This document shows positions 1-34,489 of a stretch of DNA of 34,489 nucleotides, in pieces; the stretch's first letter is position 1; each line of letters opens with the position of its first letter. Location of the stretch: contig JAEUUX010000055.1 of the NCBI GenBank assembly GCA_016787295.1, positions 1 to 34,489 on the forward strand, given 5' to 3'. Source of the stretch: Chitinophagales bacterium (lineage in GTDB: Bacteria > Bacteroidota > Bacteroidia > Chitinophagales > UBA2359). The translations under genes and the position numbers were made by a program. The notes below the pieces were generated by a model. That model saw only the letters and a list, made by a program, of their open reading frames with translations, did no database searches and was not told the DNA's origin.

Positions 1-165
1 CAAGTACACACAGCCATTCGACAAGTACACACAGCCATTCGACAAGTACACACAGCCATTCGACAAGTACACACAGCCATTCGACAAGTACACACAGCCA
101 TTCGACAAGTACACACAGCCATTCAACAAGTACACACAGCCATTCGACAAGTACACACAAGCATT
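1..165. repeat. 21-bp tandem repeat array, about 8 copies
   Basis: The unit CAAGTACACACAGCCATTCGA repeats head to tail from the window edge. The copy at 106-126 differs by one base, and the last partial copy runs into AACAATTA repeats at about 160-183. All six frames of the unit are open, so frame 1 reads QVHTAIR repeats to a TAA at 172-174. No start is visible inside the window, and part of the same unit (AAGTACACACAAGCATTAAC) recurs in clearly non-coding DNA near 465-484. A non-coding minisatellite is therefore more likely than the tail of a repeat protein. Confidence 0.85.
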
Positions 166-787
166 AACAATTAACAATTAACAATTAACAATTACAAAAC
201 CCCTATCAACAATCAAAAAACCCTGAAAGGGTGACAAGTTTGTAACAAAACGCAGCAACAAAACACTTAACATAAACCCCGAAGGGGTGACATAATTCAA
301 AACCCAGCAAAAATAACAAAACATCCCCACCAAATCCCTCAAAACATTAAAAACCCAAAACACAATATTGCCGCACCCCAAACGCCCATTAACAATTAAC
401 AATTAATAATTAACAATTGAACTAGCAGTATTGCCATGCGCCAACACAATATCCCCTTGCTCTAAGTACACACAAGCATTAACAATTAACAATTAAAAAT
501 TAACAATTAACAATCACCAGCAGCACTAAGAATACAGCCAGCAAAGGTAACACTTTTTCATTAAAAAATTAAACAACAACAATAGAAACAAAAAATATTT
601 AATCACAATTTCCAGCAAAATACCTAATTCCATCACCTTTTTAAAAACAAAAAAGGAAAAACATAAAGAAAAATAGAAAAAACTAAAAAAAAATACCAAA
701 AAAAAGTAACCAAACAGACACTTTTACGTATACATAATAAACACACACACACAAATTATTCACCCATTAAAATCCTGTCACAAAGAA
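166..787. repeat. Repeat-rich non-coding region
   Basis: No convincing gene lies here. Blocks built from AACAATTA direct repeats lie at about 168-195, 383-418 and 474-515. Two 16-bp elements, CCCTGAAAGGGTGACA (221-236) and CCCCGAAGGGGTGACA (277-292), have a small palindrome followed by the same TGACA tail, like dispersed REP-type elements. A composite of AATATTG, a C-rich stretch and CATTAACAATTAAC occurs at about 364-396 and again at about 1709-1744. From 560 to 760 the DNA is very A-rich and nothing is recognised. No clear -7 promoter element for the gene at 788 was found. Confidence 0.7.
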
Positions 788-1495
788 ATGTCAGCAATAT
801 CCGAAGTATCCTATGGAGCACGTCTCCGCAAATCCCAAGACATCTTAACACACATCAACAACTACACCGACTACCAACCACCACGATACGAAGAAACACC
901 CGAAGGCTTTGCAAAACTACTCGACGACATCATAGCCGCCAATACACAAGAAACACAACTCCAACAAACCTACAACACCACAGTCACAACCCGACAAAAA
1001 ACATTCCGAACAGACCCAACCAGCGTATTTAAAATACTACCCTCAATCAGAGGATACGTACAAGCACAATACGGCAAAGACAGCATTGAATTCAAACAAG
1101 TAGATACCATCATCATACAAATACGCAACAGCAAAAGCATCAAAACCTTTGCCGAAGACGGAACAATAGAATCCAAAATCTCCCAATCTGAACGATCCTA
1201 CGGCTCAACAACCCAATACTTCAGCGAACTTGTCACCATACTACAAAAACTACCCAACTACCAACCCGCACGAACAGAACTCAAAATCACTTCTCTACAA
1301 GAATTCATCACAACCATACACAACCTCAACAACCAAGCAGCCAGCAACTACGGACAACTCAAAATCAGCCGCGACAACCGACGACAACTATACGAACAAC
1401 TAACCGACCGTGCCAACCGAATCAAAGCCTACGTAAAAGCCAACTACGGAATCAACTCCACCGAATACAGACTAATCAAAGGACTAAAAATATAA
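788..1495 (+). CDS. Hypothetical protein with internal duplication
   Basis: This 235-residue protein has no signal peptide or membrane segment, and I do not recognise a named family. It is polar and apparently helical, and seems to consist of two copies of one domain of about 85-90 residues. The clearest match is the end of each half, IRGYVQAQYGKDSIEFKQV (about 88-106) and IKAYVKANYGINSTEYRLI (about 213-231). Each half also opens with an NYxxYQPxR or NYQPAR segment. Codons strongly prefer A or C at the third position, in line with the A+C-rich plus strand of the whole 1-5.3 kb region. The ATG at 788 follows an A-rich stretch without a Shine-Dalgarno sequence. A strong hairpin follows at 1529-1570. 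The coding call is supported by the long frame and by the internal homology. Confidence 0.75.
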   Translation: MSAISEVSYGARLRKSQDILTHINNYTDYQPPRYEETPEGFAKLLDDIIAANTQETQLQQTYNTTVTTRQKTFRTDPTSVFKILPSIRGYVQAQYGKDSIEFKQVDTIIIQIRNSKSIKTFAEDGTIESKISQSERSYGSTTQYFSELVTILQKLPNYQPARTELKITSLQEFITTIHNLNNQAASNYGQLKISRDNRRQLYEQLTDRANRIKAYVKANYGINSTEYRLIKGLKI

Positions 1496-1528
1496 CAAAC
1501 ACCAAACCACTCCAACCCCACAATAAAC

Positions 1529-1570
1529 AAGCTCCGCAGTGCAATATACAAATATAGCACTGCGGAGCTT
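1529..1570 (+). terminator. Hairpin terminator after the hypothetical gene
   Basis: There is a perfect 14-bp inverted repeat, AAGCTCCGCAGTGC (1529-1542) and its complement (1557-1570), with a 14-nt AT-rich loop. It starts 34 bases after the stop codon. The trailing T-tract is weak (AACCATTT), so termination is inferred mainly from the stem and its position. Confidence 0.6.
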
Positions 1571-1820
1571 AACCATTTAATAAATAGCAAACCCATCACC
1601 AAAAAACAATCACCCCCTCAAACAACACAAACACACCCCTTCCTCTCATTAACAATTAACAATTAAAAATTAACAATTAAAAACCCCACATCACTCCACC
1701 CCAACAGAATATTGGCTTGCCCCCAAAAAACATTAACAATTAACAATTAAAAATTAACAATTAAAAACCCCACATCACTCCACCCAAACCACACACACAC
1801 ATTAACCATTAAAAACAAAA
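1571..1820. repeat. Non-coding region with an 84-bp duplicated repeat block
   Basis: CATTAACAATTAAC-type blocks begin at 1647 and 1731, 84 bp apart. Both are followed by the same stretch, CCCCACATCACTCCACCC. This looks like a local tandem duplication of the dispersed repeat family also seen at 168-515. No gene was found here. Confidence 0.7.
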
Positions 1821-1852
1821 TCCCCTTTAAAAGCCCAAACTTTTAAAGGGGA
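1821..1852 (-). terminator. Intrinsic terminator of pyruvate carboxylase gene
   Basis: A perfect 13-bp stem (TCCCCTTTAAAAG, 1821-1833, and its complement, 1840-1852) with a 6-nt loop lies 8 bases past the pyc stop. On the minus strand it is followed by the T-rich run TTTTGTTTTTAA. This is a textbook Rho-independent terminator. Confidence 0.85.
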
Positions 1853-1860
1853 TAAACACA

Positions 1861-4800
1861 TTAATCCAACTTCAAGCGAAGCACCAAATCATCGCTCTGC
1901 AACAAAGTCCCTTCTGGCAACACAATAGCAGATATTATAGCTCCTTGCGTCGCAGTGATAGTAGTCTCCATCTTCATTGCCTCAATAACAAACAAAGGAG
2001 CATTAGCTTGCACCTTATCACCAGCTTTTACCATTATTTTGGACAACAAACCCTGCAAAGGCGCACCAATTTCAGAAGCCTCATTAACAGTAGCTTTCTG
2101 ATGAGCAGTTTCCTTCACCACAACACCATTATCCTTAACCTTAATTGTGCGCGTCTGTCCATTCAACTCAAAATGCACAGCCCGATACCCCAATTCGTCA
2201 GCCTCGGCAATAAACAACAGCTTAATAAGCAACAATTTACCTTCATCAATCTCCGCAGTCACTTCTTCACCCTGCTTCAAGCCAAACAAAAACTGCGGAG
2301 TCGGCAACATACTCACATCACCGTATGCCTGAAGATGCTCATAGTATTGCTCAAAAACGCGTGGATACATCTTATACGACATATAATCTTTATCGTCCGT
2401 ATCAGGAAACTGCTGATGAAAAACAGCCATATCCTCCACAAAATCAATAGGAGACAAATGAACATTAGCACGTTCCGTATGCGGCTTTTCGCCTTTAAGC
2501 ACCATCTTTTGGAACTTTTTCGGGAAACCTTCGGGAGGAACACCCAAATCACCACGCAACAAACCCTTCACAGACTCAGGAAACGAAAGACTATTACCAC
2601 GCTCCAACACCCCAGCCTTATCCAAACGATTAGTCACCATAAACATCGCCAAATCACCAACCACCTTCGACGAAGGAGTCACCTTAACAATATTACCCAA
2701 CAGTTCATTCGCCTCCACATAAGCCTGCTTAATATCAGTCATACGACCACCCAAACCCAAAGAATTAGCTTGCGGGCGCAAATTAGTATACTGCCCTCCC
2801 GGAATTTCATGCTCATACACCTCCGCCGTACCCGCTTTTAAATCACCCTCAAAAGGATAATAATATTGCCGCACCGCCTCCCAATAATTAGAAAACCCAT
2901 TCAACGACTTCAAATCAAATTGCGGCGCTCGTTCCTGCCCTTGTGTAATAGCCACCAGAGTATTAAAATTAGGTTGCGAAGTAAGCCCCGACATAGCCGC
3001 CAAAGCGAGGTCAATCACATCAACACCCGCCTCAATAGCCTTAAGATACGTAGCCAATTGAGCCGACGACGTATCATGCGTATGAAGATGAATAGGAATC
3101 CCAACAACCTTCTTCAACGAACCAACCAATTCCGTCGCAGCGTAGGGCTTTAGCAAACCAGCCATATCCTTAATAGCCAAAATATGAGACCCTTCGTCTT
3201 CCAACTGCCGCGCCAAGTCCAAATAGTACTGAAGCGTATACTTTTTTTCATTCGGATCCAAAATATCACCCGTATAACAGATACAAGCCTCTGCAATAGC
3301 ATTAGTTCGCTCACGCACAGTCCTGATACTCAAGCGCATATTTTCAATCCAATTCAAAGAATCGAAAATCCTAAAAATATCAATCCCCCTACCTTTATCC
3401 CACGCCACCTCAATAAACCGTTCCACCAAATTATCGGGATAAGCAGTATAACCAACCGCATTAGAACCCCTAAACAACATTTGCAGCAGCATATTAGGCA
3501 TAGCCTCCCGAAACAAAGCCAAACGCTTCCAAGGACATTCATGCAAAAACCGCAAAGCAACATCAAAAGTAGCACCACCCCAAACCTCCATCGAAAACGT
3601 TTGAGGATGATGTTTGCTATACGACTCCGCCACCAACAACATATCACGCGTCCGAACCCGCGTAGCCAACAGCGACTGATGAGCATCACGAAAAGTAGTA
3701 TCCGTAATTTGCACTTGCGTTTGAGCTTTCAGCCATTGAGCAAACTTTTCAGCACCCATACTGTCCAACAACTGCTTACTACCCGACGGATGCTCCACAA
3801 ATTTGTTATAATCAGGAATTTGCGGCACATCAAACTGCCGTTTATTTTTCTTTACCTGCACATCAGGGTTGCCATTCACCGACACATTAGCCAAATACCG
3901 AAGCATACGCGTAGCACGGTCACGCCGTTTCGCAAACACAAATAGCTCAGGGTGCTGTTGAATAAAACCCACCGTCAATCTCCCTTCCTGAAAATCAGAA
4001 TGCCTTATAACATTCTCCAAAAAAGGTATATTCGTCTTCACACCACGAACCCTAAACTCCACCAAAGCACGCAACATCCGTTGAGCAGCACCCTTAAGCG
4101 TCCTACCCGCAGCCGTAACCTTAGTAAGCATAGAATCGAAAAAAGGCGAAATAGTAGCACCAGGATAAGCATTACCTTCATCTAAGCGAATATCAAAACC
4201 CGTAGCATTCCGATACGCAATGATAGTGCCATAATCAGGTTTAAAACCATTCTCAGGGTCTTCAGTCGTAATACGACACTGTATAGCATAACCCACAGGC
4301 GATAATTCCTCTTGTTTAATGAATATAGCAGGCGAATCCAAACTATTTCCCGCCGCAATCAACATTTGTGTACGCACCAAGTCAATACAAGTAATAACCT
4401 CCGTAACAGTATGTTCCACCTGTATGCGCGGATTCACTTCAATAAAATAGATGTTTTCATACCCATCAATCAAAAACTCAACCGTTCCCGCATTATTATA
4501 ATTAACCTTACGAGCGATTTTCAAGGCGTAGGCAAACAAAGCAATACGCGTTTCTGCCCGCAAATTAGGAGCAGGAGCAATCTCCACAACCTTCTGAAAA
4601 CGCCTTTGCAACGAACAATCCCGCTCAAACAAATGAACAATATTGCCATAATTATCCCCCAATATCTGCACCTCAATATGACGCGGATTCTCGATGTACT
4701 TCTCCAAGAAAATCGTATCATCTCCAAAAGCATTGCGAGCCTCACGCCGAGCTTCCTCAAATGCCAAAGACAATTCATCGGCATTGCGCACCACACGCAT

Positions 4801-5319
4801 ACCACGCCCACCACCACCTGCCGCCGCCTTCACAATAAGCGGATAACCAATCCGTTCAGCTTCAGAAAGAGCAACACTAAGGTCGGTCAATGCTTGTTCA
4901 TTACTTTCAATAATAGGAACTTGAGCAGCCCGTGCCAATGCTTTTGCCTTCACCTTATCGCCCAATTGTTCCATAATCTCCGCAGAAGGTCCCACAAAGA
5001 TAATACCTTCCTCACGACAGCGGCGCGCAAAAGCCACATTTTCGCTCAAAAAACCATAACCCGGATGAATGGCATCAACACCATGCCTTTTGGCAACATA
5101 AATGATTTCTTCGATGTTCAAATATGGCTTCAAAGGTTCATTGTCCCTGCCAATTTGATACGCTTCGTCCGCTTTATAACGATGCAACGAATACCTATCC
5201 TCGTATGTGAAAACAGCAACAGTAGTAATACCAAGTTCGGTAGCTGCCCGAAAAACACGTATAGCAATTTCGCCACGGTTAGCAACCAGCAGCTTCTTAA
5301 TCTTTTGAATATTTTGCAT
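1861..5319 (-). CDS. pyc: Pyruvate carboxylase
   Basis: This is a full-length single-chain pyruvate carboxylase of 1152 residues, the usual size. It makes oxaloacetate from pyruvate, bicarbonate and ATP, which refills the TCA cycle and feeds gluconeogenesis in the cytosol. The biotin carboxylase domain comes first (KKLLVANRGEIAIRVFRAA near residue 8, ATP-grasp glycine loop GGGGRGMR at 168-175). The carboxyltransferase domain follows from about residue 540, with TDTTFRDAHQS, the lysine of AIKDMAG and the HLHTHDTSS metal-site histidines. The C-terminal biotinyl domain has EAMKMET with the biotin-accepting lysine at about 1116. The gene stands alone, with its own promoter (about 5393-5424) and terminator (1821-1852). 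Its coding strand is G+T-rich, unlike hemW on the same strand, because the local plus strand is A+C-rich. Confidence 0.97.
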   Translation of the reverse strand: MQNIQKIKKLLVANRGEIAIRVFRAATELGITTVAVFTYEDRYSLHRYKADEAYQIGRDNEPLKPYLNIEEIIYVAKRHGVDAIHPGYGFLSENVAFARRCREEGIIFVGPSAEIMEQLGDKVKAKALARAAQVPIIESNEQALTDLSVALSEAERIGYPLIVKAAAGGGGRGMRVVRNADELSLAFEEARREARNAFGDDTIFLEKYIENPRHIEVQILGDNYGNIVHLFERDCSLQRRFQKVVEIAPAPNLRAETRIALFAYALKIARKVNYNNAGTVEFLIDGYENIYFIEVNPRIQVEHTVTEVITCIDLVRTQMLIAAGNSLDSPAIFIKQEELSPVGYAIQCRITTEDPENGFKPDYGTIIAYRNATGFDIRLDEGNAYPGATISPFFDSMLTKVTAAGRTLKGAAQRMLRALVEFRVRGVKTNIPFLENVIRHSDFQEGRLTVGFIQQHPELFVFAKRRDRATRMLRYLANVSVNGNPDVQVKKNKRQFDVPQIPDYNKFVEHPSGSKQLLDSMGAEKFAQWLKAQTQVQITDTTFRDAHQSLLATRVRTRDMLLVAESYSKHHPQTFSMEVWGGATFDVALRFLHECPWKRLALFREAMPNMLLQMLFRGSNAVGYTAYPDNLVERFIEVAWDKGRGIDIFRIFDSLNWIENMRLSIRTVRERTNAIAEACICYTGDILDPNEKKYTLQYYLDLARQLEDEGSHILAIKDMAGLLKPYAATELVGSLKKVVGIPIHLHTHDTSSAQLATYLKAIEAGVDVIDLALAAMSGLTSQPNFNTLVAITQGQERAPQFDLKSLNGFSNYWEAVRQYYYPFEGDLKAGTAEVYEHEIPGGQYTNLRPQANSLGLGGRMTDIKQAYVEANELLGNIVKVTPSSKVVGDLAMFMVTNRLDKAGVLERGNSLSFPESVKGLLRGDLGVPPEGFPKKFQKMVLKGEKPHTERANVHLSPIDFVEDMAVFHQQFPDTDDKDYMSYKMYPRVFEQYYEHLQAYGDVSMLPTPQFLFGLKQGEEVTAEIDEGKLLLIKLLFIAEADELGYRAVHFELNGQTRTIKVKDNGVVVKETAHQKATVNEASEIGAPLQGLLSKIMVKAGDKVQANAPLFVIEAMKMETTITATQGAIISAIVLPEGTLLQSDDLVLRLKLD

Positions 5320-5392
5320 AAATAAATAAGACAGTATTGTTTAGAGTAAAAACAAGAGGCATAGTAGGATTTAAAAAACACCAATAGGCGCA

Positions 5393-5424
5393 CAAAAGTA
5401 CAAGAATTGTACCCTTCTTGCAAT
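5393..5424 (-). promoter_or_regulatory. Candidate promoter of pyc
   Basis: Read on the minus strand, TACTTTTG (complement of 5393-5400) matches the Bacteroidota -7 consensus TAnnTTTG. An ATTG at 5421-5424, 20 bp upstream, serves as a weak -33 element. The leader would be about 65 nt. The rest of the 5320-5631 gap shows only A/T-rich DNA and the promoter of the next gene. Confidence 0.5.
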
Positions 5425-5600
5425 ATTTTGCGACAAAACAGCTTTTTTATCCATTTTTTTACCCAAATAAAACGCAACAACAACCCCAAAGACACCTTTC
5501 ACGCACCAAGAGCCTCATTATACTAATTAGTTTGGGATTTATGAAGCAATTTGGAACTCAATTAATTGGAAAGAATTTTTACTATTTCATAAAAAAACCG

Positions 5601-5608
5601 TATCTTTG
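5601..5608 (+). promoter_or_regulatory. Candidate -7 element upstream of the Rpn-like gene
   Basis: TATCTTTG matches TAnnTTTG and lies 23 bp before the ATG at 5632. The -33 region is a poor match (T-rich only). Confidence 0.5.
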
Positions 5609-5631
5609 CCCTAAAAAATACCCTATCTGAT

Positions 5632-6564
5632 ATGCCCGCTTCGTCACTCCGCATTCCGTTTGATAAATTGTGGAAAAGCATTACCACAGAGCATTTTACC
5701 GATTTTTTAGCAATGTTTTTGCCCGACCTTTACGAACAAATCGATTTTGCAGTAAAGTTTTCTTTTTTAGAACAAGAACTCGAATCGGTAATTGTCAACA
5801 AAAATTTGCGAAAAGCAGATAAATTAGTAGGTGTTCACCTAAAAAATGGCGAAGAAAAATGGGTATATGTGCATATTGAGTTTGAAAATAGCGCAAATAC
5901 CAACATCAAAGAACGAATGTACAACTATCATACCTGTATCAAAGAGAAATATGGGCAAGAAATTACAGCTATAGTCCTTTATACAGGTCGCAAAATTCCA
6001 CAACAATATAACTATTACTTCAAAGAAGTTTTTGGTACAAGCATTACGTATCGATTCAATACCTATGCCATTATCCAGCAAGATGAAGCAGTTTTGAAAT
6101 CTAATCCTAATCCTTTTGCTATTGTTGTTTTGGCAAATTTGTATGTTCTACAAACCTACCACAACTATCCTAAACGCTTGGAACTCAAAGAACACATTTA
6201 CAGATTGGCACGCGAGCGCGGCTATCCCGACGAAAAAACACACCGCCTCATTATTTTCTTGTCCGAACTCATACAACTTCCCGAAGATTTGGAAGAACAA
6301 TATAGAACTTATATCACCCACCCCCAAAAAGTTGACAATATGCCTTATACAACCCACAGAACACGCGGTGTTATTGATGCCTTGCTAGAAGCAGAATATG
6401 GCAAAACATATACAGAAGTTAATGCGACAATAACCAAATCCATAGTTTTTTTGTTTTCAGAAATGAAACTTTCAGTAGAAACTATTGCAGAAAAATTAGG
6501 TTTAGAAGTCGCAGAGGTTTTAAAAATTCTCCGTCAACAAAAACTTACTAAGCGGAGAAAATAG
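5632..6564 (+). CDS. Rpn-family PD-(D/E)XK nuclease / transposase-like protein
   Basis: This 310-residue protein resembles the Rpn (recombination-promoting nuclease) / PD-(D/E)XK transposase-like family common in Bacteroidota and cyanobacteria. The likely catalytic core is D63 in KADKLVGVHL followed by the strand VYVHIEFEN with E83, the usual D...ExE/Q arrangement. It is followed by a helical region (KERMYNYHTCIKEKYG) and a strand (ITAIVLYTGR). The C-terminus carries a helix-turn-helix-like segment (LSVETIAEKLGLEVAEVLKI, about residues 279-298), which is also seen in relatives. No terminal inverted repeats were found around it, so it is annotated as a domesticated or solitary member and not as an active element. 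A small hairpin overlaps its stop. The exact cellular role is not evident. Confidence 0.8.
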   Translation: MPASSLRIPFDKLWKSITTEHFTDFLAMFLPDLYEQIDFAVKFSFLEQELESVIVNKNLRKADKLVGVHLKNGEEKWVYVHIEFENSANTNIKERMYNYHTCIKEKYGQEITAIVLYTGRKIPQQYNYYFKEVFGTSITYRFNTYAIIQQDEAVLKSNPNPFAIVVLANLYVLQTYHNYPKRLELKEHIYRLARERGYPDEKTHRLIIFLSELIQLPEDLEEQYRTYITHPQKVDNMPYTTHRTRGVIDALLEAEYGKTYTEVNATITKSIVFLFSEMKLSVETIAEKLGLEVAEVLKILRQQKLTKRRK

Positions 6565-6581
6565 ATTCACTTGTTTTCTCC
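6554..6581 (+). terminator. Weak hairpin at the end of the Rpn-like gene
   Basis: GGAGAAAA (6554-6561) pairs with TTTTCTCC (6574-6581), with the stop codon in the 12-nt loop. No T-run follows, so read-through into rocD is possible. No separate promoter was seen in the 54-bp gap. Confidence 0.35.
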
Positions 6582-6618
6582 AATTGTCCATATCAATTAA
6601 AAATAATTCAAGTTTTTT

Positions 6619-7857
6619 ATGAAAACAACTGTTACTGCCAATGACTATATGGCGTTAGAAGACCGTTATGGAGCGCACAACTATCACCCCATGCCTGTTG
6701 TGTTGAATCGTGGCGAAGGCGTGTTTGTGTGGGACATAGATGGCAAAAGATATTACGACTTTTTGTCTGCTTATTCAGCGGTGAATCAGGGTCACTGCCA
6801 CCCACGAATTGTACAAACCCTCATAGACCAAGCTCAAGTTTTAACACTCACATCACGAGCATTCTACAACGATGCTTTGGGCGAATATGAACAATATATC
6901 ACCAAGTTGTTGGGCTATGACAAGGTTTTGCCCATGAATACAGGCGTAGAAGGCGGCGAAACAGCTATCAAATTGGCACGTAAATGGGCTTATACTAAAA
7001 AAGGTATCGCCGAAAACCAAGCCAAAGTAGTTTTTGTGGAAGGTAATTTCTGGGGACGCACCTTAGCGGCTATCTCTGCCTCCACCGACCCTTCGAGCTA
7101 CAAAGGTTTTGGACCCTATATGCCGGGTTATTTGATTGTACCCTACAACGATTTGGTTGCGTTGGAAAAAACCTTCCAAGCTGACCCCACTATTGCCGCT
7201 TTTATGGTAGAACCTATCCAGGGCGAAGCAGGTGTTGTGGTACCACACGAAGGTTATTTGCAAGGCGTTCGCCGTTTGTGTGACCAATACAATGTGCTGT
7301 TTATTGCCGACGAAGTGCAAACAGGTTTGGCACGAACAGGCAAAATGCTCTGCTGCGACCACGAAAACGTCAAACCCGATATTTTGATTTTGGGTAAAGC
7401 TTTATCTGGCGGTGTGTTGCCTGTGTCGGCGGTGTTGGCAAACGATGAGGTAATGTTGTGTATCAAACCGGGCGAACATGGCTCAACTTATGGTGGCAAC
7501 CCATTGGCGTGTCGCGTGGCAATGGCAGCTTTGTCGGTGTTGGTGGACGAAAAATTAGCAGAAAATAGTGAACGTTTGGGCAAAATTTTGCGCGACGAAC
7601 TGCGTGCCATTCCGACGCAACTTATCAAAACCGTTCGCGGCAAAGGTTTGCTCAATGCCATTGTCATCGATTGCGGCGAAGACGACCCAATGGCATGGGA
7701 CTTCTGTTTGGCTTTGATGAAAAATGGTTTATTGGCAAAACCCACACACGGCAACAAAATTCGTTTTGCTCCTCCTTTGGTCATCACCGAAGAACAATTG
7801 TATGATTGCATTGGCATTATCCGAAAAACTATTGCCGAATTTGAGGCTACCTTATAA
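6619..7857 (+). CDS. rocD: Ornithine aminotransferase
   Basis: This is a PLP-dependent class III aminotransferase of 412 residues that converts ornithine and 2-oxoglutarate to glutamate-5-semialdehyde and glutamate, linking arginine and proline metabolism. Diagnostic stretches are [19 protein letters not shown] at the N-terminus, [16 protein letters not shown] (about 47-62), [18 protein letters not shown] (about 106-123), the PLP-binding aspartate of IADEVQTG (D231) and the Schiff-base lysine K260 in ILGKALSGG. These are typical of ornithine transaminase rather than acetylornithine or GABA transaminases. The length and start fit the family. No Shine-Dalgarno is visible, as usual in this phylum. 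A strong terminator follows at once (7875-7912). Confidence 0.95.
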
Positions 7858-7874
7858 TTTTTGATACAATAGCA

Positions 7875-7912
7875 CCAGCGCAAGCATCTGTTATCTCAAA
7901 TGCTTGCGCTGG
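7875..7912 (+). terminator. Intrinsic terminator of rocD
   Basis: A perfect 13-bp stem (CCAGCGCAAGCAT, 7875-7887, and its complement, 7900-7912) with a 12-nt loop is followed by CTTATTTTGTTTTT. The second arm contains an ATG in frame with uvrC (7900). That ATG is therefore unlikely to be the real uvrC start. Confidence 0.85.
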
Positions 7913-7932
7913 CTTATTTTGTTTTTAGCAAT

Positions 7933-9768
7933 ATGTCGCATTACCAAGAACTAAAAGAAACCGTTGTTCCCAATATCCCGCATAGTCCGGGAATCTACCA
8001 ATACTTTGATGCTGCCGACAATTTGATTTATGTAGGCAAAGCAAAAGACCTTCGCAAACGAGTCGCTCAGTATTTTAATCCCAATATAGACCACCCCAAA
8101 ACGAGGATTTTGGTGCGCCAAATTGCGCGCATAGCATTTGCAGTAGTGGACACCGAACAAGACGCTTTTTTGTTAGAAAATGCACTAATCAAACAACATC
8201 AACCAAAATACAACATACAACTCAAAGACGACAAAACGTATCCTTATATTTGTGTTAAAAAAGAACATTTTCCGCGCATTTTTATCACGCGCCAAATCGT
8301 GCGTGATGGTTCCGACTATTTTGGTCCCTACACATCGGGCAGACAAGTATATACGATTATGGAACTGATACGAATTTTGTTTAATTATCGAACTTGTCAA
8401 CTCAACCTTTTGCCTGCCAACATCGCTGCCAACAAATTTAAGGTGTGTTTAGAATATCATATTGGCAACTGCAAAGCGCCATGTGTAGGCAAACAGACCG
8501 AAGAGGAATACAAACAAATAATTGCGCAAATAAAGTACATCTTAAAAGGAAATATTGCTTCGGTCATTGCCTATCTCAAAGACCAAATGAATCAATTAGC
8601 AGAACAATTTGAGTTTGAAAAAGCCCAATTAGTCAAACAAAAGATCGAGGCTTTGCAGGATTATCAAAGCAAATCGACCATTGTTAATCCGAAAATCAAT
8701 GATGTTGATGTATTTAATATCGAAAACAGCGAAAAACGGGCTTTTGTGAGCTACCTAAAAGTGATGAATGGCACTATTATTCAAACCAAAGTCATAGAAC
8801 TGACCAAACGTTTAGACGAAACCGTCGAGGAACTTTTGTCGTTTGGCATTACAACTTTGCGGCAGGAATTGCAAAGCCTTTCGCCCGAAATCATTGTGCC
8901 GTTTGAAGTAGAATATGCCGAAACTAATGTGCGTTTTACCATTCCACAAATTGGAGACAAGAAACATTTGCTCGATTTGGCAAAGAAAAATGCTTTTTAT
9001 TATTACAAACAACAGCTTTCGAAAACTGAAACCCAAAAAACGGCTAACGAAAAACAATTTGAGGTATTGAATCAACTCAAGAAAGATTTGCGCCTTAGCG
9101 AACTGCCTATGCACATCGAGTGTTTTGATAATTCCAATTTTCAAGGCAGTTTTCCTGTTTCGTCTTTGGTGGTGTTCAAATCGGCGCGTCCTGCAAAGCA
9201 AGATTATCGCCATTTTAAGGTAAAAACGGTGGAAGGTCCCGACGATTTTGCAACGATGGAAGAAGTGGTCTATCGGCGCTATAAGCGCCTATTGGACGAG
9301 GAACAGCCTTTACCACAACTTATTGTCATTGACGGCGGCAAAGGGCAGTTGGGAGCAGCACTAAACAGCCTACGAAAATTGGAGTTGGTCGGCAAAATGG
9401 CTATAGTGGGTATTGCTAAAAAATTAGAGGAAATTTATGTTCCGAATGATCCTTATCCGCTACACATCGACAAACGGTCGTCGAGTCTCAAACTACTACA
9501 ACATCTCCGTAATGAGGCGCATCGTTTTGGCATTACTTTTCACCGCGATTTGCGTTCGAAAGATATGCTCGAATCTGAATTAGAACACATTCCGCACATC
9601 GGCAGAAAAACTGCTGATAAATTGTTGTTGTATTTTAAATCGATGAATGCTATCAAAACTGCCAATCTCAAGGAACTGACTGAGGTGGTGAATCTGCGAC
9701 AAGCGCGAGCCATTCAGGAGTTTTTTAAACAGCAATATGATGAGACATCAATAAATACGGAGGAATAA
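7933..9768 (+). CDS. uvrC: UvrABC nucleotide excision repair endonuclease subunit C
   Basis: UvrC makes both incisions around a DNA lesion within the UvrABC system. Domains in order are GIY-YIG nuclease (SPGIYQYF...LIYVGKAKDLRKRV), cysteine-containing central part, UVR motif for UvrB contact (QFEFEKAQLVKQKIEAL), RNase H-like C-terminal nuclease (ECFDNSNFQG, IVIDGGKGQL, HRFGITFHRD) and a terminal helix-hairpin-helix pair (IPHIGRKTADKLLLYF). The start at 7933 (MSHYQELK) gives 611 residues. The in-frame ATG at 7900 would add 11 residues but lies in the arm of the rocD terminator, so it is rejected. No consensus promoter is clear between the terminator and the start. The transcript likely ends at 9830-9867. 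Confidence 0.96.
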   Translation: MSHYQELKETVVPNIPHSPGIYQYFDAADNLIYVGKAKDLRKRVAQYFNPNIDHPKTRILVRQIARIAFAVVDTEQDAFLLENALIKQHQPKYNIQLKDDKTYPYICVKKEHFPRIFITRQIVRDGSDYFGPYTSGRQVYTIMELIRILFNYRTCQLNLLPANIAANKFKVCLEYHIGNCKAPCVGKQTEEEYKQIIAQIKYILKGNIASVIAYLKDQMNQLAEQFEFEKAQLVKQKIEALQDYQSKSTIVNPKINDVDVFNIENSEKRAFVSYLKVMNGTIIQTKVIELTKRLDETVEELLSFGITTLRQELQSLSPEIIVPFEVEYAETNVRFTIPQIGDKKHLLDLAKKNAFYYYKQQLSKTETQKTANEKQFEVLNQLKKDLRLSELPMHIECFDNSNFQGSFPVSSLVVFKSARPAKQDYRHFKVKTVEGPDDFATMEEVVYRRYKRLLDEEQPLPQLIVIDGGKGQLGAALNSLRKLELVGKMAIVGIAKKLEEIYVPNDPYPLHIDKRSSSLKLLQHLRNEAHRFGITFHRDLRSKDMLESELEHIPHIGRKTADKLLLYFKSMNAIKTANLKELTEVVNLRQARAIQEFFKQQYDETSINTEE

Positions 9769-9829
9769 AAAAATGGAATTAGCTTTAAAAACTGATTTCG
9801 GAACTTCTGAAACAAACCTGATACAATGC

Positions 9830-9867
9830 AAAAATCCCTGCTATTTTTACAATAAGCAGGGATTTTT
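9830..9867. terminator. Terminator between convergent uvrC and acyl-CoA dehydrogenase genes
   Basis: A 13-bp stem (AAAAATCCCTGCT, 9830-9842; complement 9855-9867) with a 12-nt loop carries an A-tract on one side and a T-tract on the other. It probably works in both directions, serving uvrC and the minus-strand operon that ends at 9886. Confidence 0.8.
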
Positions 9868-9885
9868 ACTTTTTGAACAAGAATG

Positions 9886-11511
9886 TTAACCACTAATACG
9901 CTCAAAAAGTCCTGTAAAAGTCATCATTTCGGCAATATTGGTCAATTTGATTTTGCCAAACATAACTGCCATTTGAGCATTTTCGCGACCTGTCTCAACG
10001 CCTTCATAGACGCTATCGGAGGTTGTTACAACACACTTGGGTGTTCCACTCAAACCTTCTTCGACAGTACAGCTACCGTTGTTCACTCTTACGGTGAATT
10101 GACCACCATTGGTGCCCGAAATGTCGAGATGAACGGTGGTGTCATAATCTGCCGATACTTTGTGTTTTTTCAAACGTGAAGGTAAAGAAAGCACGATTTC
10201 ACGTGCAGTTTGTGCATTAGCCATTTCTTGATGTATGGGTTTATGAATTAAAACTGTTTCTTCGGAATTGGGATTAGCAGTAGCAGGTGTAGGTGGTGCG
10301 GGTGATGTTGGTGGTGTGGGTATTGTAATATTTTCGGGAGCGTTATATACGGGTTTAAAAGATATTTGGTCGATAAGCATTTTCGACAAAATTTCGCGCA
10401 TAATCTGTGAAGTGCCGCCAACAATTGTGCCTACGCGTGCATCGCGGTACATGCGTTCGATGGGATATTCTTCCATATAACCATAACCGCCAAAGCATTG
10501 AAGGCACACATCTACGGCTTTTTTTGCTACTTCTGTTGTGAGTAATTTGCTCATGCTACATTCTTTGACGGCTGTTTCGCCTTGATCATAAAGCCATGCG
10601 GCATAATATGTTAGTTGTTTGGCTGCTTCTATTTCGGTAGCAATGTTCACCAAATCGTGGCGCAGGCTTTGGAATTTGCCAATGGTTTTGCCAAAAGCTT
10701 TTCGTTCGTTAATATATTTGAGGGTCAGTTCCAAGCCCATTTCGGCACCGGCAATAGAACCAATACCTGCAATAAGGCGTTCCAACTGAAAACTTTCCAT
10801 GATATAATAAAATCCCATGCCTTCTTGTCCTACTAAATTTTGGAGCGGTATGCGCACATTGTCAAAGAAAAGTTCGCCTGTATCGGAGCTATGCCAACCC
10901 ATTTTTCGCAATTTATTGGCAGAAAATCCGGGCATGTCTCTATCGACCACCACCAAACAAATGCCTTCGACACTTTTTGTGCCTTCTAAACGACATGCCA
11001 CTACCACGAAATCGGAGTATACACCGTTGGTAATAAAAGTTTTAGCGCCGTTTAATATATAGTGGTCGCCGTCGCGTCGAATAGTACTGCGCAAAGCTGC
11101 TACATCGGAGCCTGCGTTGGGTTCGGATACTGCCAAAGCCCCTATTTTTTCGCCCGTAACAGCCGTTTGTAGGTAGCGGGTTTTTAAGTATTCGCTACCA
11201 ACACGTTCTATATGAGCAATAGACATATACTGATGTACGCCTACTGCGGCTGCAAAACCGCCATTTAGCGAACCAGCTACTTCTTCGGTCCATGCTACGG
11301 AGTAAAAAAAGTCTAATCCCGACCCACCATATTGTTCTGGTACGTTGAGACCCAAAAATCCTAATTCGCCCATGCGTTTCCAGATGCTACGAGGCAAGGC
11401 GCGTTGGTCGTCCCATGTTGCGGCATTTGGCAACACCTCTTGGACAATGAATTGCCGAGCAATTTGGCGAAATTCTTCATGTTCGGCTTTAAAATAAGGA
11501 GATTTTGTCAT
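9886..11511 (-). CDS. Acyl-CoA dehydrogenase with C-terminal SCP2-like domain
   Basis: This is a flavoprotein of 541 residues. The first ~385 residues form a full acyl-CoA dehydrogenase, which oxidises acyl-CoA to enoyl-CoA with FAD and passes electrons to ETF. Visible signatures are ALAVSEPNAGSDVAALRST (about 125-143), the FAD/substrate loop NGAKTFITNG (154-163) and GGYGYMEEYPIERMYRDARV (341-360). The place of the MCAD catalytic Glu (YEGT) reads VGGT. A Glu in QLERL (E244) instead matches the catalytic position of isovaleryl-CoA and long-chain dehydrogenases. After a Pro/Thr-rich linker (about 398-415), residues ~430-541 look like an SCP2 sterol-carrier domain (LDISGTNGGQFTVRVNNG, then MFGKIKL). 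It is the last gene of the mtaB-folK operon, 23 bp after folK. The natural substrate is unknown; binding of a bulky acyl chain is inferred. Confidence 0.9.
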   Translation of the reverse strand: MTKSPYFKAEHEEFRQIARQFIVQEVLPNAATWDDQRALPRSIWKRMGELGFLGLNVPEQYGGSGLDFFYSVAWTEEVAGSLNGGFAAAVGVHQYMSIAHIERVGSEYLKTRYLQTAVTGEKIGALAVSEPNAGSDVAALRSTIRRDGDHYILNGAKTFITNGVYSDFVVVACRLEGTKSVEGICLVVVDRDMPGFSANKLRKMGWHSSDTGELFFDNVRIPLQNLVGQEGMGFYYIMESFQLERLIAGIGSIAGAEMGLELTLKYINERKAFGKTIGKFQSLRHDLVNIATEIEAAKQLTYYAAWLYDQGETAVKECSMSKLLTTEVAKKAVDVCLQCFGGYGYMEEYPIERMYRDARVGTIVGGTSQIMREILSKMLIDQISFKPVYNAPENITIPTPPTSPAPPTPATANPNSEETVLIHKPIHQEMANAQTAREIVLSLPSRLKKHKVSADYDTTVHLDISGTNGGQFTVRVNNGSCTVEEGLSGTPKCVVTTSDSVYEGVETGRENAQMAVMFGKIKLTNIAEMMTFTGLFERISG

Positions 11512-11534
11512 ACAAAATAGAAAGAAATAAGTGA

Positions 11535-12014
11535 TTAGGCACGTGTTACCTCAGCGGTGTCGGTGCATTCGTGCAATAATTTTTGCACGCTTTTTTGTAG
11601 TATTGGGTGTATGAAATTAGGCGCTAAATCGGCAAGTGGCACCAACGTAAAACGACGTTTGTGCAAATCGGGGTGCGGAATAAGTAAATTATCCTCTACA
11701 ACAATGCGTTGTTCATAGAATAAAATATCAATGTCTATGAGGCGCGGTCCCCAGCGTTCTTGCCGTTTTCGTCCCATTTGTTGCTCTATAAATTGAATTT
11801 TTTCTAACAAATCTAAGGGTTCGAGCGGTGTTTGACAGCAAACAACTTGATTCAAAAACGTATTTTGTTGTGTATTGCCCCAAGGTTCGGTTTCATATAT
11901 CCATGAAATAGCAGTTATTTCGCCAACTTCTGTCGATAATAAATCCACACAATTTTGCAAATTATATAAACGGTTGTTGAGATTGGTGCCAAGTAGGAGA
12001 TAAACGGTGTGCAT
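11535..12014 (-). CDS. folK: 2-amino-4-hydroxy-6-hydroxymethyldihydropteridine pyrophosphokinase
   Basis: HPPK (159 residues, normal length) transfers pyrophosphate from ATP to the pterin alcohol in folate synthesis. It has the N-terminal LLLGTNLNNRLYNLQ, the pterin-pocket segment YETEPWG and the signature RWGPRLIDIDILFY with the magnesium-binding aspartates D94 and D96. IPHPDLHKRRFTLVPLADL follows as expected. It is monofunctional, with no FolB or FolP fusion. It lies 18 bp downstream of mtaB and 23 bp upstream of the acyl-CoA dehydrogenase gene, so the three are probably co-transcribed. Confidence 0.95.
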   Translation of the reverse strand: MHTVYLLLGTNLNNRLYNLQNCVDLLSTEVGEITAISWIYETEPWGNTQQNTFLNQVVCCQTPLEPLDLLEKIQFIEQQMGRKRQERWGPRLIDIDILFYEQRIVVEDNLLIPHPDLHKRRFTLVPLADLAPNFIHPILQKSVQKLLHECTDTAEVTRA

Positions 12015-12032
12015 TGTGTTGGTATTTATAAA

Positions 12033-13358
12033 TTATAACGTTGGAGATAAAATTCCTACATCGGTCAAAACAGTATTATCTGCGCTGATATTCATCAAAA
12101 AAACGTCTTGGGTTTCGTTACACCAAAGTGGGTCGTATGGGGCTTCGACTTTAATGTAGTTATCTGTAAAACCATACATTTTGTCACCATCGTTTTCCAT
12201 TTCCCACAGTACTTTTCGGGTGGTTTGTAGATGTTGTTCATAAAAGTAACGGCGTTTTTTTTCTGACAAAATCGTGAGCATGGTATTGCGTTCTTGTCGT
12301 ATTTTGTGTGGCACGCTGTTGGGGAAATCTATGGCGGCGGTATTAGGACGCTCGGAATAGGTAAAAACGTGGAGGTAGCTAATGTCCAAATCGTTCAAAA
12401 ATTGATAGGTATCGAGAAATTCGTTGTGGCTCTCACCCGGAAAACCGACGATGACATCAACGCCAATGCAAGCATTCGGCATAGCTTGTTTGATGAGTTG
12501 TACGCGTTCGGCATATAGTTCGCGCGCATAACGGCGGCGCATGAGGCGCAGAATTTCATTGCTGCCCGACTGTAGTGGGATATGAAAATGTGGCATAAAA
12601 CGCGTCGAATGTGCTACAAAATCGATGATTTCGGGAGTTAATAGATTGGGTTCTATAGATGAAATTCTGTATCTTTCTATTGGGACATTTTCTAAGGCAG
12701 TGATTAGTTCCAGAAAATTGGTTTCGCGATGTGTGCCATCGGTCATTCTTTTTCCATAATCTCCAATGTTTACACCTGTCAATACGATTTCTTTTACACC
12801 ATTTTCGGCAATTTCGTGAGCCTGTTCGACGATTCGGTCGATGGTTTGGCTTCGGCTGTTGCCACGTGCTAAAGGGATAGTGCAGAAAGCGCATTTATAG
12901 TCGCAACCGTCTTGCACTTTCAGGAAAGAGCGGGTGCGTTCGCCGATGGAGTAGGCGTTATTAAAGCCATTAATTTGTTGTATAGGGCTGGCAATAGCTA
13001 TTCCTTTTTCTTTTTTGGTGAGGGTATGGAGGTGGTCGATGATATTAAACTTCTCGGCGGCACCCAGCACTAAATCAACACCTTGAATGTCAGCAATTTC
13101 TTGTGGTTTGAGTTGTGCATAACAACCCACTATAACGACAAAGGCATGAGGAGACAAGCGCAAGGCTTGGTTCACGATGCGGCGACATTTTTTATCTGCA
13201 TGGTCGGTTACGGAGCAGGTGTTGATAACATAGATATCGGCAGCCTCATGGAAAGGCACTTTTTCGAAACCTGCTTCGGTCATTTGACGACCTATGGCAG
13301 AAGTTTCGGAATAATTGAGTTTGCAGCCGAGGGTATAAAAAGCTACTTTATGAGCCAT
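12033..13358 (-). CDS. mtaB: tRNA (N6-threonylcarbamoyladenosine(37)-C2)-methylthiotransferase MtaB
   Basis: This radical SAM methylthiotransferase of 441 residues converts t6A37 to ms2t6A37 in ANN-decoding tRNAs. The N-terminal UPF0004 domain holds cluster cysteines C12 (YTLGCKLN), C48 (NTCSVTD) and C80 (VGCYAQ). The radical SAM cluster motif is C152-x3-C156-x2-C159 (DGCDYKCAFCTIPLARG). The GCKLN start and the tight NTCSVTDHADKKCR segment point to the MtaB branch and not MiaB or RimO. A short TRAM-like C-terminus follows. It is the first gene of the operon, with a TAnnTTTG promoter element 34 bp upstream. Confidence 0.92.
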   Translation of the reverse strand: MAHKVAFYTLGCKLNYSETSAIGRQMTEAGFEKVPFHEAADIYVINTCSVTDHADKKCRRIVNQALRLSPHAFVVIVGCYAQLKPQEIADIQGVDLVLGAAEKFNIIDHLHTLTKKEKGIAIASPIQQINGFNNAYSIGERTRSFLKVQDGCDYKCAFCTIPLARGNSRSQTIDRIVEQAHEIAENGVKEIVLTGVNIGDYGKRMTDGTHRETNFLELITALENVPIERYRISSIEPNLLTPEIIDFVAHSTRFMPHFHIPLQSGSNEILRLMRRRYARELYAERVQLIKQAMPNACIGVDVIVGFPGESHNEFLDTYQFLNDLDISYLHVFTYSERPNTAAIDFPNSVPHKIRQERNTMLTILSEKKRRYFYEQHLQTTRKVLWEMENDGDKMYGFTDNYIKVEAPYDPLWCNETQDVFLMNISADNTVLTDVGILSPTL

Positions 13359-13392
13359 ACAACCAAAATTGTTTGCTTTAGGAAATAGACGG

Positions 13393-13400
13393 CAAAGGTA
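13393..13400 (-). promoter_or_regulatory. Candidate -7 element of the mtaB-folK-acyl-CoA dehydrogenase operon
   Basis: On the minus strand this reads TACCTTTG, a full match to TAnnTTTG, 34 bp before the mtaB ATG. No clear TTTG -33 box was seen. Confidence 0.5.
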
Positions 13401-13436
13401 CAGTTTTTTTAGTAGTTATTACTATAATAAGCATAA

Positions 13437-13470
13437 AAAAAACCCTTAACACTAAGGTTAAGGGTTTTTT
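13437..13470 (-). terminator. Intrinsic terminator of the peptidoglycan-binding repeat protein gene
   Basis: A 14-bp stem (AAAAAACCCTTAAC, 13437-13450; complement 13457-13470) with a 6-nt loop starts about 21 bases past the stop at 13492. On the minus strand it ends in a run of eight T residues (13433-13440). Confidence 0.88.
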
Positions 13471-13491
13471 GTGGATACAAAAAGCGAAAAA

Positions 13492-14454
13492 TTATCTTTC
13501 AACGCCCAAAGCACGCATTGTTTCCATGTTAAGATTACCAACTGGAAGGTTGTTGTCTTTTTGGAATTGTTGCAAAGCTGCACGTGTTTTACCACCTAAA
13601 ACGTTATCAGATGGACCTGGGTCATATCCTTTAGCACGCAAAGCGTCTTGGATTTGAGAGATTTTAGAAGGAGTGGTTTTAGAGTCACACAATACTTCTA
13701 CCCAATCAGTAAATTCACCAGCACGAACTAATTTTTTGGTTGTGATAGTGCTATATTGAGCAGGTTCTTCGATTTCACGTGTAGTAGCAGGTGATTTCAA
13801 CACTTGTTTAGTGATGGTTCTGTACTCAGCAGCTACTTCGCGTTCGCGAGTATTAGCTGGATTTTGAACAACTGCTTTAGAAATCGTTTTGTATTCAGCA
13901 GGGATAGCTACTTCGTTAGTAGTAGCAGGTGTTCTTAATACTTGTTTAGTAACTGTTTTGTATTGAGCAGGTACTTCAGTTAAACACCAAACTTTACATT
14001 TTTCTGGATCTTCGTTCAAACAGCTTCTGTCTGCACGACCTTTAGTCCATTTTGTACCAGCAGGAGAGATCAACATTTGTTCGCTAACAGTTTCATAAAC
14101 AGGTGGAACATAGGTTAAACGCTTAGAAGCTTCTTTAACCATGATTTCTTCTGTTTGGGTAGTAAAGGTAGCAGGTACTACTTCTAATACTTTGTAAGCT
14201 TCTTTAACCAAAACCTGCTCGGTGGTTGATTCATAAACAGCAGGTACTACTTCCAAACGAGTAGATGCTTCTTTAAGCAAAATTTGCTCTGTTACGGTTT
14301 CGTATTGGTCAGGAGCCATACATTTTGCATAGCATTTGCCAGCAACTGCATTTGGAGGAAGATCACTACCTTGTGCAAATACAGTAGCGGTGTTGAACAC
14401 TGCGCAAGAGGCAGCGCAACTAAGTACTAAGAGTAAATTTTTAAAATTTCTCAT
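13492..14454 (-). CDS. Secreted repeat protein with peptidoglycan-binding domain
   Basis: This 320-residue exported protein has a signal peptide (MRNFKNLLLVLSCAASCAVF, cleavage near VFAQG at 26-29). The middle is built of eight repeats of about 23 residues with the core PAxYxTVTxQVLxxPAxT; the fourth is expanded by a Cys-containing insert (SCLNEDPEKCKVWCLTEV). The last ~65 residues look like a PG_binding_1 domain (SQIQDALRAKGYDPGPSDNVLGGKTRAALQQFQ in pieces). It probably sits in the periplasm or on the inner face of the outer membrane bound to peptidoglycan. The function of the repeats is unknown. It is monocistronic, with a strong terminator and an apparently long leader. Codon use is regular and G/C-balanced, as often in well-expressed genes. 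Confidence 0.85.
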   Translation of the reverse strand: MRNFKNLLLVLSCAASCAVFNTATVFAQGSDLPPNAVAGKCYAKCMAPDQYETVTEQILLKEASTRLEVVPAVYESTTEQVLVKEAYKVLEVVPATFTTQTEEIMVKEASKRLTYVPPVYETVSEQMLISPAGTKWTKGRADRSCLNEDPEKCKVWCLTEVPAQYKTVTKQVLRTPATTNEVAIPAEYKTISKAVVQNPANTREREVAAEYRTITKQVLKSPATTREIEEPAQYSTITTKKLVRAGEFTDWVEVLCDSKTTPSKISQIQDALRAKGYDPGPSDNVLGGKTRAALQQFQKDNNLPVGNLNMETMRALGVER

Positions 14455-14682
14455 AATGCTTAAAAAAAAAATTTAAAAAAAGTTAAACAATAATAGCTTA
14501 ATAATTAAAATAAAAAGTGTTTCTTAATGGTTGGGTACGACAGTAATAACATTTTAGAAATACCATATCCATTTTTTCACACCTTTAAGACATAACAAGC
14601 ATCAAAAAGTCACCAAATTTGTGCAAAAAAATGCTATTTGTCACAAAAGATGTTGGTATGCCTGAAAAACGGTGCAAAGGTA
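14455..14682 (-). promoter_or_regulatory. Promoter element and long A/T-rich leader of the repeat protein gene
   Basis: The only good -7 match is TACCTTTG on the minus strand (14675-14682), which would give a leader of about 215 nt. The leader is A/T-rich, with no start codon context or riboswitch that I recognise. The stretch from 14683 to 14763 is also A/T-rich and otherwise empty. Confidence 0.4.
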
Positions 14683-14763
14683 GTAATTATTTTGTAATAA
14701 TTTGCTTCTATGCTACAAATTTATTTTTTTAGTATAAAAGACAAATGTTATATGTTTAGAATT

Positions 14764-14794
14764 AAAAAAAGGACATTTGTAGTGTCCTTTTTTT
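14764..14794 (-). terminator. Intrinsic terminator of the thioredoxin-like gene
   Basis: A 12-bp stem, AAAAAAAGGACA (14764-14775) with its complement (14783-14794), has a 7-nt loop. It lies 17 bases past the stop, with T-runs at the end of the stem in either direction. Confidence 0.82.
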
Positions 14795-14811
14795 GTGCTA
14801 TCTATATTGTA

Positions 14812-15399
14812 TTAGTGGGTAGTAGTACGAACGCCTGTTTCGAGGGGTGATTTATAGATTTGGTTAAACAGTCCCCAATCTACCTTTCTATAATGATTTT
14901 CCCCAAAATAGCGCAATAATTTATCCATGCGAATAGGATTTTGAAATCCTGCGACAGGTTGTGGGTTACTCATGGTTTCATCTAAGAAAATAACAGATGG
15001 ATAATTGAGTTTGCCACGTGTAAGGTATACAGCTATTTCATTAACACCTACACCATCTTTGCCTCCGTCAGTACGGAACGCATAACTATTGTTTTTAAAC
15101 TGTATAGTATTGCGTGTTTCAGCATCTAATTTAACAGCATAAAAATTTTCGTTGATGTATTGGGCAATAGCAGGGTGTTGGAACGTTGCCTTGTCCATTT
15201 TAGTACACCATGTACACCATGAAGTATACAGATCTACTATTATTTTTTTAGGTTGTTGTTGGTTTAATTTGATAGCCTCTTCGAGTGTTACCCATTTTAT
15301 GGTATTTGGGTTGCTTTCAGGTTGGTCGCCGTTAGTTAAACGATATGACATTAATGTTATGCAACAGAATGTTAGGAACATAACGGTAAATTTCCTCAT
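14812..15399 (-). CDS. Secreted thioredoxin-like protein
   Basis: This 195-residue protein has an N-terminal hydrophobic signal (VMFLTFCCITLMSYRL). Its thioredoxin fold has KKIIVDLYTSWCTWCTKMDK, i.e. a CTWC redox pair at C62 and C65, followed by the expected cis-Pro region (NYPSVIFLD). It resembles Bacteroidota thioredoxin-family proteins of the DUF255/thioredoxin_7 type, which act as periplasmic thiol oxidoreductases. The precise partner is unknown. It is monocistronic, with its own terminator. No clear TAnnTTTG promoter was found in the 166-bp upstream gap. Confidence 0.85.
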   Translation of the reverse strand: MRKFTVMFLTFCCITLMSYRLTNGDQPESNPNTIKWVTLEEAIKLNQQQPKKIIVDLYTSWCTWCTKMDKATFQHPAIAQYINENFYAVKLDAETRNTIQFKNNSYAFRTDGGKDGVGVNEIAVYLTRGKLNYPSVIFLDETMSNPQPVAGFQNPIRMDKLLRYFGENHYRKVDWGLFNQIYKSPLETGVRTTTH

Positions 15400-15523
15400 A
15401 GCTATATTTTTTTAATTTAGAAGTTTAAAAATTAATGAACAAAAAAAATGTGTCTTAAAGTGTATAAAGATATTGTCAAAGAAATAAAACGGTGTAGATG
15501 GCATTTTTATTGCAGTTTTTACA

Positions 15524-15531
15524 TACTTTTG
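15524..15531 (+). promoter_or_regulatory. Candidate -7 element of ubiX
   Basis: TACTTTTG matches TAnnTTTG. It lies 34 bp before the TTG start at 15566, and a T-rich -33 region precedes it. Confidence 0.5.
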
Positions 15532-15565
15532 CAAAAAAATTATTCATCTAAAAAAATACTTAGGT

Positions 15566-16141
15566 TTGGAAACTAAAAATTTAAAGAAATTAGTGGTAGC
15601 TATAACAGGTGCCAGTGGGGCAATATATGCTAAAGTTTTGTTAGACAAGTTGTTGTTGTTACAAGAACAATGGGCAGAGGTGGGAGTGGTGATGTCGCAG
15701 AATGCAAAAGCGGTGTGGAAGTATGAGTTGGGTAATGAAAATTACGACAACTCCATTTTCAATTATTATGCCAAAGATAATTTTTTTGCACCTTTTGCTT
15801 CGGGTTCTGCCAAGTTTGAGACAATGATTGTTTGTCCTTGTTCTATGGGAACTTTAGGAAGGATTGCTCAAGGGGTGTCTGATGATTTGGTGACACGAGC
15901 GGCAGATGTTATTCTCAAAGAAAGGCGAAAACTAATTTTGGTAGTTCGTGACACGCCATACAACCTTATTCATATCAACAATATGAAAATGGTGACGGAA
16001 GCTGGTGGGATTATTTGTCCTGCCTCTCCTTCTTTCTACAGCCGCCCTACAGATTTTGAATCTTTGGCTGCGACTGTGGTTGATAGAGTGCTTGATTTAG
16101 CGGGTTTTGACCCCATTTCCTTTCGCTGGGGACAAATGTAG
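15566..16141 (+). CDS. ubiX: Flavin prenyltransferase UbiX
   Basis: UbiX joins dimethylallyl phosphate to FMN to make the prenylated flavin cofactor of UbiD-type decarboxylases. At 191 residues it has the family length. It has VVAITGASGAIYAKVLLDKL at the N-terminus, the FMN-site segment VCPCSMGTLGRIAQGVSDDL (about 90-109), and RRKLILVVRDTPYNLIHINNM. The frame has no ATG near the proper start. TTG at 15566, giving METKNLKKLVVAITGASG, is the only start that keeps the whole first strand, so a TTG start is assigned. No ubiD lies nearby. Confidence 0.93.
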   Translation: METKNLKKLVVAITGASGAIYAKVLLDKLLLLQEQWAEVGVVMSQNAKAVWKYELGNENYDNSIFNYYAKDNFFAPFASGSAKFETMIVCPCSMGTLGRIAQGVSDDLVTRAADVILKERRKLILVVRDTPYNLIHINNMKMVTEAGGIICPASPSFYSRPTDFESLAATVVDRVLDLAGFDPISFRWGQM

Positions 16142-16393
16142 GACGATTATTTGGTTTGACAAAACTTTTTGCCAAAAAAAATAAAATTTCTTGAATTTTT
16201 TCTTTCTTGCTCTAAAGGCTACAAGTAAGTATTGTTTATTTTTAAATTCATAACTGTCTGTTTATCAAGTAGTTATGTGTGTAAACGCTTGTTTACGGAG
16301 CTTTTATGTTTGGTCACGGCGGGTTAAATTTTTTTTAATTTAATACAATGTTTTTTAGCTACGAAAAGTTTATTTTTTTATGTCTTATTTGGA

Positions 16394-17515
16394 CTATCTA
16401 AATAGGTTCATGGCTATCTTATCTGCCAATAATTTGCCTTTGAAGGTGAGCCGAAAATGTTGTTTTTCGCGCATGACATATCTTTCTTGTTCGAAGGGCA
16501 AGATGTGTTGCAAAAAGTGCGTTTGAAATTCTGCTCCAAATTGTTCTTGTATATATTGGAGGTTGCTGCCCCAAATGGTACGGAGCGAAGTCATTACATA
16601 TTCATTGTATTGGTTGTTGAGGGTTAATTGTTCGATTTCGGCAGGAATTTGTTTTTGTCCAATTTTTTCTATATATTTGGCATTATTGGCGATATTCCAT
16701 TGGCGAGAGTGTCCGTTGAAAGAGTGTGCCGATGGACCTATGCCTAAATAATGTTTGCCTTGCCAATAGCTGGTATTGTGGCGGGCGTGTTGGTTGGGCA
16801 GGCAGAAGTTGGAGATTTCGTAGTGTTGATAGCCTGCTTCTTGGGTCATTTGGCAGAGGATTTCGAATTGCTGGGCGGCTTGTTCTTCGTTGGGGGCTGC
16901 CACTTTTTGGTGTTTAACAAAATGCTCCAAGGCTGTTTTGGGTTCTATCGTCAGGCAATAGGCAGAGATGTGCGGTATGCGAAACCCAAAAACACGCTCC
17001 AAATTGTGTTGCCAAATGGCATTCGAGGTGGTAGGTGAGCCATAAATAAGGTCGATACTTAGGTTGTGGAAACCTGCTTCTTGTGCCAATTGTATGCAGT
17101 TTTGGGCTTGTTGTGTGTTGTGGGCGCGGTGCATAAATTGCAAATCGGCTTCGTCAAAAGACTGAATGCCGATGCTTAGGCGGTTAATAGGTGTTTGGCG
17201 AAGCTGGGCGATTTTTTCTTCGGTGAGGTCATCGGGATTGGCTTCGAGCGTGATTTCGGCATCGGGAGCTATCACAAAATAGGTATTGATGGTTTGGAAT
17301 AGCGCCTGCAACTCGGCTAAGGTTAGCAAAGAGGGGGTTCCCCCACCTATATATATAGTAGACAAATGGGGTGTGGCGAGATATTCGTGGCGCAAGGCTA
17401 TCTCTTGTTGCAAGGCTGATAACAAATCGGTTTTGTGGCGCAAAGAAGTAGAAAAATGAAAATTGCAATAATGACAGGCTTGTTTACAAAATGGTATGTG
17501 GATATATAATGCCAA
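16394..17515 (-). CDS. hemW: Haem chaperone HemW (radical SAM, coproporphyrinogen dehydrogenase-like)
   Basis: This radical SAM protein of 373 residues belongs to the HemW family, which binds haem and delivers it to membrane haem proteins. HemW is often misnamed oxygen-independent coproporphyrinogen oxidase. The N-terminal cluster motif is C10-KQA-C14-HY-C17-NF, the HemW form. IYIGGGTPSLL and RLSIGIQSFDEADLQFMHR follow, with the HemW_C region at the end. It lacks the N-terminal extension of true HemN. It converges on ubiX. The 252-bp gap between them (16142-16393) is A/T-rich, with only a small GTAAAC/GTTTAC hairpin near 16281. Confidence 0.93.
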   Translation of the reverse strand: MALYIHIPFCKQACHYCNFHFSTSLRHKTDLLSALQQEIALRHEYLATPHLSTIYIGGGTPSLLTLAELQALFQTINTYFVIAPDAEITLEANPDDLTEEKIAQLRQTPINRLSIGIQSFDEADLQFMHRAHNTQQAQNCIQLAQEAGFHNLSIDLIYGSPTTSNAIWQHNLERVFGFRIPHISAYCLTIEPKTALEHFVKHQKVAAPNEEQAAQQFEILCQMTQEAGYQHYEISNFCLPNQHARHNTSYWQGKHYLGIGPSAHSFNGHSRQWNIANNAKYIEKIGQKQIPAEIEQLTLNNQYNEYVMTSLRTIWGSNLQYIQEQFGAEFQTHFLQHILPFEQERYVMREKQHFRLTFKGKLLADKIAMNLFR

Positions 17516-17641
17516 AAGTGGTGTTTTTGGGAAGGTGGATAGATGTTAACATATCAATGAAGTGGCAGGAAGTTTTTTCTATGATAATTGCGAAATCTGC
17601 CTTGTTGGGTAGAAACGGTAACAATGCAGTTTATTCGGGGA

Positions 17642-17649
17642 CAAAGTTA
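17642..17649 (-). promoter_or_regulatory. Candidate -7 element of hemW
   Basis: On the minus strand this reads TAACTTTG, matching TAnnTTTG, about 126 bp before the hemW start. No -33 box is clear. The 17516-17868 gap otherwise holds only the divergent promoter of the kinase operon. Confidence 0.35.
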
Positions 17650-17764
17650 CACAAAAAATGAATATAGTGCTACTATTGATAGAAAAATTCGATGTAGCGG
17701 ATTTAGTAGAGACACTTTTGCAAAATAATTATCTTTTGGGCAGTAAAAAAATAATGCTTTATAG

Positions 17765-17798
17765 TTTGAGTAAAAAGTGAAAATTGTTTGTAACTTTG
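17765..17798 (+). promoter_or_regulatory. Promoter of the LytS-like/LytTR operon
   Basis: TTTG (17765-17768), 22 bp, then TAACTTTG (17791-17798) is a good match to the Bacteroidota -33/-7 promoter. It stands 70 bp before the TTG start. The 21-bp repeats found in front of downstream genes are absent here, so the operon does not appear to be autoregulated by that operator. Confidence 0.6.
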
Positions 17799-17868
17799 CC
17801 AATATTTTCTTGAAAATAACGGCTTTGCCGCTCTTTTTGCTAAAAATCATACTTGTCACAATGGTATT

Positions 17869-18900
17869 TTGGCAAATTTTGTGGATCTTTTGAGGTTATT
17901 TACTCCTGTTTACAAAATTACACAGCCCTTGAAAACATCATCAAACCGAACACTATTGTACATATTTGCGCTGCTTATACCCGGTTTTTCCGCCTTTACC
18001 AATAATCTACTGTTCAAAGAGGGTTTGTTATTCAATTGGTTTATGGGTTCATTAGTTATAGTGGGTTTGTGGCGTTTGAACGAAAAATTATTGGGTGTTT
18101 CTGACCGAGCATGGCTCAAATGGGGAAGTACCTTTTTGGGTAGCAGTTTGTTTATATTTGTAGTTATAGTTTTAGATAATTATTTTTTTCATACTTTGCT
18201 ATCTTTTACGGGTTTCTCGCCCTTCAATTTTTACCTCCGTATTATTACAGCTTCCTTTATGGCCTCTGTTGTAATAGAAGGCATTAAAAGGGTAAATGCA
18301 CGCGAACAAGCTAAATTAGAAAACCTACAACTACAAACCGAAAGTATTGAAACCCAATTCAATTTGCTGATTCAACAAGCTAATCCCGAATTTTTGTTCA
18401 ATAGCCTTGACACCCTGCAAAAAATGGTGCATGAAGATGACCCGCAAGCAGAGCAATATATCCTGAAATTGGCAGATGTGTATCGGCAAACGCTAAAAAA
18501 GGAACGAACGCCTGTAAGCCTGCGCGAGGAGTTACGCTTGGTACAATCCTATCTTTTTTTGATGATGTATGGCAAAGAAACCGCTATTTTTTTGGACATT
18601 AATGTTTCGGACGAATCATTAACCTACCGTTTACCCATCTTTTCCTTGCAATTGCTTGCCGAAAATTGTATAAAACACAATACATTTTCCACCAACCAAC
18701 CTTTATATATTCGCGTGTTTCAAAAAGACCTTAAAAGCATTAGTATGACCAATAATTATCAACCCAAAACCACAACAACGCCTTCTTTTGGTGTGGGTAT
18801 TAACAATTTGAAATCGCGCTATGCCTTAGAAGGTATAGAAAATGGCGTTGTGATTGAGCAAAATGAAACAAGCTATACCACCACCTTACAATTATTTTGA
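17869..18900 (+). CDS. LytS-like sensor histidine kinase lacking the phosphoacceptor His
   Basis: This 343-residue membrane protein belongs to the His_kinase (LytS/YehU-like) family. Four hydrophobic segments (about 28-45, 55-70, 87-110, 119-136) are followed by a linker helix and the catalytic core. The family motif NPHFLFNSL reads NPEFLFNSL, so Glu174 stands at the phosphoacceptor position (GAA at 18388-18390). The ATP-binding part looks intact: LQLLAENCIKHN and GVGINNLKSRYAL. It may bind ATP, and act as a regulatory partner of the next kinase, but cannot autophosphorylate on that residue. No in-frame ATG exists before residue 59, so TTG at 17869 is taken. An ATG at 17861 is in another frame and soon stops. 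It is closely related to the downstream kinase, so it is a tandem duplicate. Confidence 0.88.
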   Translation: MANFVDLLRLFTPVYKITQPLKTSSNRTLLYIFALLIPGFSAFTNNLLFKEGLLFNWFMGSLVIVGLWRLNEKLLGVSDRAWLKWGSTFLGSSLFIFVVIVLDNYFFHTLLSFTGFSPFNFYLRIITASFMASVVIEGIKRVNAREQAKLENLQLQTESIETQFNLLIQQANPEFLFNSLDTLQKMVHEDDPQAEQYILKLADVYRQTLKKERTPVSLREELRLVQSYLFLMMYGKETAIFLDINVSDESLTYRLPIFSLQLLAENCIKHNTFSTNQPLYIRVFQKDLKSISMTNNYQPKTTTTPSFGVGINNLKSRYALEGIENGVVIEQNETSYTTTLQLF

Positions 18901-18902
18901 CG

Positions 18903-19910
18903 ATGGCAGACACGCGCAACAAAAACCGCCCTTTATCAAATGAAGAAAAATACTTGCCTTTTCTTTATCCGGTATTGATGCCGCTTTTAACCCTAAATTC
19001 TTTCAAAATACCTGTTTCTTCTGCCCAAGAAGCACTAAGTTATTGGTTGTTTACGGGTTTTATTCAGTTTATATTGGTATGTGTGATTAGAAAAATGGTT
19101 TATACAACGACTTATTATCCAATTGTTAGGTGGTTGATAGCTGCCTTTGTTTGTGTATCAATTATTGTTATTTATGTGTTTTTGGAGTACAACTATCTAC
19201 ATTTTACAAAAGCATTTGCCAACCCAAACCCTTGGATAAATGTTTCGCGATATAGCATCAATATCCCTATTTTAATTGCGTTGGTAGAAAGTATTAAAGC
19301 GTTTCAGGAACGTTCAACATTTAATACCAACAATATTCAATTGCAAAGCGAAAACACAAAAGCACAGTTTAACCTGCTCTTGCAGCAAGTGAACCCCCAT
19401 TTTTTGTTCAATAGCCTAACCACACTACAGGCAATGGTGCGCGCAAAAGACACACACACCGAAGAATTTATTATAAAGCTAAAGGAAGTGTTTCAGCAAA
19501 CCCTAAAAAAAGAAAAAGGAACCGTAACTTTGAAAGAAGAGTTAGAGTTTTTTAATGCTTATATGTACTTGATAACCTTGCGGCAGGGCAGTTCGGTGAT
19601 GTTGGACGTGTCTATTGCTAACCAATCTTTGTCTTACCAAATACCTACTTATACTTTGCAACTGCTCGCCGAAAACTGCATTAAACATAACATTGCTTCC
19701 GAAGCCAATCCTTTAATGATACTTGTATATCAAAAGGATCCCAAAAGCGTTACGGTTGCCAACAATTATCAGCCCAAAAAACGCAAAGTAGAATCGTTTG
19801 GCATTGGTATTAGTAACCTAAAACAACGCTATGCTTTGGCAGGAATAGAGGACGGTGTGCTTATAACACAAGACGAAAATATTTACGAAACAACCGTAAA
19901 ACTAATGTAA
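18903..19910 (+). CDS. LytS-like sensor histidine kinase
   Basis: This 335-residue paralogue of the preceding protein has N-terminal membrane segments and a canonical phosphoacceptor motif, NPHFLFNSL with His166 (CAT at 19398-19400). LQLLAENCIKHN (N box) and GIGISNLKQRYAL (G box) are present. It should autophosphorylate and pass phosphate to Asp55 of the LytTR regulator that starts 1 bp after its stop. ATG at 18903 lies 2 bp after the stop of the first kinase. An alternative TTG at 18897 would overlap it by 4 bp. The three genes form a tight operon ending at the hairpin at 20755-20804. The sensed signal is unknown, and no periplasmic sensor domain is visible. Confidence 0.92.
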   Translation: MADTRNKNRPLSNEEKYLPFLYPVLMPLLTLNSFKIPVSSAQEALSYWLFTGFIQFILVCVIRKMVYTTTYYPIVRWLIAAFVCVSIIVIYVFLEYNYLHFTKAFANPNPWINVSRYSINIPILIALVESIKAFQERSTFNTNNIQLQSENTKAQFNLLLQQVNPHFLFNSLTTLQAMVRAKDTHTEEFIIKLKEVFQQTLKKEKGTVTLKEELEFFNAYMYLITLRQGSSVMLDVSIANQSLSYQIPTYTLQLLAENCIKHNIASEANPLMILVYQKDPKSVTVANNYQPKKRKVESFGIGISNLKQRYALAGIEDGVLITQDENIYETTVKLM

Positions 19911-19911
19911 A

Positions 19912-20673
19912 ATGAAAATACTAATTGTAGAAGACGAGCATAAAACCGCTAAATTGTTAAAGGATTTGATTGAACTGCACAACAATTATAAGGTTGTAGC
20001 TATTTGCGACAGCGTGGAGGCAACAGTGCAGTATTTGCAAATTCATCAGCACGATTTAGATGTTATGTTTATGGATATTCAACTATCCGACGGGCAAAGT
20101 TTTGAGGTGTTTGACAAAATAAATGTCAAAATACCCGTCATTTTTTGTACCTCTTATGACGAGTTTATGCTAAAAGCCTTTCAAAATAATGGCATTGGCT
20201 ATGTGCTAAAACCGTTTAATGAAATAGATATTCACCAAGCTATTCTCAAAGTAGATGAATTGCGGAATAGTTTTGTGAAGCATTCGTTTGAAAATTTAAA
20301 CCTAAAAGAGTTAGTCGTTAAAGAAAAAACCTACCAAACAAGTTTTTTAATCCGTTTCCGCGAAAAGATATATCCTGTTTTGGTGTCCGATATAGCATTT
20401 GTTTGCTTAGAACACGAAACGGTTTATTTGTATAACTTTAAGGGCGAAAAACACCCCATTTTTAAACCACTTGACGAAATTGAAAACGCCATTCCGCCCA
20501 CTCAATTTTATCGCATCAACCGCCAAATGATTGTTAACCGAAAAGCAATTAAGGAAATAGAACCTTATTTTAACCAAAAACTTGTGCTGCAATTAAGCAT
20601 ACAGACACCCGAACAAGTCCTTGTATCGCGCTTAAAAGTAGCACCTTTTTTGAGTTGGCTTGAAAAAAGTTAA
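19912..20673 (+). CDS. LytTR-family response regulator
   Basis: This 253-residue protein has an N-terminal receiver domain with E7/D8, phosphoacceptor D55 in FMDIQLSDG, T80 and K100 in YVLKPF. A linker leads to a C-terminal LytTR DNA-binding domain (about 145-250, with FYRINRQMIVNRKAI). LytTR proteins bind pairs of 9-bp direct repeats about 21 bp apart. Such repeats occur before six genes downstream, the first only 174 bp past this gene. It is the last gene of the kinase operon. I infer that it is the activator of the island genes; the sequence does not prove this. Confidence 0.95.
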   Translation: MKILIVEDEHKTAKLLKDLIELHNNYKVVAICDSVEATVQYLQIHQHDLDVMFMDIQLSDGQSFEVFDKINVKIPVIFCTSYDEFMLKAFQNNGIGYVLKPFNEIDIHQAILKVDELRNSFVKHSFENLNLKELVVKEKTYQTSFLIRFREKIYPVLVSDIAFVCLEHETVYLYNFKGEKHPIFKPLDEIENAIPPTQFYRINRQMIVNRKAIKEIEPYFNQKLVLQLSIQTPEQVLVSRLKVAPFLSWLEKS

Positions 20674-20754
20674 AACGTCCGTATCTATCTCCGCAACAAC
20701 TGTTCAGGGTTAGCCTAATTTTAGGCAACCACAACAACCCATAACCCACCACCG

Positions 20755-20804
20755 AAACCACTAAGGTACTATTGCGCAAATGCGTCTTAGAGCCTTAGTG
20801 GTTT
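20755..20804 (+). terminator. Terminator of the kinase-regulator operon
   Basis: A 12-bp stem (AAACCACTAAGG, 20755-20766; complement 20793-20804) with a 26-nt loop is followed by a T-rich run (TTGTTTTGGG). It lies 82 bases after the regulator stop. Confidence 0.75.
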
Positions 20805-20846
20805 TTGTTTTGGGTATTTAGCTCATTGAAGCGTTTTTGCCAAATG

Positions 20847-20938
20847 TATTTCAACTCCCCGTTTAGTCAATTCAACTGCTTGTTTAGCTATTTCAACAAC
20901 ATTTGTCTTTGGTTTTTTGGGTGGTGGCTATACCTTTG
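20847..20938 (+). promoter_or_regulatory. Three 21-bp-spaced LytTR-like boxes and promoter of the formyltransferase gene
   Basis: Boxes TATTTCAACTCC (20847), CAATTCAACTGC (20868) and TATTTCAACAAC (20889) start exactly 21 bp apart. Exactly 30 bp after the last box comes the -7 element TACCTTTG (20931-20938). A -33 TTTG (20908-20911) sits 19 bp before it. The layout equals that of the five other island promoters although the sequence differs. The start codon is about 90 bp downstream. Confidence 0.7.
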
Positions 20939-21027
20939 TAGTGTTCAGATGAAATAACGGCAAATGTTGTTGTTTTTTCAGACACCAACACAAACATTTT
21001 TAACTTCAAAAAATCAACCTGTGCATT

Positions 21028-22056
21028 ATGAACAATTTTAACGTAGCTCAAAGCATAGCCCCCAATTCCGCTCAAACCCAACATATAAAAGGCGGAAATA
21101 GCCAAAAACTAAAAGTTGTAACTTTCAATTATTTACCGTCAGCCTACAAATTTGCAACAGATTGGATTCGTGAAAATGGACACGACCATATATTAGCAGT
21201 TACTTCGCCCGGTATCAAAACACGCGCCACGCCTTCGTACCAAGATGTTTTGGCTATGGTTGATAAAAATGTGAGTGCCATTGCCACTTCCAAAATGAAG
21301 TCGGTGCTTACGCCCATACTGCACCAACTAAAACCCGATATTGTTTTGTGTTTTACCTTCGCACACCGCCTTGATGCCGAATTGTGTCAAATTCCCAAAT
21401 ATGGTGTCGTGAATATTCACCCCTCTGTGTTGCCCGCCTATAGAGGTCCAAACCCTTTGCGCCAGTTTTATGACGGGGCAAATGTATTTGGGGCAACTGC
21501 ACACCGCATTGCCGACGACTACGATACTGGCGATATTTTAAGCGTAGAATCTGCCGAAATGCCCGCGATAATAACACAAAACATTTCGTTAGAATGGGGA
21601 AATTTGATTAAAAAAGCAATTGCCAACGGTATGGAAAGAGCCATTTCGGGCAAACCCGGAATAATCCAAGACCATACACACGCTACCTATGCCTCGCCTT
21701 TTGTGGACGAAGAAAAATGGGTGAATTTGAACGAACCGAGCCGTATGGTTTTGTGCAAAACACTTGGGCTAAACTTAGCCGGCGGATTGGCAAAAACAAC
21801 CATACAAGGACAGGTGTACAAAATTCATTCGGCGCACCATGTTTCAAGCGATACCACCGTGTCGGCAGGCACAGTTATTAAACAAAACAATGGCATATAC
21901 CAAGTTGCCACAGCAGATGGCATTGTTAAATTGGTAACAGAACCGTTTAATCCCAACAAACAATACTCGCATGTTTTGCCTTTTTCTGCACTTTTTGGGC
22001 AGCCCGCCAATGCCGAACAAGTATTGCTTTCTGCGCAGGGCGCAAGCGGAAGATAA
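21028..22056 (+). CDS. Methionyl-tRNA formyltransferase-like protein
   Basis: This 342-residue protein has the formyltransferase fold: an N-terminal catalytic domain with N129-I-H131-PSVLPAYRG and D166 of DYDTGDIL, the Asn/His/Asp triad of 10-formyl-THF-dependent transferases, then a C-terminal domain typical of Fmt (TTIQGQVYKIHSA). Compared with Fmt it starts with a ~28-residue polar extension, and the sequence around the active site is divergent. It could be the initiator-tRNA formylase, but location in a signal-responsive island suggests a specialised transferase acting on another amino group, such as a sugar or an amino acid. I did not see a second fmt in the window to decide this. The promoter carries LytTR-like repeats. 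Confidence 0.8.
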   Translation: MNNFNVAQSIAPNSAQTQHIKGGNSQKLKVVTFNYLPSAYKFATDWIRENGHDHILAVTSPGIKTRATPSYQDVLAMVDKNVSAIATSKMKSVLTPILHQLKPDIVLCFTFAHRLDAELCQIPKYGVVNIHPSVLPAYRGPNPLRQFYDGANVFGATAHRIADDYDTGDILSVESAEMPAIITQNISLEWGNLIKKAIANGMERAISGKPGIIQDHTHATYASPFVDEEKWVNLNEPSRMVLCKTLGLNLAGGLAKTTIQGQVYKIHSAHHVSSDTTVSAGTVIKQNNGIYQVATADGIVKLVTEPFNPNKQYSHVLPFSALFGQPANAEQVLLSAQGASGR

Positions 22057-22153
22057 TTATCGGGTAAGTAATTTTGTCAATACTGTTCTTTATCGCCACA
22101 TAATTAAGGTATTATTTTTCGGGTAAATATCGTGCAATATAATTTCAAAAAGT

Positions 22154-23536
22154 ATGAAAAATACAATAGCCACAACTGCAAAAACATGGGAACGGATAGG
22201 AGTAGAGTTGCATCTTTCCCACCTTTTGAAAAAAGAGTACTTGCTGTCCGCCCTATTTAGTGCGGCTCTAATTGGTCTTATGACCACTCTATTATCTATA
22301 TCCTTTGCTGTTTTGGTGTTTGGCAAAGCTATCCCCGAAGCCCTACCCATCGGTATAGGTATGGCATTGATTAGCAACATCGTATTGCATATAAGTGCCG
22401 CATTTACCAGTTCCGAAGAAGGTATTATTTCGCACGTACAAAGCCTACCGCCGCCTATCCAAGCCGCCATGTTGTCGTCTATAATGGCTATGCTGCCTTT
22501 ATCTATGCCTATTCAAAATCGGATAACAGTGGCGGTAGTTGTGTTGCTGCTTTCGGCAGTTTTTACAGGTATTACCTTGTTTCTGTTCGGTTCGCTGAAA
22601 TTTGGACGGCTGGTTCGCTTTTTACCATTGCCAGTTATTAGCGGATTTTTAGCATCGGTTGGCATTTCACTCGTTATCGGAGGCATTACTACCATGACCA
22701 ATATAGTGCCTACGCTATCTTCTCTGCCCAAATTGTTTGACACCTCTTTGCTACTCAAGTGCTTGCCCGGCGTGACAATAGCCGCAGTATGGTGGAAAGT
22801 TACACGCCAATGGACGCATCAACTTGTATTTCCGGCTGTATTGGCAATAGCTATTGCGTGTTTTTATGCTATTTGTTATGCACAAGGTTTAGACAAAACA
22901 GCTATGATAAAGGACAATTTATTATTGGGTCCGTTTCAAAATGTCAGTTTGTCGCATTTGCCTACCATTTATTATAGCCAAATAAGTACTATTGATTGGT
23001 GGCTTGTCCTGAACGGACAAAGCGAAAATTTGCTGGCAATACCCTTAGTTTGTTTCATCGGCGGCTTGCTTATGCTAAGTGCCATAGAATTATCTACAGG
23101 CAAAGCAGCCAATCCCGATTTTGAGCTGAAAAGCATGGGCATCAGCAATTTTATATCCGGAATAATGGGCGGCGGTTTTGTGGGCTATCCGTCTGCTACT
23201 TTCACGGTTATGCAACATAGTTTAGGAGTTTCTACGCGCCTTCCCGGTATGTTGAGCGCCATTGTGCCTATGATAGTGCTTGTTTGGGGCAGCAGTTTTT
23301 TGGGTTTCATACCCCGTTTTGTTGTGGGTGGATTGCTTATCTATTTTGGTTATCAATTTATTGACCATGCTATTATCAAGCCAATAAAACAAGCCCCAGT
23401 GTCCGACCTTCTTATTATTGCCATTATTGTTCTAAGCAGTTTTTGGTTGGGGTTTATTGCTGCGGTGGGCGTAGGGGTGTTGCTTGCTGCCAGTTCTTTT
23501 CTGTTCAAATATAGTCAAATTGATGTTGTCAAATAG
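22154..23536 (+). CDS. SulP/SLC26-type anion transporter without STAS domain
   Basis: This 460-residue polytopic membrane protein has about 10-12 hydrophobic segments. SLKFGRLVRFLPLPVISGF (about 147-165) and the later conserved SATFTVMQHSLGVSTRLPG region resemble the Sulfate_transp (SulP) domain. Most SulP proteins carry a cytosolic STAS domain after the last segment. This one ends 8-10 residues after it (FKYSQIDVVK), so the STAS domain is missing. The cargo (sulfate, bicarbonate or other anion) cannot be told. It starts 97 bp after the formyltransferase gene, with no good promoter in between, so co-transcription is possible. A bulged hairpin begins at its stop (about 23531-23573). Confidence 0.82.
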   Translation: MKNTIATTAKTWERIGVELHLSHLLKKEYLLSALFSAALIGLMTTLLSISFAVLVFGKAIPEALPIGIGMALISNIVLHISAAFTSSEEGIISHVQSLPPPIQAAMLSSIMAMLPLSMPIQNRITVAVVVLLLSAVFTGITLFLFGSLKFGRLVRFLPLPVISGFLASVGISLVIGGITTMTNIVPTLSSLPKLFDTSLLLKCLPGVTIAAVWWKVTRQWTHQLVFPAVLAIAIACFYAICYAQGLDKTAMIKDNLLLGPFQNVSLSHLPTIYYSQISTIDWWLVLNGQSENLLAIPLVCFIGGLLMLSAIELSTGKAANPDFELKSMGISNFISGIMGGGFVGYPSATFTVMQHSLGVSTRLPGMLSAIVPMIVLVWGSSFLGFIPRFVVGGLLIYFGYQFIDHAIIKPIKQAPVSDLLIIAIIVLSSFWLGFIAAVGVGVLLAASSFLFKYSQIDVVK

Positions 23537-23726
23537 GTTGCAACAGCCTTAGCATGGTGCAAGATACCTATTTTAGAAAAAAACAAATTTAGGCTCTAAT
23601 CAATACAGCAATTGTCTGCTTCGTGTTTTTTTGTTTGAAAAATATACCCTTAAAATAGTAAACACATTTACCATTTCTCCTCAAAAAATAAAAACATTCA
23701 ATAATCTCCTTTAACAATTTTTTATC

Positions 23727-24449
23727 ATGACAAATTATCCCAAAATCAGCACCACCACCATCAACATGTTATTACTTTTGGCACTAATAAACTTGGCTTA
23801 TGCTTGTGCTAATGAAAAAAACAATACGCCAAATACTAACGAAACCGCTCAAAATGTGGCTAATACCGAAAAAACAGCCGAAACAATCGTTATCAACGGA
23901 ACGGTCAAAGAAATTGCATTTGGCAAAGACGGCTACACCGCACAGGTAGCCACCGAAGAACAAGGCACCTACGACGCTTTGGTATCTATTGTAAATGTGG
24001 GCGGACGCGAAAATTACCAACAATGCAACGTGGGCGATAAGGTGAGTTTCAAGGGCATTCCCTCCAATTTGGGGGACGCTAAACTACTGACCGTCAAAGA
24101 AATATTAAGTATTACTGCCGCCAACAATGCCCAAAACCAAGACCAAGATATAGCCGCAAAATACAGCAAAATTAGCCCAAAAGACTATTGCTGGCAAACC
24201 AACAAAGTAATAGTATTGCACACCGAAGCCCGCGCAGATAGCAAAGTAGAAGGCAAACATTTTGCAGGCGAATTATTACAGGTATTGGGTACAAAAGTGC
24301 TTGAAAATCAATTATGGGTAAATGTTACCTACAGTTTAAAGGTAAAAGCAGGCTATGAAAGCCAATTTGCCGATGGACAAGTCATGTCAAGCGGTTCGCC
24401 AACGGGCTGGATTGGCGGTGACGAAATACCCGAAATAGCTTGCAAATAA
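23727..24449 (+). CDS. Lipoprotein with SH3b-like C-terminal region
   Basis: This 240-residue protein has an N-terminal hydrophobic segment ending in LAYAC with the likely lipidated Cys27, then a Asn/Thr/Glu-rich tether. Residues ~53-130 form a small beta domain (IVINGTVKEIAFGKDGYTAQV... GDKVSFKGIP) that looks OB-like. Residues ~150-235 contain KVIVLHTEARADSKVEGKHFAGELLQVLG, typical of bacterial SH3-like domains. It is probably membrane-anchored and envelope-exposed. The function is unknown. The 190-bp gap upstream has no clear TAnnTTTG element and no 21-bp repeats. The stretch between this gene and the next holds the six-box operator. Confidence 0.7.
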   Translation: MTNYPKISTTTINMLLLLALINLAYACANEKNNTPNTNETAQNVANTEKTAETIVINGTVKEIAFGKDGYTAQVATEEQGTYDALVSIVNVGGRENYQQCNVGDKVSFKGIPSNLGDAKLLTVKEILSITAANNAQNQDQDIAAKYSKISPKDYCWQTNKVIVLHTEARADSKVEGKHFAGELLQVLGTKVLENQLWVNVTYSLKVKAGYESQFADGQVMSSGSPTGWIGGDEIPEIACK

Positions 24450-24528
24450 GCAATAAATAGTCATGCAAAAACCATTGCACGAACCTTACTGACGTTTGAA
24501 AGGTGGGCAAGGTTTGTACCTACCCAAT

Positions 24529-24683
24529 CAATTCAACCCAACTTCAAATCACTTCACCAACCGATTTAGTCAATTCAACTCAACCTTAAATCAATTTAGC
24601 CCTCAATTTAGTCAATTCAACCCTCAATTTAGTCTGTTCGGCTACTTTTTGTTTTTTCTGCCTTATTTATTGGCGTACTTTTA
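24529..24683 (+). promoter_or_regulatory. Six 21-bp-spaced LytTR-like boxes and promoter of the barrel gene
   Basis: Boxes start at 24529, 24550, 24571, 24592, 24613 and 24634, all exactly 21 bp apart (CAATTCAACCCA, CACTTCACCAAC, CAATTCAACTCA, CAATTTAGCCCT, CAATTCAACCCT, CTGTTCGGCTAC). Exactly 30 bp after the last box lies TACTTTTA (24676-24683), a -7 element with A in place of the final G. The ATG of the barrel gene is 41 bp downstream. The spacers often contain TTTAGT. This is the longest operator in the window. Confidence 0.7.
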
Positions 24684-24724
24684 CCTCGTTATCAGTAACA
24701 AAAACAAAAAACCAGCTAAATATC

Positions 24725-25762
24725 ATGAACAGATTTAAATGCTTTTTGAGTGCCATCATAACATTGGCTATCTCCCTACAAGTAACCGCCCAAGAGGTGG
24801 CAAATGATAGTACCGCACAGCAACAACTGCCTGTTCAAGCGTTTACAGCCATGCCTGTTTTGCTAGGTTTTAGTGCCGAAAACGCATTTCCGCACGAAAA
24901 AAATTATCTAAGCACCAATGAAGAGGACTTAAATTTGCCTATGAAAAATAGCCAAGTCTATAGCCTTTATGGTGCTTTACCAATTGTTAAACGAACCAAA
25001 GGTTTTGGGGCTAAAATCAATTTTGGTTACAACTTGTTCAAAGACAATATCGGGACAACTACCTTGAACGATAGCATTATGCCGCATAACATGCCTACTC
25101 TTGGGTCAAGCACTATCATATCTTTGCACGTTTCGCAACAAATTTTGTTCAAAAAAGCAAATAAAAAACTGACCCTTGCCGCTTCGTACAATATTTCGGG
25201 ACGCGATATTGCCCATTTTGAACCAGCAACCCAACGCGGGATATTTACGGCTACCTATCCTTTGCGAATGACCAAAAACAATATGCTGTTGTTGGGTGCA
25301 GTGGGCATGGTCGGAAAAGACATCAAACTGCCTGTACTTCCCATTGTGATTTATTTTACACGCTTAAACAAACATTTAAATATAGAGTTGCTTTTTCCTG
25401 TTTTTGGGCAATTGCGCTATGTCGTTTCTCCGCGCAGTTCGCTTGTTTTGGGGGCAAAAATTGGCAATCGCTCGCCATTTTTGGGATTAGAAACACCCAT
25501 TTTGCAAAGCCCCGACGATGCCTTAGTTATCAATAGCCAACACTTGCGCTATTTTATGAACATAGAAAAAGCCTTGAACAACTATTTGTGGTTGCACGGC
25601 GAAATGGGGTATAGCCAAAGCCTTAAAGAAAACCTAAACACATCGTACCTACATTTGCCAAACCAATCGTTTGCAGGGCAACACAATGGCTATATGTATG
25701 CCAAAGTTGGGGTATTTATCCGACCTGTTTTTGGTACAATAAAAGCCCAACAAAAAAAATAG
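24725..25762 (+). CDS. Putative outer-membrane beta-barrel protein
   Basis: This 345-residue protein has a signal peptide (RFKCFLSAIITLAISLQVTAQ, in pieces; cleavage after about residue 22). The mature part alternates amphipathic strands with turns rich in Asn and Gly (KTKGFGAKINFGYNLF-type strands, RSSLVLGAKIGNRSPF, YMYAKVGVFIRPVFG at the end), typical of Bacteroidota outer-membrane barrels. It may belong to the DUF6268 group, but I am not certain. The start ATG at 24725 fits the promoter at 24676-24683. The next gene, a stand-alone LytTR protein, follows after 97 bp with no evident terminator or promoter, so the two may be co-transcribed. Confidence 0.75.
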   Translation: MNRFKCFLSAIITLAISLQVTAQEVANDSTAQQQLPVQAFTAMPVLLGFSAENAFPHEKNYLSTNEEDLNLPMKNSQVYSLYGALPIVKRTKGFGAKINFGYNLFKDNIGTTTLNDSIMPHNMPTLGSSTIISLHVSQQILFKKANKKLTLAASYNISGRDIAHFEPATQRGIFTATYPLRMTKNNMLLLGAVGMVGKDIKLPVLPIVIYFTRLNKHLNIELLFPVFGQLRYVVSPRSSLVLGAKIGNRSPFLGLETPILQSPDDALVINSQHLRYFMNIEKALNNYLWLHGEMGYSQSLKENLNTSYLHLPNQSFAGQHNGYMYAKVGVFIRPVFGTIKAQQKK

Positions 25763-25859
25763 CTCGCCACAAACGTTCCATAAACTACCCTTTCAAATAG
25801 CACCCATTTCGCACCAATTCGCAGTTATTTTCCAATAACCCTAAAAAATTTCTCTCAAA

Positions 25860-26237
25860 ATGAAAAACAACACTATTGACCAAGCAACACATAAACCCAA
25901 AATCAGTTTCTCTATTCGCTTAGATGGTAAAATATATTTTGTCTTGATAGAAAACATTGCCTTTATCTATTTAGACAACGAAACCGTTTATTTGTTGGAT
26001 TTTAATGGCGACAAGCATAATATTAACAAAACAATAAGCTACCTTGAAAACCTCCTTCCCACACAACAATTTTACCGCATAAACCGCCAAATGATAGTCA
26101 ATAGACAGGCAATAAAAGAGGTAGAACCCTATGCCAACCAACGCATATCACTACAAATAAGCATACCTACCTCCGAACAAATCATCGTGCCGCGCTTAAA
26201 AGTAACCCATTTTTTACATTGGGTTGAAAATGGCTAA
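25860..26237 (+). CDS. Stand-alone LytTR DNA-binding protein
   Basis: This 125-residue protein is made almost only of a LytTR domain. It aligns without gaps to the C-terminal domain of the regulator at 19912-20673; by eye about 60% of ~109 positions are identical, including the block FYRINRQMIVNR. There is no receiver domain, so it cannot be controlled by phosphorylation from the two kinases. It may bind the same 21-bp repeats as competitor or constitutive activator, or form mixed dimers; this is inference. It is probably expressed from the six-box promoter through the barrel gene. The ATG at 25860 follows an A-rich stretch. Confidence 0.9.
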   Translation: MKNNTIDQATHKPKISFSIRLDGKIYFVLIENIAFIYLDNETVYLLDFNGDKHNINKTISYLENLLPTQQFYRINRQMIVNRQAIKEVEPYANQRISLQISIPTSEQIIVPRLKVTHFLHWVENG

Positions 26238-26247
26238 TGCCCCAAAT

Positions 26248-26340
26248 CATTTCAGCCCTCCAATATAAGCAATTCAGGTGCTTATTTGGTCAGTTCAGCT
26301 ACATTTCACTTTTATATCGCCATAAGCAACACTATTTTTG
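26248..26340 (+). promoter_or_regulatory. LytTR-like boxes and promoter of the PIG-L deacetylase gene
   Basis: Boxes CATTTCAGCCCT (26248), CAATTCAGGTGC (26270) and CAGTTCAGCTAC (26291) are spaced 22 and 21 bp. TCAGTTCAG inside the last fits the LytTR half-site consensus [TA][AC][CA]GTTN[AG][TG]. After exactly 30 bp comes the -7 element TATTTTTG (26333-26340). The leader to the ATG at 26536 is about 190 nt, A/T-rich, with no gene recognised in it. Confidence 0.7.
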
Positions 26341-26535
26341 CACTATGAGTTGGGTGTTTGTAGTATTGGTGAGCCTTTAAAACGGATAAACGCCCAACTT
26401 TACTTCATTCCTCAAATTAAGCATAATCTGTTTTTTGCAAGATTCCTGATTTTTTGCTACCTTATTTTGTATCAGAAAAGAAAGACACTATTTTGTACTA
26501 AATATTCTATCAATAACTAAAAAAAAACAATTACC

Positions 26536-27423
26536 ATGGCAAATTTTCAAATTTTGTGCTTCCTATTTTTCTTGCTAAATTTCTTTAGCTTGTCTGCTCA
26601 AACAAGTGTTTTTGTATCTGCACACCCCGACGATTGGCAGCTATTTATGAACCCCGATGCTTACCTTAGTGTTAAAAGCGGCGAAAAGGTTATCTTTATA
26701 CACACTACCTCCGGAGATGGTGGTAATGAAGGTAGTGCCTATTATACCGCAAGAGAACAAGGAAGTTTAAGAGCTATTAGGTTCTTAAGAAATGTTTCTA
26801 CTCCCGGAGCTGAGGGTTTGGGAATGGATATGCAACAAAAGGAAACAACTATTTCGGGAAACCCCAAAGAGGCAGAACACTATCTACAGAGATATACTTA
26901 TGATAACATCGTAGTTTATTTCGTAAGGCTACCCGATGGCGGCTATAGCGGCGAAGGCACCCCAGTAGGAAAAGGTAACAGCATACAAAAGCTATATAAT
27001 GGCACTATTTCCTCTATATTGTCAGTAGATCAAAGAAATAAATACTACAGTTCTGCTGATTTAAAGGAAACACTTAAATCAATAGTAAAAAAAGAATCTA
27101 CAGGCTACATAACATTTCATATAGCAGACACTGATGAAGCCACCAACCCCGGAGACCATTCAGACCACATCTATTCCGCTAAGTATATGGAAGATGTTGC
27201 TAAAGAACTCGGAAATAATAAAATTATTTATCATCAAGGCTATTGTACTGCAAGTAAACCAGCGAATGTTACAGATAAGAATACTTTATGGATAAACATC
27301 GCCACTTGGGGTGTAACATGTTCTGCATTAGCAGATTACAAATCAATAGCTGGAACTACATGGCAAGATGACCATAATGTTTATGTAGATAAACAATACA
27401 CCAGAACAGTAACTAATAAATAA
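26536..27423 (+). CDS. Secreted PIG-L/LmbE-family deacetylase
   Basis: This 295-residue protein has a signal peptide (FQILCFLFFLLNFFSLSAQ; cleavage near residue 22). The zinc-site motif AHPDD lies right at the start of the mature part (H30-P-D32-D33-W), with Trp in place of the usual Glu, a variant found in some family members. The second half of the zinc site is H208-S-D-H211 in PGDHSDHIY. PIG-L enzymes remove acetyl groups from N-acetylglucosamine-type substrates. The exported location suggests action on envelope or extracellular glycans; the substrate is not known. It has its own operator-promoter and is followed by another operator copy and a terminator hairpin (27501-27533). Confidence 0.88.
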   Translation: MANFQILCFLFFLLNFFSLSAQTSVFVSAHPDDWQLFMNPDAYLSVKSGEKVIFIHTTSGDGGNEGSAYYTAREQGSLRAIRFLRNVSTPGAEGLGMDMQQKETTISGNPKEAEHYLQRYTYDNIVVYFVRLPDGGYSGEGTPVGKGNSIQKLYNGTISSILSVDQRNKYYSSADLKETLKSIVKKESTGYITFHIADTDEATNPGDHSDHIYSAKYMEDVAKELGNNKIIYHQGYCTASKPANVTDKNTLWINIATWGVTCSALADYKSIAGTTWQDDHNVYVDKQYTRTVTNK

Positions 27424-27448
27424 AAAGCAATTCCTCTCCCCATTTAAG

Positions 27449-27533
27449 CAATTCAGGTGCTTATTTGGTCAGTTCGCTTATATACTTCTTGCACCACAAG
27501 CCCAAATGATGCTATTTTGCACTATCATTTGGG
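27449..27533 (+). terminator. Decayed operator copy followed by terminator hairpin
   Basis: Two boxes, CAATTCAGGTGC (27449) and CAGTTCGCTTAT (27470), lie 21 bp apart. The hairpin CCCAAATGAT (27501-27510) / ATCATTTGGG (27524-27533) follows, with the 13-nt loop GCTATTTTGCACT and a T-rich tail (TTGTTTTG). The loop resembles the promoter core GCTATTTTTGCACT of neighbouring cassettes with one T lost, so this looks like a promoter copy remade into a terminator of the PIG-L gene. Confidence 0.6.
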
Positions 27534-27573
27534 ATTGTTTTGTTTGGGCGATAAAACGGCTAAAAGCCCAAAT

Positions 27574-27665
27574 CATTTCAGCCCTCAATATAAGCAATTC
27601 AGGTGCCTGTTTGTTCAGTTCGGTTGTATTCCGCTTTTTCACCGCCTTAGTTAAGGCTATCTTTG
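27574..27665 (+). promoter_or_regulatory. LytTR-like boxes and promoter of the DUF1254 gene
   Basis: Boxes CATTTCAGCCCT (27574), CAATTCAGGTGC (27595) and CAGTTCGGTTGT (27616) start 21 bp apart. Exactly 30 bp after the last comes TATCTTTG (27658-27665). The ATG at 27785 is about 120 bp downstream. Confidence 0.7.
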
Positions 27666-27784
27666 CACTGTCGTAGGATATACTTTTGCAATATCGTTTA
27701 CGAAAAAAACAGGCAATTTCTAAAAAACATCTCCCTTAATTTAACAAACGAGGATAAAAACCTCTACAAACAAAGTTTTTAATC

Positions 27785-29182
27785 ATGGTATCTTCACATC
27801 CAATTTCCGTTCTTAATCCCGTAGTGGATCTTACAAGAGAAGCCTTTATCTATGGCTTACCTTTGGTGTTAGTTGATTTAACCAAAGAAGTTTCTTTAAA
27901 ATCAAAAAACCCGGTAAATCAATTCTTAAATAGAACTACGTTTTGTACGGCCGGCGATACCGACGTAGTTAGACCCAATTTTGACACTTATTATTCCAGT
28001 GCTTTTTTTGATTTAAGTTGTGGTCCTTTGGTCTTAGGTATGCCGGCAACGGGCGAGCAATATTATGTAATGCCGCTGTTAGATGCGTTCACCAATGTAA
28101 TTGAGGGTTCTCCGGGCAAAAGAACGCAGCAAACACAAGGTGGAAACTATTTATTGGTTGGTGCAAAAGGTCTTCCTGATGGCTTTGACACAACCGGATA
28201 TACCGACGTTATCCAGTGTGGAACAGATATAGTATGGGCTATAGGCCGCTTTCAAGTAGATAATACCGATACTAACGACTACAATGTAAATGGTGCAGGT
28301 TCGGTTATTAGTTTGCAAAGCCAACTAAGCATTAGGAAGCCTAATGGAAATAGTGCTGCTTATGGCGGAAACCATGCGGAGGCTACCATTACCCCCAATG
28401 AAACCGTTATAAATATGCCGATAAAAGAATTTTTTGCACGCCTAAATTTGCTTTTGCTCACTAATCCACCTGCGCCGGAGGATAGCAAAGCAATGGAAAA
28501 ATTTAAGAAAATTGGTGTTGGCCCGGGCTTGATACCTTTTGAAAATCAAGGCTTTGATGCAATAACATGGGAAGCAATCGCCGAAACGCCTGCTTGGTGT
28601 ATTAACAACCTGCTAACCAAAAAAACAGCTTCAAAAGATACCAATTGGATAACTAATTTGAACCCTAAAATGGGAGCTTATGGCACCGACTACTTGCTCA
28701 GAGCCAGGATTGGTTACAATGGGCTGGGCGCGAATTTAATTCAAGATGCTGTCTATTATAGTGCAGAAATAGACGCAGACGGAGATGACCTTGATGGTAG
28801 CAAATACGATTACAGAATTACATTCAATAATGGAACACCCCCTAACGGTGCTTTTTGGTCATTAACAATGTACAATCAAGATGGCTTTTTTATAGAAAAT
28901 ACCATCGGACGCTATGCCGTAGGACATGATGCTACTGCACCGCTCCAAAATGTTGGTGACAATGTGGTAATATTTATCCAAGACAAATGTGCAATACCCA
29001 ATACAGACCCCTTGTATGCTAATTGGCTTCCTTCTGCTCCGGGTAGTAGTACTACAGTTCCTGCCCCTTCGGGTATTTTCAATGTTATGATTAGGGTATA
29101 TTACCCCGACCAATGCGTTTGGGATAAAGATTATATGCCACTTTGGACACCACCTGTAATTGAAAAAGTGATTAGACTGTAA
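27785..29182 (+). CDS. DUF1254/DUF1214 domain protein
   Basis: This 465-residue protein has an N-terminal DUF1254 region (LTREAFIYGLPLVLVDLTKE, then VRPNFDTYYSSAFFDLS) and a C-terminal DUF1214 region (NGAFWSLTMYNQDGFF, then NTIGRYAVG). These two domains occur together in many bacteria and in some fungi; the activity is not established. Relatives are usually exported, but here the ATG at 27785 gives no signal peptide, and no upstream in-frame extension with one was seen. It may therefore be cytosolic. Flanks are an operator-promoter before and a long imperfect stem (29189-29239) after. Some codons (GGGC, CCGG contexts) look richer in G+C than in neighbours, so acquisition by transfer is possible. 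Confidence 0.88.
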   Translation: MVSSHPISVLNPVVDLTREAFIYGLPLVLVDLTKEVSLKSKNPVNQFLNRTTFCTAGDTDVVRPNFDTYYSSAFFDLSCGPLVLGMPATGEQYYVMPLLDAFTNVIEGSPGKRTQQTQGGNYLLVGAKGLPDGFDTTGYTDVIQCGTDIVWAIGRFQVDNTDTNDYNVNGAGSVISLQSQLSIRKPNGNSAAYGGNHAEATITPNETVINMPIKEFFARLNLLLLTNPPAPEDSKAMEKFKKIGVGPGLIPFENQGFDAITWEAIAETPAWCINNLLTKKTASKDTNWITNLNPKMGAYGTDYLLRARIGYNGLGANLIQDAVYYSAEIDADGDDLDGSKYDYRITFNNGTPPNGAFWSLTMYNQDGFFIENTIGRYAVGHDATAPLQNVGDNVVIFIQDKCAIPNTDPLYANWLPSAPGSSTTVPAPSGIFNVMIRVYYPDQCVWDKDYMPLWTPPVIEKVIRL

Positions 29183-29188
29183 GCAAGC

Positions 29189-29239
29189 GAATAGGTAAGC
29201 GTTGACAAAGTTCAAAACCTTGCCAATGTTTACCTATTC
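29189..29239 (+). terminator. Long hairpin after the DUF1254 gene
   Basis: GAATAGGTAAGCGTTG (29189-29204) pairs with CAATGTTTACCTATTC (29224-29239) over 16 bp including two G-U pairs, with a 19-nt loop. It starts 7 bases after the stop. No T-run follows, so the terminator role is tentative. Confidence 0.5.
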
Positions 29240-29334
29240 AAATGTTGTAACGACTTAGCTAAACGATATTTTTTGAGATATTGTGGACGTTGCCCTGCTT
29301 ATATACCGGTTCACCCATTTTCTGTTTATGCCAC

Positions 29335-29373
29335 AATCCCAAATGATGCTATTTTGCACTATCATTTGGGATT
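29335..29373 (+). terminator. Repeated terminator hairpin, second copy
   Basis: AATCCCAAATGAT (29335-29347) pairs with ATCATTTGGGATT (29361-29373) around the conserved loop GCTATTTTGCACT, followed by a T-rich tail. Compared with the copy at 32182 the outer pairs change together (AAT/ATT to AAG/CTT), so the stem is preserved. Confidence 0.65.
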
Positions 29374-29418
29374 GTTTTATTTTTGGAGAAGGTTAATAAA
29401 ACACTTAAACCCTAAAAT

Positions 29419-29510
29419 CATTTCAGCCCTCAATATAAGCAATTCAGGTGCCTGTTTAGTCAGTTCGCCTACATTCTGCTTTTTTACTGCCTTAATCAAG
29501 GCTATTTTTG
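29419..29510 (+). promoter_or_regulatory. LytTR-like boxes and promoter of the beta-helix gene
   Basis: Boxes CATTTCAGCCCT (29419), CAATTCAGGTGC (29440) and CAGTTCGCCTAC (29461) start 21 bp apart, with exactly 30 bp to TATTTTTG (29503-29510). From about 29473 to the ATG at 29616 the sequence equals that before the last gene of the window except for two bases. Confidence 0.7.
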
Positions 29511-29615
29511 CACTATCGTTTGAGTTTGATGTATGGCTAATATCGTTTTCGCACAACTTGAACAAAACACTAAAACAATAACCAGCTTTAATAATTAACA
29601 AAATATACCAACAAA

Positions 29616-31157
29616 ATGAAAAATTCATACCAATTTTTTATCCAACAAACAGCAAAAACTGTATTTGCTTTAGCAGTTCTCCTTGTTTTAGGTATTTCTG
29701 TAGCCTATAGCCAAACCACGCGTTATGTCACACCCGTAGGAGCGGGCACTATGGACGGCTCTTCATGGACAAATTCAAGTAGCGATTTTCCGGCAATCAT
29801 TAATGCTTCTGCTTCGGGTGATGCTGTATGGGTTGCCGCAGGAATCTATAAACCCACCAAAGACCCCTTGAACAACGCCAGCCCCACCAACCCGCGCGAC
29901 AGAACCTTTTATGTCAAAGATGGCGTACAAATCTATGGCGGATTTGCAGGCAACGAAACACTACTCACGCAACGCAACATTGCCGCTAATATCACCACCC
30001 TAAGCGGCGATTTTAATGACGACGATGTAGTAACAGGAACAGGAGCTACCCTTTCTTTTACTAATAATACCGAAAATGCCTATCATGTAGTGGCTGCCTT
30101 AGCACCCCAAATAGGTGGTATAGGCGTAACCATTGATGGATTTACCATAATAGGCGGAAATGCCAATAATTTTACCGCAATTACTGTCAATGGAAGTTAT
30201 ATGCCAAGAGGCTATGGCGGAGGTATCCTTACTTTATATGGCACCAATACAATAAGAAATAATACCTTAATAGCCAACTTGTCGAATGCAGGAGGCGGTA
30301 TGGCTTTGTTAGCAAGTACCAGTATTTGCACCAATAACACCATTATAAACAACGCAGGCAGCGGCATACACACCCAAGATGGACTACATACCTTTACCAA
30401 CAATACCGTTGCAGGCAATACAAAAAGTGGAATGAGTATAACCTATTGCACCAGTATCATTACTAATAATACCATATACAACAACGTGGCTGCCAGCAGT
30501 GGGGCCAAACCTGCTAACCCAAATAATAAGCAATCTAACAATGCTCAATTTAGCACAGGAACTACAGCTGGTGGTGGCATTTTTTTGTTTTATAGCAACA
30601 ATACTATTACTAATAATGTATTGTACAATAACTCGGCTGATCTGGGCGGAGCTATTTATGCCAATGATGGACCTAATACCATTATCAATAATACCTTTTA
30701 TGCTAACTCGGCAACCAACGGCGGCGGCATTTTTACCCAAGTTGGCACCAACACATTGAGCAATAACATTTTTTGGGGCAACCTGAAAGGAAGTAGCACT
30801 ACCATTGCAGGAGCCGATATAGCCAATAGTGCCACCGCTCCGGCTACCAACAACATTACCTACTGCCTTACCCAACAAAATAGTATTTACAGCACAGGTA
30901 CAGGCATTATTAATAACCAAAACCCATTATTTGTTAATGCCGCAGGTATAGACGGAGCCGACAATACACATCGTACTGCCGACGACGGTTTGCGCCTAAG
31001 CTGTGGAAGCCCCGCCTATAATGTAGGCACTGCCATAGGCGCACCTACCACAGACATTGTTAACACGACCAGACCGCAGTTTGGCACAATAGATATGGGT
31101 GCTTACGAAAAAGTAGATAATTGCTGTGGAGCAAAAGTAGGTACTTGGATAAATTAG
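29616..31157 (+). CDS. Secreted right-handed beta-helix protein
   Basis: This 513-residue protein has a signal peptide (residues 1 to about 32, ending VAYSQ). Residues ~33-200 match the start of many Bacteroidota beta-helix proteins (VWVAAGIYKPT, then DGVQIYGGFAGNETLLTQRN). About ten Asn-rich coils follow (NTIRNNTLIANLS, NNTIYNN, NNVLYNNSADLGGAIYA, NTLSNNIFWGN), typical of parallel beta-helices. The end (SPAYNVGTA... TDIVNTTRPQFGTIDMGAYE) matches the choice-of-anchor Q pattern. The protein then stops after CCGAKVGTWIN without a recognisable type IX sorting domain or barrel, so it may be shortened. The first 14 residues (MKNSYQFFIQQTAK) equal those of the gene at 32456. A 21-bp tandem array begins 14 bases after the stop. 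Confidence 0.88.
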   Translation: MKNSYQFFIQQTAKTVFALAVLLVLGISVAYSQTTRYVTPVGAGTMDGSSWTNSSSDFPAIINASASGDAVWVAAGIYKPTKDPLNNASPTNPRDRTFYVKDGVQIYGGFAGNETLLTQRNIAANITTLSGDFNDDDVVTGTGATLSFTNNTENAYHVVAALAPQIGGIGVTIDGFTIIGGNANNFTAITVNGSYMPRGYGGGILTLYGTNTIRNNTLIANLSNAGGGMALLASTSICTNNTIINNAGSGIHTQDGLHTFTNNTVAGNTKSGMSITYCTSIITNNTIYNNVAASSGAKPANPNNKQSNNAQFSTGTTAGGGIFLFYSNNTITNNVLYNNSADLGGAIYANDGPNTIINNTFYANSATNGGGIFTQVGTNTLSNNIFWGNLKGSSTTIAGADIANSATAPATNNITYCLTQQNSIYSTGTGIINNQNPLFVNAAGIDGADNTHRTADDGLRLSCGSPAYNVGTAIGAPTTDIVNTTRPQFGTIDMGAYEKVDNCCGAKVGTWIN

Positions 31158-31170
31158 ATAATTGGGATTT

Positions 31171-31920
31171 GAAGCTAAACGTCTCGGTGTTTGCCCTAAA
31201 CGTCTCGGTGTTTAGGCTAAACGTTTAGGTGTTAGGGCTAAACGTTTAGGTGTTTGCCCTAAACGTTTAGGTGTCAGGGCTAAACGTTTAGGTGTTGGAG
31301 CTAAACGTTTCGGTGTTTAGGCTAAACGTTTAGGTATTTGGAATATGGAAACCCTAAACGTTTAGGTGTTAGGGCTAAACGTTTCGGTGTCAGGGCTAAA
31401 CGTTTAGGTGTTGGAGCTAAACGTTTCGGTGTTTAGGCTAAACGTTTAGGTGTTTAGGCTAAACGTTTAGGTGTTTAGGCTAAACGTTTAGGTGTTAGGG
31501 CTAAACGTTTAGGTGTTAGGGCTAAATGTTTAGGTGTTAGGGCTAAATGTTTAGGTGTCAAGGCTAAACGTCTCGGTGTTTGGGCTAAACGTTTAGGTGT
31601 CAGGGCTAAACGTTTAGGTGTTTAGGCTAAACGTCTCGGTGTCAGGGCTAAACGTTTAGGTGTCAGGGCTAAACGTTTAGGTGTTTTGGCTAAACGTTTA
31701 GGTATTAGGGCTAAACGTTTAGGTGTCAGGGTTAAACGTTTCGGTGTTATGGCTAAACGTTTAGGTGTTAGGGTTAAACGTTTAGGTGTCAGGGCTAAAT
31801 GTTTAGGTGTTAGGGCTAAACGTTTAGGTGTTAGGGCTAAACGTTTAGGTGTTGGAGCTAAACGTTTAGGTGTCAGGGCTAAATGTTTAGGTGTTTAGGC
31901 TAAACGTCTCGGTTTTTAGG
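31171..31920. repeat. 21-bp palindromic tandem array, about 35 copies
   Basis: The unit GCTAAACGTTTAGGTGTTAGG repeats over about 750 bp. Its core CTAAACGTTTAG is a perfect 12-bp palindrome. Variants include CTAAACGTCTCGG and CTAAATGTTTAGG. One spacing of 32 bp near 31322-31354 breaks the register. Read on the plus strand it gives AKRLGVR-like peptides, but units with GTTTAGGC put TAG stops in that frame and no promoter or start is evident. It is taken as non-coding. Confidence 0.88.
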
Positions 31921-31942
31921 GGTTTATTTTGGGCAAATAAAA

Positions 31943-31982
31943 AATGGCGATGATGCAACCCAAAGTCTGCACCATCGCCATT
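31943..31982 (-). terminator. Terminator of the truncated minus-strand gene
   Basis: AATGGCGATG (31943-31952) pairs with CATCGCCATT (31973-31982). The stem can be prolonged inward through a G-U pair and TGCA. On the minus strand a TTTTTTATTTG tail follows. It stands 23 bases past the stop of the remnant at 32006. Confidence 0.72.
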
Positions 31983-32005
31983 AGAAAATAAATACTGTTT
32001 AAAGA

Positions 32006-32131
32006 TTATTCCGTTGTATCGACATCGTTTTGGGTAGTACGCAGGAAGAACTGTTTGAGGTCGCGCATTTTTTCGGTTGCACCAATTTTGTTCACTTTTG
32101 CCAAATACTGCACATAGCTATAACAGATTGA
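32006..32131 (-). pseudogene. 3' remnant of an unidentified gene
   Basis: A minus-strand frame without start encodes 41 residues ending LAKVNKIGATEKMRDLKQFF, LRTTQNDVDTTE and TAA (32006-32008). It is polar and helix-forming like a real protein C-terminus, and a proper terminator follows, unlike chance frames. The 5' part is gone. The frame runs into a stop at 32132-32134, near an inverted repeat (32100-32149) and the copied terminator-operator cassette (from 32182). I do not recognise the family. The reading is that the gene was cut when the island cassette was inserted or duplicated. Confidence 0.55.
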
Positions 32132-32149
32132 TTATGCGCAGTATTTGGC
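32100..32149. repeat. 12-bp inverted repeat at the remnant boundary
   Basis: GCCAAATACTGC (32100-32111) is repeated inverted as GCAGTATTTGGC (32138-32149), 26 bp apart. The first arm is within the remnant's coding sequence, and the second lies just outside it. It may mark a rearrangement joint or act as a hairpin. Confidence 0.6.
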
Positions 32150-32181
32150 AAAATCTGTTTACCTGTCACATCATATAATTA

Positions 32182-32222
32182 CAAGCCCAAATGATGCTAT
32201 TTTGCACTATCATTTGGGCTTG
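32182..32222 (+). terminator. Repeated terminator hairpin, third copy
   Basis: CAAGCCCAAATGAT (32182-32195) pairs perfectly over 14 bp with ATCATTTGGGCTTG (32209-32222), with the conserved loop GCTATTTTGCACT and a T-rich tail (TTTTGTTTGGG). Confidence 0.68.
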
Positions 32223-32258
32223 TTTTGTTTGGGCAATAATACACCTAAACCCCAAAAT

Positions 32259-32350
32259 CATTTCAACCCTCAATATAAGCAATTCAGGTGCTTATTTGGT
32301 CAGTTCAGCTACATTCCGCTTTTTTACTGCCTTAATCAAGGCTATTTTTG
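32259..32350 (+). promoter_or_regulatory. LytTR-like boxes and promoter of the propeller/BspA gene
   Basis: Boxes CATTTCAACCCT (32259), CAATTCAGGTGC (32280) and CAGTTCAGCTAC (32301) start 21 bp apart. Exactly 30 bp later comes TATTTTTG (32343-32350). TCAGTTCAG fits the LytTR half-site consensus. The ATG is about 105 bp downstream. Confidence 0.72.
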
Positions 32351-32455
32351 CACTATCGTTTGAGTTTGATGTATGGCTAATATCGTTTTCGCACAACTTG
32401 AACAAAACACTAAAACAATAACCAGCTTTAATAATTAACAAAATATACCAGCAAA

Positions 32456-34489
32456 ATGAAAAATTCATACCAATTTTTTATCCAACAAACGGCAAAAATA
32501 CCTTATGCTGTGGCAAGCATCGCCGCCTTTTGTCTTATCCTATCGGCGGCTATCTTTTTCCCAAACGCCTCGGCGTATGCACAATGTACGCCAGCAATTA
32601 TTCCTACGACTTCTACCGCTAACGCCAGTGCACAAATAAGTGGCAATACGGTCGTTTGGGCTGGTGTGGCTGGCAGCGTTCAGCATATCTTTAAATACGA
32701 TGGAACGACCACTACGCAACTCTCTACGACTTCTATCCAAAACACCAATCCAAAAATAAGCGGCAATACGGTCGTTTGGGCTGGTGTGGCTGGCAGCGTT
32801 CAGCATATCTTTAAATACGATGGAACGACCCTCACGCAACTCTCTACGACTTCTACTGATAACAACTTTCCACAAATAAGCGGCAATACGGTGGTGTGGC
32901 TTGGTACGCTTGGCGGCGTTAGCCATATCTTTAAACACGATGGAACAACCCTCACACAACTCTCTACGACTTCTACCATTAACAACAGCCCACAAATAAG
33001 CGGCAATACGGTCGTTTGGGATGGTTATGATGGCACAAGTTACCAAATCTATAAACACGACGGAACGACCCTCACGCAAGTCTCTACAACTACTACCTTT
33101 AACGATGTACCACAAATAGACGGCAATACGGTGGTGTGGTCTGGTCATGATGGCACAAGTTACCAAATCTATAAACACGACGGAACGACCACCACGCAAC
33201 TATCTACGACTTCTATCGGTAACTTCAGACCACAAATAGACGGTAATACGGTGGTGTGGCAAGGTCTTATTGGCGACGTTTCGCATATTTTTAAACACGA
33301 TGGCACAAGTGTTTCGCAACTCTCTACGAATTCTACTGCTAACAGCGTCCCACAAATAAGCGGTAATACGGTAGTTTGGCAAGGTACGCTTGGCGGCGTT
33401 CAGCATATTTTTAAACACGATGGAACGGCTGTTACGCAAGTCTCCTCTACGACTTCTACCAATAACAGAACCCCACAAATAGAGGGCAATATTATCGTGT
33501 GGGACGGCGATGAGGCGGGAGTAAAAAATATTTATCTTGCCCAGCTTTGCCCTTTCATCACCACTTGGAAAACCGACAATGCAGGTACTTCCAACAGCAC
33601 TTCCATTACCATACCCACCACAGGTAGTGGCTACAACTATGACGTGGATTGGAACAACGATGGTACGTTTGATGACTTTGGCGTAACGGGCAATATCACG
33701 CACAACTACGGTACAGCAGGAACTTATACAGTGGCTATCAGAGGGGCTTTTCCACGCATATTTTTTAGTAATGGCGGCGATAAACTCAAATTATTATCTA
33801 TTGAGCAATGGGGAGATATTGTTTGGACAACTATGCAATCTGCGTTTAATGGTTGTGCCAATATGGTGCTGAACGCCACCGATGTTCCCAACACGGCGGC
33901 TGTAACAGCCATGAACTCTATGTTTAGAGATTGTAGTTCCTTTAACCAAGCCTTGCCCAATGGTTTTAATACGGATAACGTAACGAATATGTCTAGTATG
34001 TTTTCGGGTTGCTCTGCCTATAACCAAGCCCTGCCAAGTAGTTTTAATACGGCTAATGTAACGAATATATCTAGTATGTTTTCGGGTTGCTCTGCCTATA
34101 ACCAAGTGCTACCGAATAATTTTAATACGGCTAATGTAACGAATATGTATGCTATGTTTCAGGGCTGTACACTCTATAATCAAGCCCTTCCGAGCAATTT
34201 TAACACAGCAAACGTGACAGATATGGCGTTTATGTTTAGATTTTGTAGCAATTTCAATCAAGTCCTGCCCAATAATTTTAATACCGCCAATGTAACGGAT
34301 ATGGGGAAAATGTTTTCGGGTTGTACGCTCTATAACCAAGCCCTGCCGAGTAGTTTTAATACGAGCAATGTGACCAATATGGCAGGTATGTTTGAAAGTT
34401 GTAGTGCCTACAATCAAGCCCTGCCAAGTTCTTTTAATACGAGTAATGTGACCAATATGGCAGGTATGTTTGCCAATTGTATGGCATTT
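32456..34489 (+). CDS. Secreted beta-propeller plus BspA/DUF285 surface protein (partial, runs off window)
   Basis: The frame is open from ATG 32456 to the window end (678 codons, no stop). The signal peptide spans about residues 1-43 (ending ASAYAQC). Its first 14 residues equal those of the beta-helix protein. Next come eight repeats of 40 residues with the core PQISGNTVVWxGxxG and HIFKHDGTTLTQLSTTS, which should fold as a beta-propeller. The first two are nearly identical in DNA. Residues ~365-425 form a PKD-like bridge with DWNNDGTFDDFG and a GNITHNYGTAGTYTVAI strand pair. From about residue 470 on there are 26-residue BspA/DUF285 repeats (FNTANVTNMSSMFSGCSAYN), at least seven before the edge. 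BspA repeats are found in surface adhesins. A C-terminal anchor or sorting signal would lie outside the window. Large minus-strand frames here are only shadows. Confidence 0.9.
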   Translation, partial: MKNSYQFFIQQTAKIPYAVASIAAFCLILSAAIFFPNASAYAQCTPAIIPTTSTANASAQISGNTVVWAGVAGSVQHIFKYDGTTTTQLSTTSIQNTNPKISGNTVVWAGVAGSVQHIFKYDGTTLTQLSTTSTDNNFPQISGNTVVWLGTLGGVSHIFKHDGTTLTQLSTTSTINNSPQISGNTVVWDGYDGTSYQIYKHDGTTLTQVSTTTTFNDVPQIDGNTVVWSGHDGTSYQIYKHDGTTTTQLSTTSIGNFRPQIDGNTVVWQGLIGDVSHIFKHDGTSVSQLSTNSTANSVPQISGNTVVWQGTLGGVQHIFKHDGTAVTQVSSTTSTNNRTPQIEGNIIVWDGDEAGVKNIYLAQLCPFITTWKTDNAGTSNSTSITIPTTGSGYNYDVDWNNDGTFDDFGVTGNITHNYGTAGTYTVAIRGAFPRIFFSNGGDKLKLLSIEQWGDIVWTTMQSAFNGCANMVLNATDVPNTAAVTAMNSMFRDCSSFNQALPNGFNTDNVTNMSSMFSGCSAYNQALPSSFNTANVTNISSMFSGCSAYNQVLPNNFNTANVTNMYAMFQGCTLYNQALPSNFNTANVTDMAFMFRFCSNFNQVLPNNFNTANVTDMGKMFSGCTLYNQALPSSFNTSNVTNMAGMFESCSAYNQALPSSFNTSNVTNMAGMFANCMAF

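Follow-up and report, generated by a model that had tools for sequence, protein, structure and literature searches.

Our findings point to six promoters (P1-P6) that are very probably activator-dependent and belong to one LytTR two-component regulon confined to a single island in the genome of a Chitinophagales bacterium (GCA_016787295.1; 5.42 Mb in 296 contigs). The window, i.e., the whole stretch of DNA analysed, is the complete contig JAEUUX010000055.1 (C55 in our numbering; 34,489 bp), and the island spans it from two PF06580 histidine kinases (17869) through a DUF285 BspA-like gene broken at the contig end (34489). A regulator with receiver and LytTR domains occurs here together with PF06580-type kinase genes, the combination that characterizes LytTR two-component systems. 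The design belongs to a known kind and has some uncommon traits: three to six operator boxes, copied promoter cassettes with varied cargo, and a LytTR-only paralogue of the regulator. The genes, promoters and hairpins of the island are as follows:

17869-18900, forward strand: histidine kinase 1, PF06580 type (Pfam E 1.7e-18)
18897-19910, forward strand: histidine kinase 2, PF06580 type (Pfam E 6.9e-20)
19912-20673, forward strand: response regulator with receiver and LytTR domains (Pfam PF00072, PF04397), the likely activator
20846-20938, forward strand: P1; 9-mer boxes at 20846, 20867 and 20888; -7 element TACCTTTG at 20931-20938; gap of 34 bp
21028-22056, forward strand: formyltransferase-like gene, predicted to be driven by P1 (Pfam PF00551, PF02911)
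24528-24683, forward strand: P2; six in-register boxes at 24528, 24549, 24570, 24591, 24612 and 24633; -7 element TACTTTTA at 24676-24683
24725-25762, forward strand: gene predicted to be driven by P2, without a Pfam match ("barrel" is a label of the first-pass annotation)
25860-26237, forward strand: LytTR-only protein (Pfam PF04397, E 1.4e-16)
26247-26340, forward strand: P3; boxes at 26247 (1 bp off register), 26269 and 26290; -7 element TATTTTTG at 26333-26340
26536-27423, forward strand: PIG-L family gene downstream of P3 (Pfam PF02585)
27448-27519, forward strand: P3b, a degenerate seventh site; boxes at 27448 and 27469; -7-like TATTTTGC at 27512, 39 bp from TTC
27496-27538, forward strand: terminator-like hairpin before P4 (-17.7 kcal/mol)
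27573-27665, forward strand: P4; boxes at 27573, 27594 and 27615; -7 element TATCTTTG at 27658-27665
27785-29182, forward strand: DUF1254/DUF1214 gene downstream of P4 (Pfam)
29338-29370, forward strand: terminator-like hairpin before P5 (-15.2 kcal/mol)
29418-29510, forward strand: P5; boxes at 29418, 29439 and 29460; -7 element TATTTTTG at 29503-29510
29616-31157, forward strand: beta-helix protein gene downstream of P5 (Pfam PF13229)
32181-32224, forward strand: terminator-like hairpin before P6 (-24.8 kcal/mol)
32258-32350, forward strand: P6; boxes at 32258, 32279 and 32300; -7 element TATTTTTG at 32343-32350
32456-34489, forward strand: BspA-like (DUF285) gene downstream of P6, truncated by the contig end (Pfam PF03382, E 2.4e-67)

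The geometry of these promoters is rigid. The TTC of the last box (20892, 24637, 26294, 27619, 29464 and 32304 in P1-P6) and the TA of the -7 element (20931, 24676, 26333, 27658, 29503 and 32343) are separated by 39 bp in all six, which leaves 34 bp between the end of the last 9-mer and TA; the first-pass annotation, counting from a 12-bp box, had given this same spacing as 30 bp. Its account of TTCA-type boxes in a 21-bp register and its quoted -7 sequences likewise hold for every promoter, although its two boxes per promoter become three in P1 and P3-P6 and six in P2 (24528 to 24641). The -7 elements stand without a clear -33 TTG. The LytTR consensus [TA][AC][CA]GTTN[AG][TG], met in full by a random 9-mer of the window with a frequency of 0.0011, is matched at nine of nine positions by TCAGTTCAG at 26290 and 32300, as had been proposed, and also by TCAGTTCGG at 27615. 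Among the last boxes the fit is 9/9 in P3, P4 and P6, 8/9 in P2 and P5 and only 5/9 in P1, the last of these being a point against the LytTR reading, and most upstream boxes score 7-8/9; published LytTR repeats often deviate from the consensus (PMC6193735). In published LytTR promoters the 9-bp repeats are mostly 12 bp apart and end 10 bp before the -35 element (PMC6193735), which places them about 33 bp from the -10 element, to be compared with 34 bp in all six promoters here. In a LytTR operon of B. thetaiotaomicron the distance from the last repeat to TATCTTTG is also 34 bp (PMC6193735). SilA uses 10-bp repeats 11 bp apart, an equal period (PMC2766830), and AgrA repeats are centred near -60 (PMC4227749); taking TA at about -12, the proximal box pair of the island would be centred near -61.

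In its own genome this layout is restricted to the island rather than recurring at random sites. The pattern TTCAN17TTCRN35TANNTTTR, derived from the sites themselves so that its counts speak to specificity and not to a p-value, has seven matches in the 5.42-Mb genome, of which six are the promoters and one (C23:701) lies antisense to a gene, while its reversed control has none in the same 5.42 Mb. A genome-wide search with a sequence profile of the six sites returned only these sites, a partial P3b (27424-27493) and the extra boxes of P2, the next-best matches being at noise level and the top one of them inside a coding gene. Copies of the cassette DNA, sought across the genome, likewise occur in the island only. 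Given the caution just stated on the origin of the pattern, and that on copied sites which follows, the six-site layout is not a product of chance.

P3-P6, at 65-93% identity, derive from a single cassette by duplication; they are not independent, and the window offers about three independent observations (the cassette, P1 and P2) rather than six. This raises the question of whether recent duplication alone, in which a promoter cassette multiplied along with the surrounding DNA and answers to no common regulator, accounts for the likeness, a reading favored by the identity of P3-P6 and by the coding start that P5 and P6 even have in common. We consider it very improbable, as P1 and P2 (the 20847 and 24529 regions) are, as had been noted from the start, clearly diverged elsewhere and yet keep box period and spacing exactly, and as other bacterial families retain the same period and spacing beside related regulators. 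The beta-helix (29616) and BspA-like (32456) genes have a common promoter and coding start (MKNSYQFFIQQTAK) and differ in the remainder, and the P5/P6 segment of 281 bp is 93% identical. The hairpins before P4-P6, which are copies of one element (folding z -4.7 to -6.4), would stop transcription from the preceding gene, so the cassettes look insulated. The hairpin loop holds TATTTTGCACTAT, which closely resembles P5 and P6 around their -7 element and start; the loop at 27512 occupies the exact expected -7 position of P3b, as if a promoter had been converted into a terminator.

The contig also carries other repeats. A tandem array at 31174-31907 comprises about 34 copies of a 21-bp unit, GCTAAACGTTTAGGTGTTAGG, within which AACGTTTAG agrees with the LytTR consensus at every position. 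We rejected it as a field of some 34 LytTR sites, because members of this repeat family are present on eight or more other contigs, none of them with a LytTR gene, and because variants break the motif; it is probably a general repeat. At the contig end (1-159 and 163-1764) there are 7.6 tandem copies of a further 21-bp unit, CAAGTACACACAGCCATTCGA, together with several arrays of the heptamer ATTAACA.

The box letters of the island do not transfer unchanged to relatives, whose genomes hold zero to two exact matches of the strict pattern and one-mismatch counts about equal to the reversed control, which is chance level, and the geometry was examined instead. Beside the genes of response regulators that share 45-53% identity with that at 19912, TCAnTTCA-type pairs recur with a period of 21 bp, and their TTC lies 38-39 bp from the -7 element. 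One such locus (L228) has three promoters of this kind, with -7 elements CATCTTTG, CATCTTTG and CATCTTTA at 38, 38 and 39 bp from TTC; the first precedes a gene for a probable secreted protein, the second one for a TonB-dependent receptor and the third the kinase-regulator operon of the locus itself. In that genome TTCACTTCA-type pairs occur at this locus only, and the L228 box, TCACTTCAC, is also present in P2 (24549). A second locus (L230) has TAAATTTG at 38 bp from TTC, and in two more (L080, L226) the -7 candidates, at 39 bp, are weaker matches that tie with other positions. More distant LytTR loci keep this geometry with other box letters (approximately TGYCCGYTTCA); downstream of the boxes lie TonB-dependent receptor genes (L157, L163, L181), kinase-regulator operons (L243, L247) or genes of other kinds, and a specificity code relating regulator to box letters seems readable. 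TGYCCGYTTCA- or TTCA-type pairs also lie before genes neighbouring LytTR regulators of other Bacteroidota at L254:1689-3300 and L295:1237-3388. Across 128 related LytTR loci with 381 intergenic TAnnTTTG elements, 21 bp is the sole favored repeat period upstream: of the near-identical 11-mers that end 32-36 bp ahead of this element, nine have this period, and the 18 other periods together account for six. Random loci gave one weak period-21 match in 83 promoters, a control too small to carry the contrast by itself, and the preference for a single period is the stronger argument. The closest relative of the 19912 regulator (63% identity; L075) keeps the gene order kinase-kinase-regulator; no boxes were recognisable there, on a contig that stops 364 bp past the regulator, and none lie before the kinase operon of the island itself, two absences that weigh against the regulon reading.

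These comparisons bear on whether the boxes are instead bound by another direct-repeat-binding regulator, or the promoters read by a different sigma factor, rather than served by the island's own LytTR proteins. The genome does encode five further LytTR proteins, and direct repeats are bound by other families too, but LytTR sites have this 12-bp gap, this promoter distance and, with a varying degree of fit, these box letters. In this genome the boxes keep to the neighbourhood of the one regulator pair, in relatives they accompany members of its subfamily, and the -7 element has the usual Bacteroidota form. We judge this alternative very unlikely. The first-pass annotation had proposed that the LytTR regulators at 19912 and 25860 control the six genes as one regulon, and the confinement of the layout, the boxes of relatives and the published geometry all argue for it, the part assigned to 25860 being suggested only by shared recognition residues.

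Seven LytTR proteins are encoded in the genome, two of them in the island. The LytTR-only protein at 25860 is a paralogue of the DNA-binding domain of the 19912 regulator, with 55-59% identity to that regulator; it has no receiver and keeps the recognition segment. Common to both are FYRINRQMIVN, an additional KE[IV]EPY segment and RLKV, whereas the usual HRS core is found in the remaining five, which share neither FYRINRQ nor RLKV. The FhRhHRS motif reads FYRINRQ in the island proteins, with F, R and the second R kept, H replaced by N and S by Q; AgrA itself has FFRCHNS in its place. In the tree, 25860 groups with the 19912 regulator and the L075 regulator with support of 97/92, and is sister to its own regulator at only 80/62. 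Among 31 genomes no LytTR-only relative was found, the matches being longer frames of 186-350 aa, nearly all of regulator length, and the protein appears specific to the source genome; a search of solved structures gave no significant match (best E 0.13). From the common recognition residues, 25860 probably shares the sites of the regulator, and its position 97 bp downstream of the P2-driven gene makes feedback likely. Instead of acting as a co-activator, 25860 may antagonise the regulator by sitting on the boxes and so damp the regulon, a possibility we take seriously without preferring it. A protein that lacks a receiver and keeps its recognition segment, probably made from P2, could give negative feedback, but the receiver-less LytTR regulators HdrR and BrsR of S. 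mutans are activators (PMC6193735).

Three groups of known systems invite comparison. Like the AgrA/ComE/SilA/AlgR type, the island combines PF06580-type kinases and a receiver-LytTR regulator (PMC4227749, PMC2766830, PMC6193735) with direct repeats of 9-10 bp that recur every 21 bp ahead of the core promoter, the pair being centred near -60; it differs in its three to six boxes where theirs number two, in a -7 element of the Bacteroidota form with no clear -33, and in having six targets in one island and a LytTR-only paralogue. The LRS-like LytTR operons of Bacteroides (B. thetaiotaomicron, B. ovatus; PMC6193735) also have repeats that end 34 bp before TATCTTTG, but these are 11-bp repeats with a 22-bp period, in contrast to TTCA boxes at 21 bp, and their products are a membrane-spanning LytTR protein and an NfeD/DUF2154 partner instead of a two-component system. 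The LytTR Regulatory Systems of S. mutans (HdrRM, BrsRM) resemble the island in a receiver-less LytTR protein, 9-bp repeats 12 bp apart and likely feedback on the own operon. Unlike them, 25860 adjoins a full two-component system with common recognition residues, and no adjacent membrane inhibitor was recognised for it, the gene directly before it (24725-25762) being the one that lacks a Pfam match; we therefore do not class 25860 as part of such a system. No LytTR two-component regulon of Bacteroidota was found in the open-access literature searched.

In the LytTR regulon that we favor, a signal would act through the two kinases to phosphorylate the response regulator at 19912. The phosphorylated regulator would bind head-to-tail at the two promoter-proximal boxes, with the pair centred near -60, and recruit RNA polymerase at a -7 element that lacks a clear -33 TTG. 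A step of 21 bp corresponds to two helical turns, so that additional boxes in this register would face the same side of the DNA as the proximal pair and may contribute cooperative binding. The P2 operon, with its six boxes, is probably the source of the LytTR-only protein, which likely recognises the same operators and would contribute feedback of either sign. The cassette, comprising the operators and the -7 element, with a hairpin in front of P4-P6, would have been copied within the island before different genes. More speculatively, the regulon could be modular, a portable promoter cassette being pasted before unrelated surface-protein and enzyme genes, with 25860 (from P2) and the full regulator sharing the boxes as oligomers along three to six in-phase boxes, and with a response that scales with box number; we put this forward as an idea that is rather unlikely.

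Our findings highlight a geometric rule, 9-mers at 21 bp that end about 33-36 bp before TAnnTTTG beside the regulator, which recurs in related genomes. This rule may serve as a simple means of target prediction for LytTR two-component regulators in Bacteroidota, TonB-dependent receptors included, and the island would provide a natural test of how extra in-phase boxes and a receiver-less paralogue affect a LytTR switch.
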